A stretch of DNA of 64,000 nucleotides from Streptomyces calvus (lineage in GTDB: Bacteria > Actinomycetota > Actinomycetes > Streptomycetales > Streptomycetaceae), in contig NZ_VCNP01000017.1 of NCBI RefSeq assembly GCF_006782915.1, positions 1 through 64,000 of the forward strand. The letters are read 5' to 3'. Shown here piece after piece: positions 1-64,000 of the stretch. Both the position numbers and the translations under genes were made by a program. The stretch's first letter is position 1, and the number at the start of each line of letters is the position of its first letter. The notes under the pieces are model-generated. The model worked only from the letters and a program-made list of their open reading frames with translations. It made no database searches and was not told the origin of the DNA.

Positions 1-413
1 GCAGGGTCGTCGAGGAGTTCCTCTCGGCCGCCACCTCGGGCCGCGTCGAACGGCTGGTGGTGCTGCTCACCGACGACGCGACCGCGATCTCCGACGGCGC
101 CGGCCTGACCGAGACGCTGCTGCGGTTCGACACCCCGCAGCGCATCGCCGCCGTCGCACGGGCCGGCTTCAAACCCACAGCGGCGAAACGGCGATTCGCC
201 GGCGGCACGCCAGCCATGCACTACGCGCTCGTCAACGGCGCCCCCGCCGTCCTCGTCGTGGTCGGCGACCAGGTCGTCGGTGCCGTGACGTTCGACATCG
301 TCCACGACCGGATCGCCACCGTGCGCGGCATCGCCGCCCCCACCCGCCTGGCCCGCCTCGCCGCAGCCTGGCGGCAGCAGGAACCGGACACACCGCTCAT
401 CGCCCGGTGGTGA
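1..413 (+). CDS. ECF41/SigJ-like RNA polymerase sigma factor, C-terminal part (5' end outside window)
   Basis: The reading frame is open from base 3 and has no start in the window, so only about the last 136 residues are present. They fit the SnoaL/NTF2-like C-terminal extension of ECF41 (SigJ-type) sigma factors: an opening EEFLSAA helix, an LLTDDA strand, SDGAG where the family has its DGGGK-type motif, then VNGAPAVL and a closing DRIATVRGI strand followed by a leucine/alanine helix. In this family the extension modulates sigma activity without a classical anti-sigma factor. The sigma2 and sigma4 domains lie outside the window, so the call rests on the tail only. Confidence 0.65.
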   Translation, partial: RVVEEFLSAATSGRVERLVVLLTDDATAISDGAGLTETLLRFDTPQRIAAVARAGFKPTAAKRRFAGGTPAMHYALVNGAPAVLVVVGDQVVGAVTFDIVHDRIATVRGIAAPTRLARLAAAWRQQEPDTPLIARW

Positions 414-563
414 CCGGCACCGCAAACGCGTCGCGGATCCGCGTCCCCGTCCCCGTCCCCCGGAGTTCACGCGTGCGTGCGTCACATCTGGAATGGAGAA
501 TTTCCGTACGCCCGTGTTTCCGCCTCAACGCGCCCGGATTCCGGCGTCGAAAACACGCCACGG

Positions 564-583
564 CACTTACCTATGGGTAAGTG
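564..583. promoter_or_regulatory. Perfect palindrome upstream of the DinB-like gene, candidate operator
   Basis: Perfect 8-bp arms CACTTACC and GGTAAGTG are separated by TATG. The site is about 75 bp upstream of the likely start of the next gene, where a repressor operator would sit. The cognate regulator is unknown. Confidence 0.4.
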
Positions 584-657
584 GCGGAGTGGTTCCGCCG
601 TGAGCGAAGCCGTCACGGGAAATCCCGGCCGCCTACAGCATGGGGGGAATGACAAAC

Positions 658-1230
658 ATGTGGCCCGAACTCGTCACCGAAGCAACCGATTTCAGCACTT
701 CCGTTCTCGACAAATGCGCGGACCAGGACTGGTTACGTCCTGCCGGAGAGCTGGAGTGGAGCTGCTACCAGACGATTTCCCATCTCTCACAGGCCGTGTT
801 CGGCTACGCGGGCCTGCTCATCGCCCAGCCCGTCGACCGTTGGATCGGCCTGCGCATCTCCGTGGACGACGGCACACCGCCCGAACTTGCTGTCGAGGGC
901 CTTCACATCGGAGGCACGCTGCTCGCGTCCACGATCCGCACGACCGGCCCCGAGGTCCGGGCGTTCCACCCCTGGGGCACCGCCGACGCCGCCGGGTTCG
1001 GTGCCATGGGCGTAGTGGAAGTCCTCCTGCACAGCCGGGACATCGCCCAGACCTTCGGCGTGGAACAGCCCCTGCCGGACGAGCTCTGCCGGCCCACCGT
1101 CGAGCGGCTGTTCCCCGACGCGCCGTCCGGGTTCCGGCCGGCCGAGACCCTGCTGTGGTGTACCGGGAGGGCAGCGCTGCCCGGTCTGGGACGGCAGACG
1201 GACTGGCGCTGGTACGCGGACGTCCGCTGA
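658..1230 (+). CDS. DinB/maleylpyruvate isomerase-like protein
   Basis: The protein has about 190 residues with a four-helix-bundle pattern: an N-terminal helix, then an EWSCYQTISHLSQAVFGYAG segment carrying the His typical of mycothiol-dependent maleylpyruvate isomerase and DinB-like proteins, and later a VEVLLHSRDIAQTFG segment. Proteins of this superfamily bind a metal through spaced histidines and often use mycothiol in actinomycetes; the substrate here is unknown. ATGs occur at 640, 649 and 658. The GGGGGGA run just before 649 is best spaced for the ATG at 658, which I chose. It stands alone, with a palindrome upstream and hairpins downstream. Confidence 0.6.
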   Translation: MWPELVTEATDFSTSVLDKCADQDWLRPAGELEWSCYQTISHLSQAVFGYAGLLIAQPVDRWIGLRISVDDGTPPELAVEGLHIGGTLLASTIRTTGPEVRAFHPWGTADAAGFGAMGVVEVLLHSRDIAQTFGVEQPLPDELCRPTVERLFPDAPSGFRPAETLLWCTGRAALPGLGRQTDWRWYADVR

Positions 1231-1333
1231 GCGAGCGGCCACGGCACCGTCGAGGCGAGCGGTAGGACGAGTGGCCCTGCCGGGCACGGGGCGCACCGGC
1301 CGGCCGTCCGTCACCGTCGGACACGACCGAGAG

Positions 1334-1407
1334 GCCGTACGTACGGGTGCCCGTGCGTACGGCAGTGAACAGGCCCGCAGGATCCGTTGAGCCGGATCGT
1401 GCGGGCC
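1334..1407. terminator. Two hairpins between convergent genes
   Basis: There are two consecutive stem-loops. The first is 1334-1347 paired with 1350-1363 (13 of 14 bp), the second 1372-1386 paired with 1393-1407 (14 of 15 bp). They sit between the ends of the convergent DinB-like and DUF1479 genes and probably act as a bidirectional terminator without a U-tract, as is common in Streptomyces. Confidence 0.6.
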
Positions 1408-1439
1408 CGTTCGGTCACGTCCCGTGCGCGGTCCGGTCG

Positions 1440-2738
1440 TCAGGCGAGGCCCAGGCCGCGGCGGCCGGTGTCGTTGAGGTCGTCGAGCGTGAAGCGGCCG
1501 TTCCAGGTGCGCTCGTAGTGCTCGGCGGGGAAGTCGCTGGGGCTGGAACCGGTCAGGAACGCTTCGCGGACCTCGTGCGCATAGCGCTCGTTGCGGGCGC
1601 ACCAGGGCGCGGCGGGGATGTACATGACATTGCCCCAGCCCTGCTGGTTCTCCACGGGGGCGACGCTGTGGATCATGTCGCAGTGCCACCACACGGAGTC
1701 GCCGGCCCGGACGTCGGGGATGGGGCTCAGCGCCCGGTACAGCGCCGGGTGCCAGCGTTTGGTGACGGGGAAGACCTGGTTGGTGCGCACCCCGCACATC
1801 GAGTCCTCGGGAACGTCGGGGAGCAGCGGGCGCAGCAGCAGGTACACCATGATCTCGGGGATCGGGACGGTGTGCAGCACGCCCTGGTCGGCGTCCATGT
1901 CCGACAGGGCGGTCCAGCCCTGGAAGGTGCGGAAGGCCGAGCACATGGTCGTACCCGGGTACTGCGGGCCGGTGGTGCGGTGGGCGGCGTCCCACGGGTC
2001 GTAGGACTCCACGGAGCCGTCGAACACGTGCCGGAACGCCTTCTGGTACTCCTGCGTCATCCACAGGTCGAGCGTGCCCGGGTCGCAGTGGGTGCCGAGG
2101 CCCGCGGAGTCCGTGCCCGGCGGGCGGCGCCGGATGCGGTCCGGGTAGAGCGCGTCACGGTCCGGGTCGAACCACCGGGTGCCGTCCTCGGAGGTGTGGC
2201 GCCACAACGAGTTCAGGAACGACTGGACGGTGGACATCCGCTCGGACTGGCGGGCCTGCATCTGGGCCTTGGACCAGTAGACGGGGTAGATCTCCGGCTT
2301 GGATCCGACGCTGCCGAAGAAGTCGTCGCCCGGGCCGGTGTAGTTCTCGAAGAACTCGTTGCGCTCGACGTAGTCGACGATGTCGGCGTCCCAGGCCAGG
2401 GCCTGTTCCCGGGGGAAGTGGCCGCGCACGACCAGGCAGCCGCGCCGGGCGAGCTTGGCGAGTTCCTCGGGTGTCACGGTGCCGGAGCTGATCGCGTCGT
2501 AGTCGAGGACCGGCCAGACCTGCTCGCCTCGGGCGCGGTCGGCCTCGATCTCCTCGATGCGCGCCTCGATCCGGCGTTCGGCGGCGGCGAAGACTTCCGC
2601 CACCGTGCGGCCGGAGGCTTCGATCCTGGCCCGCAGGGCGGGCTTGATGGCGCGGATGGCGGCCCCGAGGTCGTCCGGGGTCTCGTCCCAGTGCGGCAGG
2701 GGCGGAGGGGTGTGCTGCGGCTCAGCGGCGAGCGTCAT
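1440..2738 (-). CDS. DUF1479 (YbiU-type) Fe(II)/2-oxoglutarate dioxygenase-like protein
   Basis: The 432-residue protein matches the DUF1479 family throughout, including GCLVVRGHFPR near residue 160 and an iron-binding-like GTHCDPGTLD motif (H-x-D) followed near the C-terminus by MIHSVAPV, which would supply the distal His. The family has the jelly-roll fold of phytanoyl-CoA-type dioxygenases; the substrate is not established. The start MTLAAEP is preceded by AGGAGTC. It is transcribed away from the ROK regulator across an 80-90 bp gap with a palindrome overlapping its promoter, so repression by that regulator and induction by a sugar-like ligand is a reasonable inference. Confidence 0.75.
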   Translation of the reverse strand: MTLAAEPQHTPPPLPHWDETPDDLGAAIRAIKPALRARIEASGRTVAEVFAAAERRIEARIEEIEADRARGEQVWPVLDYDAISSGTVTPEELAKLARRGCLVVRGHFPREQALAWDADIVDYVERNEFFENYTGPGDDFFGSVGSKPEIYPVYWSKAQMQARQSERMSTVQSFLNSLWRHTSEDGTRWFDPDRDALYPDRIRRRPPGTDSAGLGTHCDPGTLDLWMTQEYQKAFRHVFDGSVESYDPWDAAHRTTGPQYPGTTMCSAFRTFQGWTALSDMDADQGVLHTVPIPEIMVYLLLRPLLPDVPEDSMCGVRTNQVFPVTKRWHPALYRALSPIPDVRAGDSVWWHCDMIHSVAPVENQQGWGNVMYIPAAPWCARNERYAHEVREAFLTGSSPSDFPAEHYERTWNGRFTLDDLNDTGRRGLGLA

Positions 2739-2749
2739 CGCCCGACTCC

Positions 2750-2772
2750 TTTAGTGAGGACTCCTTACTAAA
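2750..2772. promoter_or_regulatory. Inverted-repeat operator in the DUF1479/ROK divergent promoter
   Basis: TTTAGTGAGG and CCTTACTAAA form a 9-of-10-bp inverted repeat around ACT. A further half-site, CCCTTACTAG, lies at 2809-2818 just before the ROK start. This arrangement fits autoregulation plus control of the dioxygenase gene. Confidence 0.6.
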
Positions 2773-2827
2773 CCCTACGCTAGGGCGGCCTCCCGATTTA
2801 GGCAAGAGCCCTTACTAGACTGTGTGC

Positions 2828-3964
2828 ATGGCACCGCCGAAACCTTCGCTGGAGATGCTGCGCGGCCTGACCGACGAGAACGTCCTGCGCGCCCTGATGA
2901 CCCACCCCCGGCTGACGCGCGCGGAGATCGCGGCCCACACGGGGATCTCCAAACCCACGATCTCCGACAGCGTCCAGCGCCTCACCGCCGCCGGTCTCCT
3001 CGCCGACACGGGAGAGCGCACCGCCGGACGCGGACGCGTGGGCACCTACTACGCCCTCGCACCGGACACCGGCACCGCCCTGGTCGCCGCCATCACCCCC
3101 TACGGCGTGCGGGCCGAGGCGGTCGACGCGCACGGCACGGTCCGGGAACAGGCGCACATCCCTCTCGGACGCAGCGACGGGCCGGAACGGGCCGCGGCCG
3201 CCCTCGCGGGCGCCGCGGCAGACCTCGGCAGCCGCACCCCCGGCGCCCTCCGGACCGCCGTCGTCAGCGCCGCCGACCCCGTCGACCGCACCACCGGCCG
3301 GCTAGTCCAGCTTCCCGACGCGCCCTTCCTCGTCGGCGAACTCGACCCGCCCGCCCTCCTGGCGCCCCACGTCCGGGGAACGGTGCTGGTCGACAACGAC
3401 GTCAACTGGGCCGCCCGCGCCGAACGCGACCACGGATGCGCCGCCGGCGTCGACGACTTCGTCTACCTCCACCTCGGTCAGGGCCTCGGCTGCGCGGTCG
3501 TCAACGACGGCCAGGTGCGCCGCGGTCACCACGGCCTGGCCGGAGAGATCGCGCACCTCTACACGGTGGGCCCCGACGACACCGCGATGCATTTCACCGA
3601 CGTCTTCGCGGCCCTCGGCCTGCGCCACCCGCACTCGACCGCCATCGACACCGACACCCTCGTCGCCCGGCTGACCGCCGCGGGCGAGCAGGCGCGGCGA
3701 CTGCGCACGGTCCTGGCCCGCGCCGTCACCGGCGTCCTCGCCGCAGCGGTCTCCCTGACCGACCCCAGCATGATCGTCATCGGCGGCGAATGGGGAACCC
3801 AGCCCGCCATCACCGCCACCGTCGCCGAACACTTCGCCCGGACACCGCGCCCCGTCCCGGTCACCGCCGCCGTCCTCACCTCACCCGCATTGGACGGTGC
3901 CCGTACCCGAGCCGTGGAAGAACTGCGCTCCCTCATCGTCCGCGCCGCCGGCCGGCGGAATTGA
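2828..3964 (+). CDS. ROK-family transcriptional regulator
   Basis: The 378-residue protein has an N-terminal winged helix (LTRAEIAAHTGISKPTISDS, then AGLLADTGE wing) followed by a ROK sugar-kinase-like domain. In that domain VDNDVNWAARAE is the active-site-like Asn-Asp region and LGQGLGCAVVNDGQ the phosphate-binding region, followed by HHGLAGEIAHL. The consensus zinc-binding cysteine cluster after the GEIGH-type motif is missing, since the sequence goes straight to YTVGPDD. I chose the ATG at 2828; an in-frame GTG at 2822 is possible. ROK repressors of this type bind palindromes and respond to sugars. Its divergent neighbour is the likely target. Confidence 0.85.
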   Translation: MAPPKPSLEMLRGLTDENVLRALMTHPRLTRAEIAAHTGISKPTISDSVQRLTAAGLLADTGERTAGRGRVGTYYALAPDTGTALVAAITPYGVRAEAVDAHGTVREQAHIPLGRSDGPERAAAALAGAAADLGSRTPGALRTAVVSAADPVDRTTGRLVQLPDAPFLVGELDPPALLAPHVRGTVLVDNDVNWAARAERDHGCAAGVDDFVYLHLGQGLGCAVVNDGQVRRGHHGLAGEIAHLYTVGPDDTAMHFTDVFAALGLRHPHSTAIDTDTLVARLTAAGEQARRLRTVLARAVTGVLAAAVSLTDPSMIVIGGEWGTQPAITATVAEHFARTPRPVPVTAAVLTSPALDGARTRAVEELRSLIVRAAGRRN

Positions 3965-4629
3965 CCGCCGAACGCGCCGCAGAACGGGCCGGCGCACCCT
4001 GCGGACGGGCCGACCGCCCCCGCGCTCGTCGTACCGAGGCGCGCGGTGACGAAGCGCCTCGCGCGACGAGCAGTCATCAGCGATCACACGACACCGACGC
4101 GCCAAGGTCCCCCGCGCCACCGGTGCGCGAGCGCATCATGCGGGACGCTGCGAGAGTCCCATGGGCTCGTGTCCGGACCGCGGCCCTCCCGCACCGTCCG
4201 CGCAGGGTCCGCAGTACGGGCGTGCCACCCGCGTCCGCCTGACCACCGGGCCGCCCGGACCGCGGGGTTCAGAAGGCAGACACGCCGAACCGCGACATCA
4301 TGACGCGTTCACGGTCGCGTCGCGCGTCCTTCGCGCACCTCCCCTACCGATCCCGGCGTCCACCCCCGCCCGCCGAGCCGATACACCTCAGGCCGGCCCG
4401 CGCGGCGGACGTCTCACCACCGCGGAAGTCGTGGCGCCCGACGGCCGGTCCACCGAACCGGCCCGACGACGCTCCCTCCACCGGAAAGGGCTCGCCGTCG
4501 GCGTGCATGCGTGCCACACCCGTCCGGCTCAGCCGTGATGGCGGTGGGGCCGGAGTCGAACGAGGGTGGGACAGTGCTCGACGTCTCCGTCGGCATGCGC
4601 CCCGGTTCGCTGTGTGAAGGAGCACCATC
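3965..4629. other. Gene-poor stretch of 665 bases
   Basis: Open frames here are short and overlap in several phases. None has a ribosome binding site together with a recognisable product. I see no gene, repeat or RNA that I can support; the last 100 bases presumably hold the promoter of the following membrane-protein gene. Confidence 0.5.
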
Positions 4630-5199
4630 ATGTCCGAACGAAACACCCTCATCCGCAGCCTGCACGATGTGGGTCTGGCCGCCTGGTTCGGCGGCTCGCT
4701 GATGGGCGCGGTCGGCCTCAACGGTGCGGCCAAGGACGTAGGCGGACATGAGGCGACCAGCGATCGGATCTCTGCGTCGGGATGGGCGAAGTGGGTTCCG
4801 GTCAACGCCGCCGCCATCGGCGCGCATCTGTTCGGTGGCGGCGGGCTGCTCGCCGTGAACGCCCACCGCGTCGCCGCCCAGCAGGGAGTGGCCGCCTCCA
4901 CCGTGGCCAAGACCGTCGTCACCGCCGCGGCCCTGGCCGCCACCGCCTACGCCCGTGGCCTGGGCAAGAAGGTCGAGCTGGCCACCTCCGCGGACCCGCA
5001 GGACGCCGAGAAGGCGCAGAAGCATCCCATCGACCTCGACAAGGCGCGGCGGCAGCTGGCCTACGCGCAGTGGGCGGTGCCGGCGCTGACCGGATGCCTG
5101 GTGGTGCTCAACGCCCTGCACGGCGAGCAGCAGCGTCCCGCCGAGCAGGTTCCCGGCATGTGGGAGCGGGCCCGTTCCGCGACCCACTTCATGTCGTAG
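4630..5199 (+). CDS. Conserved hypothetical membrane protein
   Basis: The 189-residue protein has several hydrophobic segments: residues ~12-30 (VGLAAWFGGSLMGAVGL), ~57-78 (VNAAAIGAHLFGGGGLLAVN), ~90-112 (VVTAAALAATAYA) and ~145-165 (VPALTGCLVVLNAL). A charged cytoplasmic stretch lies around residues 115-140. A good GAAGGAGC ribosome binding site precedes the ATG. I do not recognise a functional family. The repeated small-residue TM pattern recalls DoxX-like or DUF4235-like small membrane proteins, but I would not assign either. Confidence 0.6.
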   Translation: MSERNTLIRSLHDVGLAAWFGGSLMGAVGLNGAAKDVGGHEATSDRISASGWAKWVPVNAAAIGAHLFGGGGLLAVNAHRVAAQQGVAASTVAKTVVTAAALAATAYARGLGKKVELATSADPQDAEKAQKHPIDLDKARRQLAYAQWAVPALTGCLVVLNALHGEQQRPAEQVPGMWERARSATHFMS

Positions 5200-5250
5200 G
5201 GCCCTGCCGGCAGCCGGGTACCGGGTCCGGGTCCGGCGGGTGCGCTGCGG

Positions 5251-5550
5251 TCACCGGTCGACGGACGGCCGACTCCACGGCATCGGCCTCTTGTGGGTGC
5301 GGCGTCGTGGCCGCAGCCGTCCGCGTCCGCCGGCCCGGCGGTCCCCGCGTTCGCCGGTGCCGCTCGCCGCGACCGCCCTGCCGCGCACCCTGCGCCCGGA
5401 CGTCGGCGCCGTACCCGGAACAGCGGTGCCGAGGGGACCGTAGTGGAAGGCGGCAGCACGGCTGCCGTGTTGGGAGTTGAGCCGATGGATGAGAAGGACA
5501 CCCACGGCTGTCAGCGCAAGGAGCACGATCACCGTCACGACGACGCCCAT
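5251..5550 (-). CDS. Small membrane protein (DUF6479-like)
   Basis: The predicted product has 99 residues. It begins MGVVVTVIVLLALTAVGVLL, a single N-terminal transmembrane helix, followed by a short GSRAAAFHYGPLGTAVPG linker and a long Arg/Gly-rich cytoplasmic tail. The shape (one helix plus a basic disordered tail) matches the small Streptomyces DUF6479 proteins. The start lies 5 bp after the stop of the DUF5994 gene, so the two are probably co-transcribed. The tail could be partly a GC-rich frame artefact, so the length is less certain than the start. Confidence 0.5.
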   Translation of the reverse strand: MGVVVTVIVLLALTAVGVLLIHRLNSQHGSRAAAFHYGPLGTAVPGTAPTSGRRVRGRAVAASGTGERGDRRAGGRGRLRPRRRTHKRPMPWSRPSVDR

Positions 5551-5555
5551 GGTTC

Positions 5556-6164
5556 TCACGCCCTGCTCAGCTGGTTCGCGATCGCAGCGGTGAGAGTGCG
5601 GGCCCGTGCGGACGCGGCCGGAACACCGGCTTCCCGTCCGCCTTCGGACTCCCGGACCGCTTCCATGATCCGGTCTCCTCCGGCGACCGACCGCGGACGC
5701 GGGGCATCCGCCATCAGCCGGCTCGCGGTCTCGGTGCGCCGCGGGTCGCTTGCGGCGCTCATCAGCCAGGCGGCCGGGACAGGGTCCGTCTCCGGGGGAA
5801 CGACCAGCAGGTTCCAGCGACCCACGTGGTACGACAACAGCAGCAGCTCGTGCGGGTCCTGCTCGGCCCGGAACCAGCCGACCTTCACCATGTGCCCGCC
5901 GACGGGCACCTTGCGCGGTACGACGGGCCACCGGGCGGGGTTTACCGTGATCCGGGTGATCCGTCCCCACAAGGGATCGAGCACCGCCGCCAGTGCGGGC
6001 AGTTCGGCGTGGAGGTCACGCGTACGCGGCCACCATGCGCCGTCCAGCAGTGCCGGCGCGCAGCCCGCGGGGGCCAGGGAGAGGCGCGGAGGGGGCGCGG
6101 AGAGCCGGCCTTCGGATGTCGTCGGGCCTTCGAATGTCGTCGGGCGGAAAATGGTCGCAGTCAT
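5556..6164 (-). CDS. DUF5994 family protein (paralogue 1)
   Basis: The 202-residue protein carries the DUF5994 core: [39 protein letters not shown], then VKVGWFRAEQDPHELLLLSYH and WNLLVVPPET. No catalytic motif is evident and the function is unknown. An AAGGTCC ribosome binding site lies 6 bases before the ATG. A paralogue with the same core sits 0.9 kb away at 7082 on the other strand. A small membrane-protein gene follows 5 bp downstream. Confidence 0.7.
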   Translation of the reverse strand: MTATIFRPTTFEGPTTSEGRLSAPPPRLSLAPAGCAPALLDGAWWPRTRDLHAELPALAAVLDPLWGRITRITVNPARWPVVPRKVPVGGHMVKVGWFRAEQDPHELLLLSYHVGRWNLLVVPPETDPVPAAWLMSAASDPRRTETASRLMADAPRPRSVAGGDRIMEAVRESEGGREAGVPAASARARTLTAAIANQLSRA

Positions 6165-6563
6165 GACGCGGACCTTGCCTCGAGCCGATCACAACCGGCC
6201 CGGCGTATTGGATCGCCGAAAACGACACAGGCGTGGAAACCGGTGTTCGAAGAATCCTCGGTACTCCTCAGCGTACTCCTCGGATCGCCCGAGTGGCCGG
6301 TTCGTCCATGGACCGCCCCTGTCGAGGCCGTGGCGTCCTCCTCGCTCACGTCCTGTCCGACGATCCTCGGCGATGGATCCCGCGACCCGTCGGTCACGGT
6401 GACGGCCGAGGATCCGGGTGGCAGACGTGGTGTTGCGGCACGGGCGACGCCCCGCCATGGCGGGGCGTGCCGTCCGCCGTGGCCGAGGGCCGGGAGGTGG
6501 CACGGCGAAGTAGGGTGATCGGTGCCCTGGTCCAGCCGCATCGAGCCGCACTGTGAGGTCTGC
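6165..6563. other. Divergent intergenic region with a 22-bp palindrome
   Basis: No supportable gene lies between the two divergent transcription units. The clear structure is a perfect palindrome at 6447-6468 (arms ACGCCCCGCC-A / T-GGCGGGGCGT), about 95 bp upstream of the 6564 gene. It could be an operator or a strong hairpin in the leader. Confidence 0.5.
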
Positions 6564-6827
6564 ATGGAACCCCAGGAAGCACCCTCGGCCGGTTACGCCG
6601 AGGTTCACATCGTCGCCGCGTCGCCCGAGACCGCCCGGCAGGTGGCGGAGGTTCTCCGGCGTTGCTTCGCCGCCACCGAACAGCGCAGCTATCCGGCGGG
6701 CGGCGAGGGTGGCGGGACCCGTCTGGAACTCACCGTGGACACCACCCGCGCAGCGGAACCGGCACGCTCGTGGCTGGAGTCCAGCCGGCGGACCGGACAC
6801 GCCGGCCAGGAGACCGGGCGGAACTGA
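6564..6827 (+). CDS. Small conserved hypothetical protein
   Basis: The 87-residue product starts MEPQEAPSAGYAEVHIV and reads as an alpha/beta mini-domain: a VHIVAASPETARQVAEVLRR strand-helix unit, then TRLELTVDTTRAAEPARSWL. A weak GTGAGGT ribosome binding site lies upstream; the frame is open further 5' but the ATG at 6564 is the best start. I do not recognise the family. It lies between the two DUF5994 paralogues and may be functionally linked to them. Confidence 0.5.
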   Translation: MEPQEAPSAGYAEVHIVAASPETARQVAEVLRRCFAATEQRSYPAGGEGGGTRLELTVDTTRAAEPARSWLESSRRTGHAGQETGRN

Positions 6828-7081
6828 TCTTCCGCCGGCCGCGTGTCAGGACGGCGTACCGGCCTCGACCCGGCACGGGTCCGATCCGGGCCGCGCCTCT
6901 TCCTCGTCGCGACGCGGCGGCCAGGTGCACCGCTCGCGCCGTTCGGCGACGACGCCGGGGAGTAGCCTGGAGCTGTCGGGTGCTTCAGCACACCGGTTCC
7001 ACTGCCGGTCTCGTTCCCGACGCCACCACCGGACGGACCGCCCGCGGGCGCAGGTCCGGAGACAGGTTCCGCTCCGTGTCC

Positions 7082-7654
7082 ATGGACATCGCGTCTTCCC
7101 CGCCGCACACCGAGCCTTTCCGGGCTCCTTCCGTGCGCCTCGCCCTGCGCGCTGTCGGTCTTTTGTCCCGGCCGGTCGGGGTGGACGGCGCCTGGTGGCC
7201 CCGCACTCGCGAGCTGACGCGTGAACTGGCCGAACTGGCCGACGTGCTCGATCCCTTGTGGGGACGGATCACCCATGTCGCCGTCAACCCCCGCCACTGG
7301 CCGGCCGTCCGGCGTGGCACGCTCGTCGTCAACGAGCACGAGGTGACGGTCGACTGGTTCGCTTCGCACCTCAATCCGCACAGGATCCTGCTGCGGTCCT
7401 ACACCGCGGGCCATTGGGACCTCCTGGTGGTTCCCCCGCAGACCCCTGCCGCGGCGGCCGCCCGGCTGATGGCCGCTGCGAGCGCGACATCCGGAGACGA
7501 CGCATCCGGCGCAACCGAACTCGCCGACGGGAGGAGGGGCTGGTTGTCGAACCGGTCGGCCCATCCCGCGGTGGCGAGTGCGCCACGGTTGCGGGACCCG
7601 TCACGAGGACGGAGCCCGCAACCGGTCGTTCGCCGGACGGAGGTCAGCCGCTGA
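7082..7654 (+). CDS. DUF5994 family protein (paralogue 2)
   Basis: The 190-residue protein shares the core of the 5556-6164 gene: [59 protein letters not shown] and [10 protein letters not shown]. The C-terminal 50 residues are low-complexity and differ from the paralogue. Starts at ATG 7082 and GTG 7076 are both possible; neither has a strong ribosome binding site. Its 3' end overlaps the 3' end of the convergent xylanase gene by 11 bases. Function unknown. Confidence 0.65.
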
Positions 7655-8369
7655 CCGTGATGTTCGAGCTGCCGCTGCTCTGGTAACCCTCGGTCGCCAT
7701 GATCATGTAGTACCTGAACTGGCCCAGGTTCATGCCCGCGCGCGCCCAGGCGTCGAAGTGGTTGCCGGTGGTGATGGTGCCGGAGCCACTGGTCACCTTC
7801 GACTGCCGGACGCTCCAGTACTGGTCGAAGGTGCGGGTGCCCTCGACGGAGGGGGCGTTGTAGCGCGTCGTCTTGTAGATGTCGTACGTGCCGCCGTCGC
7901 TGTAGACGGTGCCCCGGTGCTCGCCGGTGGGCCGGTAGCTGCCCCAGTTGTCGACGATGTAGTACTCCACCAGCGGGTTCGACGTCCAGCCGTAGAGGCA
8001 GCCGTAGCCGTTGCCCGACGGGTTGAAGTAGCCGGTGTAGCGGACCGTCCTGCGCCCGCCGGTGTTCCAGCCCTTGCCGGCGACGAAGTTGCCGCAGTTG
8101 GTCCACCGGGTGCTGTAACTGCCGCCGCCGTTGAGCGTCATGGAGACGGAGCCGCCGCCGTCGGTCCAGAACGAGTAGTACATGCCGTCGTACCCGGTCT
8201 GGTTGGTGGTGATGGTGGTGGCGGCGTGGGCGGTGCTGGGCAGCAGCAGTCCGGACGCGGTGGCGAGCGCGACCGTGCCGGCGCCGCCGAGGAAGCCTCG
8301 TCGGCTCAAGCCGCTGAAGGGAGCGGGGTTCTGCTGGATCTGGTCCTGCTGCGTGCCGTTCTGCTGCAT
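7644..8369 (-). CDS. xlnC: GH11 endo-1,4-beta-xylanase, Tat-secreted
   Basis: The 241-residue precursor begins with a twin-arginine signal (SRRGFLGG at 22-29, hydrophobic core, probable cleavage after AHA near 49). One GH11 jelly-roll follows: [10 protein letters not shown], the nucleophile Glu135 in [10 protein letters not shown] and the acid/base Glu227 in [10 protein letters not shown]. There is no carbohydrate-binding module. This is the architecture of Streptomyces XlnC, a Tat-exported small xylanase that cuts xylan internally. The start is fixed by a GGGAGGA ribosome binding site before ATG 8369. Palindromic xylan-type regulatory sequences lie upstream. It stands alone. Confidence 0.9.
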
Positions 8370-8862
8370 GCGTCCTCCCGATGAAGGCTGGTGGGGGCGG
8401 GCGGCTTCTGCTGCCCGCGGCCTTGCATGGAACACGGCGGGGTCGCCCGTCGTCGTGCCGCAACGACCGACCGCCGTCCCCGGTCAGCTGGCGCGAGGGG
8501 AACGACGGTCTCCTGTCGTTCGGTGGCCACAGTTTTCGTAGAGCGCCATGACCCTGTCAATACTTTCGACAGCCTTTCGGAAACACTTTCCTCACCAGAA
8601 GAGGACTTGGCGAGTGCATCTTCGCAGGTCACGCCACCTCTTACGCGAACCGTCGCTAGGGATGGAATGGGATGAGGAAGGGACGCACCGCAAGCATGTG
8701 CGTGACCTTCGAAACTTTCGAGAAGGGTGTGGACGCGACTGCGGCGGCCCCTGGAGAATCCGTCAGCCTGCTACGCGCTACGCGGCCCCGCACACCGTCG
8801 ACCCTTCGAAGGACGGCCGGCGTCCGCGTTCCGCGGAGCGGACGCAGCCTGATCAGAACGCC
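8370..8862. other. Upstream region of the xylanase gene
   Basis: I see no gene here. The region carries several GAAA/TTTC elements: 8562-8591 holds CTTTCGAC, CTTTCGGAAAC and CACTTTCC, and 8710-8720 is a perfect CGAAACTTTCG palindrome. Such elements are characteristic of Streptomyces xylanase promoters. The small open frames are overlapping and lack ribosome binding sites. Confidence 0.5.
8710..8720. promoter_or_regulatory. CGAAACTTTCG palindrome, candidate xylanase regulator site
   Basis: A perfect 5-1-5 palindrome lies 340 bp upstream of the xylanase start. The same motif type has been reported upstream of Streptomyces xylanase genes. Related half-sites lie nearer the gene at 8562-8591. Confidence 0.5.
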
Positions 8863-8897
8863 GACGGGACGCTTCGAACGTGTCGAAGCGTCCCGTC
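8863..8897. terminator. Strong hairpin terminator after the immunity gene
   Basis: A perfect 15-bp stem (8863-8877 with 8883-8897, arms GACGGGACGCTTCGA and its complement) has a 5-base loop. It lies 22 bp beyond the stop of the SMI1/KNR4 gene. On the minus strand it ends the RHS-immunity transcript. Confidence 0.85.
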
Positions 8898-8918
8898 TTC
8901 TTCAGGGCGGTGGCTCGG

Positions 8919-9539
8919 TCAGCGGCCGTACGATCCGGCGTACGGATCAGGCTTGCCCGTCCACGGATCGAGCCCCTGCTCCAGCCGCCGCTGGTACTCG
9001 CTCACCGTGAGGAAGACCGCCGAGCCCCGTCCCCACAACGAGAGGTCGCCGAGCGGGCACTCGTCGAACTCCGCGCGCAGCAACCGGGTCAGGAACTCCA
9101 CCATGCCGCAGTCGTAACGGCTCCACAGACCCTCGTCCCGGTCCAGCACCAGCACCGGCCAGGCGTCGGGGTCCGTACCGGAGGCGTCCCAGCACAGGAT
9201 GTCCGCGCTGGAGTCCGCACCCCAGGCGATCAGCCGCGGGCTCGACCCCGCCAGCTCCGGCGACTTCGACGCGAGGGCCCAGGACCGCTCGGCGTTGGCC
9301 GTCTCGTGCTGCATGCCGCCGAACTGCGAGCGCCGCGGTCCGCCCCGGGGCTCCGGGTCCTGGACGACCAGATAGCTCTGGACCGTCCCCGGCCCGTACA
9401 CCTCCATGAACCGCCGGTAGTCGGCGGGGAACTCCGTGCCCCACGACTCCCGCATCCGGTCCCAGTCGACCGTGAGGTCCGGTTCGAGCGCGGGTGGCAT
9501 GAGCTGCTGGAGCGCCTGCCACTCGGGCGTTTCAGTCAC
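8919..9539 (-). CDS. SMI1/KNR4 (SUKH) family protein, probable immunity protein
   Basis: The 206-residue protein has the SUKH-type opening: a short helix, LTVDWDRMRESWGTEFPADYRRFMEVYGPGTV (the W..FP.DYR.F...YG..G signature), then the mixed strand pattern with PRLIAWGADSSADILCWD and WPVLVLDRDEG. SUKH proteins are the commonest immunity proteins of polymorphic toxin systems, binding and blocking a cognate effector. The GTG at 9539 is preceded by a perfect AAGGAGG. The gene follows the giant RHS toxin gene by 24 bp on the same strand and is closed by a strong terminator, so neutralising that toxin is the likely role. Confidence 0.85.
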   Translation of the reverse strand: MTETPEWQALQQLMPPALEPDLTVDWDRMRESWGTEFPADYRRFMEVYGPGTVQSYLVVQDPEPRGGPRRSQFGGMQHETANAERSWALASKSPELAGSSPRLIAWGADSSADILCWDASGTDPDAWPVLVLDRDEGLWSRYDCGMVEFLTRLLRAEFDECPLGDLSLWGRGSAVFLTVSEYQRRLEQGLDPWTGKPDPYAGSYGR

Positions 9540-9563
9540 GTGCTCCTCCTTCACGGGCTCCGG

Positions 9564-12500
9564 TCACGGCGTGCTCCCGGTGGGAACCTGCCGGCCCGTG
9601 TTCGGGTCGTTGAACATACCGAGGTTCCGGCCCGCCAGCGTGTTGGTGATGAAGACGGGCGGGATGACGAGTCCCGGCGTGCCGTCGGGGTTCGTCCCGT
9701 AGGCACTGAGCGTGAAGCCCGTCGGCACCGTCCGGCGGCCACTGTAGCGAGGCGTCACCGTGTAGTAGACGTCCTGGCCCGCCGCGACGGCTTCCCTGAC
9801 CTGGTTCTCGTAGTTCTGCATGTTGTTGGTGCCCTGCTGGGAGCCGTCCTGCGGAGCGTTCGCCCCCCGCGCGCAGGTGGCCAGGTTCTCCAGCTGGGTG
9901 CCGGAACCGGACAGCTGCTTGCCGAGGAGGTGACAGGCGTTGATGTTCTGGTCCACCGGGTGGGCACCGAGCCAGCCCGCGGTGCGCTGCGCCCACCGGT
10001 AGCCGGGAGGCGCGACGACGGAGACGTTCGTCTTCGTCCCCGGGTTCGCCGCCAGATAGCCCTCGGTGAGACAGGCCCGTACGCCCGTGGCCCGGTTGCC
10101 GTTGGCCGCGTCCAGGTCACCGTGCTCGACCCAGCCGCCCCCGCACTTGCCCCGGCTCCCGTTGTCCGGCGTCGGCCGGGGCGCGGGGCGCGGAGTGGGC
10201 GTGGGAGAGGGCTTGGGCTCCTCCTGCCCGGCGCGGTTCACGGCGTCGCGGATGCCCTCGGCCGTGGAGGTGAGGGCGTCACCGAGGCTGTCCAGGAAGC
10301 TGGGCCGCCCCTGCACCTCGGACACCGCCTCGTCGGTGGCGACCGCCGCCACCACCGCGACGACCACGACCGCCGCGATGGGGATCGCGATGGCGAAGTG
10401 ACCGTCCAGCTCGACGCTGCTGACCGGGTTGCCGCCGGTGAACGCGTACCGGTTGCCGGTGTACGGGTCCGCGCCCAGGGACATGTCGGCGAGGGCGCCG
10501 TTGTACATGTCCCGCGTGGTGAAGCGGTTCAGCCCCGGGTCGTAGTTGCGGAAGCCCATGTCGTAGGTGCCGGACCGGGCGTCCCACCGCTTGGCGTTGA
10601 AGCGGTACGGGTTGTACTCCTCCTTCGTCGGGTCGGTGGCGTCGGGCTTGTCGATGCCGGTGAACTCGGACTCGTCGTCCTTGCCGTAGGCCGTGTAGCC
10701 GTACGTCGCCTTGGTGTCGCCGTCGCCGTCGGTGACGGTCTCGACGTCGGTGTGGCCGTTGTAGCCGTAGAAGCCGTCCTCGGTCGTGCCGTCGGCGTGG
10801 TGCTTGACCTGCGACAGCCGCTCGCCCCACGGGCTGTACTGGTACGACTTGGTCAGCTCACCGGCGACCCGCTCGTCCAGTACCTCACCGGACAGCCCCA
10901 GGTAGGAGAAGTCGGTGGTCTTGCCGTCCACCGTCTTCGAGGTGGTGCGGTCCAGCGGGTCGAAGGCGTACGTGGTCGACTTCATCGCGCCGTCGGCGCC
11001 CCGCTGCTGGGACTCCACGACGTGGTCGAAGCCGTCGTACACGTTCCGCGAGACGATCTCGCCGCCGGCGAGGACCGACTCCTGGCGCCCGAACGGGTCG
11101 TAGTTGAACCGGGAGGTCGCCCCGCCCGTGGTCGAGGTCAGCAGCCGGTTGCGGTCGTAGACGAACGTCGTCGACGTGCCCCGGACCGACTGGCTGACGA
11201 CGTTGGAGTTGTCGTCGTGGACGTAGGTCTCGGTGCCCGCGCCGTTGCCGGTCTTCACCGACTTCGCCAGCCGGTCGGCCGGGTCGTAGGTGTAGTCCGT
11301 GGTGGATTCGAGGTACGCCGCGTGGTTGTCGGCGTTCATCTTCTTCGCGGTGTCCCGCGCCTTGTTGCCGTTCGGGTCGTAGGCGTAGCTGTGCGAGGCG
11401 ACCAGCGTGCTGCCGTCCGCCTTCTTCTCCACCGTGCTCTTCACGGCGCCGTCGAGGTAGTACGTGTAGTCGACGGTGTTGCCGTTGGCCTTGGTCTCCC
11501 TCAGCTTCAGACCGCGGTCGGTGTACGTGTACGACGACACCTTCGGGTCGGTGTCCGTCGCCGACTTGCCGACGGAGACCGTCTTGACCAGTTCCCGCAG
11601 GTCGTAGGTGTACTTGGAGAACTGGTCGGGGTGCGTGACCGTCTCCAGCCGGCCGTTGGCGTCATAGGTGAACGCCGTGGTCTTCGTCCGCTGGTCGGCC
11701 AGCGCCTCGGTGACCGACTTCACCTGGTTGAGCGCGTCGTGCGCCACGGAGTACGTGACCGCCTCGGCGTCCGGCGAGGTGTCGTCGATCGACGTCAGAT
11801 TGCCGTTGACGTCATAGCCGTAGGTGAAGGTGTGCTTCTCGTTGTCGGTCTCGCCGCTGGTGTCGCGGACCAGCTTCACCGCGTCGGCGACCACGACGCC
11901 GCCGCCGCTCTGCTCCAGCTTCAGCTCCGCGTCCGCGCCCTGCTCGAGGCTGTAGGAGCCCAGCGACACCCAGGTGCCGGTGTTCGCGGACTGGTCCCGG
12001 GTCACCGACGGCTCGGTGGTGGTGCCGTGGGTCAGCGTGTACTTCGCCGCGGTGGCCGCGCCCGTCACCTTCGGGTACTTCACGTACGCGGTGTATGTGC
12101 CGTCCTGGGGGATGTTGAGCTTCCAGGTGAAGGCGTCGGTGCCGGTGCCCGCCGCGTGGGTACGGTGGTCGTAGCCCTGCTGACCGGTGCTGTCCCCCTT
12201 CGTCCAGGTGCCGGTGGCGGCGGTGTTCTGGGTGTCGGAGTTGTCGACGAGCACGACGTGCTTGCCGACCGGGACACCGTCGTCCGACTTCGACTTGAGC
12301 GCCCCGTTGGGGTAGTAGGCCCACGTCATGGTGCGGTCGGCGTCGCCACCGGCGGACGTCAGCGTGCGCTTGGTCTGCTGGCCGAGGTCGTTGTAGTCGT
12401 AGGTGGTGACGATGTCCCAGGGATCGGTGGCCGACTTCGCCCACCCGTTGTCGAAGTAGGTGAACGTGGTGTCATTGCGGACCGTCTGCCCCTCGGACGG

Positions 12501-15500
12501 GGGCATGGAGGTCTTCTTGACCTGGCCGACCGCGTCGTAGACCGTCTCGGTGTAGACGTTCGGGTCGTTGTAGCGGGCGTCCGCCGGGTCGTAGGGCTGG
12601 TACTGCTTGACCGGGCGGTTCAGCGCGTCGTACTCGGTGCGCTGGGTGAACGCCTCCGTCGTCCCGGCCGCGGTGGCCCGCGGGGTCAGCACCTTGGTGG
12701 TGTTGCCGACCTCGTCGTACTCGTACTTCGTGGTCCGGTACGTGATCGGCGAGGTGTCCGAGTGCGGGATCTTGACCTCGGTGGTCTTGCCGCGCTCGTC
12801 GTAGGTGACGGTGGAGGTGTTGTTCTCCGCGTCCGTGGAGGAGACGACCCGCGAGTCCTTGTCGTAGGACCGCTTCGTGGACTTCCCCGCCGCGTCGGTC
12901 ACCGTGGTGATGCGGTGGTTCCAGTCGTACGCCGTCTTGGAGGTGAAGTCGTCGGGGTCCGCGGTCGCGTTCTTCTTCGGGTCGATGACCGTGACGACGT
13001 TGCCGACGCTGTCGTAGACGTACGAGATCCGGTCGCCGCCCGCGTTGACCACGGAGGTGAGCTGGTAGATCTCGTTGTAGTGGTTGGTCGTGGTGTACGA
13101 GCCCGCCACCGCGCCGGCGACGTTGCCCTTCGGCTCGGTCGTCGTCCTGAGGTTGCCGACCTTGTCGTAGGTGTACGTCGTCACCCGCGGCACCGACTGG
13201 TTGTTGGCGGGAGCCGTCGCCGAGGTGACCTGGTCGGCGGCGTCGTACGACGCCTTCGACACCGCCCCGTGCGGCGCGGTGGTCTCCACGACGTTGTCGT
13301 TCGGGTCGTACTTCGGCGCCGGAGTGGTGATGAGGATCCCGGCGTCCTGGTCCTTGGGCACCGTGCTGACCAGCGGACGCCCGTAGGTGTCGTAGGTCTG
13401 CGTGGTCTTCTTGCCCAGGGCGTCGACGACCTCGGTGACCTGGCCGCGCTCGTCGTACACGTACGACGTGGTCGTGTCGAGCGCGTCGGTGATCTTCGCC
13501 GGGTAACCGGTCGGACCGAACTCGCTGTTGGTCGTCGGGTTGCCGTTGGCGTCGGTCGCCCGCGTCAGCTGGCCGTACCCGTCGTACTCGTACGACGTGG
13601 TGTAGTCGCCGGCGGTCGCGGTGGCGACGCCCTTGGGGTCGGTGACCGTCTTCAGGTTGCCGAAGGTGTCGTACCCGAACTGCCAGGAGTGGCCCAGCGG
13701 GGACGTCTTGCGGAACAGGTCCGCGGCGAAACCGTCGGCGCGGGTGGCGTACTCGAACGTCGCCGCGTGCTCCGGGTACGAGCCGGTGCCGGTGCCGCAG
13801 GTGGTCGCCGGGTCCGGGGGTGTGTTGCCGTTCTCCTTGATGGACTCCGCGTCCAGCTTCCACAGCGGGTAGCCGGTCTTCTGGTCGTAGCAGAACGCGG
13901 TCTTGGCGCCGTTGTCCTCCGTCAGGAGAGTGACGTTGTTGTCCGCGTCCCAGCTCAGGTCGATCTTCTGCGACTTGGCGTTGACCGTCCGCACCGGCCG
14001 GGCGAAGTCGTCGGTGACGTACGTCGTCGCGTGCGCCTCGGCGTCGGTGACGGTGGTGTCCGTGAACTTGGTGTTCGTCGTGTTCGCCGCGTAGGCGAAC
14101 CCGGTGTCACCGCCGAGCCGGTCGTTGATCGTCTTCGTCCACCAGTGGTACTTCGGGTCGTCGCCGGTCTGCGGGGAGTAGTACGTCAGCCGGGTGGCGT
14201 TGCCGCGCGGGTCGGTGGCCTTGACCAGCTTGACGTTCTTGTTGCCCTGGGTGGCGTCGTAGGTGAACGTGAAGACCTTGGGCTGCGCGGAGCCGTCACC
14301 GTCGGTGAACTGCCCGAGCAGGCCCTTGTCGGTGTAGTAGAAGGAGATCTTCCGGCCCGAGATGTCCTTGATGGACTTGACGTGGTCGTAGATCTTGGAG
14401 TTGGTCAGGTTGGAGCCGGTGACCTTGGCGCCGGTGTCGTCGATGTAGTCGTACGACGCGTCGCCCTTGCGGTAGTAGTCGACGGTCAGCGACTGACGGC
14501 CCGCCGGGTCCGTGATGTAGGTGAGGAACTTCGTCGGCTTGTTGTTGGACTTGCGCTCCTCGTACGTGTACGTCTGCGTGTTGCCGTTCTTGTCGACGAC
14601 CGACGTCAGATAGCCGTCGCAGCCGAAGAGGAAGCGGGTGCCGTCCGGACGCAGCAGCGTCCAGGCGTCCGGAACCGGGTCCTTGTCCGGGGTGCAGTCC
14701 AGGTCCGGCTTGGCGGTGAGGCGGTAGTGGACGCCCGCGGGCGCCTTCCAGGTGCCGTCGTCCTGCTTGCGGAAGACGTGCGTGGTGCCGTCACCGTCCG
14801 GCAGGCGGACCTCGGTCGGGTGCGGGTTGGGGTGGAAGTCCAGCGGCGCGCCGAGCCGGATGGGCCCGGCGAACTGGGCGGACCAGCCCGCTCCGATCAC
14901 CGTGTCGGAGGTGTCGAGCGAGTTGTACGCGAACCTGGCGAACGTCGTCAGCCCGCGACCGGGGTTGGAGAACGCGTTGTAGGACCAGACGCTGTTGCCC
15001 GCGGCCAGGTTGTTCATCACCGTGGACCCGGCGCCGGTGTTCTTGCCGGTGTAGGCGTAGAACTTCTCCAGGCCCAGGGTGTTGGAGGTGGGGTCCTCGA
15101 CCGCGATGTTCTGCTTCAGGCCGGGGATGCCGCCGGTCCCGTCGGAGAGCCAGGCGCCGGTGGTGGTGTCGAGGAGGTCCCAGGTCAGGACGTAGTCGGT
15201 GCGCTTGTTGCCCGAGCCGCTGTTGATGGGGGTCTTGACCTGCGCCTGGAGGGTGACGGTGTCACCGGGGACGACGTCCTTGGGCAGGGCCGTGCGGACC
15301 TGGTTGCCGCCGGTGGTGGCGTCGGTGCCGTCGGGCAGCGCCCAGGTGTAGGACAGCGCCCGGTCGGCGGCCTTCCAGGTGGTGTCGGTGGTGTTGGTGA
15401 GAGTGAACTCGACCGAGTACTCCGAGTTCGGGGTCATCCGCGCCGGGGTCTTCGGCGCGTGGTAGGTGGAGGCGGTGGTCGCGTCGACGTAGGTGACCAC

Positions 15501-18320
15501 CATGCGCGGGCGCAGCCGCTTCTCGCCCGCCTCGGAGGAGAGGAAGACGGTCCGCTCCTGCTGGACCGACTCGTCCCGCATCCTCACCAGCACGCCCTGC
15601 CCGGTGCCGGGGTCGCGCACCCAGTCCTGGACCAGGCTGGTGGCGTTCCAGTCGCGGCGGGAGGGGTCGTTGCTCATCGCCGCGACGGTGTCGGCGAGCG
15701 CGGCGCCGGCGTCCCCACCGGGGGTGGTCCAGTCGGTGGTGGCGTCGGCCTTGGTCCAGGTGGCCGTGGCCTCGTCGAAGTCACGGGTCAGCGGGCGCAT
15801 CTCGTACACCGCGCCGGAGGCCCCGGTGGTGGTCTGCGTGCCCCACAGCCGCAAGGTGGCGTCCAGGACCCGCGCGGACGTCGGCAGGCCGAGGTCGGGG
15901 AACTTCAGCGCCGCCCGGGTGGTGCCGTAGGAGGGGGAGTTGTTGCCGACCGCGAGCCAGTTCTGCGGCACGCCGTCGGTGAGCGTGTCGTGCGGGGTGG
16001 CCGACTCCGTCGAGGACAGCGTGGTGTCCTGAGCCGCCTCGACGACCTTGGTGGTACGGCCCGCCTTCGGCAGCCGCACCAGCTGGGTCGGCGCCGCGGT
16101 GACCCGGCCGTCCTTGGTCTTGACGGCGACCATGTAGTAGTACGCCCGCCCGAACGGGTCCGAGCTGTCGGCCGCGGTCGGGGTGGCGGAGGTGTCCGTG
16201 TAGGAGGTGGTGTTCGAGGCCACGGGCGCGACCAGGGTCGCGGCGGACGGGGTGAACGTCTGGAACACCGAGCGGTGGACCTGGTACTCGACGATGTCGT
16301 CGGCGGTGGTGGCCGTGGACGGGTCGGTGTAGGCCGACCACTTCAGCTCCGCGCCGGTGTCGTGGATCGTCGTCGGCGGGTCCAGCTCGACGCCGGGCCG
16401 GCCGTAGGTGAGGACCAGACGCGGGTAGTTGGCCGTCTCCCCGTTGTAGGCGAACTCGCTGCCCTCGTAGCGGGGGCCGCCCTTGGGGCCGTCGGCGGAC
16501 TCGTCGCCCGCCTTGACCACGAACCCGTGGTTGTCGTGGGTGCCGTCGATCCACTGCTGGACCGTCCTCGTCACCGGGAACGAGTGCCAGGTGTTCACCT
16601 GCGAGGGCTGCTTGGTGACCACTCCGCCCTTGGTGAACCGCACCGAGTCCGCGATCACCGCGGTGCCGGTGGACGCCGGTCCGTCACCGAGGACGACCTT
16701 GCCCACGGTGCCCGCCTTGAAGCGGTGCGTGCCCAGGGTCTTCCACACGCCCGCGGTGCCCGCCGACTGGTCGACGGTGTACGTCGTGGAGCCGCCGTCG
16801 TAGGTGACCGTGTAGGGGGCGTTGGTGGCACGGTCGGCGGCGGGCACGTAGTGCGCCTCGACCTGGTACTCGCCGTCCTCCGGCAGGCTGGGCTGCCAGG
16901 TGTAGGTGTCGCCGGCGACGGTGTCCTTGTTGTAGCGGTAGTCCTGGTTGGTCGCGTACTGCGTGTACGCCGTGTTCCCCGAGACGGGCCAGGAGCCCTT
17001 CGCGGCCGTGGTGCCCAGGTCACCGTCGTCGACCAGCACCGACGTGCCCGACAGCTCACCGGTCAGACCGCTGGCGTTGTTCCAGGTCGCGCCGGACTCC
17101 GACCAGGCGCCGGTGGCGCGGTGCGCCTCCAGTTGCACCTCGGTGGTGCCGGTGGTGTGGGTCTGGTCGTAGTACAGCCGCAGATCGGCCGAGTCCAGCT
17201 TCGTCCCGGCCGGGATGCTGCCGATGGGGAAGCGCAGCAGGGCGCGGGAGCTGCCCGTGGAGGTGTTGCCGACCGACAGGCGCCAGTTGTCGTCGTAGTT
17301 CGATGTCGGACCGTCCGACGAGATCATCACGTCCTGCGCCGTGGACGGCGTCGGGGCGATGGAGATCGTCGGGTCGATGGTGACCGGATACCGCCGCTCC
17401 TTGGCCGCCAGCCACTTGGCGTCCGGCGTCACGGCCAGCTTCCAGGACGAGCCGTCTCTGGTGAGCTTCTGGGCGACCTTGGTGCTGTAGCCGGTGCCGT
17501 AGGGCGACTCGCGGTCCTTCGCCGCGTCCGTCATGAACGCCGCGGGCATCACCAGCACCGGATCGGCCGACTCACCGTGGAAGGCGATCGAGCCGTCCTT
17601 GCGCGCCTTCGGCGTCAGACCGTCGGTGTCCAGCGTGAACGTGAAGGTCACCGGCCCGTCCGGGGCCCCGGCCAGGACGATGTTCTCCTTCACCCGTCCG
17701 GGACCGACCTGGTACGACAGATCGGCGCCGGGGAGCGCGTCGCGGTAGGTGACGGTGTCGCCCTCGGCCACCGGCGCCAGCTCCGCGGCCCCGGGCAGAC
17801 CGACCGTCACGGCGTGCCCGTCCGCGGACTCCACCCGCAGCAGGCGCTCCGCGTCCGAGCCGAACCAGCTCCGCGTCGCGTTGCTGGTGTTGGCGAACTC
17901 GAATCCCTTACGGCCGCTTTCCTCGACCGTGGGGTCGATGTCCTTCCACGACTTCCCGGAACGGTAGGCGGTGGGGGTGGCCGAGACCTCCGCCTGTACG
18001 CGTCCGTCGGAAAGCTGCCAGAACCGGGCGTTCGCGGTGCGCCGCCCGGCCAGTTCCTTGACGCGCTTCACCTTCGGTGCGTTCTTGCCCCGGGGCAGTT
18101 TCTGCCGGTCGGCTATCCCGGCCTCGTTGTGCGAGGGCGGTTCGGCGTCTTCGCCGCCGTCCTCGCCGTCGTCACCGAACCAGCCCTTGACGGTGTCGAC
18201 GACTCCGCTGCCGTCGTCACCGTCGGACGCTGGTGCGGCGTGGGCGAGCTGGGGCAGCGCGGTGCTCATCACCGCTGCCGCCACCAGGCAGGCCGTTGCC
18301 CTTCCCAGTCTGGGTCTCAC
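9564..18320 (-). CDS. Secreted RHS/YD-repeat polymorphic toxin with C-terminal nuclease-like domain
   Basis: The 2918-residue protein has a Sec signal peptide (cleavage after AHA near residue 28), then an Asp/Glu-rich linker. Two DNRLRE-type modules are recognisable (RALLRFPIGSIPAG; RAALKFPDLGLPTS), as are two golvesin-like modules with CBM-like strands (TYTWQPSLPEDGEY; TAYVKYPKV). A long run of YD/RHS repeats follows (YDxxGRL-type), then an RHS core ending NRYAFTGGNPVSSVELDGH near residue 2640. Next come a hydrophobic segment (FAIAIPIAAVVVVAVVAAVA), a Pro/Thr linker and a ~200-residue tail. The tail motif NACHLLGKQLSGSGTQLENL resembles the His motif of the DNA/RNA non-specific endonuclease NS_2 (EssD-like) type. 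The shell would encapsulate the toxin. The SUKH gene follows directly. Confidence 0.85.
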   Translation of the reverse strand: MRPRLGRATACLVAAAVMSTALPQLAHAAPASDGDDGSGVVDTVKGWFGDDGEDGGEDAEPPSHNEAGIADRQKLPRGKNAPKVKRVKELAGRRTANARFWQLSDGRVQAEVSATPTAYRSGKSWKDIDPTVEESGRKGFEFANTSNATRSWFGSDAERLLRVESADGHAVTVGLPGAAELAPVAEGDTVTYRDALPGADLSYQVGPGRVKENIVLAGAPDGPVTFTFTLDTDGLTPKARKDGSIAFHGESADPVLVMPAAFMTDAAKDRESPYGTGYSTKVAQKLTRDGSSWKLAVTPDAKWLAAKERRYPVTIDPTISIAPTPSTAQDVMISSDGPTSNYDDNWRLSVGNTSTGSSRALLRFPIGSIPAGTKLDSADLRLYYDQTHTTGTTEVQLEAHRATGAWSESGATWNNASGLTGELSGTSVLVDDGDLGTTAAKGSWPVSGNTAYTQYATNQDYRYNKDTVAGDTYTWQPSLPEDGEYQVEAHYVPAADRATNAPYTVTYDGGSTTYTVDQSAGTAGVWKTLGTHRFKAGTVGKVVLGDGPASTGTAVIADSVRFTKGGVVTKQPSQVNTWHSFPVTRTVQQWIDGTHDNHGFVVKAGDESADGPKGGPRYEGSEFAYNGETANYPRLVLTYGRPGVELDPPTTIHDTGAELKWSAYTDPSTATTADDIVEYQVHRSVFQTFTPSAATLVAPVASNTTSYTDTSATPTAADSSDPFGRAYYYMVAVKTKDGRVTAAPTQLVRLPKAGRTTKVVEAAQDTTLSSTESATPHDTLTDGVPQNWLAVGNNSPSYGTTRAALKFPDLGLPTSARVLDATLRLWGTQTTTGASGAVYEMRPLTRDFDEATATWTKADATTDWTTPGGDAGAALADTVAAMSNDPSRRDWNATSLVQDWVRDPGTGQGVLVRMRDESVQQERTVFLSSEAGEKRLRPRMVVTYVDATTASTYHAPKTPARMTPNSEYSVEFTLTNTTDTTWKAADRALSYTWALPDGTDATTGGNQVRTALPKDVVPGDTVTLQAQVKTPINSGSGNKRTDYVLTWDLLDTTTGAWLSDGTGGIPGLKQNIAVEDPTSNTLGLEKFYAYTGKNTGAGSTVMNNLAAGNSVWSYNAFSNPGRGLTTFARFAYNSLDTSDTVIGAGWSAQFAGPIRLGAPLDFHPNPHPTEVRLPDGDGTTHVFRKQDDGTWKAPAGVHYRLTAKPDLDCTPDKDPVPDAWTLLRPDGTRFLFGCDGYLTSVVDKNGNTQTYTYEERKSNNKPTKFLTYITDPAGRQSLTVDYYRKGDASYDYIDDTGAKVTGSNLTNSKIYDHVKSIKDISGRKISFYYTDKGLLGQFTDGDGSAQPKVFTFTYDATQGNKNVKLVKATDPRGNATRLTYYSPQTGDDPKYHWWTKTINDRLGGDTGFAYAANTTNTKFTDTTVTDAEAHATTYVTDDFARPVRTVNAKSQKIDLSWDADNNVTLLTEDNGAKTAFCYDQKTGYPLWKLDAESIKENGNTPPDPATTCGTGTGSYPEHAATFEYATRADGFAADLFRKTSPLGHSWQFGYDTFGNLKTVTDPKGVATATAGDYTTSYEYDGYGQLTRATDANGNPTTNSEFGPTGYPAKITDALDTTTSYVYDERGQVTEVVDALGKKTTQTYDTYGRPLVSTVPKDQDAGILITTPAPKYDPNDNVVETTAPHGAVSKASYDAADQVTSATAPANNQSVPRVTTYTYDKVGNLRTTTEPKGNVAGAVAGSYTTTNHYNEIYQLTSVVNAGGDRISYVYDSVGNVVTVIDPKKNATADPDDFTSKTAYDWNHRITTVTDAAGKSTKRSYDKDSRVVSSTDAENNTSTVTYDERGKTTEVKIPHSDTSPITYRTTKYEYDEVGNTTKVLTPRATAAGTTEAFTQRTEYDALNRPVKQYQPYDPADARYNDPNVYTETVYDAVGQVKKTSMPPSEGQTVRNDTTFTYFDNGWAKSATDPWDIVTTYDYNDLGQQTKRTLTSAGGDADRTMTWAYYPNGALKSKSDDGVPVGKHVVLVDNSDTQNTAATGTWTKGDSTGQQGYDHRTHAAGTGTDAFTWKLNIPQDGTYTAYVKYPKVTGAATAAKYTLTHGTTTEPSVTRDQSANTGTWVSLGSYSLEQGADAELKLEQSGGGVVVADAVKLVRDTSGETDNEKHTFTYGYDVNGNLTSIDDTSPDAEAVTYSVAHDALNQVKSVTEALADQRTKTTAFTYDANGRLETVTHPDQFSKYTYDLRELVKTVSVGKSATDTDPKVSSYTYTDRGLKLRETKANGNTVDYTYYLDGAVKSTVEKKADGSTLVASHSYAYDPNGNKARDTAKKMNADNHAAYLESTTDYTYDPADRLAKSVKTGNGAGTETYVHDDNSNVVSQSVRGTSTTFVYDRNRLLTSTTGGATSRFNYDPFGRQESVLAGGEIVSRNVYDGFDHVVESQQRGADGAMKSTTYAFDPLDRTTSKTVDGKTTDFSYLGLSGEVLDERVAGELTKSYQYSPWGERLSQVKHHADGTTEDGFYGYNGHTDVETVTDGDGDTKATYGYTAYGKDDESEFTGIDKPDATDPTKEEYNPYRFNAKRWDARSGTYDMGFRNYDPGLNRFTTRDMYNGALADMSLGADPYTGNRYAFTGGNPVSSVELDGHFAIAIPIAAVVVVAVVAAVATDEAVSEVQGRPSFLDSLGDALTSTAEGIRDAVNRAGQEEPKPSPTPTPRPAPRPTPDNGSRGKCGGGWVEHGDLDAANGNRATGVRACLTEGYLAANPGTKTNVSVVAPPGYRWAQRTAGWLGAHPVDQNINACHLLGKQLSGSGTQLENLATCARGANAPQDGSQQGTNNMQNYENQVREAVAAGQDVYYTVTPRYSGRRTVPTGFTLSAYGTNPDGTPGLVIPPVFITNTLAGRNLGMFNDPNTGRQVPTGSTP

Positions 18321-18424
18321 GCCAAACCTTCCTGATAGAACCTGGCTGAAATCGCCGCCCCCAAGGTGTTTCCGGGGTGTCCGGACAAGGCCGAGGGAAT
18401 GGCGCCGGGATTTTTAGTCAGGCG

Positions 18425-18523
18425 GTTGACGTAGTGTCAACTGATTAGACAGTTCGGGCAGTTGGCGTCAAATTGGCGGCAAATTGGCGCTGCACTGTCT
18501 GAATTGTCCGCACAGTGGCGGAC
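18425..18523. promoter_or_regulatory. Repeat-dense divergent promoter region between RHS toxin and MmpS-like genes
   Basis: The region contains an inverted repeat GTTGAC-N5-GTCAAC (18425-18441), a pair of inverted AGACAGT elements (18447-18453 and 18494-18500), three tandem TTGGCG hexamers spaced exactly 11 bp (18462, 18473, 18484) and an inverted repeat GTCCGC-N6-GCGGAC (18506-18523). A TATAAA lies at 18540-18545, about 55 bp before the MmpS-like start. The 11-bp spacing is one helical turn, as in direct-repeat activator sites. Confidence 0.5.
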
Positions 18524-18600
18524 GGGGATAAGGGTCGGGTATAAAGCCCCGGTCATTGCCCGGGGACGGGATGAAATCGTGGTGCGGAGGGGGAATCGCC

Positions 18601-19170
18601 GTGAAGGGCACGGAAGAGACCGGGGCGGCGGAGCAGGAGTTGGGGGCGGAGCCGAAGCCGGGTCCCGGGTCCGCGTCCGGGACCGGGGCCGGGTCCGGGG
18701 CTGATGATTCGATGTCCGCCTCCCCGGCCCCGTCCCGGCGGCCGGACCGTTCCGGGCTGATCATCGCCGGGGGGATATTCGCCGCGTGCGCCGCGCTCGT
18801 CGGCTACGGGATCATGGCCGGAAGCGGCGAGGACGACGACAAGCCGGAACGCAAGGTCCCCACCGCCACGGTGACCTACGAAGTCACCGGCAGCGGCACC
18901 GCCGACATCACGTACCAGGCCCGCAGCGAGTCCGGGAAGGCGGTGGTCGTCGAGGCCGCCACCCTGCCGTGGCGCAAGACCGTCGCCGTGCCGCTGGGCC
19001 GGCAGGCGATCGTCTCCATCACCCTCGGCGAGCAGGGCGGCGAGGCACGCTGCGCGGTCGCCGTGCGCGGCAGGCACGTCCAGGGTGCCACCGCGGCGGG
19101 GGAGTTCGGGCGGGCCACCTGTTCGGGGGCGCTGCCTCGGGAGTCGGGGGCGGAGGAGCGGGAGGGGTGA
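18601..19170 (+). CDS. MmpS-like membrane-anchored protein
   Basis: The 189-residue protein has an acidic/Pro-Gly-rich cytoplasmic N-terminus, one transmembrane helix (LIIAGGIFAACAALVGYGIM, near residues 60-80) and an extracytoplasmic beta domain. The TVTYEVTGSGTADITYQ and LPWRKTVAV motifs are characteristic of the MmpS fold. In mycobacteria MmpS proteins assist RND (MmpL) lipid exporters; in Streptomyces they are found without MmpL and their role is unknown. I chose GTG 18601 because GGAGGGGG precedes it; an in-frame ATG at 18556 is less likely. It is divergent from the RHS toxin gene and shares the repeat-rich promoter region. Confidence 0.65.
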   Translation: MKGTEETGAAEQELGAEPKPGPGSASGTGAGSGADDSMSASPAPSRRPDRSGLIIAGGIFAACAALVGYGIMAGSGEDDDKPERKVPTATVTYEVTGSGTADITYQARSESGKAVVVEAATLPWRKTVAVPLGRQAIVSITLGEQGGEARCAVAVRGRHVQGATAAGEFGRATCSGALPRESGAEEREG

Positions 19171-19851
19171 GAGGCGGGGCCTGAGAACCTACGCTGGGCA
19201 GGCTCGCCGTCCGCAATGCCCGCGGCACGGACATCCCGCCGCCCGAGCGGGCGACTCGTCTGCCCGCCACCCCACCCGAAGCCCCCTGACCGCCCCTCAG
19301 CGCCGGGCACAGGCCGGCGAAGGTGTCCGCACCGCAGGGCCTCGGAAAAGATCCCGGCGACCCGCGCCTCTGGCTCCCGCAAGCGGACTGCCCCGACCTG
19401 GAACCCGGTCAGCATCATCCGCATGAACCGCACGCAGGATCGCGAACTACGACTGGAGTACCAGCACTCCATCAGAAAGAGCGTCAGATGAGCGTCACGA
19501 GCGCCATTTCAGCGTCGAAATGTCGCCCGTAACACCCACACCGCACATCATGCGCACGAGTAAAACCGCAGGGTCAGGATCCCTTCACGGCCGGTTCGAG
19601 GATCGCGACACACTCCACGTGGTGCGTCATCGGAAAGATGTCCCGGCAGGATGGATCTCGCATAACACCAGGTAAAGAGCCGTTTTCTGCTCCGTCGAAG
19701 GGCCCTTCGTGCGCACGGAGCGTCGAACGGGCGTCACGCCCAAGGACCACGTCCCGATCGGTCATTGCTGGGGAATTCATGAGCCCTGCCAGTACAGCCG
19801 GCCGCTTGGCCTCCACGGCCCAGTGGCCGGGCCGCCCGATGAGCGAAGTGG
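19171..19851. other. Gene-poor stretch containing the distal copy of the trmA 3' end
   Basis: I can support no intact gene. The one notable element is the repeat at 19574-19640. The sequence between it and the TetR gene stop at 19852 shows no product I recognise. Confidence 0.6.
19574..19640 (-). repeat. Copy C of the trmA 3' end (attachment-site-like repeat)
   Basis: On the minus strand this encodes IFPMTHHVECVAILEPAVKGS and a stop, matching the end of the methyltransferase gene at 31568. Over the 41-bp core (19593-19633) it matches copy A at 35 of 41 positions. All six differences are silent, so it behaves like a real, diverged methyltransferase gene end. The downstream ACCGCAGG(G)TCA is also shared. 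Confidence 0.75.
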
Positions 19852-20481
19852 TCAGTTGTCGGGCTGCTTCTTCGAGCGCCGAGGGGCGGCGGCCTGGGTG
19901 GGGCGAGCGCCGGCCTCGGTCTGCTGGGCGTACACGGCGTTCGTCACGAGCTCGCGCGCGTATGCGGCGTCCAGTCGGCCAGGGCGGAAGAGGATGCGGT
20001 ACATGATCGGCGCCACGACACGGTCGATCAGCAGTTCCGTCTCGGGCACCGGCTCTCCCCGCCGCACCGCACGGGCCAACATGACGTCGATCTGCTCTGC
20101 GGCATACGCCGAACACTGACCGGCATTGGTCCCGTCGGGGTCGCCGAGCAGGGCGTCCCGGATGTAGGCGCGCCCGGGCGGCGAGGCCATCTCGTCGACG
20201 AACTGTTCCGCCCACGCGTCGAGATCGGCCCGCAGGCTTCCGAGATCGGCCGGATCCGTTTCCGGGCGCAGTCGTTCGACGGCCACGTCTGACAGGAGTT
20301 CCTGCAGGTCGCCCCAACGACGGTAGATCGTGGAGGGGGTCACGCCCGCCCGCGTGGCCACCATCGGGACCGTGAGCGCGTCGCGGCCCACCTCCCCTAC
20401 GAGTTCACGTACCGCCGCATGGACGGACTCCTGTACGCGTGCGCTGCGCCCGCCGGGGCGGACCATGGGCTTGGGACTCAT
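19852..20481 (-). CDS. TetR-family transcriptional repressor
   Basis: The 209-residue protein has a typical TetR N-terminus: SARVQESVHAAVRELVGEVGRDALTVPMVATRAGVTPSTIYRRWGDLQELL, the helix-turn-helix ending in the TIYRRW recognition helix. A variable ligand-binding domain follows, with LLIDRVVAPIMYRILF resembling the TetR_C_16-type C-terminus. I chose ATG 20481 because AAGGTGG lies 6 bases upstream. It faces the amidase cluster tail to head on the same strand. Twin palindromes in the amidase/MFS divergent promoter are the likely operators. The ligand is unknown. Confidence 0.85.
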   Translation of the reverse strand: MSPKPMVRPGGRSARVQESVHAAVRELVGEVGRDALTVPMVATRAGVTPSTIYRRWGDLQELLSDVAVERLRPETDPADLGSLRADLDAWAEQFVDEMASPPGRAYIRDALLGDPDGTNAGQCSAYAAEQIDVMLARAVRRGEPVPETELLIDRVVAPIMYRILFRPGRLDAAYARELVTNAVYAQQTEAGARPTQAAAPRRSKKQPDN

Positions 20482-20623
20482 GCGATCCACCTTAATGCGA
20501 TTTTGTAGCTTCTAGGCGGTGGCCGGCGTCGGCGGCCCGCGGGGCTACGTGTCCGGGCGGCCGAGCACGGCGGACGCGCCTGCGGCGACGCGACCGCATG
20601 CCGGCTGGAACGTCCGCCTTCCT

Positions 20624-22015
20624 TCAGGCGGCGAGGGGAGCAAGCCGCCCCGCGTCGGCCACCGACTCCTCGTAGACCCGGCCCACCCGGAGCACCGTCG
20701 CGTCGTGGAAGGGGCGTGCCATCAGCTGCATACCGATCGGCAGTCCGGCGCGGTCGTGACCGACCGGCAGGGTGAGGGCCGGGACGCCGGTGATGTTGGC
20801 TGGGGCGCAGAGGCGGACGTAGCTGTCCGACACGGCCTCGGTCGTGCCATCGGCCCACTCGACGGCTCCCTGACCCGCCTCGACGGCGGTCATCGGCACC
20901 GTCGGCGCGGCGAGGACGTCGATTCTGTCGAACATGCGAGCCCAGGCGTCTCGCATCATGGTGCGGGCCCGCTGGGCGCGGAGGTAGTCGCCCGCAGAGG
21001 TGAGTTCGCCGGCCTCCAGCAGGACGCGAACGTCCGCCGCGTACAGGTCGGGGGTGGCCCGCAGCGACCGCTCGTGGTAGGCGGTGGCCTCGGGAACCAT
21101 CAGCCCCCACTGAACGGCCTGGACGTAACGCGCCATCGGGATCTCGACGTCGACGAGCTGCGCCCCCAGCTCCGCCAGTCGCTTGATCGCGCCGCGTACG
21201 GACTCCTCGACCTCGGGCGCGACCCGGTCGAAGTAGTGGTTCCGCGGTACGCCGACCTTCAGTCCTCGCAGGTCGCCTCCCGGGAAGCGGTCCAGCATCG
21301 GGCCGGACACGCTCGCCGGGTCGCGCGGGTCGTGGCCGGCGGTCGCCGACAGCACCAGCGCGACGTCCTGGACGGTGCGGGTGAGAGGCCCCACGTGGTC
21401 CAGGGACCAGGACAGCGAGGTCACGCCTGTGCGTGGGACCAGGCCGTAGGTCGGCTTGAGGCCCACCACGCCGTTCAGGGCAGCGGGGACCCGGATGGAA
21501 CCGCCCGTGTCCGTGCCCATGGCGAACGTCGCCCCGCCGGCGGCGACAGCCACCGCCGAGCCGCCGCTCGACCCGCCCGCAACCCGGCTGTGGTTCCAGG
21601 CGTTGTTCGTCTGCGGAGTGGTCAGGCCGTAGGCGAACTCGTGCGTGTGTGTCTTGCCCAGGAGGACGGCCCCGGCGGCGCCGAGACGTTCGGCCACCCG
21701 GCTGTCGCGTTCCGCCACGTGCCCTGCCCGGACGTGCGAGCTCGCCGTGGTGGGTATCCCCTCAGCGTCGATCAGATCCTTGAGCGCCATGGGGATCCCG
21801 TGCAGTGGCCCGCGCGGTCCGCTTGCGGAGATCTCCCGTTCGGCGCGGACCGCGGCGGCCAGGGCCGCGTCGGCGGTGACGGTGACGTAGGCGCCCAGGC
21901 GTCCTTCGACGGCGGCAATACGGGCGAGCACCGATTCGGTGAGTTCGACGGGGGACAGCTCCCGTGCGCGCACCGCGCGGGAGGCTTCGGTCAGCGACAG
22001 CTCAAACGGTTGCAT
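20624..22015 (-). CDS. Amidase-signature hydrolase (AtzE/GatA-like)
   Basis: The 463-residue amidase-signature enzyme has a complete Ser-cisSer-Lys triad: Lys79 (MALKDLID), cis-Ser149 in AGGSSGGS and the nucleophile Ser173 in GTDTGGSIRVPA. It hydrolyses an amide or carbamoyl bond; the substrate is not evident. Its start overlaps by 14 bp a small upstream gene of the AtzG type. In Pseudomonas the amidase AtzE needs AtzG to be stable, and GatA needs GatC in the same way. So this is probably a two-subunit amidase. The nearby MFS and metallo-hydrolase genes, and the divergent control, suggest a small catabolic or detoxifying pathway. Confidence 0.8.
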   Translation of the reverse strand: MQPFELSLTEASRAVRARELSPVELTESVLARIAAVEGRLGAYVTVTADAALAAAVRAEREISASGPRGPLHGIPMALKDLIDAEGIPTTASSHVRAGHVAERDSRVAERLGAAGAVLLGKTHTHEFAYGLTTPQTNNAWNHSRVAGGSSGGSAVAVAAGGATFAMGTDTGGSIRVPAALNGVVGLKPTYGLVPRTGVTSLSWSLDHVGPLTRTVQDVALVLSATAGHDPRDPASVSGPMLDRFPGGDLRGLKVGVPRNHYFDRVAPEVEESVRGAIKRLAELGAQLVDVEIPMARYVQAVQWGLMVPEATAYHERSLRATPDLYAADVRVLLEAGELTSAGDYLRAQRARTMMRDAWARMFDRIDVLAAPTVPMTAVEAGQGAVEWADGTTEAVSDSYVRLCAPANITGVPALTLPVGHDRAGLPIGMQLMARPFHDATVLRVGRVYEESVADAGRLAPLAA

Positions 22016-22208
22016 CGGCGTTCCCCTGTCCGGCTCGGTAGGAGGACGCGGGAGGGGTCTCGCCGAAATCGAGCTCGCGCAACGTGCTGATCACGGAGTG
22101 GATGTAGTTGGCCGTCATGGCCACTCCTTCGTGTCGGCCGTCCCCGAGGGGGAGCCCCGCCCGTAGCGCCACTCGGGCTGCCTCTTGGGGGGTGAGTTCG
22201 CTGGTCAT
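22002..22208 (-). CDS. AtzG/DUF4089-like small amidase partner subunit
   Basis: The 68-residue protein, the same length as AtzG, reads MTSELTPQEAARVALRAGLPL, then a central helix (HSVISTLRELDF) and the tail motif ETPPASSY. That is the helix-helix-(L.F..E..P...Y) pattern of the AtzG/GatC-like family. The start ATG 22208 has a GGAAGGAAG site. It overlaps the amidase by 14 bp, giving translational coupling. It is expected to pack against the amidase rather than catalyse anything itself. Confidence 0.7.
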   Translation of the reverse strand: MTSELTPQEAARVALRAGLPLGDGRHEGVAMTANYIHSVISTLRELDFGETPPASSYRAGQGNADATV

Positions 22209-22272
22209 GGCTTCCTTCCGGATCCGTACGGCGCGACGGGCCGGGGCTGGTACAGGACCTCCGACCACCGCA

Positions 22273-22337
22273 AAAGCGAATCGTTTGCTTTAGTCGATCG
22301 TAGGACCTACGGTGACTTAAAGCAAAGCAATCGCTTT
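22273..22337. promoter_or_regulatory. Twin palindromic operators in the amidase/MFS divergent promoter
   Basis: There are two 8-3-8 inverted repeats of the same type: 22273-22291 (AAAGCGAA-TCG-TTTGCTTT) and 22319-22337 (AAAGCAAA-GCA-ATCGCTTT). They are centred 46 bp apart, covering both divergent promoters. The TetR gene at 19852 is the natural candidate binder. Confidence 0.65.
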
Positions 22338-22355
22338 AGCACTGGAAGGACCCTC

Positions 22356-23681
22356 ATGCAGAGCGTCCCTGCGGGCCTCGCGCCTCCCCGCACCTCCCCA
22401 TCCGGACGCCTGCCGTTCGCACTGCACGCCTCGATCCTGATCGCGCTGCTCGCCGCATCCAGCGCGCCGACCCCGCTGTACCCCCGCTACCAGGCTCAGT
22501 GGCAGTTGTCGTCCCTCGACGTCACTGTGGTCTTCAGCGCCTATGCCCTGGCGCTCCTGATCGCACTGCTGACGACCGGAACCCTGTCCGACCATGTCGG
22601 ACGCCGCCCCGTGCTCCTGGGCGCGCTCGCGGTCCAGGTCGCCTCCATGGCACTGTTCGCGACGGCCGGCGGCCTGACCACCCTGATCGGCGCCCGCGTG
22701 CTGCAGGGCATCGCGACTGGCGCGGCGACCAGCGCAGCAGGGGCGGCTCTCCTCGACCTGGAAGACCCCGCCCGGCCGGGTCGCCCCGCTCTGGCCAACA
22801 GCATCGCGCCCATGACGGGCATGGCGGCCGGCGTCCTGGCAGCCACCCTCATGGTGCGCTTCGCCCCCGTTCCGACGATCACGGTGTACGCGGCCCTGAT
22901 CGCCGTGTTCGCCGCGCAGGCCATCGCCCTTGCGTCGACGCCCGAGACCGTCCGCCGCCGTCCCGGAGCACTGCGTTCGACGCGGCCCGACCTGGCGCTG
23001 CCGTCGGCGGCCGCCCACGCTCTCCTGCTCAACGGCGCCGGCGTCGTCGCCGTCTGGGCACTCGGCGGCTTCTACTCGTCCCTGGGGCCGGGCTTCACAC
23101 GGCTCATCTCCCCCGGCGGACCCGAATACGCCGGCGGCATGGTCTTCTTCACGCTGACGGCCGTCGCCGCCCCGACGGTGTACTTCACGCGCAGGATGCG
23201 TGCCGACGTCTCCGCCCTTCTCGGAAGCTGCGCGGTGATGCCGGCGGCCGTCCTGACCCTGGGTGCCCTCCATCTCGCCGGCCCCGTACTTCTCTTCGCC
23301 GGGGCGGCGCTGGCCGGGTTCGGCTTCGGAGCCGTCTCCCAGGGTGCGCTGCGCGCGGTCGTCGACTCGGTCCCGGCCCGGGAGAAGAGCGGCACGCTCG
23401 CCTCCTATTACGTACTCAGCTACCTGGCGATGAGTCTGCCCGCCATCGGCGCCGGCGCTCACACCGCCGGTTTCGGGCTGCGTGCGGCAGCACTGGCCCA
23501 TGCCGGCTGCGTGGCCGCACTGGCGACCGTCGCAGTCGCGACGCTGACCGCGTCGCTGCGCAGTCGACGCCGGGCACCGTCCCCGGACACCCACTCCCGC
23601 CCGGCAACGAGCAACTACACAACCGCCTCACCCGACACACCCGCTCCGGACATCTCCGTCCTCGCGACCAACAACAGGTAA
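22356..23681 (+). CDS. MFS transporter
   Basis: The 441-residue protein shows 12 hydrophobic segments and MFS signatures, including GTLSDHVGRRPVLLGAL after TM2 and a VRAVVDSVPAREKSGTL loop. The substrate is unknown. Its fit to drug/proton antiporter-like subfamilies suggests export, but uptake of the amidase substrate is also possible. The start ATG 22356 follows GGAAGGA. It is divergent from the amidase pair, shares their operators, and is followed 11 bp later by the metallo-hydrolase. Confidence 0.8.
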   Translation: MQSVPAGLAPPRTSPSGRLPFALHASILIALLAASSAPTPLYPRYQAQWQLSSLDVTVVFSAYALALLIALLTTGTLSDHVGRRPVLLGALAVQVASMALFATAGGLTTLIGARVLQGIATGAATSAAGAALLDLEDPARPGRPALANSIAPMTGMAAGVLAATLMVRFAPVPTITVYAALIAVFAAQAIALASTPETVRRRPGALRSTRPDLALPSAAAHALLLNGAGVVAVWALGGFYSSLGPGFTRLISPGGPEYAGGMVFFTLTAVAAPTVYFTRRMRADVSALLGSCAVMPAAVLTLGALHLAGPVLLFAGAALAGFGFGAVSQGALRAVVDSVPAREKSGTLASYYVLSYLAMSLPAIGAGAHTAGFGLRAAALAHAGCVAALATVAVATLTASLRSRRRAPSPDTHSRPATSNYTTASPDTPAPDISVLATNNR

Positions 23682-23692
23682 GGAAAGTCGCC

Positions 23693-24616
23693 GTGTTCAC
23701 CTCATCGCAAACGACCGAGTCCATCACTCCCCCCGCCTCTTCCTGGACGGTGGGCAACCACACCGTACGACGCATCGACGAAGTGGTCCTGCCCGCCCGG
23801 ACCGGTCCGTGGCTGCTGCCCGGGGCAACCACCGACCTCGTGAGCCGGACTCCCTGGCTGAGCCCCGAATTCGCCGACGAACAAGGCGTCCTGCGCCTGG
23901 CGAGTCACAGCTTCGCCGTCGAGGTGGACGGCATGCGGGTGCTGGTGGACACCGGCATCGGAAACGGGAAGCGGCGCGCCAACCCCGCCTGGCACAACCT
24001 GAACAGCGACTACGAAGCACGGCTACGGGCGGCGGGCTTCGCGCCGGAGAGCGTCGACCTCGTGGTCCTGACCCACCTCCACGCCGACCACGTGGGGTGG
24101 AACACGCGTGCCGAGGGCGACGCCTGGGTGCCCACCTTCCCGAACGCGCGCTATCTCACCTCACGTACCGAGTGGGACTACTGGGCGGGTGTCGACATGG
24201 AGGAGGCGCGTCGGCAGATGTTCCGGGACTCGGTCCATCCCGTCCGGGAAGCAGGCCTGTTCGACCTCATCGATGTCGCGGACGAGGGCACGGACGTCGC
24301 TCCGGGCATCCGTCTGCTGCCCACCCCCGGCCACACACCGGGGCAGGTAGCGGTGGAACTGAGCAGCCGTGGCGAGACCGCACTGGTCACCGGTGACAGC
24401 ATCCACCACCCGGTCCAGATGGCACATCCGGAGCTCTGCAGCTGTGTGGACGTCGCTCCCGAACTCGCGGCCAGGACCCGGAACCAGGTGCTCGGCTCAC
24501 TGGCCGGTACGTCAACTCTCCTGCTGGGGAGCCACTTCCCGCCGCCGACCGCCGGACACGTGCTGCGCGAGGACGGCGGCTTCCGACTGGTCCCGTCCCG
24601 GCTCCCTCAGGGGTAA
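23693..24616 (+). CDS. Metallo-beta-lactamase-fold hydrolase
   Basis: The 307-residue protein has the full MBL metal set: THLHADHVGW (HxHxDH), a second-shell His in LPTPGHTPGQ, an Asp in VTGDSIHHP and a distal His in LLGSHFPPP. The layout matches the lactonase/AHL-lactonase-like subgroup that hydrolyses esters or lactones; the substrate cannot be read. The GTG start has an AAGGAAAG site and lies 11 bp after the MFS gene, so they form one transcript. Together with the amidase pair it suggests a short hydrolytic route. Confidence 0.8.
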   Translation: MFTSSQTTESITPPASSWTVGNHTVRRIDEVVLPARTGPWLLPGATTDLVSRTPWLSPEFADEQGVLRLASHSFAVEVDGMRVLVDTGIGNGKRRANPAWHNLNSDYEARLRAAGFAPESVDLVVLTHLHADHVGWNTRAEGDAWVPTFPNARYLTSRTEWDYWAGVDMEEARRQMFRDSVHPVREAGLFDLIDVADEGTDVAPGIRLLPTPGHTPGQVAVELSSRGETALVTGDSIHHPVQMAHPELCSCVDVAPELAARTRNQVLGSLAGTSTLLLGSHFPPPTAGHVLREDGGFRLVPSRLPQG

Positions 24617-24988
24617 CGCCGTCGGCGGCTGAAGCGGATGGGAGGCACCCGGGGCGTGCCGCGCACCGATTCGCACCGAGTCCGCGCGGGTGACGTCCTG
24701 GGCGTCCGCGACCGGACGGCCCGGGAGCGGCCATGAGACCCCTCCGGGATGCGCTCCGTCGTCACCGAGACGTCAGGTGAACGCCAACGCCCCATGTGCA
24801 ATGCTTCGTCGCCTCTACCACATGTGACCAGCGGAAGTCATCTCTCCGTTTCTCCGATGTGGCTGGTTATGATCGGCACATCACGTCGCGTCAAAGCCGA
24901 ACCGGACTTCCCCCAGTTCTGAACTCAGAACTGCGTCCGGTCTCGGCGGTCGGGCCGTCCCCCCTGGTTCCCTGCTCTCCGAGGACTG
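24617..24988. other. Gap before the conservon
   Basis: I see no gene and no clear inverted repeat. It presumably holds the end of the MFS/hydrolase transcript and the promoter of cvnA. Confidence 0.5.
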
Positions 24989-27316
24989 ATGTCTCCCATA
25001 GACCCCGAAGGCACACGAGGGCAGCTGACGACTCGTCGGCGGCGTACTCTGCGCCTGCGTACGCTGCTCATTTGGCTGGCCATCGTCCCTATCCTGGCGA
25101 TGAGCGCCCAAGTGGCCATGACCGCACAGCCGCTGGTACACCAGTCAAAGCAACTACGCGCTGATGTGGCAGTCGCTGAGCAGACCGATGTACCCCTGAC
25201 CAGGCTGATGGTCGAACTGCAGGCTGAGCGGGCGATGACCGCCACACGGTGGGCGAGCGGCTCCGTGTCCGAGAAGGAGCTGCGCGAGCAGCGCGCGGCC
25301 ACGGACCGGGCCGCGGACGAGTTCCGCCGGGCGTCGGACGGAGCTCTGGCGGCGACCGGGCGTGAGGACGATCATTACGTCGCGGAGCTGAAGCACAGCC
25401 TCGCGGATCTGGCCGCGTTCCGCGAGCGCGCGGACGCCCGCAGCGGGGACGCGGACCGGACGATCGGCTACTACTCCGACCTCGTCGACCACATCATCCG
25501 GGTGTACCAGAACGAGTTCAGCCATGCGGAAGACGCCGAGCTCATCCAGGAGAGCGGCCTGGTCGTCACGGTGTTCACGGTGACCGAGATGGTGGCACGC
25601 GAGACCACCATCCTCGCCATGGCCGGGCCGTCCAGGCGTCTGAGCCCTTCCGGGTTCGCCGAATTCGTCAACTCCGTCGGATCCCAGCGGTACCAGTACG
25701 ACGAGTGGGTCGCGCCGTATCTGACGGCCGAGGACAAAGCGGCCTACGACCAGGTCTTCGCCTCGGACGGCTGGAAGACGAAGGTCCGTCTCGAGGACGT
25801 GGTCATCTCCGACCACCAGAGCACCGCGTCCGGCATCGAGCTGCCCGAGGAAGCGGACGCCTGGCAGGACGCGTATGACGAGTTCGCGCCGCGCCTTGCC
25901 GCGCTCAACGCGGAACAGGGGCGAGCACTGCTCGTGCACGCCGACGCCAAGGCCACGCAGTTGGAGAACGAGGTCATCTGGCTGATCGTCGGAAACGGCG
26001 CAGCCGTCATCGCCGTCGCGGCCGTCATCGTGCTCACCACGCGCTCCGTGCTCCGCCGCCTGCGCGGTCTGCACGAACGTACGGTGGCCATTGCCGAGGA
26101 CACGCTGCCGGATGTCGTTGCCCGGCTCCAGCGCGGGCAGCCCGTCGACGAGGACGCGCTGCCCGCGGTGAGCGGAGACCGGGACGAGGTCGGACGTATC
26201 AGCGACGCGTTCGCCCGGGTCGTCTCCGTATCCGTCGACGGGCATGCGCGACTCGCGGCCGAGCGTCAGGGTTTCGGTATGTTCGCCGCGGGCATCGCCT
26301 CGCGCACCGGAAACCTGGTCAGCCGCCAGTTGGCCCTCACCGACGAACTGCAGGACGCCTTCGGGCACAACGAGGAGCTTCTCGCCCGGTTGATGCGATC
26401 CGACCAGTTGACGGTGGGTATGCGGCGGCAGATCGAGAACCTGCTCATCCTGGCAGGTGGGGAGATTCCCGATCCGCACACCGAGCCCATGCGCGTCGCC
26501 GACCTGCTGCGCGAGGCCGCCGCGGAAGTCGAGGACTTCCGGCGGATCGAGCGCCAGGCCTTGGACGAGATCAGCGTGGCACCGCGGGTGATCAGCGAGA
26601 TCAGCCACCTCCTGGCAGAACTCCTGGACAACGCCACCCGGTTCTCCCCGCCGCAGTCGAAGGTGGTCATCCGTGCCGAACTGGTGACGGACGGGCTGCT
26701 GGTCGACATCGAGGACCGCGGGCCTCGGGTGACCGCCGCCACCTACGAGGAGATGAACGGACGTCTGCACTCGGCCCCGCCGTATGCCGTCCTGGCGGAG
26801 AACGCGCACCGGCTCGGACTGTTCGTGGTCGGCCACATCGCCGAACAGCTCGGGGCCACAGTGACGCTGCGCCGCTCGGTGTACGGGGGGACGTCGGCCG
26901 TGGTGATCCTCCCCGAGGAACTCCTTGTGCCGACCGAACCGGTCCGGGCGGGAAAGGAAGCGCCGCGCGCGGCGATGCCCGCCCCGGCACCGGGCCCGTT
27001 CGACGAGCGCAAGCCCGAACTGGTCCTGCACGCGAAGACCAGGTCGGCCGCCCGCAGGACGCCGGAGCGCTTGCCCGAGCGGCCGGTGGAGAGCAAGCCG
27101 TCGGTTCCTTCCCCGACACGGAACGGTGACGCGAAGCCGGCCCTCCCCGAACGGATCCCACAGGCTCACATCGCCGAGCAGCTCCGCGCGCCGCACGCAC
27201 CGGAGACCGGCGTCCATCAGGACGCGGCGACACCCGAAGAAGTGGCCGACGCCTGGGCGGACTACGAACACGGGACTCAGACAGTGGAAGAAGAACTCCG
27301 ACAGGATCAGCCATGA
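24989..27316 (+). CDS. cvnA: Conservon histidine-kinase-like sensor CvnA (nitrate-sensing NIT domain)
   Basis: The 775-residue protein has a first transmembrane helix (~24-45), a long extracytoplasmic NIT-type helical domain (rich in VELQAERAMTATRWA-like helices) and a second helix (~329-352). A HAMP-like region and a dimerisation region follow, then a GHKL ATPase with the N-box ELLDNATRFSPP, a GLFVVGHIAEQLGA region and a Pro-rich tail. No phosphoacceptor H-box is seen, as in known CvnA proteins. It forms a membrane-associated complex with CvnB-CvnD. It is the first gene of a four-gene overlapping operon and carries most of its charge in the C-terminal 150 residues. Confidence 0.9.
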   Translation: MSPIDPEGTRGQLTTRRRRTLRLRTLLIWLAIVPILAMSAQVAMTAQPLVHQSKQLRADVAVAEQTDVPLTRLMVELQAERAMTATRWASGSVSEKELREQRAATDRAADEFRRASDGALAATGREDDHYVAELKHSLADLAAFRERADARSGDADRTIGYYSDLVDHIIRVYQNEFSHAEDAELIQESGLVVTVFTVTEMVARETTILAMAGPSRRLSPSGFAEFVNSVGSQRYQYDEWVAPYLTAEDKAAYDQVFASDGWKTKVRLEDVVISDHQSTASGIELPEEADAWQDAYDEFAPRLAALNAEQGRALLVHADAKATQLENEVIWLIVGNGAAVIAVAAVIVLTTRSVLRRLRGLHERTVAIAEDTLPDVVARLQRGQPVDEDALPAVSGDRDEVGRISDAFARVVSVSVDGHARLAAERQGFGMFAAGIASRTGNLVSRQLALTDELQDAFGHNEELLARLMRSDQLTVGMRRQIENLLILAGGEIPDPHTEPMRVADLLREAAAEVEDFRRIERQALDEISVAPRVISEISHLLAELLDNATRFSPPQSKVVIRAELVTDGLLVDIEDRGPRVTAATYEEMNGRLHSAPPYAVLAENAHRLGLFVVGHIAEQLGATVTLRRSVYGGTSAVVILPEELLVPTEPVRAGKEAPRAAMPAPAPGPFDERKPELVLHAKTRSAARRTPERLPERPVESKPSVPSPTRNGDAKPALPERIPQAHIAEQLRAPHAPETGVHQDAATPEEVADAWADYEHGTQTVEEELRQDQP

Positions 27317-27714
27317 CGACAACGAACGACATGATCTACAGCGTCCTGGACAACAACCTGAGCAGGATCGCCGGCATCCAGGGAGCCGTGCTCCTGTCCA
27401 ACGACGGGATCAAGCTCAGCTCGTACGAGCTGGAACGGGACCAGGCGGAGCGCATAGCCGCCGCGTCCTCCGGCATCGCTTCCACGATGAAGGCGATATC
27501 CAGGGAGGTCGACGGCGGCCGGGTGATCCGCCAGCTGGTCGAGATGGACGACTGCTATCTCTGCATCGTCGGGTGCGGGGAGGGCAGCACGCTCATCGTG
27601 GTGACCTCCCGCAAGGCGCGGCTGGGGGAGCTGGGCGGGGAAGCCGTGCGCACCGCCCAGGCGCTCGGTGAGTGGCTGAGCACGCCTGATCGCGGCCAGG
27701 CGCAGCCGTCGTAA
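27313..27714 (+). CDS. cvnB: Roadblock/LC7-domain protein CvnB
   Basis: The 133-residue protein is a complete roadblock/LC7 domain: LDNNLSRIAGIQGAVLLSNDGIKLS, then ERIAAASSGIASTMKAISRE and the CGEGSTLIVVTSRKARLGEL end. Such proteins act as scaffold or GAP-like partners of the small GTPase CvnD. Its ATG overlaps the cvnA stop by 4 bp, so translation is coupled. Confidence 0.9.
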   Translation: MTTTNDMIYSVLDNNLSRIAGIQGAVLLSNDGIKLSSYELERDQAERIAAASSGIASTMKAISREVDGGRVIRQLVEMDDCYLCIVGCGEGSTLIVVTSRKARLGELGGEAVRTAQALGEWLSTPDRGQAQPS

Positions 27715-28085
27715 TGGCGGACGAGTCCAGGCCGGGAGAGGGAGGCCACCGCCGGACGCGGCTGTACGCGCTGACCGATGGACGTACGGCGGCTGCACAC
27801 ACCGCCCTCACCATGGACACCACGATCACGGCGGTGGCCGTCGCGGACGGCCACAGCGGCCTGCCCAGCGAGTGGCAGGCCATCCTCGCGATGTGCTCGC
27901 CTCCGGGCGGCCTGGCGGTCGCCGAGATCGCGGCGCGCATGCGCATGCGCCTCACTCCCATGACGCTTCTTCTCGGCGAACTCGCGGAGCGGGGGCTGAT
28001 CGAGCACCGGCCACCCCTGGAAGGGGCCGAGACCACCAATGTCCACCTGCTCATGAGAATCAGGGACAACCTTGCCTGGATATGA
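27714..28085 (+). CDS. cvnC: DUF742 winged-helix protein CvnC
   Basis: The 123-residue DUF742 protein has RPGEGGHRRTRLYALTDGRT at the N-terminus and a winged-helix segment (AVAEIAARMRMRLTPMTLLLGEL, RGLIEHRPP) typical of CvnC. Family members link the kinase-like sensor to the GTPase. The start codon shares one base with the cvnB stop. Confidence 0.9.
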   Translation: MADESRPGEGGHRRTRLYALTDGRTAAAHTALTMDTTITAVAVADGHSGLPSEWQAILAMCSPPGGLAVAEIAARMRMRLTPMTLLLGELAERGLIEHRPPLEGAETTNVHLLMRIRDNLAWI

Positions 28086-28662
28086 CGCCCCTGCCCGTGA
28101 AGCGGCCCCCGTCAAAATCCTCATCGCTGGGGGATTCGGCGTCGGCAAGACGACCCTGATCGAGACGGTCTCCGAGATCGAGCCGTTGCGCACCGAGGAG
28201 CGGCTGACGAGCGCGGGCGTCGGCGTCGACGACCTCGACGGCATCGAGTCCAAGGCGGTCACCACCGTCGCGATGGACTTCGGCCGCATCACCCTCACCG
28301 ACGCACAGGTCGTGCTCTACCTGTTCGGCACACCTGGCCAGGAGCGCTTCTGGTTCATGTGGGACGACCTGCTGAACGGGGCCCTCGGGGCGATTGTCCT
28401 TGTCGACACACGACGCCTCGACCGCAGTTTCCCGGCCGTCGACTTCTTCGAGAACCGAGGGGTTCCGTTCATGGTCGCCGCGAACTGTTTCCACGGCGAA
28501 CAGCCCTACACCGTCGAGGAGATCAGGGCGGCGCTGCATCTGCGTGACCCGAACACCCCCATCCACTTGCTCGATGCCCGCCTCCGTGACGACGCGCGCG
28601 GTGCGCTGCTCTCGCTTCTGGACATGCTCATCGCCAAAGCCGGGGGCGCGGCGACCGGCTGA
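28072..28662 (+). CDS. cvnD: Conservon small GTPase CvnD
   Basis: The 196-residue Ras-like GTPase has the P-loop GGFGVGKTT (20-28). Switch II is FGTPGQERF, where Gly-Thr replaces the canonical DTxGQ Asp, as usual in CvnD. The guanine-specificity motif is AANCFHG instead of NKxD, also a family feature. It cycles with CvnB and transmits the CvnA signal. It starts at TTG 28072, overlapping cvnC by 14 bp. This ends the operon; a perfect hairpin lies 140 bp downstream. Confidence 0.9.
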   Translation: MPGYDAPAREAAPVKILIAGGFGVGKTTLIETVSEIEPLRTEERLTSAGVGVDDLDGIESKAVTTVAMDFGRITLTDAQVVLYLFGTPGQERFWFMWDDLLNGALGAIVLVDTRRLDRSFPAVDFFENRGVPFMVAANCFHGEQPYTVEEIRAALHLRDPNTPIHLLDARLRDDARGALLSLLDMLIAKAGGAATG

Positions 28663-28801
28663 CTTCGGCCTGCCACGTGGTGGCGTGGAGGTTCACGACC
28701 GCGACCGCAGACCCGGTCCAGGCCGCCGCCGCGTCGGCCGTCGAGGAGAACGTGCCGCCGTCCGGTGGATCGGCTGGTACAGCACCGATGCGTACGCCCG
28801 T

Positions 28802-28822
28802 GGCGCCGAGGTCCTCGGCGCC
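28802..28822. terminator. Hairpin after the conservon
   Basis: Perfect 9-bp arms GGCGCCGAG and CTCGGCGCC lie around a 3-base loop, between cvnD and the convergent hydrolase gene. Confidence 0.7.
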
Positions 28823-28835
28823 AGAAGACCGCAGG

Positions 28836-28899
28836 TCACAGCCCCTTTGCAGGAGGCTCCAGAATCGCCACGCACTCCACGTGATGCGTCATCGGGAGC
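28836..28899 (-). repeat. Copy B of the trmA 3' end (attachment-site-like repeat)
   Basis: The 41-bp core at 28855-28895 is identical to copy A in the live methyltransferase gene. On the minus strand it encodes LPMTHHVECVAILEPPAKGL and a stop. The ACCGCAGGTCA element just beyond the stop is also shared with copy A. It closes the hydrolase reading frame. Confidence 0.8.
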
Positions 28900-29606
28900 A
28901 TGTCGGCACCGGACGGCGATGAGAAAGCGCAGGTCAGAGGGGAACCGAGGGTGACCAGCGTCAGCGGCGGCCGCTCCGGCCGGAGAGCGCACAACACCTC
29001 GTAGGCAACCACCGAGCCCAGCGAGTGCCCCACAACCACCCGGGTGTCCGACGTGATCAGCTCCGCAGCCCGAGCCCGTACGGCGTCACGCAGCTCGGGC
29101 TCTGTGAAGTAGCGACGTACCTGCTTGAGGTTCGAGATGAGTAGCCGGTCGGAGACAGCACCGAAGAATCGAGTGCGGGTGAGGCGTGCAGGCGCGGCGA
29201 ACCCGGTCCACAGAAAGGGGGCGACGGGCAAGATGGCCGAGGGCACCACGGGCAGCGGGGCCAGCGCCCGTACCGTCCGGCCCCCAGTGTCCGGGCCGGG
29301 GATACCGGGATCCAGCCGAGCGGCCTCCCGCCACCAGGTCTCCAGCAACTCGGCCTCGAACCCGGGCTCCACATCCTCCGCCCGGTCGTAGGGCTCGCCG
29401 CGCGTGCCGGTCTGCCTGTAGAGGTCCCCATACCCGGCGCAAGCAATGTCGTCGTCCGACAGCCGCCCGAGCGTGGGATCTCGGCGTAAGGCGAGTCCGA
29501 CTCCGCCGCGCCACGCCGGCGCGATTTCCGCCAACATGGTGTCAGCGGTATCAAGTTGACGCTCCACCCCATGCACCACGACAACCCGGCTCATGGTCCC
29601 CCTCAT
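28836..29606 (-). CDS. Alpha/beta-hydrolase truncated and fused to a methyltransferase tail
   Basis: The frame encodes 256 residues. It begins like a PGAP1-type alpha/beta hydrolase (MSRVVVVHGVERQL) and contains the nucleophile elbow VVVGHSLGSVVAYEVLC near residue 200. After TLGSPLT, where the Asp/His part of the triad should follow, the sequence runs within a few codons into PMTHHVECVAILEP, the end of the RNA methyltransferase, and stops. So the catalytic Ser is present but Asp and His are missing. The start may be ATG 29606 or 29594. It is likely a cut gene whose 3' end was lost at the integration point. Confidence 0.65.
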   Translation of the reverse strand: MRGTMSRVVVVHGVERQLDTADTMLAEIAPAWRGGVGLALRRDPTLGRLSDDDIACAGYGDLYRQTGTRGEPYDRAEDVEPGFEAELLETWWREAARLDPGIPGPDTGGRTVRALAPLPVVPSAILPVAPFLWTGFAAPARLTRTRFFGAVSDRLLISNLKQVRRYFTEPELRDAVRARAAELITSDTRVVVGHSLGSVVAYEVLCALRPERPPLTLVTLGSPLTCAFSSPSGADMLPMTHHVECVAILEPPAKGL

Positions 29607-29711
29607 GCGCGTTCCCGTGCTCCCGTCACGAGTTCAGTCGGAGGCAGTGTCAGGGTCTGATCTCTTCCTCTACACCGTTCATCGACTTGACGGGCAGAAT
29701 CCCTGCTGCGA

Positions 29712-31220
29712 TCAACCGCCCCCGTAGAGAACCGGCAGGTCGACCAGGAGGAGATCATCACGTCTGGCCGCCAATTCGACCAGGTCCGGGTAGAAACCGT
29801 GCAGGGAGAACAGGGCCAGCGTGGCGCCTGTGGTGTCGTAGCCCTGGCCGGTGAGCAAGCCGCGGATGTGCTCGAGGCGTTGCAGGTCGCCGGTGCCGCG
29901 GCGGGCGGCGGTGGCCTTGGCCTCACCGATCAGGGCGATCCGGGCGCGCGGCGCCTGCGGACGCTCACCCAGGGCGAGAGCGAGCACGTCGACCTCGTGC
30001 TTCCTGCGGGCCGCCGGATCGGCGACCTCGGTGGTGCCGACGGGGCCCGGCAGGCCGCCGGGAAGGAGGGTATGGGCGTAGCGGCGGGTGAAGGTACGGG
30101 CGAGTTCCTCGAAGTGCGGTCCCAGGATCTTGGAGTTGAAGGTCGTCGTAGCAGCCTGCCACGCCTGTTCCGCGAAGCCCTGCTCGACGGTGGCGGCCTG
30201 CGGCAGCGTGATCAGTTGGTTGAAGCGGATGACGGGGTCGGCGAGCGTGATGACCGGGTGGCGCGGGCGCAGAATGTCTTGCTCGCGCTGGATGTAACCG
30301 GTGGACTCCAGAACGCCCAACGGGTGCGTGACGGCGTTGCGTTGGCGCTCCAGGGCTGCCCCGATCTTCGTCGGGGTCGAGACACCCTGGGCGATCGCGG
30401 TGAGGATGTCGTAGTACAGGGTGTGCTGGGTGATGCGTGGGTCCTCCCGCAGCAGGTACTCGGTCTCTGCGCGCGAGTAGACGGCCCGGCCGGGGTCCAG
30501 GAGCGTGCGGGTCACCCAGGCGGCGAAGCCGTCGTTCGGGTGGGGGCGGGCGGCCACCGGCCGGTAGCCGGGGGCTCCGCCCAGGACGGCGTGGACCTGC
30601 AGGGCGGTCAGCGGATCGTCGATCCGCCAGAAGTCGCGTGCGGCCCGGTAGTCGAAGGCACTCAGCCGGAGGTCGATCACGGCACGGCCCCGCAACGGCT
30701 TGGTGCCCGAGAGCAGTTCGTGCATGACGCTCATGGCGGAGCCGCAGAGGATCAGCCGCGGGCCGGGGCGGACGCCGGTGCCGCTTCCGCGCTGGCGCTC
30801 GTCGTAGAGCTGCTGGAGCAGCCCGGGGATCTCCGGCGAGTGCTGGAGCAGATACGGCAGTTCGTCGATCACCAGCAACGGCGCACCCGAGCGAACGGTT
30901 ACATCAAGGGCGTTGGTCAGGACCTCGCGCCAGTCGGACAGCCGCAGCGTGCCGGGCTGCAGACCGGCGTGGGCCGCGACCGCGTCGCCGAACCGCCGGA
31001 TCGCTGGCAGTCGGCCCTCCTCCCGCACCGCGGTGACATAGAGGCCGCCCACCCGCTCGCACAACGCCTGCAGGAGATACGACTTCCCGTGCCGCCTGCG
31101 CCCCGACACGATGCCCAGGCGCATCGCCGGATCCGGATCTGTGACGAACTCGGCCAGCAGGTCCCACTCCCGGTCCCGGTCGACCACATCTTCAGGCTTG
31201 AGCGGCAGGTTCTTGTTCAT
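29712..31220 (-). CDS. AAA ATPase with PD-(D/E)XK-like (DUF234) C-terminal domain
   Basis: The 502-residue protein has an archaeal-ATPase-like STAND/AAA core: Walker A GRRRHGKS (40-47), Walker B LLVIDE (115-120) and a LILCGSAMS sensor strand. A winged-helix middle follows (TPTKIGAALERQRNAVTHPL, LESTGYIQRE), then a C-terminal DUF234-type domain. That domain has EVDVLAL (Asp411) and IGEAK (Glu433, Lys435), with spacing fitting an intact PD-(D/E)XK nuclease site. Such proteins are common on mobile elements; the role is unproven. A 14-bp inverted repeat lies about 50 bp upstream of the start. It is the only intact gene between trmA-end copies A and B. Confidence 0.75.
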   Translation of the reverse strand: MNKNLPLKPEDVVDRDREWDLLAEFVTDPDPAMRLGIVSGRRRHGKSYLLQALCERVGGLYVTAVREEGRLPAIRRFGDAVAAHAGLQPGTLRLSDWREVLTNALDVTVRSGAPLLVIDELPYLLQHSPEIPGLLQQLYDERQRGSGTGVRPGPRLILCGSAMSVMHELLSGTKPLRGRAVIDLRLSAFDYRAARDFWRIDDPLTALQVHAVLGGAPGYRPVAARPHPNDGFAAWVTRTLLDPGRAVYSRAETEYLLREDPRITQHTLYYDILTAIAQGVSTPTKIGAALERQRNAVTHPLGVLESTGYIQREQDILRPRHPVITLADPVIRFNQLITLPQAATVEQGFAEQAWQAATTTFNSKILGPHFEELARTFTRRYAHTLLPGGLPGPVGTTEVADPAARRKHEVDVLALALGERPQAPRARIALIGEAKATAARRGTGDLQRLEHIRGLLTGQGYDTTGATLALFSLHGFYPDLVELAARRDDLLLVDLPVLYGGG

Positions 31221-31567
31221 CAGAGAAACCCCACATCGGGACAGGTCCGCTACCTCGCAGAATGCATAAGTCTACTTGTACAGGATCCGTACAGGCAGAC
31301 TTGTCAAAGAGAACGTCCGGCCATCCGGCCCAAGGCCACAGCAGTGAAATGTCGCTGTCCGTGCCGATACGCAGGCATCCGTAGGTGCACTCCTCGCCAC
31401 AGCCGACCCTGCCTCGCACCGGTCACTCCCCCGGACGGCCCCATGATCCGCCGGGATCCGAGCGTCAATCGAGGAGGAAACACGCAGGTCGGGGCCATGT
31501 GGGCGGATCGACCTGTTGCGGGGACGAGAACACGTCAAACCCGTGAGGTCGACTACGAAACCGCAGG
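31221..31567. other. Gap between the ATPase and methyltransferase genes
   Basis: No gene is supported. The region is AT-richer near 31261-31310, where the operator-like inverted repeat lies. The part next to 31560 includes the ACCGCAGGTCA element shared by all three trmA-end copies. Confidence 0.6.
31268..31302. promoter_or_regulatory. Inverted repeat upstream of the ATPase gene
   Basis: The arms AAGTCTACTTGTAC and GTACAGGCAGACTT match at 12 of 14 positions, around a 7-base spacer. It starts about 50 bp upstream of the ATPase start on the minus strand, in an unusually AT-rich patch. It is probably an operator or promoter element. Confidence 0.5.
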
Positions 31568-31632
31568 TCAGGCGCCCTTCTTGACTGGCTCCAGAATCGC
31601 CACGCACTCCACGTGATGCGTCATCGGAAACA
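31568..31632 (-). repeat. Copy A of the trmA 3' end (in the intact gene)
   Basis: This is the reference copy of the 41-bp core (31587-31627). It lies inside the methyltransferase gene and is identical to copy B, with 35 of 41 positions shared with copy C. Confidence 0.8.
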
Positions 31633-32896
31633 GATCGAACACCCGCAGCGTCCGCACCCGGTACCCGCCGTCCCGGAAGTACCCCAGGTCCCGTGCCAGT
31701 GCGGCCGGGTCGCAGGCGACGTAGGCGATCCTGCGGGCGCCGAGGGACGACAGGTGCTCCACGGTCTTCCGGCCGGCGCCCGCCCGCGGGGGGTCGAGGA
31801 CGATGAGGTCGACCTCGTCGATGCCCGTGCGCGGCAGGACCGACTCGACCTTGCCCTGTTCGATGCGGACGCGGGGGAAGTCGGCGAGGTTGTGGCGGGC
31901 GTCCTCGACGGCCCGCTTGCCGGACTCGATGCCGAGGACGGCTCCCGCCTCGCCGACGCGGTCGGCCAGGGCGCCGGCGAACAGGCCGACGCCGCAGTAC
32001 AGGTCGAGGGCCATGTCGCCCTTGCGCGGCAGCAGGCCCTGCATGACCGCGGTGACCAGGGTGTCGGCGGCCTTCGGGTGGACCTGCCAGAAGCCGCCGC
32101 TGCCGACGCGGTGGGTGCGGCCGTCGGCGCGTTCGCGGACGAAGGGGCGGCCGTGGACGCGGTGCACCTGGCCGGAGCGCTCGTCGATGCGCATGACGGA
32201 GACCGGGCGGTCGAGTTCGACCAGGGGCAGGCGGGAGCCCGGCTTGGGGGTGAGGATGACCTGGCGGTCCTGGGAGCCGGTCGCGGCGATCGCCTCGACG
32301 GAGTCCATGCCCGTCCAGTCCCGCTTCTCGATGCCCAGTTCGCTGACGCCCTCGGCGGCGATCATGCAGTGGTCGATCGGCTCGACCTCGTGCGAGCGGT
32401 GCCGGCGCAGTCCCGCGCGGCCGTCGGCGGTGACGGCGTACTGCACGCGCGTGCGCCACGCCGGGACCTGGCCCGCGGGGACCTTGTCGCCCTCGGCGGG
32501 CATGACCGTGCCGTCCCAGCCGACGTCCTCGGGCGAGAGGCCGGCCAGGCGCCGCAGCTGCTCGGCGACGACCTCGCCCTTGAGGCGCCGCTGCGCGCCC
32601 GGCTTGGCGTGCTGCCAGTCGCAGCCGCCGCAGCGGCCGGGTCCGGCGAAGGGGCAGGGGGCGTCGATGCGGTCCTTGGAGGCGTCCAGCACCGTCACCG
32701 CGTCGGCGCGCAGGAAGCGGGCGCCCTCCTCGCCCTCGGTCACCCGGGCGACGACCCGCTCGCCGGGCAGCGCGTGCCGGACGAACAGCACCTGGCCCTC
32801 GGACGTACGGGCGATGCAGTGACCGCCGTGGGCGACGGGGCCGACCTCGACCTCGTACTCCTCCCCCACCAGCGATTTCCTCGGTTCTGCCTGCAT
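31568..32896 (-). CDS. TRAM-domain class I RNA (uracil-5-)methyltransferase, TrmA/RlmD-like
   Basis: The 442-residue enzyme methylates a uridine at C5 in RNA using S-adenosylmethionine; tRNA or 23S rRNA cannot be told apart here. An N-terminal TRAM domain (EVEVGPVAHGGHCIARTSEGQ) is followed by an iron-sulfur-type cysteine set (CPFAGPGRCGGCDWQH, with a further Cys in PIDHCMIA). The SAM motifs are LDLYCGVGLFAG and VLDPPRAGAGR, and the catalytic Cys lies in ACDPAALARD. ATG 32896 (MQAEPRKS) is the best start. Its final 20 codons are copied twice downstream (28.9 and 19.6 kb). It sits beside the permease gene on the same strand. Confidence 0.85.
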   Translation of the reverse strand: MQAEPRKSLVGEEYEVEVGPVAHGGHCIARTSEGQVLFVRHALPGERVVARVTEGEEGARFLRADAVTVLDASKDRIDAPCPFAGPGRCGGCDWQHAKPGAQRRLKGEVVAEQLRRLAGLSPEDVGWDGTVMPAEGDKVPAGQVPAWRTRVQYAVTADGRAGLRRHRSHEVEPIDHCMIAAEGVSELGIEKRDWTGMDSVEAIAATGSQDRQVILTPKPGSRLPLVELDRPVSVMRIDERSGQVHRVHGRPFVRERADGRTHRVGSGGFWQVHPKAADTLVTAVMQGLLPRKGDMALDLYCGVGLFAGALADRVGEAGAVLGIESGKRAVEDARHNLADFPRVRIEQGKVESVLPRTGIDEVDLIVLDPPRAGAGRKTVEHLSSLGARRIAYVACDPAALARDLGYFRDGGYRVRTLRVFDLFPMTHHVECVAILEPVKKGA

Positions 32897-32963
32897 GGTG
32901 GGGTGACTCCGCAACCTCGTGAACGGGTGAGCGGGCGATGGCCCGCGACAACAGCCCACCAGT

Positions 32964-35009
32964 TTACGTCGGTGTGGAGGTCTCCTTCGCCCGCTCCGCC
33001 GGGCCGCGGCGCACCGAACCGGGTGCCACCCAGTCCTGCCGCTTGCGGGCCCGCTTCTTGGCCGCCTCGGACGACTGGAGCTGGTAGGGCACCGACGTCA
33101 CCATCACGCCCGGTGTGAAGAGCAGCCGGCCCTTCAGGCGCAGGGCGCTCTGGTTGTGCAGCAGGTGTTCGTACCAGTGGCCGACGACGTACTCGGGGAT
33201 GATCACGGACACCACGTCGCGCGGCGACTCGTTGCGCAGGCTCTTGACGTACTCGATGACCGGCCGCGTGACCTCGCGGTACGGCGAGTCGAGCACCTTC
33301 AGCGGTACGTCGATGCCGCGCCGCTCCCATTCCGCGCGCAGCGCCTTGGTGTCCGCCGGGTCCACGTTGACGCTGAGCGCCTCCAGGGTGTCGGAGCGCA
33401 TCAGCTTGGCGTAGCCGAGCGCGCGCAGCGCGGGCCGGTGGATCTTGGAGATGAGGACGACGGAGTGGACCCGGGACGGCCGGACGCTGTCGTCGCTGGG
33501 TTCCTCCGGTGCCGCGATCTCCTCGGCGACGCGGTCGTAGTGCTTACGGATCGCGGTCATCGTCGCGTAGAAGATGCACATGCCGAGCAGCGCGACCCAG
33601 GCGCCGTGGGTGAACTTGGTGACCAGGACGACGACCAGCACCAGGCCGGTGAAGAACGCACCGAAGGTGTTGATGGCCCGCGAGCGGATCATGCGATGGC
33701 GCTTGGCCTGGTCCTTCTCGGTGGCCAGCAGCCGGTTCCAGTGCCGCACCATGCCGATCTGGCTGAGCGTGAAGGACACGAACACGCCGACGATGTACAG
33801 CTGGATCAGCCTGGTGGAGTCGGCGCCGTAGATCCACACCAGCAGTCCGGCGGCGCCCGCGAGCAGCACGATGCCGTTGGAGAAGGCGAGGCGGTCGCCG
33901 CGGGTGTGCAGCTGGCGGGGGAGGTAGCGGTCCTGGGCGAGGATCGAGCCGAGCAGCGGGAAGCCGTTGTAGGCGGTGTTCGCGGCGAGGAACAGCACCA
34001 GCGCGGTGGCGGCGGCGAGGATCATGAACAGGATGCTGCCGTGGCCGAAAACGGCCTCGGCGACCTGGGAGATCACCGGGTCCTGGACGTAGTCGGCGCC
34101 GAGGGGGGCACCGTCGTGGATCAGGTCCTTGGCCGGGTTCTCGGCCATGCGGACGTCGGTGGCGGCGGCCAGGGCGATGATGCCGCAGAACATGGTGACG
34201 GCGAGCAGGCCCATCAGGGCGAGCGTGGTCGCCGCGTTCTTCGACTTGGGCTTGCGGAAGGCCGGTACGCCGTTGGAGATCGCCTCGACGCCGGTGAGCG
34301 CGGCACAGCCGGACGAGAAGGCCCGCAGGAGCAGGAAGACCAGGGCGAAGCCGGCCAGTCCCGGGTGCTCGGGCTTGATCTCGAAGTCCGCGGTGGGCGC
34401 CCGCATCTCGTCACCGAGCACGAACCCGCGGAACGCCCCCCACGCGATCATGGTGAAGACGCCCACGACGAAGACGTAGGTGGGGATCGCGAAGAGCGTG
34501 CCCGACTCCTTGACCCCCCGCAGGTTCATCAGGGTGAGCAGCACGATCACGCCGATCGCGCAGGCCACCTTGTTCTCGACGACGAACGGGACGGCGGAGC
34601 CCAGGTTCTCGATGCCGGAGGAGATCGACACGGCGACGGTGAGGACGTAGTCGACGAGCAGGGCGCTCGCGACGGTCAGGCCGGCGCGGGGGCCGAGGTT
34701 GGTGTTGGCCACCTCGTAGTCGCCGCCGCCGCTGGGGTAGGCGCGCACGTTCTGCCGGTAGGAGGCGACCACGGTGAACATCAGCACGACGACCGCGACG
34801 GCGATCCAGGGGCTGAAGTGGTACGCCGACAGGCCCGCGATGGACAGGACCAGCAGCACCTCGCCGGGCGCGTACGCCACGGAGGACAGCGGGTCGGAGG
34901 CGAACACGGGCAGCGCGACGCGCTTCGGCAGGAGGGTCTCCCCCAGCCGGTCACTGCGGAGTGCGCGCCCGATGAGGATCCGTTTGGGCACGTCGGTCAG
35001 TTTGGACAC
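32964..35009 (-). CDS. APC-superfamily permease, KimA-like (probable potassium transporter)
   Basis: The 681-residue protein has about 12 transmembrane segments in the N-terminal 480 residues and a large cytoplasmic C-terminal domain. Family signatures include LPVFASDPLSSVAYAPGE in the first helix, YPSGGGDYEVA and FSSGCAALTGVEAISNGVP. The sequence matches the KimA/YdaO-type APC branch, whose characterised members carry K+ with protons. The adjoining TrkA pair and kdpDE strengthen that role. I chose GTG 35009 (VSKLTDVPKRIL); an in-frame ATG at 35066 exists. It ends 67 bp before the methyltransferase start. Confidence 0.75.
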   Translation of the reverse strand: MSKLTDVPKRILIGRALRSDRLGETLLPKRVALPVFASDPLSSVAYAPGEVLLVLSIAGLSAYHFSPWIAVAVVVLMFTVVASYRQNVRAYPSGGGDYEVANTNLGPRAGLTVASALLVDYVLTVAVSISSGIENLGSAVPFVVENKVACAIGVIVLLTLMNLRGVKESGTLFAIPTYVFVVGVFTMIAWGAFRGFVLGDEMRAPTADFEIKPEHPGLAGFALVFLLLRAFSSGCAALTGVEAISNGVPAFRKPKSKNAATTLALMGLLAVTMFCGIIALAAATDVRMAENPAKDLIHDGAPLGADYVQDPVISQVAEAVFGHGSILFMILAAATALVLFLAANTAYNGFPLLGSILAQDRYLPRQLHTRGDRLAFSNGIVLLAGAAGLLVWIYGADSTRLIQLYIVGVFVSFTLSQIGMVRHWNRLLATEKDQAKRHRMIRSRAINTFGAFFTGLVLVVVLVTKFTHGAWVALLGMCIFYATMTAIRKHYDRVAEEIAAPEEPSDDSVRPSRVHSVVLISKIHRPALRALGYAKLMRSDTLEALSVNVDPADTKALRAEWERRGIDVPLKVLDSPYREVTRPVIEYVKSLRNESPRDVVSVIIPEYVVGHWYEHLLHNQSALRLKGRLLFTPGVMVTSVPYQLQSSEAAKKRARKRQDWVAPGSVRRGPAERAKETSTPT

Positions 35010-35214
35010 AACTGTGGATCGTAAGCCTTCAGCCAAGTGGCCGCCCAACGACCACCCCACATCCATACGGCTTCCATACGCCTCTGCTCACCGGGTGAAA
35101 TCACCGGTCGGCCGGGCTGCGGATTCCGCAGGTGGGGGCACTTCCATGGCTATATGACTGGGCCTCGTCCGTTTCCGGTGCCGTTCCCGGCCACAGCCGC
35201 TCCGTGGAGGTTCC

Positions 35215-35310
35215 ATGCACGCGACCGCAGAACTCATCGGCGCCACGGCGGCCCTTCTCGGCCTCGGAATCCTCACCGTGGCGAGTGTGCGCAGCATCAC
35301 CCGCCGCTGA
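35215..35310 (+). CDS. 31-residue small membrane protein
   Basis: A short ORF encodes MHATAELIGATAALLGLGIL followed by a TVASVRSITRR end: one hydrophobic helix and a basic C-terminus. GTGGAGG lies 5 bases before the ATG. It is divergent from the KimA-like gene and overlaps the 3' end of the PfkB gene tail to tail by 14 bp. It has the look of a small transporter-associated peptide (in the manner of KdpF), but that is only suggested by context. Confidence 0.5.
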   Translation: MHATAELIGATAALLGLGILTVASVRSITRR

Positions 35311-36223
35311 CCGTCCCGGGCACGGGCCCGGTGACTCCGGCGAGCAGGGCCTGCGGGCCGATGGCGGCCACGCGTGTCGAGGGCACCGTGCAGGCGTACG
35401 CGCCGGCGACCGCACCGAGCCGGGCGCAGTGCCGTGGCGGTCGGCCGCCGAGCCATCCCCACAGGAACGCGGCCGCGAAGGCGTCGCCGGCGCCGTTGGA
35501 GTCGACGACGGGGGCCGGGGGCTCGGCCGGGGGGACGTGGGTCAGTTCGTCGTCGTGCAGCAGGAACGCTCCGTCGACGCCCGCGGTGGCCACGACGACG
35601 CGGGCGCGGCCCCGCGCGGCGATCCGGCGCAGGGTGGCCTCCGGGTCGGGCAGGGCGGCGGCGGCGAGGAAGACCAGGTCGGCGGCGAGGGCGAACGGCT
35701 CGTGGTAGGGGTTGGTGCCGTCCCAGTCGTGCAGGTCGGTGGAGACGGTGACGCCGGCCGCGCGCAGCACGGGCAGGGCGTGGGCGCAGGGCTGGGTGAT
35801 GACGACGTGGGCGTGCCGGCTGGCGGCGGCGAGGTCGTGCAGCGTCCGCTCGGGCAGCCGGTCCGTCTCGGCCCAGCGGGTCGCGTCGTACAGGGAGAGC
35901 CGTCGGCCGTCGGGGCCGACGAGGTTGACGGCACGCTTGGTTCCGCACGGCTGGGGTACGGCGGTGAGCGCGATGCCGTGGTCGCGGTGCAGGGCGCGGA
36001 CGAGGTCGCCCTCGTGGTCGTCGCCGATCAGGTCGATGTGGTGGGTGCGCAGGCCGAGGGCGCTGGTGCCGAGGGCGACGAAGTCGCCGCTCTGGCCCGC
36101 ACGGGTGACGATGCCCGGGTGGATCATGTGGCTGTCGGCGAGCGGCACGGGCAGTTCGGGCACGTGCACGATCGTGTCCACGCCCGCGCCGCCCACGACG
36201 AGGACGTCGATCTCGGCAGTCAT
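35297..36223 (-). CDS. PfkB-family carbohydrate kinase
   Basis: The 308-residue ribokinase-fold protein begins with VDVLVVGGAGVDTIVHV. It has the substrate-side GQSGDFVALGTSALG and the PfkB C-terminal signature DSNGAGDAFAAAF with the catalytic Asp. It phosphorylates a sugar, nucleoside or related alcohol; the substrate is not evident. A strong GAGGAGAGG site supports ATG 36223. It is divergent from the trkA pair and not obviously tied to them. Confidence 0.8.
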   Translation of the reverse strand: MTAEIDVLVVGGAGVDTIVHVPELPVPLADSHMIHPGIVTRAGQSGDFVALGTSALGLRTHHIDLIGDDHEGDLVRALHRDHGIALTAVPQPCGTKRAVNLVGPDGRRLSLYDATRWAETDRLPERTLHDLAAASRHAHVVITQPCAHALPVLRAAGVTVSTDLHDWDGTNPYHEPFALAADLVFLAAAALPDPEATLRRIAARGRARVVVATAGVDGAFLLHDDELTHVPPAEPPAPVVDSNGAGDAFAAAFLWGWLGGRPPRHCARLGAVAGAYACTVPSTRVAAIGPQALLAGVTGPVPGTVSGG

Positions 36224-36408
36224 GGCTGTTCCTCTCCTCCCGGCCCGGGCCTGCGAGGTGCCCCGGTGGTGCGGATACGTTGGAGTCCGGCACGCGAACA
36301 CGGCGGCCGGGCCCCGGAGGGCGTCAGGACCGCGTTCCCCCGGCATGATGTTGCCCTGCGGCCCGCGCTCGGGCCGCGTTGTGTTGCCTGGCGAGCCGAG
36401 AGAGAGAC

Positions 36409-36459
36409 ATGAGCACGGAAGTCATGAAGGTCGAAAGGCCTGCAGGAAGCGCGGTGTGA
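36409..36459 (+). CDS. Possible 16-residue leader peptide before the trkA pair
   Basis: An ORF (MSTEVMKVERPAGSAV, then TGA) has a GAGAGAGAC site before its ATG and ends 4 bp before the first TrkA gene. It could be translated to couple or tune the next gene; it may equally be chance. Confidence 0.3.
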   Translation: MSTEVMKVERPAGSAV

Positions 36460-36463
36460 CGCG

Positions 36464-37138
36464 ATGCATATTGTCATCATGGGCTGCGGCAGGGTGGGTT
36501 CCGCCCTGGCCCAGACCCTGGAGGAACAGGGGCACACGGTCGCCGTGATCGACCAGGACCCCACCGCCTTCCGCCGGCTGGGCTCCTCGTTCGGCGGTCG
36601 CCGGGTCACCGGCGTCGGATTCGACCAGGACACCCTGCGCGAGGCGGGCATCGAGGAGGCGGGCGCCTTCGCCGCCGTCTCCAGCGGCGACAACTCCAAC
36701 ATCATCGCCGCGCGGGTGGCGAGGGAGATGTTCGGCATCGAGAACGTCGCCGCCCGGATCTACGACCCGCGCCGCGCGGAGGTCTACCAGCGCCTCGGCA
36801 TCCCGACCGTGGCGACGGTCCGCTGGACGGCCGACCAGATGCTGCGCCGGCTGCTCCCCTCGGGCGCCGAGCCGCTGTGGCGCGACCCCACCGGCGGGGT
36901 CCAGCTCGCCGAGGTGCACACCTCGACGGCCTGGGTGGGACACCGGATCAGCAGGCTGCAGGACGAGACCGGCGTGCGCGTAGCCTTCCTGACCCGGCTC
37001 GGTGAGGCGATGCTGCCCAGCTCGCAGACGGTGCTGCAGGAAGGCGACCTGGTGCATGTGATGATGCGGACCGACGAGATCAACCGGGTCGAGGCGGCGT
37101 TCGCCAAGGGGCCCGAAGAGGAGGGCGGTCACTCATGA
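36464..37138 (+). CDS. TrkA-family potassium-uptake regulatory protein (first of pair)
   Basis: The 224-residue protein has an N-terminal Rossmann RCK domain (MHIVIMGCGRVGSALAQTL, VAVIDQDP) and a TrkA-C domain (VQLAEVHTSTAWVGHRI to the LVHVMM end). These proteins gate K+ channels or transporters in response to nucleotides such as NAD(H), ATP or c-di-AMP. The following gene overlaps by 4 bp and encodes a second TrkA; the two probably form a hetero-complex, as with mycobacterial CeoB and CeoC. The transporter partner is likely the KimA-like permease nearby or an unlinked Trk subunit. Confidence 0.88.
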   Translation: MHIVIMGCGRVGSALAQTLEEQGHTVAVIDQDPTAFRRLGSSFGGRRVTGVGFDQDTLREAGIEEAGAFAAVSSGDNSNIIAARVAREMFGIENVAARIYDPRRAEVYQRLGIPTVATVRWTADQMLRRLLPSGAEPLWRDPTGGVQLAEVHTSTAWVGHRISRLQDETGVRVAFLTRLGEAMLPSSQTVLQEGDLVHVMMRTDEINRVEAAFAKGPEEEGGHS

Positions 37139-37812
37139 GGGTCGCCATTGCCGGAGCCGGCGCGGTCGGCCGCTCGATCGCGGGCGAGCTGCTGGAGAAC
37201 GGCCACGAGATCCTGCTCATCGACAAGGCGCCGACCGCCATCTCGGTCGAGCGCGTGCCGCAGGCCGAGTGGCTGCTGGCCGACGCCTGCGAGATCACGT
37301 CCCTGGACGAGGCGGCGCTCCAGCGCTGCAACGTCGTCATCGCAGCGACCGGCGACGACAAGGTGAACCTGGTCGTCTCGCTGCTCGCCAAGACCGAGTA
37401 CGGCGTCCCGCGCGTCGTCGCCCGGGTGAACAACCCGAAGAACGAGTGGCTGTTCAACGAGTCCTGGGGTGTGGACGTCGCCGTCTCCACACCGCGGCTG
37501 ATGTCGGCCCTGGTGGAGGAGGCGGTCAGCGTCGGCGACCTGGTCCGGCTGCTGCGCTTCAGCCACGGCGACGCCAACCTGGTCGAGCTGACCCTGCCGG
37601 AGGAGTCGGCGCTGGCCGGTACCCAGGTCGGGGACGTGCAGTGGCCGCAGGACACCTCGCTGGTCACCATCATCCGCGGCACGCGCGTCCTGGCGCCGAC
37701 CCGCGAGGACTCGCTGGAGGCCGGCGACGAGCTGCTCTTCGTGGCCGCCCAGGCCCGCGAGGAACAGCTGGAGGACCTGCTGTCGGTCCGCAAGGACGAC
37801 CCGGCCCGCTAG
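37135..37812 (+). CDS. TrkA-family potassium-uptake regulatory protein (second of pair)
   Basis: The 225-residue protein has an RCK_N domain (MRVAIAGAGAVGRSIAGELL, EILLIDKAP) and an RCK_C domain ending in DELLFVAAQ. It overlaps the preceding TrkA gene by 4 bp, so it is translationally coupled. A strong terminator follows within 20 bp, making this a two-gene unit, possibly with the short upstream leader ORF. Confidence 0.88.
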   Translation: MRVAIAGAGAVGRSIAGELLENGHEILLIDKAPTAISVERVPQAEWLLADACEITSLDEAALQRCNVVIAATGDDKVNLVVSLLAKTEYGVPRVVARVNNPKNEWLFNESWGVDVAVSTPRLMSALVEEAVSVGDLVRLLRFSHGDANLVELTLPEESALAGTQVGDVQWPQDTSLVTIIRGTRVLAPTREDSLEAGDELLFVAAQAREEQLEDLLSVRKDDPAR

Positions 37813-37822
37813 TGGTCATGAG

Positions 37823-37858
37823 GAAAGGGGCGCCCGAAGAACTCCGGGCGCCCCTTTC
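37823..37858. terminator. Terminator after the trkA pair
   Basis: A perfect 14-bp stem (37823-37836 with 37845-37858; GAAAGGGGCGCCCG) has an 8-base loop. It lies 11 bp after the second TrkA stop and points towards the convergent DUF3159 gene. Confidence 0.9.
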
Positions 37859-37946
37859 TCGACCCGTCCGGTGTTCGCGGACGGGGACGTTCAGGCCGAG
37901 GCCGAGGCCGCTGGTGGCACGGGAGGGAGCGGGAGCAAAAAAGCGT

Positions 37947-38672
37947 CTACTCGCCCGCGGAAGCCGCGGCCCGGCGCTCCTCCTCCGCGCGCTCCTCCGC
38001 CTCCATCTCGGCGAACACGTCGATCGGCGGCGGCGCCTTCGCCAGGAACACCCAGGTCAGATACACGGCGAGCAGGAACGGCGGGATCTTCAGCGCCACC
38101 AGCACCCAGCCCAGCTGCGTGGTGTCCGCCCACCAGTACAGCGGGAAGAGGATCGCGCTCTTGCCGAGCAGGATCAGGCCCCACGCCCAACTGGCCTTGG
38201 TGTAGGCCTTCTTGCGGCCGGGGTTGCGGGTGCGCCAGGAGAGGTTCTCCTTGAACACCGGGCCCAGCATCAGACCGATCAGCGGCACACCGGCCATCGC
38301 CGTGACGATGTACGCCAGCGCCAGGCCCAGCGTGTAGAGCATGCCCGGCAGGTAGAAGTCCTTGGCGTTCCCGGTCATCATCGCGAAGACCACACCGAAG
38401 GCGACACCGAAGACGCCGCTGAAGGCGTGCTTGACGGTGTCCTTCATCACCAGGCGGACCACGACCATCACCAGCGCCACGGCGAGCGCCGCGATCGCCG
38501 ACATGTGCAGGTCCTTGTTGACCGTGTAGATGCTGACGAAGAGCAGCCCCGGCAGCACCGTCTCGACCATGCCGCGCACGCCGCCGAACGCTTCGAACAG
38601 GGCGGCCTCCGTCACCGCCCGGGTGTCGTCCGCGGATGTGTTGTCGGTTGTCGGCTTGTCGAGCGACGTCAC
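37947..38672 (-). CDS. DUF3159 membrane protein
   Basis: The 241-residue integral membrane protein has about six hydrophobic stretches (VLPGLLFVSIYTV, ALAVALVMVVVRLVM, FGVVFAMMTG and others). The DUF3159 pattern GGVRGMVETVLPGLLF occurs at the start, and an acidic coiled tail EMEAEERAEEERR at the end. Function unknown. The preceding OB-fold gene stops 3 bp before this start, so they are one transcript. The pair is next to the trkA genes, as often in Streptomyces. Confidence 0.8.
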   Translation of the reverse strand: MTSLDKPTTDNTSADDTRAVTEAALFEAFGGVRGMVETVLPGLLFVSIYTVNKDLHMSAIAALAVALVMVVVRLVMKDTVKHAFSGVFGVAFGVVFAMMTGNAKDFYLPGMLYTLGLALAYIVTAMAGVPLIGLMLGPVFKENLSWRTRNPGRKKAYTKASWAWGLILLGKSAILFPLYWWADTTQLGWVLVALKIPPFLLAVYLTWVFLAKAPPPIDVFAEMEAEERAEEERRAAASAGE

Positions 38673-38675
38673 CGG

Positions 38676-39074
38676 CTACTCCCGTCCGAGGGGTCTCAGT
38701 TCGTATTTCGGATTGAACAGCACCCGGCGGCCCCGGCTCATCGAGATCCGGCCCGATGCGATCAGCTTGCGTCCCGGCTCGATCCCCACGATGGAGCGCC
38801 GGCCGAGCCAGACCACGTCCAGCGCGGCGGAGCCGTCGAACAGCTCGGCCTCCAGGGCCGGCACCCCGGCGCGCGGCCGCAGCGTGACCGTGCGCAAGGT
38901 ACCAGTAACCGTGACGACCTGCCGGTCACGGCAGTCGCCTATCCGCGTACAGCCGGCGGTCTCGGCGTCCTCACGCAGCTCCTCGGACTCCAGGTCCTCC
39001 TGAGACGAGGAGAGCCGGTCGAGCATGCGCCGGAACCGGCCTGCCGGCTTCTCGGAACGAGGAACAGCACTCAT
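38676..39074 (-). CDS. OB-fold nucleic-acid-binding protein
   Basis: The 132-residue protein has an OB-fold strand pattern: QVVTVTGTLRTVTLRPR, LEAELFDGSAALDVVWLG, GRKLIASGRISMSRGRRVLFNPKYEL. It resembles the tRNA-synthetase/RecG-type OB domain and lacks other domains. The ligand is unknown. It is co-transcribed with DUF3159 3 bp downstream. Confidence 0.75.
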   Translation of the reverse strand: MSAVPRSEKPAGRFRRMLDRLSSSQEDLESEELREDAETAGCTRIGDCRDRQVVTVTGTLRTVTLRPRAGVPALEAELFDGSAALDVVWLGRRSIVGIEPGRKLIASGRISMSRGRRVLFNPKYELRPLGRE

Positions 39075-39171
39075 ATCTGAAGCGTACCGGGGTGCACCGA
39101 CGGTTACGTACCCCCCGGCCGCCCGGTCCGAACCGGCCGCCGCCGGCCACCCGCGCGGCCCGGCCCGGCCG

Positions 39172-39852
39172 TCACTTCTCGAAGCGGTAGCCCATGCCCG
39201 GCTCGGTGATGAAGTGCCGCGGATGGGACGGATCGGCCTCCAGCTTCCGCCGCAGCTGCGCCATGTACACGCGCAGGTAGTTGGTCTCCGTCCCGTACGA
39301 GGGCCCCCACACCTCCCGCAGCAGCTGCTTCTGCGCGACCAGCCGGCCGCCGTTGCGCACCAGCACCTCCAGCAGGTGCCACTCGGTGGGTGTCAGCCGT
39401 ACGTCCTTGCCGCCGCGGTTGACCTTCTTCGCGGCCAGGTCGACGGTGAACCCCTCGGTCTCCACCACCACGTCGCCCCCGTCACCGGCGGGCTCCGCGC
39501 GGCGTACGGCGGCCCGCAGCCGGGCCAGCAGCTCGTCCATGCCGAAGGGCTTGGTCACGTAGTCGTCGGCTCCCGCGTCCAGCGCCAGGACCTTCTCGTC
39601 GGAGGCGTGCCGCGCGGAGAGCACCAGGATCGGCACCCGGGTCCAGCCGCGCAGCTCCCTGATCACCTCGACGCCGTCCATGTCGGGCAGGCCGAGGTCG
39701 AGGACGACGACGTCGGGGTGGCGGGCGGCGGCCGTGCGCAGGGCCTCGGCGCCGTCGTGGGCGGAGTCGACCTCGTAGGACCGTGCCTTGAGGTTGATCA
39801 CCAGGGCGCGCACGATGGCCGGATCGTCGTCGACCACCAGCACACGGGTCAT
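39172..39852 (-). CDS. kdpE: KdpE response regulator
   Basis: The 226-residue OmpR-family regulator has a receiver with acidic DDD at 8-10, phosphoacceptor Asp52, Thr/Ser switch near 80 and Lys101. A winged-helix DNA-binding domain follows, ending HFITEPGMGYRFEK, the classic KdpE end. It activates K+ uptake genes when KdpD phosphorylates it. Its ATG overlaps the kdpD stop by 4 bp. No kdpFABC genes are in the window, so its targets lie elsewhere or include the nearby potassium genes. Confidence 0.9.
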   Translation of the reverse strand: MTRVLVVDDDPAIVRALVINLKARSYEVDSAHDGAEALRTAAARHPDVVVLDLGLPDMDGVEVIRELRGWTRVPILVLSARHASDEKVLALDAGADDYVTKPFGMDELLARLRAAVRRAEPAGDGGDVVVETEGFTVDLAAKKVNRGGKDVRLTPTEWHLLEVLVRNGGRLVAQKQLLREVWGPSYGTETNYLRVYMAQLRRKLEADPSHPRHFITEPGMGYRFEK

Positions 39853-42392
39853 GAGGGCTGCCTTTCCGGTTCTGCGGCGGGTACGGGCTGCGGGCGCGTG
39901 CCCGCGGCGCGCAGGGTGAGCGCCATGGTGAGGCCGCCGCCGGGGGTGTCCTCGGCGTTCAGGGTGCCGCCCATGGCCTCGGCGAAGCCCCGGGCGACCG
40001 CGAGGCCGAGGCCCACACCGGCTCCGCGCGGGGCGTCGCCGTGACGCTGGAAGGGTTCGAAGATGCGGTCCTTGGCCTCGTCGGGGACGCCGGGTCCGCG
40101 GTCGACCACCCGCACCTCGACCCGGTCGGCGAGCGCGCTGGCCGCGACCAGGACGGGACGGCCGGGAGGACTGTACTTCACGGCGTTCTCGATCACGTTG
40201 GCCATCGCCCGTTCCAGCAGCCCGGGGTCCACGGCGACCATGGGCAGGGACTCGGGGACGTCCAGGACGACGTCGGCGTCCGGCACGCCGCCGAGCGCCA
40301 TGGGGACGACCTCGTCCAGGTCTATCTCTCGGATCAGGGGCGTGACCGTGCCGGTGTGCAGGCGGGACATGTCCAGCAGGTTGCCCACCAGGTGGTCCAG
40401 CCGGTCGGCGCCGTCCTCGATGCCCTCCAGCAGCTCGGACCGGTCCTCCGCCGACCACTCGACGTCCTCGGAGCGCAGGGAGGAGACGGCCGCCTTGATG
40501 CCGGCCAGCGGGGTGCGCAGGTCGTGGCTGACGGCGGCCAGCAGGGCGGTGCGGATGCGGTTGCCCTCGGCGAGGGCGAGGGCGCGGTCGGCCTGCTCGC
40601 GCAGTCGGCGGCGGTCCAGGACGACGGCGGCCTGCGCGGCGAAGGCGGCCAGGACCCGGCGGTCCTCGGCGGGCGGCACCCGGCCGGTGAGGGCCAGGGC
40701 CATGTGGTCGCCGACGGGCACCTCGACGTCGGCGTCCTCGGGCCGTTCCACCGGCCGTCCGCGGCCGACCCGGCCCGCGCAGGTCCACGGCTCCACGTCG
40801 CCCGCGCGTTCCAGGAGCGCGGCCGACTCCATGCCGAAGGTCTCGCGCACCCGCTCCAGCAGGTCCTCCAGTCCGGTCTCGCCGCGCAGCACGTTGCCCG
40901 CGAGGAAGGACAGGATCTCCGACTCGGCGCGCAGCCGGGCCGCCTGGTGGGTGCGCCGGGCGGCGAGGTCGACGACGGACGCCACGGACGCGCCGACCGC
41001 CACGAAGATCAGGATGGCGACGATGTTCTTCGGGTCGGCGATGGTCCAGCGGTACAGCGGCGGCGTGTAGAAGTAGTTCAGCAGCAGGGAGCCGACCGCC
41101 GCCGAGGCCAGGGCCGGCCAGAGCCCGCCGAGCAGGGCCGCCGCCACGGTCAGCGCCAGGAACAGCAGCATGTCGTTGGCGAGTCCCAGGTCCACGGCGT
41201 TGAGCAGCACCGCCACCGCGGCCGGTCCGCCCACCCCGACCGCCCAGCCCCACGCCCGCCGGGACCGGCCGAGCCGCGCGTCCCTGGCCACGGGCAGTCC
41301 GCGGCCCTTGGCGACCTCGCCGTGGGTGACGATGTGCACGTCCAGGTCGGGTCCCGAGTCCCGCGCGACGGTCGCGCCGACGCCGGGGCCGAAGACGTAC
41401 TGCCAGGTCCTGCGGCGCGAGGAGCCGAGGACGATCTGGGTGGCGTTGGCGCCGCGCGCGAAGGCGAGGAGGGCGGCGGGGATGTCGTCGCCGACGACGT
41501 GGTGGAAGCTGCCGCCGAGGTCCTCCACCAGCGTGCGCTGTTCGGCCAGCTCCTTGGGCGAGGCCGCGGTGAGTCCGTCGCTGCGGGAGATGTAGACGGC
41601 GAGCACCTCTCCCCCGGCGCCCTTCTCCGCCAGCCGGGCGGCGCGCCGGATCAGGGTGCGGCCCTCGGGGCCGCCGGTCAGGCCGACGACGATCCGCTCG
41701 CGCGAGCCCCATATGGCGGAGACGTCGTGCTCGCTGCGGTAGCGCTGGAGGTGGGCGTCGACCCGGTCGGCCACCCAGAGCAGCGCCAGTTCCCTGAGCG
41801 CGGTGAGGTTGCCGGGGCGGAAGTAGTTCGAGAGGGCGGCGTCGACCTTGTCCGGCTGGTAGATGTTGCCGTGCGCCATGCGGCGGCGCAGCGCCTCGGG
41901 CGTCATGTCGACGAGTTCGACCTGGTCGGCGCGGCGCACCACCTCGTCCGGCACGGTCTCCCGCTGCCGTACGCCGGTGATCGACTCCACGACGTCGCCG
42001 AGGGACTCCAGGTGCTGGATGTTGACCGTGGAGAGCACGTCGATGCCGGCCGCGAGGAGTTCCTCCACGTCCTGCCAGCGCTTGTGGTTGCGCGAGCCGG
42101 GGACGTTGGTGTGGGCGAGCTCGTCGACCAGGGCGACCTGCGGGCGGCGGGCGAGGACGGCGTCGAGGTCCATCTCGGGGAAGACGGTCCCGCGGTGCTC
42201 CAGTTCGGCGCAGGGGATCCGCTCCAGGCCGTGCAGCAGCGCCTCGGTGCGCGGCCGGCCGTGCGGTTCCACGAAGGCGACCACGCAGTCGGTGCCGCGC
42301 TCCACGCGGCGGTGCGCCTCGGAGAGCATCGCGTACGTCTTGCCGACGCCGGGTGCCGCACCCAGGTGGATCCGAAGCTTGCCGCGTGCCAT
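39849..42392 (-). CDS. kdpD: KdpD sensor histidine kinase
   Basis: The 847-residue protein has the KdpD architecture: N-terminal KdpD domain with Walker A GAAPGVGKTY (11-20), a UspA-like domain, four transmembrane helices near residues 370-460, and GAF-like, HisKA (AVSHDLRTPLAG) and HATPase (NVIENAVKYSPP, GVGLGLAVARGFAE) domains. It senses K+ limitation and osmotic state and controls KdpE phosphorylation. It is co-translated with kdpE. Confidence 0.93.
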   Translation of the reverse strand: MARGKLRIHLGAAPGVGKTYAMLSEAHRRVERGTDCVVAFVEPHGRPRTEALLHGLERIPCAELEHRGTVFPEMDLDAVLARRPQVALVDELAHTNVPGSRNHKRWQDVEELLAAGIDVLSTVNIQHLESLGDVVESITGVRQRETVPDEVVRRADQVELVDMTPEALRRRMAHGNIYQPDKVDAALSNYFRPGNLTALRELALLWVADRVDAHLQRYRSEHDVSAIWGSRERIVVGLTGGPEGRTLIRRAARLAEKGAGGEVLAVYISRSDGLTAASPKELAEQRTLVEDLGGSFHHVVGDDIPAALLAFARGANATQIVLGSSRRRTWQYVFGPGVGATVARDSGPDLDVHIVTHGEVAKGRGLPVARDARLGRSRRAWGWAVGVGGPAAVAVLLNAVDLGLANDMLLFLALTVAAALLGGLWPALASAAVGSLLLNYFYTPPLYRWTIADPKNIVAILIFVAVGASVASVVDLAARRTHQAARLRAESEILSFLAGNVLRGETGLEDLLERVRETFGMESAALLERAGDVEPWTCAGRVGRGRPVERPEDADVEVPVGDHMALALTGRVPPAEDRRVLAAFAAQAAVVLDRRRLREQADRALALAEGNRIRTALLAAVSHDLRTPLAGIKAAVSSLRSEDVEWSAEDRSELLEGIEDGADRLDHLVGNLLDMSRLHTGTVTPLIREIDLDEVVPMALGGVPDADVVLDVPESLPMVAVDPGLLERAMANVIENAVKYSPPGRPVLVAASALADRVEVRVVDRGPGVPDEAKDRIFEPFQRHGDAPRGAGVGLGLAVARGFAEAMGGTLNAEDTPGGGLTMALTLRAAGTRPQPVPAAEPERQPS

Positions 42393-42519
42393 GGCCCCAT
42401 TGTCTTCCGGTCGTCCCTGCCGAGAGACGACCTTAAGGCCGCAATGGGCGGTATGCGGATGCCGGAGGGGTGCGCGGACCGTCCTTGACGCAACTCTGAC
42501 GCGCCGGCCGGTCGGCGGC

Positions 42520-43215
42520 TCAGTGCTCGACGATCACGCCGTCGCTCAGCTCCAGGACCCGGTCGGCGAGGTCGAGGAGGGTGGCGTCGTGCGTGGCGAC
42601 CAGCGCGGTGACCCGCTCGCTGCGCACGACGGCGCGCAGCAGTTCCATCACGGCGTGCCCGGTCTCCGCGTCGAGCTGGCCGGTCGGTTCGTCGGCGATG
42701 AGGAGGGAGGGGTTGTTGGCGAGGGCGCGGGCGACGGCGACCCGCTGCTGCTGGCCGCCGGAGAGTTCGCCGGGCCGCTGCGCCGCGTGGTCGGCGAGCC
42801 CCACGAGGGAGAGCAGCAGGTCGACGCGTTCCTCCCGCTCACGCGGGTCGGCCCGGCGCAGGCGGAGCGGGACGCCGACGTTCTCGGCGGCGGTGAGGAT
42901 CGGGATGAGTCCGAAGGACTGGAAGACGAAGCCGATGTGGTCGCGGCGCAGGGCGAGCAGCCCGTTCTCGTCCAGTTCGGCGAGGTCCCGGCCGTCGAGG
43001 GCGACCCGGCCCCGGTCCGGGGTGTCGAGGCCGCCGACGATGTTCAGCAGGGTGGTCTTGCCGGATCCGGAGCGGCCCTTGAGGGCGACGAGTTCGCCGC
43101 GCGGGACCTCGAAGGAGACGCCGCGCAGCGCGTGGACGGCGGCGGCTCCGGTGCCGTAGGACCGGTGCACGTCCTCGACGCGCACCATCGTCTCGGTGGT
43201 CACCTGACCCGTCAT
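42520..43215 (-). CDS. ABC transporter ATP-binding protein (LolD/MacB-like)
   Basis: The 231-residue ATPase has Walker A GRSGSGKTT, a Q-loop VFQSFGLIP, the ABC signature LSGGQQQRVAVARA, Walker B LLIADEPTG and an ATHD H-loop. It fits the LolD/MacB lipoprotein- and drug-exporter family. That family usually needs FtsX/MacB-like permease genes beside it, and none is present here: the neighbours are kdpD and an alginate lyase gene. It is either an orphan partner of a permease elsewhere or the remnant of a reduced operon. ATG 43215 is supported by GGGAGGGC. Confidence 0.85.
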   Translation of the reverse strand: MTGQVTTETMVRVEDVHRSYGTGAAAVHALRGVSFEVPRGELVALKGRSGSGKTTLLNIVGGLDTPDRGRVALDGRDLAELDENGLLALRRDHIGFVFQSFGLIPILTAAENVGVPLRLRRADPREREERVDLLLSLVGLADHAAQRPGELSGGQQQRVAVARALANNPSLLIADEPTGQLDAETGHAVMELLRAVVRSERVTALVATHDATLLDLADRVLELSDGVIVEH

Positions 43216-43278
43216 GCGGCCGCCCTCCCCCGTGGACCGGGCGCCAGTATCGCCGTCCGGCGCCCGGTCGATCAACGG

Positions 43279-44478
43279 TCAGGCCGGGTTGTCCCCGTGG
43301 GTGAGGGTCTCCCAGGCGACGAAGAGGTTGTTGGTGCCGGACGGGCGGGTGCGTTCGGTGAGTGCCTGCGTGTTGGTCATGGCGTGGCCGAGGCGGTTGT
43401 GCAGGGCGTTGTAGCCGACCTCGGTGACCGGGCCGAGGCCGAGGTGCAGGGATCCGCCGCACAGCCAGCCCGGGACGGCCGCGCCCTGTTCGTACCTGGC
43501 CTGGAAGCCGAGCGCGTGCCGCAGCCGCTCGCCGACGTCGGTGCCGTACAGGTCCTGTCCCTGGATGCGGCTGGTCTCGGCGACGTGTGAGATCGAGGAG
43601 ATGCCGTAGCCGGTGTGGGTGAAGTCGCGGCAGGTCTCCTGGGTGAGGCCGGTGACGAAGGTGGACTGGTTCTGCCAGTACTTGATGATCTTCTCGCGGG
43701 TGTCGAGGTTCTGGCCGGGGACCGTCCTGGGCAGCTCTCCGTCGGAGGCCAGGTAGACGTAGGCGGCGGTGCGGGTGCGGAACTTCGCCATGGCCTTGTC
43801 GTAGGAGGCGCGGTCCTCCAGGAAGACGGAGATGCCGACGGCGGCCTCCATCATCGTCAGCTCCCAGTTGCCGTTGGAGTTCGAGCCGTTGATGATCTCG
43901 GGCAGGTAGACGTCGCGGAGCACGGTGGCGAAGCGGCCGGAGCCGGCCCAGTTCCCGCCGTAGGTGTGTTTGACGATCTCGGCGGCCTTGGCCCAGGAGG
44001 AGCCGGCCCAGCCGGTCTGCAGCGGCGCGTTGCTGTTGGTGTGGTCGCGGATCACGGCGGACCAGGCGTCCATCAGCTCGATGGACTTGCGCGCGTGGCG
44101 TTCGTCGCGGGTGATGTACCAGGTGAGCGCGTGGGTGTAGGCGGCGATCGCGTCCTCGCGCTCGTCGGTGCAGCCGTGGTTGGGGTTGGAGTACGAGCCG
44201 CACTCGACGACGGCGCGGGGCTTGGGGGTGCGGTTCAGGTCGGCGTACTTGCTCGCCGTCATCCGGTCGAAGGCGGCCTTCCAGGGCTGGGCGCCGGCGT
44301 CGACCTTGCTGCGGGCGAAGTCCAACTGGGCCCGGGAGACGGTGACTCCGGGGTGGACGAAGGTGGTGGGAGCGGTGGCGGCGGTGGGGGCGGCGTCGGC
44401 GCGCTGCGCGGCCGGCTGCGCGAGGACACCACCGAGGACGAGGGCGGTGACGATCGCGAGGAGGGGGGTGCGACGCAT
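43279..44478 (-). CDS. Secreted alginate lyase-family protein
   Basis: The 399-residue protein has a Sec signal peptide (RRTPLLAIVTALVLGGVLAQP, cleavage near 25-35) and an (alpha/alpha)n-barrel domain of the alginate lyase/PL5-like type: FVHPGVTVSRAQLDF, CGSYSNPNHGCTDEREDAIAAYTHAL, NGNWELTMMEAAVGI and TCRDFTHTGYGISSI. The NGNWE and R/H positions fit a polysaccharide lyase active site. It probably cleaves an acidic polysaccharide outside the cell. I chose ATG 44478. Confidence 0.75.
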   Translation of the reverse strand: MRRTPLLAIVTALVLGGVLAQPAAQRADAAPTAATAPTTFVHPGVTVSRAQLDFARSKVDAGAQPWKAAFDRMTASKYADLNRTPKPRAVVECGSYSNPNHGCTDEREDAIAAYTHALTWYITRDERHARKSIELMDAWSAVIRDHTNSNAPLQTGWAGSSWAKAAEIVKHTYGGNWAGSGRFATVLRDVYLPEIINGSNSNGNWELTMMEAAVGISVFLEDRASYDKAMAKFRTRTAAYVYLASDGELPRTVPGQNLDTREKIIKYWQNQSTFVTGLTQETCRDFTHTGYGISSISHVAETSRIQGQDLYGTDVGERLRHALGFQARYEQGAAVPGWLCGGSLHLGLGPVTEVGYNALHNRLGHAMTNTQALTERTRPSGTNNLFVAWETLTHGDNPA

Positions 44479-44580
44479 GGCGGCTCCGTTTGTGTACGTG
44501 AACACTATGCGCCCTCATGAATAGGCGTTGAGCGAAGACCGTAGGTCCGGACCAATGGGCCGTCAAGGGTCCGCGCACGA

Positions 44581-44618
44581 CGAAGGGCCGTGCCCCCCGC
44601 GGGGGACACGGCCCTTCG
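44581..44618. terminator. Terminator after the DUF3710 gene
   Basis: A perfect 12-bp stem (44581-44592 with 44607-44618) extends inwards with further G-C pairs. It lies 17 bp beyond the stop of the DUF3710 gene on the minus strand. Confidence 0.85.
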
Positions 44619-44634
44619 CAACGATCGGGTCCGG

Positions 44635-45387
44635 CTAGCGGACCTCGGTGATCTCCGGTCCGCGCTGCAGCTGGCCCATGCCGCCCGCGAAACGGGAGCC
44701 CTCCTCCTGCTGCACGTTCTCGGGCACCATCTGCGCGTCGTTCGGCAGCTTCAGGACGATCGGGTCACGCGGCGCCATCGGGCCGTCCCCGCGCACCACC
44801 ACCGTGTCCCGGAAGATCTGCTCGAGCAGCCCGGCGGCCTGCGGCTGCACCGCGCCCTGGCCCGAGATCACGCCGCGCAGGAACCAGCGGGGCCCGTCCA
44901 CGCCGACGAACCGCACGACCTGGAAGCCACCGGTGCCGTCCGGCAGCTGCACCGGCACCTGGGCGCGCAGCTCCCAGCCCAGCGGGCCCTCGACCTCGTC
45001 GATGATGCCGCCCTGCTGGGTGATGCCGGCCGCGATCTCCTCGCGCACCTCGCCCCAGATGCCCTCGCGCTTGGGCGCGGCGAAGGCCTGCAACTGGATG
45101 GCGCTGTCGCGCAGCACGACGGTGGCCGCGACGATCGCGTCACCCGCGACCTCCACCCGCAGCTCCATGCCGTCGACGCCGGGCACGAACAGGCCGCCCA
45201 GGTCGACCCGGCCCTCGCCGGGCTCCCGGACCTCGGTGCTGTCCCAGGGGCCGTCGGGCCGCGGCGCCGGCTCGAGCCTCAGCCGCTCGGCCTCCTCGTC
45301 CGCCTCAGCGTCGACACCGTCGACGACCTGCTCGGCCTCGCCGGCCGCACCCTCGGCGGCATCCTTCTTCTTGCGACGTCCGAACAC
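44635..45387 (-). CDS. DUF3710 protein
   Basis: The 250-residue conserved actinobacterial protein has a basic start (VFGRRKKKDAAEG), an acidic linker, then the DUF3710 domain (GPWDSTEV, VDLGGLFVPG, FVGVDGPRWFLRGVISG, RDPIVLKLP). Function unknown. It always travels with dut. Here the GTG start overlaps the dut stop (TGACGTG), so the two are co-translated. It ends the operon, followed by a terminator. Confidence 0.85.
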   Translation of the reverse strand: MFGRRKKKDAAEGAAGEAEQVVDGVDAEADEEAERLRLEPAPRPDGPWDSTEVREPGEGRVDLGGLFVPGVDGMELRVEVAGDAIVAATVVLRDSAIQLQAFAAPKREGIWGEVREEIAAGITQQGGIIDEVEGPLGWELRAQVPVQLPDGTGGFQVVRFVGVDGPRWFLRGVISGQGAVQPQAAGLLEQIFRDTVVVRGDGPMAPRDPIVLKLPNDAQMVPENVQQEEGSRFAGGMGQLQRGPEITEVR

Positions 45388-45388
45388 G

Positions 45389-45949
45389 TCACTGTCCTTC
45401 CCGGTCGGATACGACCGAAGCGTATCGATTACCACCCGCTGTGCCGCCCACGGCGGCCTGAACGCTTGTGCCGCTCTTACCTTCCACCGCGGCGTGCCCG
45501 CCGGTGGACCCGAAGCCCCCCTCGGCCCTGACAGAAGGGGGGAGCTCCGCGACCGACACGAAACGGACCCTCTCGACCTGCTGGACGACCAGTTGGGCAA
45601 TCCGGTCGAACCGCTCGAACCGCACGGTCTCGCGCGGGTCGAGATTCACCACGATCACCTTGATCTCCCCACGGTACCCGGCATCAACCGTCCCCGGGGC
45701 ATTCACCAGGGCGACGCCGCAGCGTGCGGCAAGTCCGGAACGCGGGTGCACGAAGGCCGCGTACCCCTCCGGGAGGGCCACAGACACCCCGGTGGGCAGC
45801 ACGGCACGCTCCCCGGGGGCCAGTTCACAGGCTTCGGTGGTCCGCAGATCGGCCCCGGCGTCGCCCGGGTGCTCGTACGCCGGAAGCGGTACGTCGGGGT
45901 CGACGCGCCTGATCAGCACCTCGAGTGCGCCGGTACGGGACTCGCTCAC
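45389..45949 (-). CDS. dut: dUTP diphosphatase
   Basis: The 186-residue protein hydrolyses dUTP to dUMP and pyrophosphate, keeping uracil out of DNA. All five motifs of a trimeric dUTPase are present: AGADLR (1), PRSGLA (2), GTVDAGYRGEI (3), RIAQLVV (4) and EGGFGSTG (5). The C-terminus extends about 30 residues past motif 5 with a low-complexity tail. The GTG start overlaps the stop of the thioesterase gene (GTGA) and its stop overlaps the DUF3710 start. Confidence 0.95.
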   Translation of the reverse strand: MSESRTGALEVLIRRVDPDVPLPAYEHPGDAGADLRTTEACELAPGERAVLPTGVSVALPEGYAAFVHPRSGLAARCGVALVNAPGTVDAGYRGEIKVIVVNLDPRETVRFERFDRIAQLVVQQVERVRFVSVAELPPSVRAEGGFGSTGGHAAVEGKSGTSVQAAVGGTAGGNRYASVVSDREGQ

Positions 45950-46530
45950 GGGTTCACCTCGAAGGCGCGGGCGCGGCGGACCTGGTCGGGGTCGCTCATG
46001 GCGGCCCGGATCTCCTCGTCGCGGCCGTGGTCGATGAAGTGGTCCACCTTCACCTCGATGAACAGGGCGTCGGCGCGGACCGCGACGGGTCCGTCGGGAC
46101 CGCCGATGCGTCCGGTGGCGGTGCAGTAGATCTTCCGTCCCGCCACGGCGGTCACCTCGGCCGCCAGGTGCAGCACGGTGCCGACCGGCACGGGCCGGAC
46201 GAAGTCGGTCTCCAGCCTGCCGGTCACCGCGATCGTGCGGAGCAGCCAGTTGAGCGAGCCGAGCGTCTCGTCCAGGGCGGAGGCGAGCACTCCGCCGTGC
46301 GCGAGTCCCGGGGCGCCCTGGTGGGCGGCCTGCACGGTGAACTCGGCGGTGATCGAGACTCCCTCGCCGGCGCGGGCCTGGAGGTGCAGTCCGTGAGGCT
46401 GTTCGCCGCCGCAGCCGAAACACTGGCCGTAGTGCGCGCCCAGGAGCTCGCCGGGGGCGGGGGCGTCCGGGTGGCGCACCGGTTGCACGGCGTCGGCCGG
46501 GGGCTGAAGGGCTGCGGAAGTACCACTCAC
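45946..46530 (-). CDS. PaaI-type hotdog-fold thioesterase
   Basis: The 194-residue protein has a hotdog domain: HQGAPGLAHGGVLASALDETLG with the catalytic-region signature (H-G-G...D-E), then RLETDFVRPVPVGTVLHLAAEV. A cysteine pair YGQCFGCGGEQ precedes the domain. It hydrolyses acyl-CoA or similar thioesters. GTG 46530 has only a weak ribosome binding site; the next upstream open frame would overlap the divergent DUF3093 start. It opens the thioesterase-dut-DUF3710 unit. Confidence 0.8.
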   Translation of the reverse strand: MSGTSAALQPPADAVQPVRHPDAPAPGELLGAHYGQCFGCGGEQPHGLHLQARAGEGVSITAEFTVQAAHQGAPGLAHGGVLASALDETLGSLNWLLRTIAVTGRLETDFVRPVPVGTVLHLAAEVTAVAGRKIYCTATGRIGGPDGPVAVRADALFIEVKVDHFIDHGRDEEIRAAMSDPDQVRRARAFEVNP

Positions 46531-46588
46531 AGCCGCAGACCTTACCCGCGCGTCGGTACTGTCCGGACACCGTGCCAAGCTTGGATTC

Positions 46589-47059
46589 ATGCAGCTTTCC
46601 GCCGCCCCGTACGAAGAACGCCTCACCGCGCCCCGCTCGTGGTGGCTGATCTCCTTCCTGGTGGGGGTCTCCATGGCGCTGATCCTGCTGCCGTTCGGCA
46701 CGCTGCCGATGCTCGGCGGCCTGGCCGGCGGCACCGCGGCCGCGGCGGTGGTGACCAGTTCGTACGGTTCGGTGCGCATCCGGGTCGTCGGCGGCCACCT
46801 GATCGCGGGCGAGGCGAAGATCCCGGTGTCGGCGCTGGGCGAGGCGGAGGTCCTGGACGCCGAGGAGGCCCGCGCCTGGCGCACGCACAAGGCGGACCCG
46901 CGCTGCTTCATGCTGCTGCGCGCCTACGTCCCGGGCGCGTTGCGCATCGACGTCACGGACCCGGCGGACCCGACGCCGTACGTGTTCCTGTCGACCCGCG
47001 AGCCGGAGCGGCTGGCGCAGGCACTGCGGGCGGCGAAGGCCGGCGCGGACGCCGCCTAG
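46589..47059 (+). CDS. DUF3093 membrane protein
   Basis: The 156-residue protein opens YEERLTAPRSWWLISFLVGV, with two close hydrophobic helices (FLVGVSMALILLPFG, LGGLAGGTAAAAVVT). It then has a small beta domain (VGGHLIAGEAKIPVSALG, DPRCFMLLRAYVPGALRIDV, DPTPYVFLSTREPERLAQAL). This is the DUF3093 pattern. It lies next to dut in most Streptomyces. Function unknown. Confidence 0.85.
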   Translation: MQLSAAPYEERLTAPRSWWLISFLVGVSMALILLPFGTLPMLGGLAGGTAAAAVVTSSYGSVRIRVVGGHLIAGEAKIPVSALGEAEVLDAEEARAWRTHKADPRCFMLLRAYVPGALRIDVTDPADPTPYVFLSTREPERLAQALRAAKAGADAA

Positions 47060-47125
47060 GCGACAGCAGGGGAACGGCGAGAACCGGGGATACGGGCCCT
47101 TACGGCCTCTCCGGGGCGGTCGGCC

Positions 47126-48076
47126 TCAGAGGGCCCGGTGACCGCCGTCGCCGTCCGTCGCGTGGCCGCCGCCGAGTTCCTTCAGCGCGTCCGCGTCCAG
47201 GACGTTCTCGGGGCGCTCCAGGGCGGGCAGGGCCGGCAGCGCGTCCCAGGGCACCTGGACGCGGCGCAGGTCCTCGCGGACGCGGGCGGCCAGCTTTCTG
47301 GTGTCCCGGCGGTTCATTGCGGCGCCCACGGCGGCTCCCACCAGGAACGGCATCAGATTGGGCAGGTTGCGGACCATGCGCTTCATGATCCGCTGGCGCA
47401 GTTCGCGCTTCATCCGGCTGTTCAGCGCGGCGCTCACGGTGGAGGGTCTGGTCGCCTCGATCCCGCGCTCCTCCGACCAGGAGGTCAGGTACACGGTGGT
47501 GCGCTGGGAGAGGTTGCCCGCCGGGCGGACGCCGTAGACCTCGTGGAGTTCGGCGATCAGCTTGAGCTCGATCGCGGCGACGCCGGTGACCTCCGCGGCC
47601 AGTTCCGTCGGCATCGCGGGCGGTACGGGCATCATCGCCGCCGCACCGACTCCGGCCCCAACGGTCGCCGTGGCCTTCGCGGCACCCGCCACCAGCTTGT
47701 CCGCGATCTCTTCGGGACCGAGCCCGGGGAACTGCCGGCGCAGCGTCGCGAGGTCGCGTACGGGCACACGCGGGGCGAGCTCGATGATCCGGTCCGCGAG
47801 GTGCCCCAGTCCCGCGCGGGCGCGGACACCGCCCCTGCGGGCGCCTTCCCGGGCCTTCTCACGGAACGCGGCGGCACGCCTGCGCGCGACGGGCGCGGTG
47901 ACCTCCACGGGTGCCGGGAGGTCACCCCGGCCGGCTGCCGATCCGAGCGAGGCCGCCCCGGTACCGGTTGAGCCCCGCTCGTCATCACGCGTGTCGTGCT
48001 GCGGGCCCTGACGGGGCCCTTGGTCCGCTCCCCTGGTGAAGAAGCGGCGCTTCCGCGGAGGGGTCGAGCCAGTCAC
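47126..48076 (-). CDS. Conserved hypothetical protein with a central hydrophobic region
   Basis: The 316-residue protein has a polar, low-complexity N-terminal third. A core follows with hydrophobic segments (AAKATATVGAGVGAAAMMP, LPNLMPFLVGAAVGAAMN), a TELAAEVTGVAAIELKLIAEL helix and basic helices (KRELRQRIMKRMVR). The core recalls EcsC-like proteins, which share the ELAAE-type pattern, but I am not sure. It lies between DUF4193 and DUF3093 with no clear operon partner. Function unknown. Confidence 0.6.
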   Translation of the reverse strand: MTGSTPPRKRRFFTRGADQGPRQGPQHDTRDDERGSTGTGAASLGSAAGRGDLPAPVEVTAPVARRRAAAFREKAREGARRGGVRARAGLGHLADRIIELAPRVPVRDLATLRRQFPGLGPEEIADKLVAGAAKATATVGAGVGAAAMMPVPPAMPTELAAEVTGVAAIELKLIAELHEVYGVRPAGNLSQRTTVYLTSWSEERGIEATRPSTVSAALNSRMKRELRQRIMKRMVRNLPNLMPFLVGAAVGAAMNRRDTRKLAARVREDLRRVQVPWDALPALPALERPENVLDADALKELGGGHATDGDGGHRAL

Positions 48077-48089
48077 GGCCGACCCGTCC

Positions 48090-48386
48090 TCAGTCGCAGT
48101 CGCGGCAGATCGGCTGGCCGTTCTTCTCGCGGGCCAGCTGGCTGCGGTGGTGGACCAGGAAGCAGCTCATGCACGTGAACTCGTCCTGCTGCTTCGGCAG
48201 GACCCGGACGGCCAGCTCCTCGTTGGAGAGGTCCGCGCCGGGCAGTTCCAGGCCTTCGGCGGCCTCGAACTCGTCGACGTCCACTGCGGAGGCCGACTTG
48301 TCGTTGCGTCGGGCCTTGAGTTCTTCGAGACTGTCCGAGTCGACGTCGTCGTCGGTCTTGCGTGGAGTGTCGTAGTCGGTAGCCAT
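48090..48386 (-). CDS. DUF4193 zinc-ribbon protein
   Basis: The 98-residue protein has an acidic N-terminus and a C-terminal zinc ribbon C-x2-C...C-x2-C (CMSCF...CRDCD). DUF4193 proteins are actinobacterial, small and probably nucleic-acid- or protein-binding. GGGGAGAGC is well spaced before ATG 48386. It lies 14 bp upstream of the 47126-48076 gene on the same strand, so co-transcription is likely. Confidence 0.9.
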   Translation of the reverse strand: MATDYDTPRKTDDDVDSDSLEELKARRNDKSASAVDVDEFEAAEGLELPGADLSNEELAVRVLPKQQDEFTCMSCFLVHHRSQLAREKNGQPICRDCD

Positions 48387-48778
48387 GTCGCTCTCCCCCT
48401 CTGGGTGTATGCGGTGTCTCCAGCGCACGTAACGCGTGAGAGGCCGGACTTGTGCCCGACCTGAGGCGGAGATTTTGCCTCACATCAAGGTCTGTTACTC
48501 AATCGACACCCAACCGGACTCCTCACGAGTGATCGGCTTGGATGGCGAAGGGGACCGTACACGGTCCCGATGTCGCACTTCAAAGGAGCCTCCCCGTGTA
48601 CTTCCCGTGATGAGGCCCCCTGAAAACCGGGACTTTCCCGGCTTTCCGGCGCGGGGCATGATCACGGAGAGTGGACCTCCGGGAAATCGCCCCTGTGATC
48701 GATCACACATGGGAATACCGGAAACGCGCCCCGAAATTTCCGCTTGAAGCGAACGCGCCGTGGGTGCGGGGCATGATC
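48387..48778. other. Gap between DUF4193 and cutS with a palindrome
   Basis: I see no gene. The region carries the 14-bp palindrome TGTGATCGATCACA at 48694-48707 and is AT-rich around 48480-48560, where a DUF4193 promoter would be expected. Confidence 0.5.
48694..48707. promoter_or_regulatory. Palindrome TGTGATCGATCACA
   Basis: A perfect 14-bp palindrome lies about 300 bp upstream of DUF4193 and 70 bp downstream of the cutS stop on the minus strand. It resembles a CRP/FNR-type half-site pair (TGTGA/TCACA) but with a 4-base rather than 6-base centre. Confidence 0.35.
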
Positions 48779-50023
48779 TCAGATCGGAAGGGTGACGCGC
48801 ATCACGAGACCTCCTCCTTCGCGCGGCCGGGCGTAGATGTGCCCGCCGTGCGCCCGGGCCACCGACCGCACGATGGACAGGCCGAGTCCCACGCCCTTGT
48901 CGCTGCCCGTCCGCTCGGTGCGCAGCCGCCGGAACGGCTCGAAGAGGTTGTCGATCTCGTACGCCGGCACGACCGGGCCCGTGTTCGAGACCACCAGGAC
49001 CGCCTGGCCGTGCTGCACCTCGGTGGTGACCTCGACCCAGCCGCCCTCGGGCACGTTGTACCGCACGGCGTTCTGCACCAGGTTCAGGGCGATCCGCTCC
49101 AGCAGCACGCCGTTGCCCTGGACCACCGCGGGCGCCCGGTGACCGCGGATGTCGACGCCCTTGGCCTCCGCCTCGCCGTGCACCTGGTCGATGGCCTGGG
49201 AGGCCACCTCGGCCAGGTCCACGGGTCCCCGCTCGACTATCTGGTTGTCGCTGCGGGCGAGCAGCAGCAGCCCCTCCACGAGCTGTTCGCTGCGCTCGTT
49301 GGTGGCCAGCAGCGTCTTGCCGAGCTGCTGCAGCTCCACCGGCGCGTTCGGGTCGGAGAGCTGCACCTCCAGGAGGGTGCGGTTGATCGCCAGCGGGGTG
49401 CGCAGCTCGTGCGAGGCGTTGCCCACGAAGCGCTGCTGGGCGGTGAACGCCCGCTGGAGCCGCTCCAGCATGTCGTCGAAGGTGTCGGCCAGCTCCTTCA
49501 GCTCGTCGTCCGGGCCGTCCAGCTCGATCCGGCGCGACAGGTCCGAGCCCGCCACCGCGCGGGCGGTGCGGGTGATCCGGCCCAGCGGCGACAGCACCCG
49601 GCCGGCCATGGCGTAGCCGAAGGCGAAGGCGATGATCGCCAGGCCGAGCAGCGCGCCCAGGGAGCGGCTGAGCAGATCGTCCAGGGCGTGCTGCCGCTGG
49701 GCCGCGTTGCACTGCTTCAGCATGTCGTTGAGCTGGCTGTTGGTGGTCGCCGTGTCCAGCTGGGGGCAGGTCTCGCTGGTGATGTCGATGTTGGTGCCGG
49801 TCACCTGGAAGGACTGGCCGCTGCCGCCGTCATGGAGCGCCTGCGCGGCCAGCAGGTAGATGATCGACAGCAGCAGGATCCCGGCGATCAGGAACATCCC
49901 GCCGTACAGCAGCGTGAGACGTATGCGGATGGTCGGGCGCAGCCACGGGAAGGGCGGCTCCGGCTTCTTGGGGTCCCATGTGGGTTTGGGCGGCGCGGTG
50001 GGGGGTGCGGGTGTGGCAGCCAT
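48779..50023 (-). CDS. cutS: CutS sensor histidine kinase
   Basis: The 414-residue two-component sensor has an N-terminal cytoplasmic Pro-rich stretch, TM1 (~38-60), a short extracytoplasmic loop with Cys86 and Cys105, and TM2 (~122-142). HAMP, HisKA (SHELRTPL, His205) and HATPase domains (LNLVQNAVRYNVP, GVGLGLSIVRSVA) follow. In Streptomyces CutRS was first linked to copper and later to secretion stress and redox control at the cell surface. The two loop cysteines fit a redox-sensing role. It is the distal gene of the cutR-cutS operon, 6 bp after cutR. Confidence 0.88.
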   Translation of the reverse strand: MAATPAPPTAPPKPTWDPKKPEPPFPWLRPTIRIRLTLLYGGMFLIAGILLLSIIYLLAAQALHDGGSGQSFQVTGTNIDITSETCPQLDTATTNSQLNDMLKQCNAAQRQHALDDLLSRSLGALLGLAIIAFAFGYAMAGRVLSPLGRITRTARAVAGSDLSRRIELDGPDDELKELADTFDDMLERLQRAFTAQQRFVGNASHELRTPLAINRTLLEVQLSDPNAPVELQQLGKTLLATNERSEQLVEGLLLLARSDNQIVERGPVDLAEVASQAIDQVHGEAEAKGVDIRGHRAPAVVQGNGVLLERIALNLVQNAVRYNVPEGGWVEVTTEVQHGQAVLVVSNTGPVVPAYEIDNLFEPFRRLRTERTGSDKGVGLGLSIVRSVARAHGGHIYARPREGGGLVMRVTLPI

Positions 50024-50029
50024 CGGCCA

Positions 50030-50683
50030 TCAGATCCGGTATCCGGAGCCGGGCACGGTCACGATGACCGGCGGCTCGCCCAGCTTGCGGCGCAGGGTCA
50101 TCACGGTCACCCGCACCACGTTGGTGAACGGGTCGGTGTTCTCGTCCCAGGCCTTCTCCAGCAGCTGCTCCGCCGAGACGACCGCGCCCTCGCTGCGCAT
50201 GAGCACCTCCAGGACGGCGAACTCCTTGGGCGCGAGCTGCACCTCCTTGCCGTCGCGGAAGACCTCGCGGCGGTTGGGGTCGAGCTTGATGCCGGCGCGC
50301 TCCAGGACGGGCGGCAGCGGCATGCTGGTGCGCCGGCCCAGGGCGCGCACGCGCGCGATGAGCTCGCTGAACGCGAAGGGCTTGGGCAGGTAGTCGTCGG
50401 CGCCGATCTCCAGGCCCTCGACGCGGTCGCTGACGTCGCCGGACGCCGTGAGCATCAGCACGCGGGTGGGCATGCCGAGCTCGACGATCTTGCGGCACAC
50501 GTCGTCGCCGTGCACGAGCGGGAGGTCGCGGTCGAGGACGACCACGTCGTAGTCGTTGACGCCGATGCGTTCCAGGGCGGCCGCACCGTCGTACACGACG
50601 TCGACGGCCATGGCCTCCCGGCGCAGTCCGGTGGCCACCGCATCGGCGAGCAGTTGCTCGTCCTCGACGACGAGTACGCGCAC
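50030..50683 (-). CDS. cutR: CutR response regulator
   Basis: The 217-residue OmpR-family regulator has a receiver with acidic EDE at 7-9, phosphoacceptor Asp51 and a KP motif. A winged-helix domain follows (LAPKEFAVLEVLMRSEGAVV, RVTVMTLRRKL) and the end is VTVPGSGYRI. This length and sequence match Streptomyces CutR. GTG 50683 has AAGGAC upstream and gives the normal 217-residue length, whereas an in-frame ATG at 50701 would add six residues. Confidence 0.9.
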   Translation of the reverse strand: MRVLVVEDEQLLADAVATGLRREAMAVDVVYDGAAALERIGVNDYDVVVLDRDLPLVHGDDVCRKIVELGMPTRVLMLTASGDVSDRVEGLEIGADDYLPKPFAFSELIARVRALGRRTSMPLPPVLERAGIKLDPNRREVFRDGKEVQLAPKEFAVLEVLMRSEGAVVSAEQLLEKAWDENTDPFTNVVRVTVMTLRRKLGEPPVIVTVPGSGYRI

Positions 50684-51124
50684 GTCGCTGTCCTTCCTCA
50701 TGACCCGGCCCGGGCGGCGCCGTCAGGGCGCACGCGGGCAGGGGTGCTGCTGGATGTGTTGCCTCCATCCTGCCTTTTTCGGTCATAAGTCGGCGGTAAG
50801 GCGGCCGGCCGCTCGGTGGCGGACGGGTGCGCGACCGGGGAACCTGCGGGCGAACGGGGCGGGAATACGAGATTTTCTCGCGCGGTTAGGTTTCCGCGGA
50901 AGACAGCTTGGGGAGGACGGGTTTTACATCCCACGATCACGCTCTGCATGTACCGCACCACCATGCGGTGCGTCTTGGTCCGCTTCCGCAGAGCGGGTGT
51001 GGGTGTCCGGCACCGTCGCCGCCCGGCAGCGCGGCGCTGGGCATCCGCGTCAGACGTGATCGTCCCTTCCGAACGGCACACCCCCGTGCCACCGACCCAC
51101 CGACCCAGGACGAGGGGGCGCAGC

Positions 51125-51298
51125 ATGGACGCATTCACCGCAGGACTTCTGCAGCGCATAAAGGCGACCGAGTCCGACCTGTCGCGGGCCCGTGACGAGG
51201 GCGACGAGTTCCTCGTCGACGTGGAACAGGGCGAACTCGACGACCTGCGCCGTCTCGCCGCCGAACACGGCGTGGAGGTCGGCGCGTACGGCGTCTGA
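51125..51298 (+). CDS. DUF6104 small protein
   Basis: The 57-residue acidic protein MDAFTAGLLQRIKATESDL continues as a helical segment ending HGVEVGAYGV. It has the DUF6104 pattern and a GAGGGGG site upstream. Function unknown. It is convergent with the inositol phosphatase-family gene and separated from it by a strong hairpin. Confidence 0.75.
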   Translation: MDAFTAGLLQRIKATESDLSRARDEGDEFLVDVEQGELDDLRRLAAEHGVEVGAYGV

Positions 51299-51309
51299 TC
51301 AGCGCGTGC

Positions 51310-51348
51310 GGAACGGGCCCCGGCGAATGCAGCGCCGGGGCCCGTTCC
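51310..51348. terminator. Bidirectional terminator
   Basis: A perfect 16-bp stem (51310-51325 with 51333-51348; GGAACGGGCCCCGGCG) has a 7-base loop. It lies between convergent genes. Confidence 0.9.
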
Positions 51349-51367
51349 TGTCCGTCCGCGGGGCGCC

Positions 51368-52183
51368 TCAGTCGTGCCAGGCGCCGAAGTCCTCCAGGAG
51401 CTGCTGGAGGGGCGCGAAGACGCCCGGGGAGGCCGCGACGGTGAGGTCCCGGGACGGGCGCTCACCGGGGCGTCCGCCGGTCAGGGCGCCCGCCTCCCGG
51501 GCGATCAGCTCACCGGCGGCGAAGTCCCAGGGGTGCAGTCCGCGCTCGTAGTAGCCGTCCAGCCGTCCGGCGGCCACGTCGCACAGGTCGACGGCGGCCG
51601 AGCCGCCGCGCCGGATGTCCCGCAGGAGGGGGATCATCCGCTGGGCCACGGCGGCCTGGTGGGTGCGGACGTCGGCGACGTAGTTGAAGCCGGTCGAGAC
51701 CAGCGCCTGGTCCAGGGGCGGCGAGTTCCGGCAGGCCAGCCTGCGCTCGCCCTCCCAGGCCCCGGTGGCCCAGGCGCCCCCGCCGCGGACCGCGTGGTAC
51801 GCCTCACCGCGCAGCGGCGCCACGACGGCGCCGGCGACCGTCTCGCCGTCCTGTTCGGCGGCGATGGAGACCGCCCAGGAGGGCAGGCCGTACAGGTAGT
51901 TCACGGTGCCGTCGAGCGGGTCGATCACCCAGCGGATGCCGCTGCTGCCCTCGGTGGCGGCGCCCTCCTCGCCGAGGAAGCCGTCCTGCGGGCGGCGCTC
52001 GGCGATCAGCGTGGTGATCAGCTTCTCGGCCGCGATGTCCATCTCGGTGACGACGTCGATCGGGCTGGACTTGGTCGCGGCGACGGCCAGGTCGGCCGGG
52101 CGGCCGTCCCGCAGCAGCTCGCCCGCGCGGTGGGCAGCCTCCCGGGCCAGCTCCAGCAGTTCCGTGTGCAGGGGGTCGGTCAC
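51368..52183 (-). CDS. Inositol monophosphatase-family protein
   Basis: The 271-residue protein has the Mg2+-binding signatures: SPIDVVTEMD, GEEG, IDPLDGTVNYLYG and HPWDFAAG near the C-terminus. It dephosphorylates inositol phosphate, histidinol phosphate or a related sugar phosphate. The GTG start with GAGGAG upstream is 8 bp after the end of the ferrochelatase gene, so they form one operon. Confidence 0.85.
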   Translation of the reverse strand: MTDPLHTELLELAREAAHRAGELLRDGRPADLAVAATKSSPIDVVTEMDIAAEKLITTLIAERRPQDGFLGEEGAATEGSSGIRWVIDPLDGTVNYLYGLPSWAVSIAAEQDGETVAGAVVAPLRGEAYHAVRGGGAWATGAWEGERRLACRNSPPLDQALVSTGFNYVADVRTHQAAVAQRMIPLLRDIRRGGSAAVDLCDVAAGRLDGYYERGLHPWDFAAGELIAREAGALTGGRPGERPSRDLTVAASPGVFAPLQQLLEDFGAWHD

Positions 52184-52191
52184 GGGGCTCC

Positions 52192-53319
52192 TCACGCGTA
52201 GGGGCTGTCGGCGCCCGCGGCTGCGGGACGCGGGGCGCGGGCCGGGCAGCAGCCCACGGGGCAGAGGTCGTGGCTCGCGCCGAGCGCGCCCAGGGCGCAC
52301 GGCGCGACGTCCTGTCCGCGCTCGGTGGCGGCGCGCTCCACGATCAGGTCGCGGACCGCGGCGGCGAACCGCGGGTCGGCGCCGACGGTCGCGGAGCGGC
52401 GCACCGGCAGGCCCAGCTCCGCCGCCTTGGCCGTGGCCTCCGTGTCGAGGTCGTACAGGACCTCCATGTGGTCGGAGACGAAGCCGATGGGGGCCATCAC
52501 CACGGCCGGGACCCCGGCCGCGTGCCGTTCCTCGAGGTGGTCGCAGATGTCGGGCTCCAGCCACGGGATGTGCGGGGCGCCCGAGCGGGACTGGTAGACG
52601 AGCTGCCAGGGGTGGTCGACGCCGGTGCGCTCCCGGACGGCGTCCGCGATCAGCTGCGCCACGTCCAGGTGCTGTGCGACGTACGCCCCGCCGTCGCCGT
52701 GGTCCTCGACGGGGCCGGAGGTGTCCGCGGCCGCGGTGGGGATCGAGTGGGTGGTGAACGCGATGTGCGCACCGTCCCGGATCTCCTCGGGGAGGTCGGC
52801 GAGGGACCGGACGACGCCGTCGGTCATGGGCTCCAGGAAGCCGGGGTGGTTGAAGTAGTGCCGCAGCTTGTCGATCTTCGGCAGCTCCAGCCCTTCCGCC
52901 TCCAGGGCCGCGAGGGCGTCGGCCAGGTTCTCCCGGTACTGGCGGCAGCCGGAGTACGAGGCGTAGGCGCTGGTGGCCAGGACGAGGATGCGGCGGTGGC
53001 CGTCCCGGACCATCTCGCGCAGGGTGTCGGTGAGGTACGGCGCCCAGTTGCGGTTGCCCCAGTAGACCGGCAGCCCCAGGCCGTGCTCGGCGAAGTCCGC
53101 GCGCAGCGCGTCCAGCAGGGCGCGGTTCTGGTCGTTGATGGGACTGACCCCGCCGAACAGGAAGTAGTGCTGCCCCACCTCCTTGAGGCGTTCCTTGGGG
53201 ATGCCGCGCCCGCGCGTCACGTTCTCCAGGAACGGGACCACGTCGTCGGGGCCTTCGGGGCCGCCGAAGGAGAGCAGGAGCAGAGCGTCGTAAGGGCTGG
53301 CGTCGAGCACGTCTGGCAT
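52192..53319 (-). CDS. hemH: Coproporphyrin/ferrochelatase
   Basis: The 375-residue enzyme inserts Fe2+ into coproporphyrin III (actinobacterial CpfC) or protoporphyrin IX, near the end of heme synthesis. Signatures are [38 protein letters not shown] and [14 protein letters not shown]. Cysteines at 125 (SYSGCRQY) and at 341, 353, 357 and 358 near the C-terminus fit the [2Fe-2S] cluster found in actinobacterial family members. ATG 53319 is chosen over an upstream in-frame start. It shares its divergent promoter region with the MFS gene at 53466. Confidence 0.93.
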
Positions 53320-53465
53320 GCCTCGATCCTGCCACCCGGGTCCGACAGCCGGGACGCGGCGGGGTGTCACCGGCCGCGCGGCGATAATGGCTGGCGCGGG
53401 GCGGTGACCTCGCCGGTAAGCTGTATCGACTGCGGTCGCACCTTACTGAGACCTTCGGAGACCCC

Positions 53466-54704
53466 GTGCCCAGCCCCTATCGCGCCCTGTTCGCCGCTCC
53501 CGGCAGCAGGGCCTTCTCGGCCGCGGGGCTCCTCGGCCGGATGCCGTTGTCCATGATGGGCATCGGCGTGGTGACGATGATCTCCCAGCTCACCGGGCGC
53601 TACGGACTGGCCGGCGCCCTGTCCGCCACCATCGCGCTCTCCGCGGCGTTGGCGGGACCGCAGATCTCGCGCCTGGTCGACCAGCACGGGCAGCGGCGGG
53701 TGCTGCGCCCGGCGACGCTGCTGTCGCTGGCCGCGGCGGCGCTGCTGCTGCTCGCCGCGCACTACGACTGGCCGGACTGGGTGCTGTTCGTGGCGTGCGT
53801 GGGCATCGGCTGCGTGCCGAGCGTCGGGGCGATGGTCCGGGCCCGCTGGGCCGCCCTGTACCGGGGCACGCCGCAGCTGCACACCGCGTACTCCTTCGAG
53901 TCCGTGATGGACGAGATCTGCTTCATCTTCGGGCCGATCATCTCCATCGGGCTGTCCACGGCCTGGTTCCCGGAGGCCGGTCCGCTGCTGGCCGCCTGTT
54001 TCCTGGCGGTCGGCGTCTTCTGGCTGACCGCCCAGCGCGCCACCGAACCCGTGCCGCATCCGCGGGAGCACAAGGGCGGCGGCTCGGCGCTGCGCTCCGC
54101 GGGCCTTCAGGTCCTGGTCGCGACGTTCGTGGCGACGGGTGCGATCTTCGGTGCCGTGGACGTGGTCACGGTGGCGTTCGCCGAGGAGGAGGGGCACAAG
54201 GCCGCCGCCAGTGTGGTGCTGGCCGTGTACGCGTTGGGCTCGTGCGTGGCCGGCGTCGTGTTCGGGCTGCTGCACTTCGCGGGAGTGGCGGAACGCCGTT
54301 GGCTGCTGGGCGTTTGCGCCATGGCCGTGAGTATGATCCCACTTCTACTGGTCGGGAACCTTCCGTTTCTGGCCGTGGCGCTGTTCGTTGCGGGCCTGTC
54401 CATCGCTCCCACGATGATCACGACGATGTCCCTCATCGAAGAGCACGTACCACGCGCGCAGCTCACCGAGGGCATGACCTGGGTGAGCACCGGGCTAGCG
54501 GTCGGGGTCGCGGTCGGCTCCTCCGTGGCCGGCTGGGTGATCGACGCGGCCGGGGCGCGCGCCGGGTACGGGGTTCCGGCGGTGTCCGGGGCCGTCGCGG
54601 TGGCGGTCGGTTTCCTCGGGTACCGCCGGCTCAAGCGGCCGGCTCCGGGTCGGGGAGGCTCCGTTGGGCAGCACGACGAGCGCGAGGAACGGCACCTGGC
54701 GTAA
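53466..54704 (+). CDS. MFS transporter
   Basis: The 412-residue protein has about 12 hydrophobic segments and MFS features such as LSMMGIGVV and RLVDQHGQRRVLRPATLLSL (the A-motif loop). The substrate is unknown. The start is GTG 53466 with GAGACC upstream. Its 3' end overlaps the next gene, a sugar-lactone oxidase, by 41 bp, so the two are coupled. Confidence 0.8.
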   Translation: MPSPYRALFAAPGSRAFSAAGLLGRMPLSMMGIGVVTMISQLTGRYGLAGALSATIALSAALAGPQISRLVDQHGQRRVLRPATLLSLAAAALLLLAAHYDWPDWVLFVACVGIGCVPSVGAMVRARWAALYRGTPQLHTAYSFESVMDEICFIFGPIISIGLSTAWFPEAGPLLAACFLAVGVFWLTAQRATEPVPHPREHKGGGSALRSAGLQVLVATFVATGAIFGAVDVVTVAFAEEEGHKAAASVVLAVYALGSCVAGVVFGLLHFAGVAERRWLLGVCAMAVSMIPLLLVGNLPFLAVALFVAGLSIAPTMITTMSLIEEHVPRAQLTEGMTWVSTGLAVGVAVGSSVAGWVIDAAGARAGYGVPAVSGAVAVAVGFLGYRRLKRPAPGRGGSVGQHDEREERHLA

Positions 54705-55983
54705 CTGGGGAGGCACCGTCTCCGCCCGTCCCGCGCGGGAGGTCGCACCCGCCTCCGTCGAGGAGCTGGCCGACGCCGTACGCCGGGCCGCCGAGGACGG
54801 TCTGCCGGTGAAGGCGGCCGGCACCGGGCACTCCTTCACGTCCATAGCGGCCACCGACGGCGTGCTGATCCGGCCTCACCTGTTGACCGGCATCCGCGAC
54901 ATCGACCGTGCGGCCGGCACCGTCACGGTGGAGGCGGGCACTCCGCTCAAGCGGCTCAATGTGGCCCTCGCCCGCGAGGGCCTGTCGCTGACCAACATGG
55001 GCGACATCATGGAGCAGACGGTCTCCGGCGCCACCAGCACCGGCACCCACGGCACCGGACGCGACTCCGCCTCCCTCGCCGCGCAGATCCGGGGCCTGGA
55101 ACTGGTCACCGCCGACGGCGCGGTGCTCACCTGCTCCGAGCAGGAGAACCCGGAGGTCTTCGCCGCCGCCCGCATCGGCCTCGGCGCCCTCGGCATCGTC
55201 ACCGCGATCACCTTCGCCGTGGAGCCGCTCTTCCTGCTCTCGGCCCGCGAGGAGCCGATGACCTTCGACCGGGTCTGCGCGGACTTCGACCAACTGCACG
55301 CCGAGAACGAGCACTTCGAGTTCTACTGGTTCCCGCACACCGGCAACACCAACGTCAAACGCAACAACCGCAGCGCGGGTCCGGAGCGGCCGGTGCCGCG
55401 GCTCAAGGGCTGGTTCGAGGACGAGTTCCTCTCCAACGGGGTCTTCCAGGTGGCCAACTGGGTCGGCCGCGCGGTGCCCGCGACCGTCCCGCCCCTCGCG
55501 CAGATCTCCAGCAGGGCGCTGTCCGCGCGCTCCTACACCGACATCCCCTACAAGGTCTTCACCTCGCCGCGCCGCGTGCGCTTCGTGGAGATGGAGTACG
55601 CCGTACCGCGCGAGGTCCTGGTGGAGACGCTGCGGGAGTTGAAGGCCATGGTCGACCGGTCGCCGCTGCGGGTCAGTTTCCCCGTCGAGGTGCGCACCGC
55701 GCCGGCCGACGACATCACGCTGTCCACGGCGTCGGGCCGCGACAGCGCGTACATCGCCGTCCACATGTTCAAAGGCACCCCCTATCAGGGGTACTTCACC
55801 GCGGCCGAGCGCATCCTCACCGCGCACGGAGGGCGGCCGCACTGGGGGAAGATCCACACGCGCGACGCCGAGTACCTCTCCCGGGTGTATCCGCGCTTCG
55901 CCGAGTTCACGGCCGTGCGGGACCGGCTCGACCCGGAACGCCGGTTCGGCAACGACTACTTGCGCAGGGTTCTGGGAGCGTAG
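54664..55983 (+). CDS. FAD-dependent D-arabinono-1,4-lactone oxidase-like oxidoreductase
   Basis: The 439-residue protein has a PCMH FAD-binding domain: VKAAGTGHSFTSIAATDG, then TGTHGTG where a flavin-contacting His is typical. A C-terminal ALO domain ends PHWGKIHT (the HWGK motif) and RFGNDYLRR. It oxidises a sugar or polyol lactone with O2. The TTG start 54664 has GGGGAGG upstream and lies inside the end of the MFS gene. Confidence 0.85.
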   Translation: MGSTTSARNGTWRNWGGTVSARPAREVAPASVEELADAVRRAAEDGLPVKAAGTGHSFTSIAATDGVLIRPHLLTGIRDIDRAAGTVTVEAGTPLKRLNVALAREGLSLTNMGDIMEQTVSGATSTGTHGTGRDSASLAAQIRGLELVTADGAVLTCSEQENPEVFAAARIGLGALGIVTAITFAVEPLFLLSAREEPMTFDRVCADFDQLHAENEHFEFYWFPHTGNTNVKRNNRSAGPERPVPRLKGWFEDEFLSNGVFQVANWVGRAVPATVPPLAQISSRALSARSYTDIPYKVFTSPRRVRFVEMEYAVPREVLVETLRELKAMVDRSPLRVSFPVEVRTAPADDITLSTASGRDSAYIAVHMFKGTPYQGYFTAAERILTAHGGRPHWGKIHTRDAEYLSRVYPRFAEFTAVRDRLDPERRFGNDYLRRVLGA

Positions 55984-56386
55984 AGGAGTTCGTTCCGTTT
56001 CCGGCGGTTGCGTGAAGTACCCCACGTTCAGGACCATGGAACCCGGGTAACGGCGGCCGGGTGCCGCCTCTTGTCGAAAGTCGGGCGGCGCGCCAATCCA
56101 CGCACGTGGTCCGAATGGAGTACTGTTGCGAGCCCTGGGTCCGGTCTCCCGTCAGGGTGCTCGGGACCTTTGAGGACCGCCGGGAGGGGGCTAGTTGCAC
56201 AGGGTGACGCAGTTGGTCACTTAGCGTTGCGAATAGGTAACCGTGCCATAACGGCGATCCAGGGCTCGTGCCCGACACGCCGGGCAACTCGGCAAGGTTG
56301 TGGCAGGCTGCACCCGGGCAGGCCACACTCGACTAGCGGAAGCAGCGACGCACGTGACGTCGGCAGGCACCACCCGGGAGGTCCCC
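55984..56386. other. Upstream region of sepH
   Basis: No supportable gene. The AT-richer stretch around 56210-56245 is a plausible place for the sepH promoter, but I cannot define -35 and -10 elements with confidence. Confidence 0.4.
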
Positions 56387-57439
56387 ATGCCCGAACTGCG
56401 TGTCGTGGCCGTCTCGAATGACGGCACACGGCTGGTGCTGAAGGCTGCGGACAGCACGGAGTACACGCTTCCGATCGACGAACGGCTCCGCGCCGCCGTG
56501 CGCGGCGATCGTCCCCGCCTCGGCCAGATCGAGATCGAGGTGGAGAGCCATCTCCGCCCCCGCGACATCCAGGCGCGTATACGAGCCGGTGCGACCGCGG
56601 AAGAGGTCGCCCAGATGGCCGGCATCCCCGTGGACCGCGTCCGCCGCTTCGAGGGCCCCGTCCTCGCCGAGCGTGCCTTCATGGCCGAGCGCGCCCGCAA
56701 GACCCCCGTACGCAGGCCCGGTGAGAACTCCGGTCCGCCGCTCGGTGAGGCCGTGCAGGAGCGGCTGCTGCTGCGCGGCGCGGAGAAGGACACCGTCCAG
56801 TGGGACTCCTGGCGCCGCGACGACGGCACCTGGGAAGTGATGCTGGTCTACCGGGTGGCGGGCGAACCGCACTCGGCGAGCTGGACGTACGACCCGCCCC
56901 GGCGGCTCGTCCAGGCCGTGGACGAGGAGGCGCGCTCGCTGATCGGCGAGTCCGACGACCTCGCCGCGCCCGAGCCCAGCTTCCCGTTCGTGCCGCGCAT
57001 CGCCCGGCTGCCGCGCGACCGCCCGCTGGACCGCCCCGGCGACCGCGAGCGGCCGAGCCTGCCCGCGCAGGCCACCGAGCCCGCCGAGGAGTCCACCGCG
57101 GCCACGGCCTCGGGTGAACGGGACTCGCTGACCAGCCTGTTGGAGGCGGTGCCGAGCTTCCGGGGCGACCTGGTCGTCCCCGAGCGCGCACCCGAGACGT
57201 CCGCCGAGGAGCCGGATCCCGAGGAGCCGGAGGCGGAGGAGCCGCCGGCGCCCGCGGCCTCGGCCGGGTCCGCCTACGCGGACGTCCTCATGCCGCGTTC
57301 CGTCGGCAGCCACCGGGACCGTCTCATCGGCTCGACGGACCGTCAGGCGGAGGCCGACGGCGTCCGTCCGGGCCGCCGCGCCGCGGTGCCGAGCTGGGAC
57401 GAGATCGTGTTCGGGACGCGGCGGAAGAAACAGGAGTAA
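56387..57439 (+). CDS. sepH: Cell division protein SepH
   Basis: The 350-residue protein has an N-terminal DUF3071 domain with a helix-turn-helix-like segment (RPRDIQARIRAGATAEEVAQMAGIPVDRVRRFEGPVL), then a long acidic, Pro-rich disordered C-terminal half that ends in a basic tail. This is the SepH pattern in Streptomyces, where the protein binds FtsZ and helps septation. GGGAGG before ATG 56387 fixes the start over an upstream open frame. Confidence 0.92.
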   Translation: MPELRVVAVSNDGTRLVLKAADSTEYTLPIDERLRAAVRGDRPRLGQIEIEVESHLRPRDIQARIRAGATAEEVAQMAGIPVDRVRRFEGPVLAERAFMAERARKTPVRRPGENSGPPLGEAVQERLLLRGAEKDTVQWDSWRRDDGTWEVMLVYRVAGEPHSASWTYDPPRRLVQAVDEEARSLIGESDDLAAPEPSFPFVPRIARLPRDRPLDRPGDRERPSLPAQATEPAEESTAATASGERDSLTSLLEAVPSFRGDLVVPERAPETSAEEPDPEEPEAEEPPAPAASAGSAYADVLMPRSVGSHRDRLIGSTDRQAEADGVRPGRRAAVPSWDEIVFGTRRKKQE

Positions 57440-57485
57440 GCCGTTCGAGCGGTCCGCGGACGCCGCCGGTTGACGGTGATCCGAC

Positions 57486-57529
57486 GCGCGAAGGGGGCGC
57501 TCGCCACTGGGCGGGCGCCCCCTTCGCGC
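57486..57529. terminator. Bidirectional terminator between sepH and the rhodanese gene
   Basis: A perfect 15-bp stem (57486-57500 with 57515-57529; GCGCGAAGGGGGCGC) has a 14-base loop. It lies between convergent genes. Confidence 0.9.
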
Positions 57530-57543
57530 GTTTCGCTCCCGGC

Positions 57544-58395
57544 CTACTGCGGGTCCGGCCCCACCGCCACCGGCCGCTCCGGGTCCGACGACCACTCCGA
57601 CCAGGAACCGACGTACAGCGCCGCCGGGATGCCCGCGACCGCGAGCGCCAGCACCTCGTGCGCCGCGGAGACGCCGGAGCCGCAGTACACGCCGACCGGC
57701 GAACCCGGCGAGACGCCCAGCCCCTCGAAGCGGGCGGCGAGTTCCGCGGCGGGCCGGAAACGGCCGTCGGGGCCGACGTTCTCCGTGGTGGGCGCCGAGA
57801 CCGCGCCCGGGATGTGCCCGCCGACCCGGTCGATCGGCTCCACCTCACCGCGGTACCGCTCCCCCGCGCGCGCGTCCAGCAGCAGCCCCGAACGCGCCAG
57901 CGCCGCCGCACCGTCGGCGTCGAGCACCCCGGTCTCCCCCGCCACCGGCACGAAGTCACCCTCGGCCGGCCGCGGCTCCGACGTCTCCAACGGGCCCTCC
58001 CAGGACGGCAACCCGCCGTCGAGGACCCGCACGTCCGGGTGACCCGTCCAGCGCAGCAGCCACCACGCGCGGGCGGCCGCCCAGCCCGTGCCACCGTCGT
58101 ACGTGACCACCGGCGTGCCGGCCGACACGCCGGCCCGCCGCATCGCGGCGCCGAACACCCCCAGGTCCGGCAACGGATGGCGGCCGCGCCCGCCCGGCGC
58201 GGAGGCCAACTCCTGGTCCAGGTCGACGTAGACGGCACCGGGGAGGTGGCCGGCCCGGTAGGCGGCCCGTCCGTCGAACGGCGGCTCGCCGGCCGCCGTG
58301 GCCGTGCTGAGCTGCCAGCGGACGTCGAGCAGCACCGGCGGGTTCGCCCCCGCCAGCGCGTCGGCGAGTTCGGATGCGGAGATGATGGCGTTCAT
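57544..58395 (-). CDS. Rhodanese-type sulfurtransferase
   Basis: The 283-residue protein has two tandem rhodanese domains. The catalytic Cys lies in CGSGVSA in the second domain, matching the 3-mercaptopyruvate sulfurtransferase type (SseA-like) better than thiosulfate rhodanese (CRxGx[R/T]). It transfers sulfur to cyanide or thiol acceptors. ATG 58395 has GAGGA upstream. Confidence 0.82.
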   Translation of the reverse strand: MNAIISASELADALAGANPPVLLDVRWQLSTATAAGEPPFDGRAAYRAGHLPGAVYVDLDQELASAPGGRGRHPLPDLGVFGAAMRRAGVSAGTPVVTYDGGTGWAAARAWWLLRWTGHPDVRVLDGGLPSWEGPLETSEPRPAEGDFVPVAGETGVLDADGAAALARSGLLLDARAGERYRGEVEPIDRVGGHIPGAVSAPTTENVGPDGRFRPAAELAARFEGLGVSPGSPVGVYCGSGVSAAHEVLALAVAGIPAALYVGSWSEWSSDPERPVAVGPDPQ

Positions 58396-58601
58396 GGCCA
58401 CCATCCTCGCGCACCGGGTGGCCGAGTCGGCCGGGTCCGGCTACTCTGCTCGGCCGAGCAGGACCGGTCACGAGGCGTGCGGGATCGGCCACATACTGTG
58501 TCGGCGTCGGCGCGGGAACGATACGCCGGGCGACGCGACGCGGCCCCGCAGGGGCGAGGCAGACCACGGCCACCGCACGGGCGGCCGAGAAGAGAGTGAC
58601 G

Positions 58602-59405
58602 ATGACCGACGCACGGGGGAACGCCCGCCCGAACGGCGAGGCACCCGCTCGGCACACACCCGGCGCACCCTGCCGGGTGAGCCTCATGGTGCACGGACTG
58701 GACACGGCACAGGATTTCTACGCGGCGCTGTTCGGCTGGGAGTTCCGGCCCGGGCCCCGGCAGCTCGGCCCGTGCGTGCGCGCCCTGCTCGACGGGCGTG
58801 AGGTGGCCGGCATCGGCGTCCTTGCGCCGGACCGTCAACTGCCGCCAGCCTGGACGCCGTCCTTCGCGTCGGACGACGTGGATCTGAGCGCCGAGGCGGT
58901 GCGGTCGTGCGGCGGCACGGTCGGCGTGGGCCCGCTGGACGCCGCCGACGCCGGGCGGCTGGCGATGGCCTCGGACCCTTGCGGCGCCGTGTTCGGCATC
59001 CGGGACACCGTCGCGCTCCCCCCGACCGCGGTCCCGGGCCGGCCCGGCACCCCGGTCTGGAACGAGCTGACGACCTACGAGGCGGCCGGCGCCGCCAAGT
59101 TCTACCAGGCCGTGTTCGGTTACGAGGACGGGCCGTCGGTCGGCACCGGCCCCGACCGGGTGACGCTGTACCTCGACGGCCGTCCCGCGGTCGGCGTCCA
59201 CGGGGCGGGCAGCGCCCTGCCGCGGGACCGGGGCCCGCACTGGACGACGTACTTCACCGTGGCCGACGTCGACGCCGCGGTGGACCGGGTCCGCCGCCTG
59301 GGCGGCCGGATCCTGGAACCGGCCCGCGACGGTGACCGCGGCCGAGTCGCCACGGTGACCGATCCGGAGGGGGCACGGTTCGCACTGGTGCGGGGCGGCC
59401 ACTGA
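58602..59405 (+). CDS. Two-domain VOC-family (glyoxalase-like) protein
   Basis: The 267-residue protein has two tandem betaalphabetabetabeta VOC modules (CRVSLMVHGLDTAQDFYAAL; VWNELTTYEAAGAAKFYQAV). Metal-binding His/Glu positions are only partly conserved. Related Streptomyces proteins include antibiotic-resistance and hydroxylase-type members; the function here is unknown. The ATG is preceded by GAGAAGAGAG. Confidence 0.75.
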   Translation: MTDARGNARPNGEAPARHTPGAPCRVSLMVHGLDTAQDFYAALFGWEFRPGPRQLGPCVRALLDGREVAGIGVLAPDRQLPPAWTPSFASDDVDLSAEAVRSCGGTVGVGPLDAADAGRLAMASDPCGAVFGIRDTVALPPTAVPGRPGTPVWNELTTYEAAGAAKFYQAVFGYEDGPSVGTGPDRVTLYLDGRPAVGVHGAGSALPRDRGPHWTTYFTVADVDAAVDRVRRLGGRILEPARDGDRGRVATVTDPEGARFALVRGGH

Positions 59406-59517
59406 CGCGCGCCGCACCCGGGCCGGTGGGCGCCGGGCACGCGTGAGCGCACCAGCGTGACGGTGTACGGCTTCGCCGGTCAGGGGCGTACGGGCGGGCG
59501 GGCCCCGGTGTCGTCCG

Positions 59518-62500
59518 TCAGCCCGCCCCGAGGGCCGACTCCGCGGCGCGGCCCTCCCAGCCGTCCGCGGTGCGCCACACCACGTCGACGGTGAAGACGT
59601 CGCGGACGGCATCGGCGGACCACGGCTCGGCGGGCGGTTCGGACAGGACGAGGAAGCGACGGGCGGCCTTGCTCGACAGGACGTGGTCAACCTCCAGGAG
59701 CCGCGCCGCGCCTGCCCGGAGGTCGGCGTGGGACGTCCGGCCCGCACCCAGCACCTCGTAGAGGTTCAGGCCCGTGTCGGTGACGCAACTGACGTCGACG
59801 ACGGCGGAGTTCTCGGGCTGCCGGTCGGCCCGCAGCAGAGCCGCCATGAGTTCGAACCGCACGGCTTCGTGGGTCTTGCAGGTGCGGTCGGCGGTGACGG
59901 CGGCTTCCAGGTGCCGGAGCAGGTCCGCGACGGCATCGGTGGTCTGAGAGGGCGTGGCCATGGTGGCGGACTCCTTCGGCGCGTTCTGCCGGGACGGCTC
60001 GTGCGGTGCGCTGGATGCGGGACCGCCGTGGTGGTCGGGTGGCTGCGGGCCGCTCGGCCCGGTGGTGTCGGTGAGCCGCTGCCGCAGGACTTCCCGTGCT
60101 GCGGCCAGGGCGTGCGACCAGCCGCTCTGCGTCAGTTCCGAGCGGAACACGTCCGGGGTGAACGTGCCCGACTTCAGGGCGTGGTTGGTGACCACCGTGA
60201 GATGCAGCAGCCGGTTCAGGCCCGGCTTGTCCGGGGATCCGAGGACACGCCACACGTCCAGCCAGTCGTGCTGGTCCAGTTTGAGGCAGCGGGTGGCCAT
60301 GCCCTTGAGTTCCGAGATCCGGGAACGGGCGTCGTCCGGGACGTCCCCGTGCGTCAGTTCCTCCACGACGTCCAGAGCGCCCAGGTAACGCCGCACCATG
60401 GTGGCAGAGATGGGCTTGCGGCCGAAGTCGTCCGCCGTGACGAACGTGGCGTTCGGGGAGTGACGCAGCACCCACGTGTCCAACTCGGTTCCCACGGCGG
60501 GCGGCACGGCACCGCTCCGCACGGCCACGAAGAGCGGGCGTTCCGTGGTGACGTCGACGGGATCGGCCCTGTACATGCCGCCGCCGACGGACGTCACCCG
60601 TACACGCAGGTCGGTTCCGATCCGCGGCGTCCCCTCCCCTTCGGCCTCCGCGCTCCGGTGGGCCCCGGTCTCGGTGGGTCGGCTGTCACCGGCGCCCGTC
60701 AGAGCCGGAGGCAGAGGCGCACAGTGCACGACCGTCAGGCTCTGGGTGCTGCGGGTCAGGGCGATGTACAGCAGGCGCAGGCCGACCGGTTCCGGGCCGG
60801 CGACGGCGGACGGTTCGACGACGAGGACGTGGTCGAACTCCATGCCCTTGGCCTGCGACGCGGGCAGTACGGAGACGGCCCGGCGTTCCTCGGCGGTGAG
60901 GCCGTCGGTCTCGGCCAGCAGGCGGTCGATCTCGGCGGCCCACGCGGAGTCGTCGGGGACGATGACCGCCACGGAGCGCAGGCTGCGGCCGTCGGTGGTA
61001 CCGATCAGGCCGCGGACGTGGGTCAGCGTCTCGGCGATGAGCGTGTCCGCCTCGGTTCCGACGACGCGGACGGCACCGGTTCCGGCGTCCCGCACGGCCC
61101 GGGGACAGGGCAGTTCGGGCGCGATCGCACGAGCGAGCGGGGCGGCGAAGTCCATGATCTCGGCCGGCACCCGGTAGCTCGTGTTCAACTCGGTCAGCGT
61201 GCAGTCCCCGTGGTCGGACAGGAGCGTGCCGAGGCGGTCCCAGTCGGCGTAGGTGTGGGGGCCGGTGGCCTGGGCCAGGTCGCCGAGCACGGTCATGGAT
61301 CCGTTGACCGCCAGGCGGCGGCGCAGCGAACGGGCCTGCATGGGCGTCAGGTCCTGGGCCTCGTCGATGATGATGTGTCCGTAGTGACGCGGGGTCTCGC
61401 CGGTGATGAGGTGCCGGAGTTCCTCGAGGCACACCCGGTCGTCCAGCGTCCACGGTTCCTCGTCGGCCCTGGCCGCGCGGGAACGGTGCAGGACGGTCTG
61501 CTCGGCCTCGTCGAGGACGCCCTCGGCGCAGGCCCGGAGCAGTGCGGGCGAGTCGTAGAGGGTGCGGAGGGCCTCCGCAGGGCTCGGGGACGGCCAGACC
61601 CGCTCGACGAGGCGCTCGACCCGCCGGTTGCGCTCCAGGTCACGGCGGATCGTGCGGTCGCGGCTACGGCGCGGGGCGACGGCGACGAGTTCACGCAGCA
61701 GCAGGTCCACGAGCAGGCCGCGGAACCGGTCGCGGCGTTCCCGGTAGGAGCCGCCGCCCCGCTGCACCGTCTCCAGGGCGGTGACGATGTCCGGGCGGGC
61801 CACGCGCAGGGTCGTGCCTCCCACGGTCACCACGAAGGCGGGCTCGTCCCCCTCGTAGGAAGGCGCCGTCGTCAGGTCGTCCAGCGCGGCCGGACGGTAC
61901 TCGCCCTCGACGCGTCGCCGCAGTACGGCGGCCATGCGCTCGTCGGACTTCACCAGTCGGGTACGTGCGCTGTCGGTGCCCCGGATGTCGCCGTCCCACA
62001 GGTGCGACAGCTGTACGGCGTTGACGTCGCGGGTGCCGAGCGTGGGCAGGACCTGACCGACGTAGTCGAGGAACCGCTGGTGCGGGCCGATGACCAGGAT
62101 GTCCCGCGCCTTGAAGTGGTCGTTGTTCACCAGCCACGTCACACGGTGCAGGCCGACCGCGGACTTTCCGGTTCCAGGGCCGCCCTGGACGACCAGGATC
62201 TCCGAGGGCGCCCCGGTGACGAGGGCCATCTGGTCGCGCCGGATGGTCTCGACGATGTCCCGCATGCGTCCGCTGCGTGATCGCTGCAGGTCGCGCAGGA
62301 GGAAGTCGTCGGGCTGCTGGGGCTTGCGGCGCTGGATGCGAGCGATGTCGCCGGGGGTGAGGACCGGGCGTCCCTGAGTGCCCTGTCCGGCCTGCTCTCC
62401 CTGGTCGGCCGGTCGTCGCGTGGCCGCCGGCGCATCGGCCGACTCGGGTGCGGTGCGCGGCCGGGGAACGGCGGTGCCCGGGGCCGGCGGGGCGGAGACG

Positions 62501-62937
62501 GCCTGCGCGATGTCGTCCGCGTAGTCCTCGACGACCCGCCGGGAGCAGATGAGGCGTCGTCGCAGCACCACCTCCCCCGGCGACTCCGGTGACGCGTCGA
62601 ACCACTTCCTCGCGCGCTCGTTGGTCCAGTTCATCACCACCTGGTTGTGGTCGTCGTCCCAGACGCCGCGCCGACCGATGTACCAGGTCTCGATCCCCTC
62701 GACCGGGTCGTCGGCGTCGACACGGCCGATGACCAAACTCTCGCCGCCCAGGCCTCCGTAGGCCTCGGCCTGTTTCTCGGCCTCGTGCCGGTTGGCGATG
62801 CCGTCCTTGCCGGTGGCCGACGCCTCGGCCACGGACTCGCCGCTCATCCGGGCCAGCCGTGCTTCGTAGCAGTCGTAGGCGAAGTCCACCTTCGTCTGCT
62901 CGAAGGCGATGACGTCCGCGTGCTCGGGCACGCTCAT
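59518..62937 (-). CDS. HelD-like superfamily 1 helicase with C-terminal extension
   Basis: The 1139-residue protein has a HelD-type N-terminal coiled-coil region and Walker A GGPGTGKS. The UvrD-like core has Walker B HIIIDEAQDLTPM, a GDLAQATGP motif, TSYRVPAEIM and the motif VI LLYIALTRSTQSL. Homologues associate with RNA polymerase and can recycle stalled complexes or give rifamycin resistance. Unusually, about 370 residues follow the core: a WxxDxW-like module (DQHDWLDVWRVLGSP), a low-complexity linker and a final alpha/beta domain (VVDVSCVTDTGLNLYEVLGAG). No partner gene adjoins it. Confidence 0.8.
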   Translation of the reverse strand: MSVPEHADVIAFEQTKVDFAYDCYEARLARMSGESVAEASATGKDGIANRHEAEKQAEAYGGLGGESLVIGRVDADDPVEGIETWYIGRRGVWDDDHNQVVMNWTNERARKWFDASPESPGEVVLRRRLICSRRVVEDYADDIAQAVSAPPAPGTAVPRPRTAPESADAPAATRRPADQGEQAGQGTQGRPVLTPGDIARIQRRKPQQPDDFLLRDLQRSRSGRMRDIVETIRRDQMALVTGAPSEILVVQGGPGTGKSAVGLHRVTWLVNNDHFKARDILVIGPHQRFLDYVGQVLPTLGTRDVNAVQLSHLWDGDIRGTDSARTRLVKSDERMAAVLRRRVEGEYRPAALDDLTTAPSYEGDEPAFVVTVGGTTLRVARPDIVTALETVQRGGGSYRERRDRFRGLLVDLLLRELVAVAPRRSRDRTIRRDLERNRRVERLVERVWPSPSPAEALRTLYDSPALLRACAEGVLDEAEQTVLHRSRAARADEEPWTLDDRVCLEELRHLITGETPRHYGHIIIDEAQDLTPMQARSLRRRLAVNGSMTVLGDLAQATGPHTYADWDRLGTLLSDHGDCTLTELNTSYRVPAEIMDFAAPLARAIAPELPCPRAVRDAGTGAVRVVGTEADTLIAETLTHVRGLIGTTDGRSLRSVAVIVPDDSAWAAEIDRLLAETDGLTAEERRAVSVLPASQAKGMEFDHVLVVEPSAVAGPEPVGLRLLYIALTRSTQSLTVVHCAPLPPALTGAGDSRPTETGAHRSAEAEGEGTPRIGTDLRVRVTSVGGGMYRADPVDVTTERPLFVAVRSGAVPPAVGTELDTWVLRHSPNATFVTADDFGRKPISATMVRRYLGALDVVEELTHGDVPDDARSRISELKGMATRCLKLDQHDWLDVWRVLGSPDKPGLNRLLHLTVVTNHALKSGTFTPDVFRSELTQSGWSHALAAAREVLRQRLTDTTGPSGPQPPDHHGGPASSAPHEPSRQNAPKESATMATPSQTTDAVADLLRHLEAAVTADRTCKTHEAVRFELMAALLRADRQPENSAVVDVSCVTDTGLNLYEVLGAGRTSHADLRAGAARLLEVDHVLSSKAARRFLVLSEPPAEPWSADAVRDVFTVDVVWRTADGWEGRAAESALGAG

Positions 62938-63263
62938 GGTTCCCCTCCCTCACGGTCCCTGGACCGCGTCGGGCGCAGCGCGCCCGACCCCCTCCACAGG
63001 ACTATCACGCCGGACCGGGTATCAGCAGGTCAGGCCCGGTTGCCGCGGCTCCCGTGGTATGCGCGTCCGCTCAGCACGCCGGTGCGCGGTGGCGGAGCGG
63101 GCGACCACGTCGCCCGGACAGCGCCCACTCGGCACCACCGCTCCGTCTCCGCCCGGCACGTCCCGCCTTTTCCAGAAGGTGTCAATGGACGAAGTACGTC
63201 ACCTGCATGTCGGCGACAGGGCATTGTGAACCCAGCGATCACAGTCGAAACGGAGAACTCCCA
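62938..63263. other. Gap before the EcsC-family gene
   Basis: It lies between divergent genes. I see no supportable coding region or repeat. Confidence 0.5.
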
Positions 63264-64000
63264 TGAGCGCTTGCGCCGTCCCACTCGTCGACGGGCCCGT
63301 CCCGATGAGCGCGTACGAGAAACAGGTGTGGGACACGCTCAACGAGCACTGGCGGCGCCGCAACGACCGCCGTGGACTGCCCAACTGGGCGAGCACCGCG
63401 CTCGGTCGCACCGGTGAGGTCGCGGGAAACGCGGCGAGACGGGTCAGGGACGCCGTGCCGGAGGCGGTCGCGGAACCGATCCGTCGCGCGGGCGACGCGG
63501 TCACCGACACGGCGATGCGCCCGGCGCTCGCCGGCGCGGCGGCCCTGCTCGAACTGGTCAACGACTGGGCCATGGACCTCAACGACCCGAAGAACGTGGA
63601 GGAGCTCGCCCGCAGGCGAGGCTTCGACATCGACTGTTTCACCGAACTGCGGCAGCAGGACCTCCAGGTCTGCGACCGGCTGCTGACCCGCAACACCCTC
63701 AAGTGGCGGACCACCGGAGCGGTCGAGGGCGGCGCCATGGGCCTGCTGGCCATGGTCCCCGTCGCCGGTACCCTCACCGCGATGACGGCGGACATCCTGG
63801 TCGTCCAGGTCCTGAGCACGTCGATAGCGGCGCGCATCGCGTACTCCTACGGCTACGACGCCAAGGATCCCGAGGAGCAGGACTTCATCCAACGCCTGGT
63901 GCAGCAGTCGTTCGTGGCGCAGGCGGCCAAGGCCAAGCCGTTGCGTGACGTCGCGCGGACGGCGGACGCGGTCAAGGGACGCGTGAACTGGTCGCAGAAG
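63264..64000 (+). CDS. EcsC-family protein, cut by the window edge
   Basis: The first 245 residues are present. The N-terminus has YEKQVWDTLNEHW. A linker follows, then the EcsC pattern with hydrophobic segments (AVEGGAMGLLAMVPVAGTLTAMTADILVVQVLSTSIAARIA) and RRGFDIDCFTELRQQDLQ. These proteins are membrane-associated; their biochemical role is not known. The 3' end is outside the window. Confidence 0.65.

Follow-up and report, generated by a model that had tools for sequence, protein, structure and literature searches.

A recurrent TetR-linked hydrolase module with a GatC/AtzG-like subunit and twin palindromes in Streptomyces

Several described systems resemble parts of the locus reported here. 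In the AtzEG system, the amidase-signature enzyme 1-carboxybiuret hydrolase (AtzE) is encoded with a short GatC-like gene, that of AtzG, directly upstream. PMC6219798 states that AtzE is insoluble without its small subunit, and it connects AtzG-AtzE-AtzH clusters with nitrogenous compounds. The other relatives are the GatCA part of the GatCAB amidotransferase, a group of metallo-hydrolases comprising methyl parathion hydrolase (MPH) and the lactonases AidC and LrsL, and divergent TetR/MFS efflux pairs. We compared these systems with a module of five genes found in a 64,000-nt stretch of the Streptomyces calvus genome (NZ_VCNP01000017.1, positions 1–64,000; hereafter the window). Searches of the open-access PMC literature listed no account of this module, nor of a hotspot at rlmD in Streptomyces.

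Three genes of the module lie on the minus strand: a tetR regulator gene (20490–19852), an amidase-signature hydrolase gene (463 aa, 22015–20624) and the gene of a GatC/AtzG-like small subunit (68 aa, 22208–22002). The conserved ATG start of tetR is probably at 20481, a choice that follows the MSRKPM... starts seen in relatives. An MFS transporter gene (441 aa, 22356–23681) and the gene of a metallo-beta-lactamase-fold hydrolase of the MPH/lactonase branch (307 aa, 23693–24616) follow on the plus strand. The Pfam models over their cut-offs in these proteins were TetR_N (34.6 against 24 bits) and TetR_C_11 in the regulator, whose C-terminal domain scored 74.4 against 32 bits, together with Amidase, MFS_1 (75.5 against 33.4 bits) and Lactamase_B. 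The initial annotation had described a divergent arrangement, with the small subunit-amidase genes facing the MFS-metallo-hydrolase genes across two 8-3-8 palindromes with AAAGCRAW arms, and a small-subunit gene overlapping the amidase start; both descriptions hold, the overlap being 14 nt. Its four-gene order is extended to five genes, and the tetR gene that it had placed beside the palindromes lies about 1.8 kb away from them, on the far side of the amidase gene. PADLOC gave no match for the five proteins, and the module thus fits none of the PADLOC defence models.

We then searched for the same gene order elsewhere, as had been proposed. The small subunit, amidase, TetR and metallo-hydrolase occurred together in 49 of 55 related loci, and in one orientation in all 49, with amidases as little as about 62% identical; collection of the loci through the amidase biases the set towards close relatives, and the counts are not independent. 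The module was found in Streptomyces and a few relatives. The MFS gene was intact in 17 of the 55 loci, partial in 4 and absent from 33; it is thus an optional part, and export would not be essential. Two further loci with 36% identical amidases and without the module (L086 and L087) are outside the 55 and are included only in the totals of 57 or 58 given below. Dozens of loci match in gene content, orientation and operators, which supports the earlier reading of the block as a self-contained regulated module.

The proposal of an AtzE-AtzG-like pair is supported for the small subunit, as a GatC/AtzG-like protein, and is refined for the amidase. The amidase scored below the AtzE family cut-offs (307.1 against 425.75 bits for TIGR02715 and 314.1 against 461 bits for NF006631) and below the GatA cut-off (326.7 against 481.1 bits for TIGR00132), and reached none among the best 25 of 26 matching NCBIfam models. 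GatA chains are among its best PDB matches. Its residues K79, S149 and S173 are conserved across loci, and we take them, by position, to be the Lys/cis-Ser/Ser triad. The small subunit (P0003) has no Pfam match of its own, including to the AtzG-like PF13318, and GatC/AtzG Pfam matches across 26 subunit members were weak, with best E values of 0.006 (5 of 26) and, for PF13318, 0.014 (4 of 26). The PF13318 search of 149 genomes of the phylum was silent everywhere, including in 14 control genomes, and so says nothing about absence. A single-sequence PDB search with the subunit gave nothing usable. Profile comparison by hhalign, by contrast with its control slices, matched the subunit to GatC at 85.4% (19 slices, at most 2.6%), collinearly over 56 columns. 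The top ten Foldseek matches, at E values of 0.1–3, were nine GatC/transamidosome chains and 6c62_C (66 aa), which we took as AtzG from its length and title. GatC and AtzG were also among the top matches of the VIA fold comparison, in which Z values of at most 5.7 are weak alone. Judged by profile and fold, the small subunit is GatC/AtzG-like. Its gene overlaps the amidase gene by 14 nt in 45 of 54 loci.

The module nevertheless differs from AtzEG in its amidase, in the missing PF13318 match and in its partner genes, a metallo-hydrolase and an MFS transporter. It differs from GatCA in that its amidase misses the GatA cut-off, a separate GatC is encoded elsewhere in the genome, and a tetR gene and operators stand alongside; a motif search in L125 did not recover its own GatA. 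The module suggests that partners derived from GatC may work with amidases beyond the chemistry of tRNA and s-triazines.

The metal ligands of the metallo-hydrolase, H128, H130, D132, H133, H214, D235 and H281 (HxHxDH, H, D, H), are each at least 97% conserved across 46 loci. Its nearest solved folds are lactonase/MPH enzymes, with which it shares dinuclear-type metal ligands. Identity in the fold alignments was low, at 23–27% to MPH, PoOPH, AbOPH and LrsL and 19% to AidC, and scores stayed below the lactonase cut-offs (AidB, 94.9 against 360 bits; YtnP, 79.5 against 425; AiiA, 36.8 against 375; AttM, 43 against 390). None of the nine matching NCBIfam models, equivalogs included, reached its cut-off. 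As neither hydrolase reaches a cut-off among these NCBIfam models, we infer the types of bond cleaved from fold.

The two palindromes, putative operator 1 (AAAGCGAATCGTTTGCTTT, 22273–22291) and putative operator 2 (AAAGCAAAGCAATCGCTTT, 22319–22337), lie between the MFS and small-subunit genes together with two predicted divergent promoters that overlap each other. The predicted MFS-metallo-hydrolase promoter (plus strand, 22285–22313) consists of TTGCTT (22285–22290), a 17-nt spacer and TACGGT (22308–22313); that of the small subunit-amidase operon (minus strand, 22297–22325) consists of TTGCTT (22325–22320), 17 nt and TACGAT (22302–22297). Operator 1 covers the -35 element of the former and the expected transcript start of the amidase operon, and operator 2 the -35 element of the latter and the expected MFS transcript start. 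With up to three mismatches, the palindrome pattern occurs in the window only at these two places, against 0.09 expected from shuffles, a post hoc test since the pattern was derived from the sites themselves. One further place in the 8.0-Mb genome (C35:4112, two mismatches) was treated as a chance match. A third, degenerate putative operator (20494–20512; 12 of 16 arm positions match) lies directly upstream of tetR.

Twin palindromes 42–48 bp apart were present in 53 of 58 sequences, spaced by 46 bp in 39, 47 bp in 11, 42 bp in two and 48 bp in one; L074, L081, L084, L086 and L087 have no twin sites at 40–52 bp. In L081, two sites lie 25 bp apart. Promoter-like sequences on both strands overlap the twin palindromes in 48 of the 53, against no more than one in each of 200 shuffles of the spacers. 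Within this pattern the -35 element sits inside the operator, and the -10 element alone is independent of it. Of 54 loci, 51 carry a site with at least 12 of 16 matches in the 130 bp preceding tetR, a site that is usually weaker than the twin sites; among control stretches, 38 of 2452 did so. L056, L060 and L076 have no such site. Where other genes split tetR from the amidase gene (L052, L062, L082 and L085), one or more sites still adjoin tetR, and in L062 and L085 two operators lie between tetR and a divergent creatininase-family gene (Pfam PF02633). As compared across these loci, the control sites of the module are unusually well conserved, and TetR is the likely reader of the palindromes.

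TetR homologs with about 48–59% identity stand beside an MFS gene in L142–L145 and L147–L149. These divergent pairs keep TetR, MFS and the twin operators; unlike the module, they are without the amidase/small-subunit operon and the metallo-hydrolase, and none of them carries the promoter pattern in both directions. In the tree, the 20 TetRs sampled from modules group in a single clade (95/96), and the pair TetRs are their closest relatives. The pair TetRs are monophyletic in only 41% of bootstrap trees, which makes a single gain of the hydrolases the simplest reading, not proof. Since such distant pairs retain the twin sites, the module probably descends from an efflux pair of this tetR/MFS kind, to which the hydrolases were added. 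In the comparison with named exporter equivalogs, the MFS protein reached no cut-off among the best 25 of 28 matching NCBIfam models. TetR homologs at 41–44% identity (L154, L158 and L159) have no such sites, and L159 has no MFS match. A distant (32%), unrelated-looking amidase adjoins the MFS gene of L149. L152 encodes a TetR with 76% identity and carries one weak site, with no match to the other four genes within its 17 kb.

Comparison supports the gene set, operators, promoter-like sequences, ancestry and mobility of the module; we infer the binding of TetR, induction, the bond types, the direction of export and the order of the steps. We consider it probable that the module is an inducible, TetR-repressed detoxification or degradation cassette, acting by hydrolysis, with efflux where available, on a compound with ester or lactone and amide bonds. 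A TetR dimer on the two strong operators would shut both interleaved promoters, and with them the small subunit-amidase and MFS-metallo-hydrolase operons, and the weaker third operator would permit tetR autoregulation. The compound or a relative of it would release TetR; the metallo-hydrolase would then open a bond of the ester, lactone or a similar type, an amide would be cut by the amidase, which its GatC-like partner would hold together, and the MFS protein, where present, would export the compound. The module may offer a pair of uncharacterised hydrolases whose strong operators, under one regulator, amount to a ready-made reporter for inducer screening. A bolder version is tentative: a mobile two-step resistance cassette, lactonase plus GatC-partnered amidase, directed against actinobacterial natural products of a class not yet described. 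One TetR would run it over interleaved promoters, an rlmD 3'-end cassette array would carry it, and certain lineages would have added a third hydrolase of the creatininase type.

It is rather unlikely that the module is instead a nitrogen-scavenging catabolic unit, in which the amidase and small subunit, with the creatininase-type enzyme in two loci, free ammonia by acting on a ureide or a cyclic amide and the MFS protein is an importer or relic. The nitrogenous context of the AtzG-AtzE-AtzH clusters agrees with this, as do the creatininase-family genes that adjoin twin operators in L062 and L085 and the neighbourhood of the Blastococcus amidase (L074, 57% identity), where urease-alpha and CobW/UreG-type genes occur; the TetR/MFS kinship, however, indicates efflux, the core holds a lactonase-type hydrolase, and the MFS is dispensable. 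A quorum-quenching unit, whose metallo-hydrolase degrades a butyrolactone-type signal sensed by TetR, appears improbable: the quorum-quenching lactonases LrsL and AidC are among the nearest folds and AidB and YtnP give sub-threshold scores, but both cut-offs are missed widely, and this reading leaves unexplained the amidase and its partner, companions of the metallo-hydrolase at 49 of 55 loci.

The module also shows signs of movement. The 65-nt repeats of the window (19572–19636, 28834–28898 and a third copy at 31566–31630) each reproduce the 3' end of rlmD. The first, an orphan copy listed on the plus strand and holding the last ~21 codons, read on the minus strand, marks the left edge of the mobile segment. 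Taking the repeat copies "B and C" of the initial annotation as the first two, we found that they bracket the module as described. The right edge lies at 24617–24768. For 10 of the 57 named loci, DNA similarity to these relatives ends at 24768; the majority of the ten continue with a stretch common to themselves, so that the right end in the window looks rejoined at this point. Direct repeats of the rlmD end flank the module on both sides in L032, L033, L034, L036 and L046; a 20-nt match in L047 was left out of this count. Core copies lie on both strands in some genomes, and a single orientation is thus not universal. These comparisons support movement of the module between actinobacteria, and they point to the rlmD 3' end as an apparent integration hotspot for cargo in Streptomyces. 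The module block adjoins unrelated cargo between rlmD-end copies, as would befit genes that are chance passengers of one island with palindromes serving another regulator, but sites that adjoin separated tetR genes and distant tetR/MFS pairs, and an orientation kept without exception in 49 loci, whose amidases fall to about 62% identity, make such a loose neighbourhood very hard to credit. In other genomes (L167 and L174), tyrosine integrases are encoded near rlmD-end copies.

The module at 19852–24616 consists of five genes in two divergent blocks: the minus strand encodes the small subunit (68 aa), the amidase and TetR, and the plus strand encodes the MFS and metallo-hydrolase proteins. Pfam families above the cut-off were TetR_N/TetR_C_11, Amidase, MFS_1 and Lactamase_B; a direct Pfam scan of the small subunit returned no family. 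A scan with the window amidase as query gave a set of 57 loci, and L086 and L087, which carry amidases of only 36% identity, were excluded from the module count. The small subunit, amidase, TetR and metallo-hydrolase were all present in 49 of the remaining 55 loci, which are related and do not represent independent events. The relative strands of these four genes were identical in all 49, and the 14-nt overlap of the small subunit with the amidase start was found in 45/54 loci. The MFS gene was intact in 17 of the 55 loci and missing from 33; 4 had a partial copy, and the one locus that lacks the small subunit was left unscored. Because the MFS is intact in only 17 loci and the other four genes occur together in 49, the latter constitute the module core. 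Amidase identity to the window fell as low as ~62% among module-bearing loci, and the distribution was patchy: among 295 genomes from the window's genus, 65 had the small subunit.

The two palindromes between the blocks (22273–22291 and 22319–22337) are exactly as the initial annotation described them and conspicuous within the window. Such twin sites were detected in 53 of 58 sequences (the window and the 57 loci), spaced by 46 bp (n = 39), 47 bp (n = 11), 42 bp (n = 2) or 48 bp (n = 1). The 106 twin sites gave the consensus AA(A/C)GC(A)A(A)-N3-palindrome, in which positions 1, 2, 4, 5 and 7 are nearly invariant; selecting sites at 12/16 matches favours this pattern. Sites matching at least 14/16 numbered 127, versus 0–11 when the arm pattern was permuted in 12 ways. 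The 130 bp preceding tetR also contained a site of at least 12/16 in 51/54 loci (20494–20512 in the window), compared with 38 of 2452 control stretches. Where other genes split tetR from the amidase (L052, L062, L082 and L085), one or two sites stood beside tetR. At L068, a second TetR relative with 46% identity (9417–10097, minus strand) lies close to the module, with a 12/16 site at 10109.

Between the operators, the motif TTGNNN-17/18-TANNNT occurred in 51 of 53 loci on one strand and in 50 on the other, 48 loci having it on both. In 200 rounds of spacer shuffling, the corresponding counts averaged 2.2, 1.9 and 0.09 and never exceeded 9, 7 and 1. Since the -35 element overlaps an operator, only the -10 element counts as independent of it. 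Each predicted promoter has its -35 inside one operator and its expected start point inside the other. The two would overlap, and their simultaneous use would be difficult; TetR on either operator would be expected to shut off both, and this would explain the fixed 46–47-bp spacing.

We further examined the protein families and folds. The best PDB match of the small-subunit profile was GatC (E 0.41), and among 26 members, weak-E matches were to GatC in five and AtzG-like proteins in four. The top ten Foldseek matches of its AlphaFold model (pLDDT 81) included GatC/transamidosome chains and 6c62_C, every E being at least 0.1, and VIA Z reached 5.7. The hhalign comparison with GatC gave 85.4%, against at most 2.6% for 19 control slices. 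These tests are individually weak and jointly consistent. Amidase residues K79, S149 and S173 were at least 97% conserved across 51 loci, and the amidase scored below the NCBIfam cut-off for each of the best 25 of 26 models. All seven metal ligands of the metallo-hydrolase were at least 97% conserved across 46 loci, and the folds nearest to its model (pLDDT 89) were Anc1-MPH, MPH, PoOPH, AbOPH, LrsL and AidC.

The observed conservation, architecture and family membership are best read as those of a TetR-repressed cassette for hydrolysis and efflux, in which TetR would bind the operators, expression would be inducible, the two enzymes would act on putative substrates and the MFS protein, where present, would serve export. 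Nitrogen scavenging was kept as an alternative role because AtzG-AtzE-AtzH relatives sit in nitrogen-compound clusters, according to PMC6219798, and a Blastococcus relative (L074) lies near urease-type genes. In that locus (4067–7398), two amidases flank a small gene that is distantly similar to the window small subunit (41% over 39 residues; no Pfam match), urease-alpha and CobW/UreG-type genes are nearby, and no TetR or metallo-hydrolase match was found.

TetR homologs in other taxonomic families, with about 48–59% identity, adjoin an MFS gene and have the same twin sites, in the absence of the module hydrolases (L142–L145 and L147–L149); the short contig L146 holds TetR and twin sites alone. 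In the tree, 20 sampled module TetRs formed one clade (95/96), and seven pair-type TetRs (L146 replacing L147) were their nearest kin, forming a single clade in 41% of bootstrap trees, which allows one clade or two. Among four outgroup TetRs at 41–45% identity, an MFS match lay beside L154 and L158, an MFS-like gene was recognized by eye at L151, and none was beside L159; no twin sites were seen at any of the four. The simplest reading of these relationships is that the hydrolases were gained once and the MFS was lost several times. In L062 (Lentzea) and L085 (Streptomyces), two operators separate tetR from a divergent creatininase-family gene, which scores below both the creatininase and the MftE equivalog cut-offs.

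Two Actinomadura records (Streptosporangiales; L039 and L044), one of them titled 'UNVERIFIED_ORG', carry module DNA 90.7% and 88.5% identical to the window, and the best RlmD matches in these genomes are 56% and 54% identical to the window RlmD. Copies of the terminal ~65 nt of the rlmD gene bracket the module, all in the same orientation: an orphan copy at 19572–19636, one at 28834–28898 that forms the end of an ORF (28836–29606), and the real gene end at 31566–31630 of the intact rlmD (31568–32959). Allowing up to three mismatches, a genome search found this core three times, all in this region and in a single orientation. Within the flanks covered, core copies lay on both sides of the module in 5 of the 57 loci and on one side in six more. 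Across the genus, 177 of the 199 genomes searched had at least one copy, the rlmD gene itself included, and many had two to five; the neighbouring pairs inspected shared one orientation. Unrelated cargo between or near the copies included cas genes (L173), a PIN-domain gene (L175) and tyrosine integrases (L167 and L174). This arrangement looks like an integration hotspot with tandem accretion at the rlmD 3' end.

Several neighbours were also recorded. In the window, the stretch that separates the module from the next rlmD-end copy includes genes for a NIT/HATPase sensor kinase and a GTPase-like protein (24989–28662), which resemble a conservon, and a 2918-aa protein with YD/RHS-like repeats, named by eye, is encoded beside the island (9564–18320, minus strand). 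The L173 cas genes (8541–15672), which match Cas3, CT1975 and Cas5 in Pfam, are flanked by core copies at 1481 and 17004 and represent defence cargo at a site of this type. The tyrosine integrases near rlmD-end copies in L167 (6470–7729, plus strand) and L174 (4770–5756, minus strand) are candidates for the recombinase of this site. Small two-gene pairs adjoin an rlmD-end copy in L163 (11876–12555; no Pfam match) and L175 (13890–14557; PIN domain), and by eye both look like toxin-antitoxin pairs.
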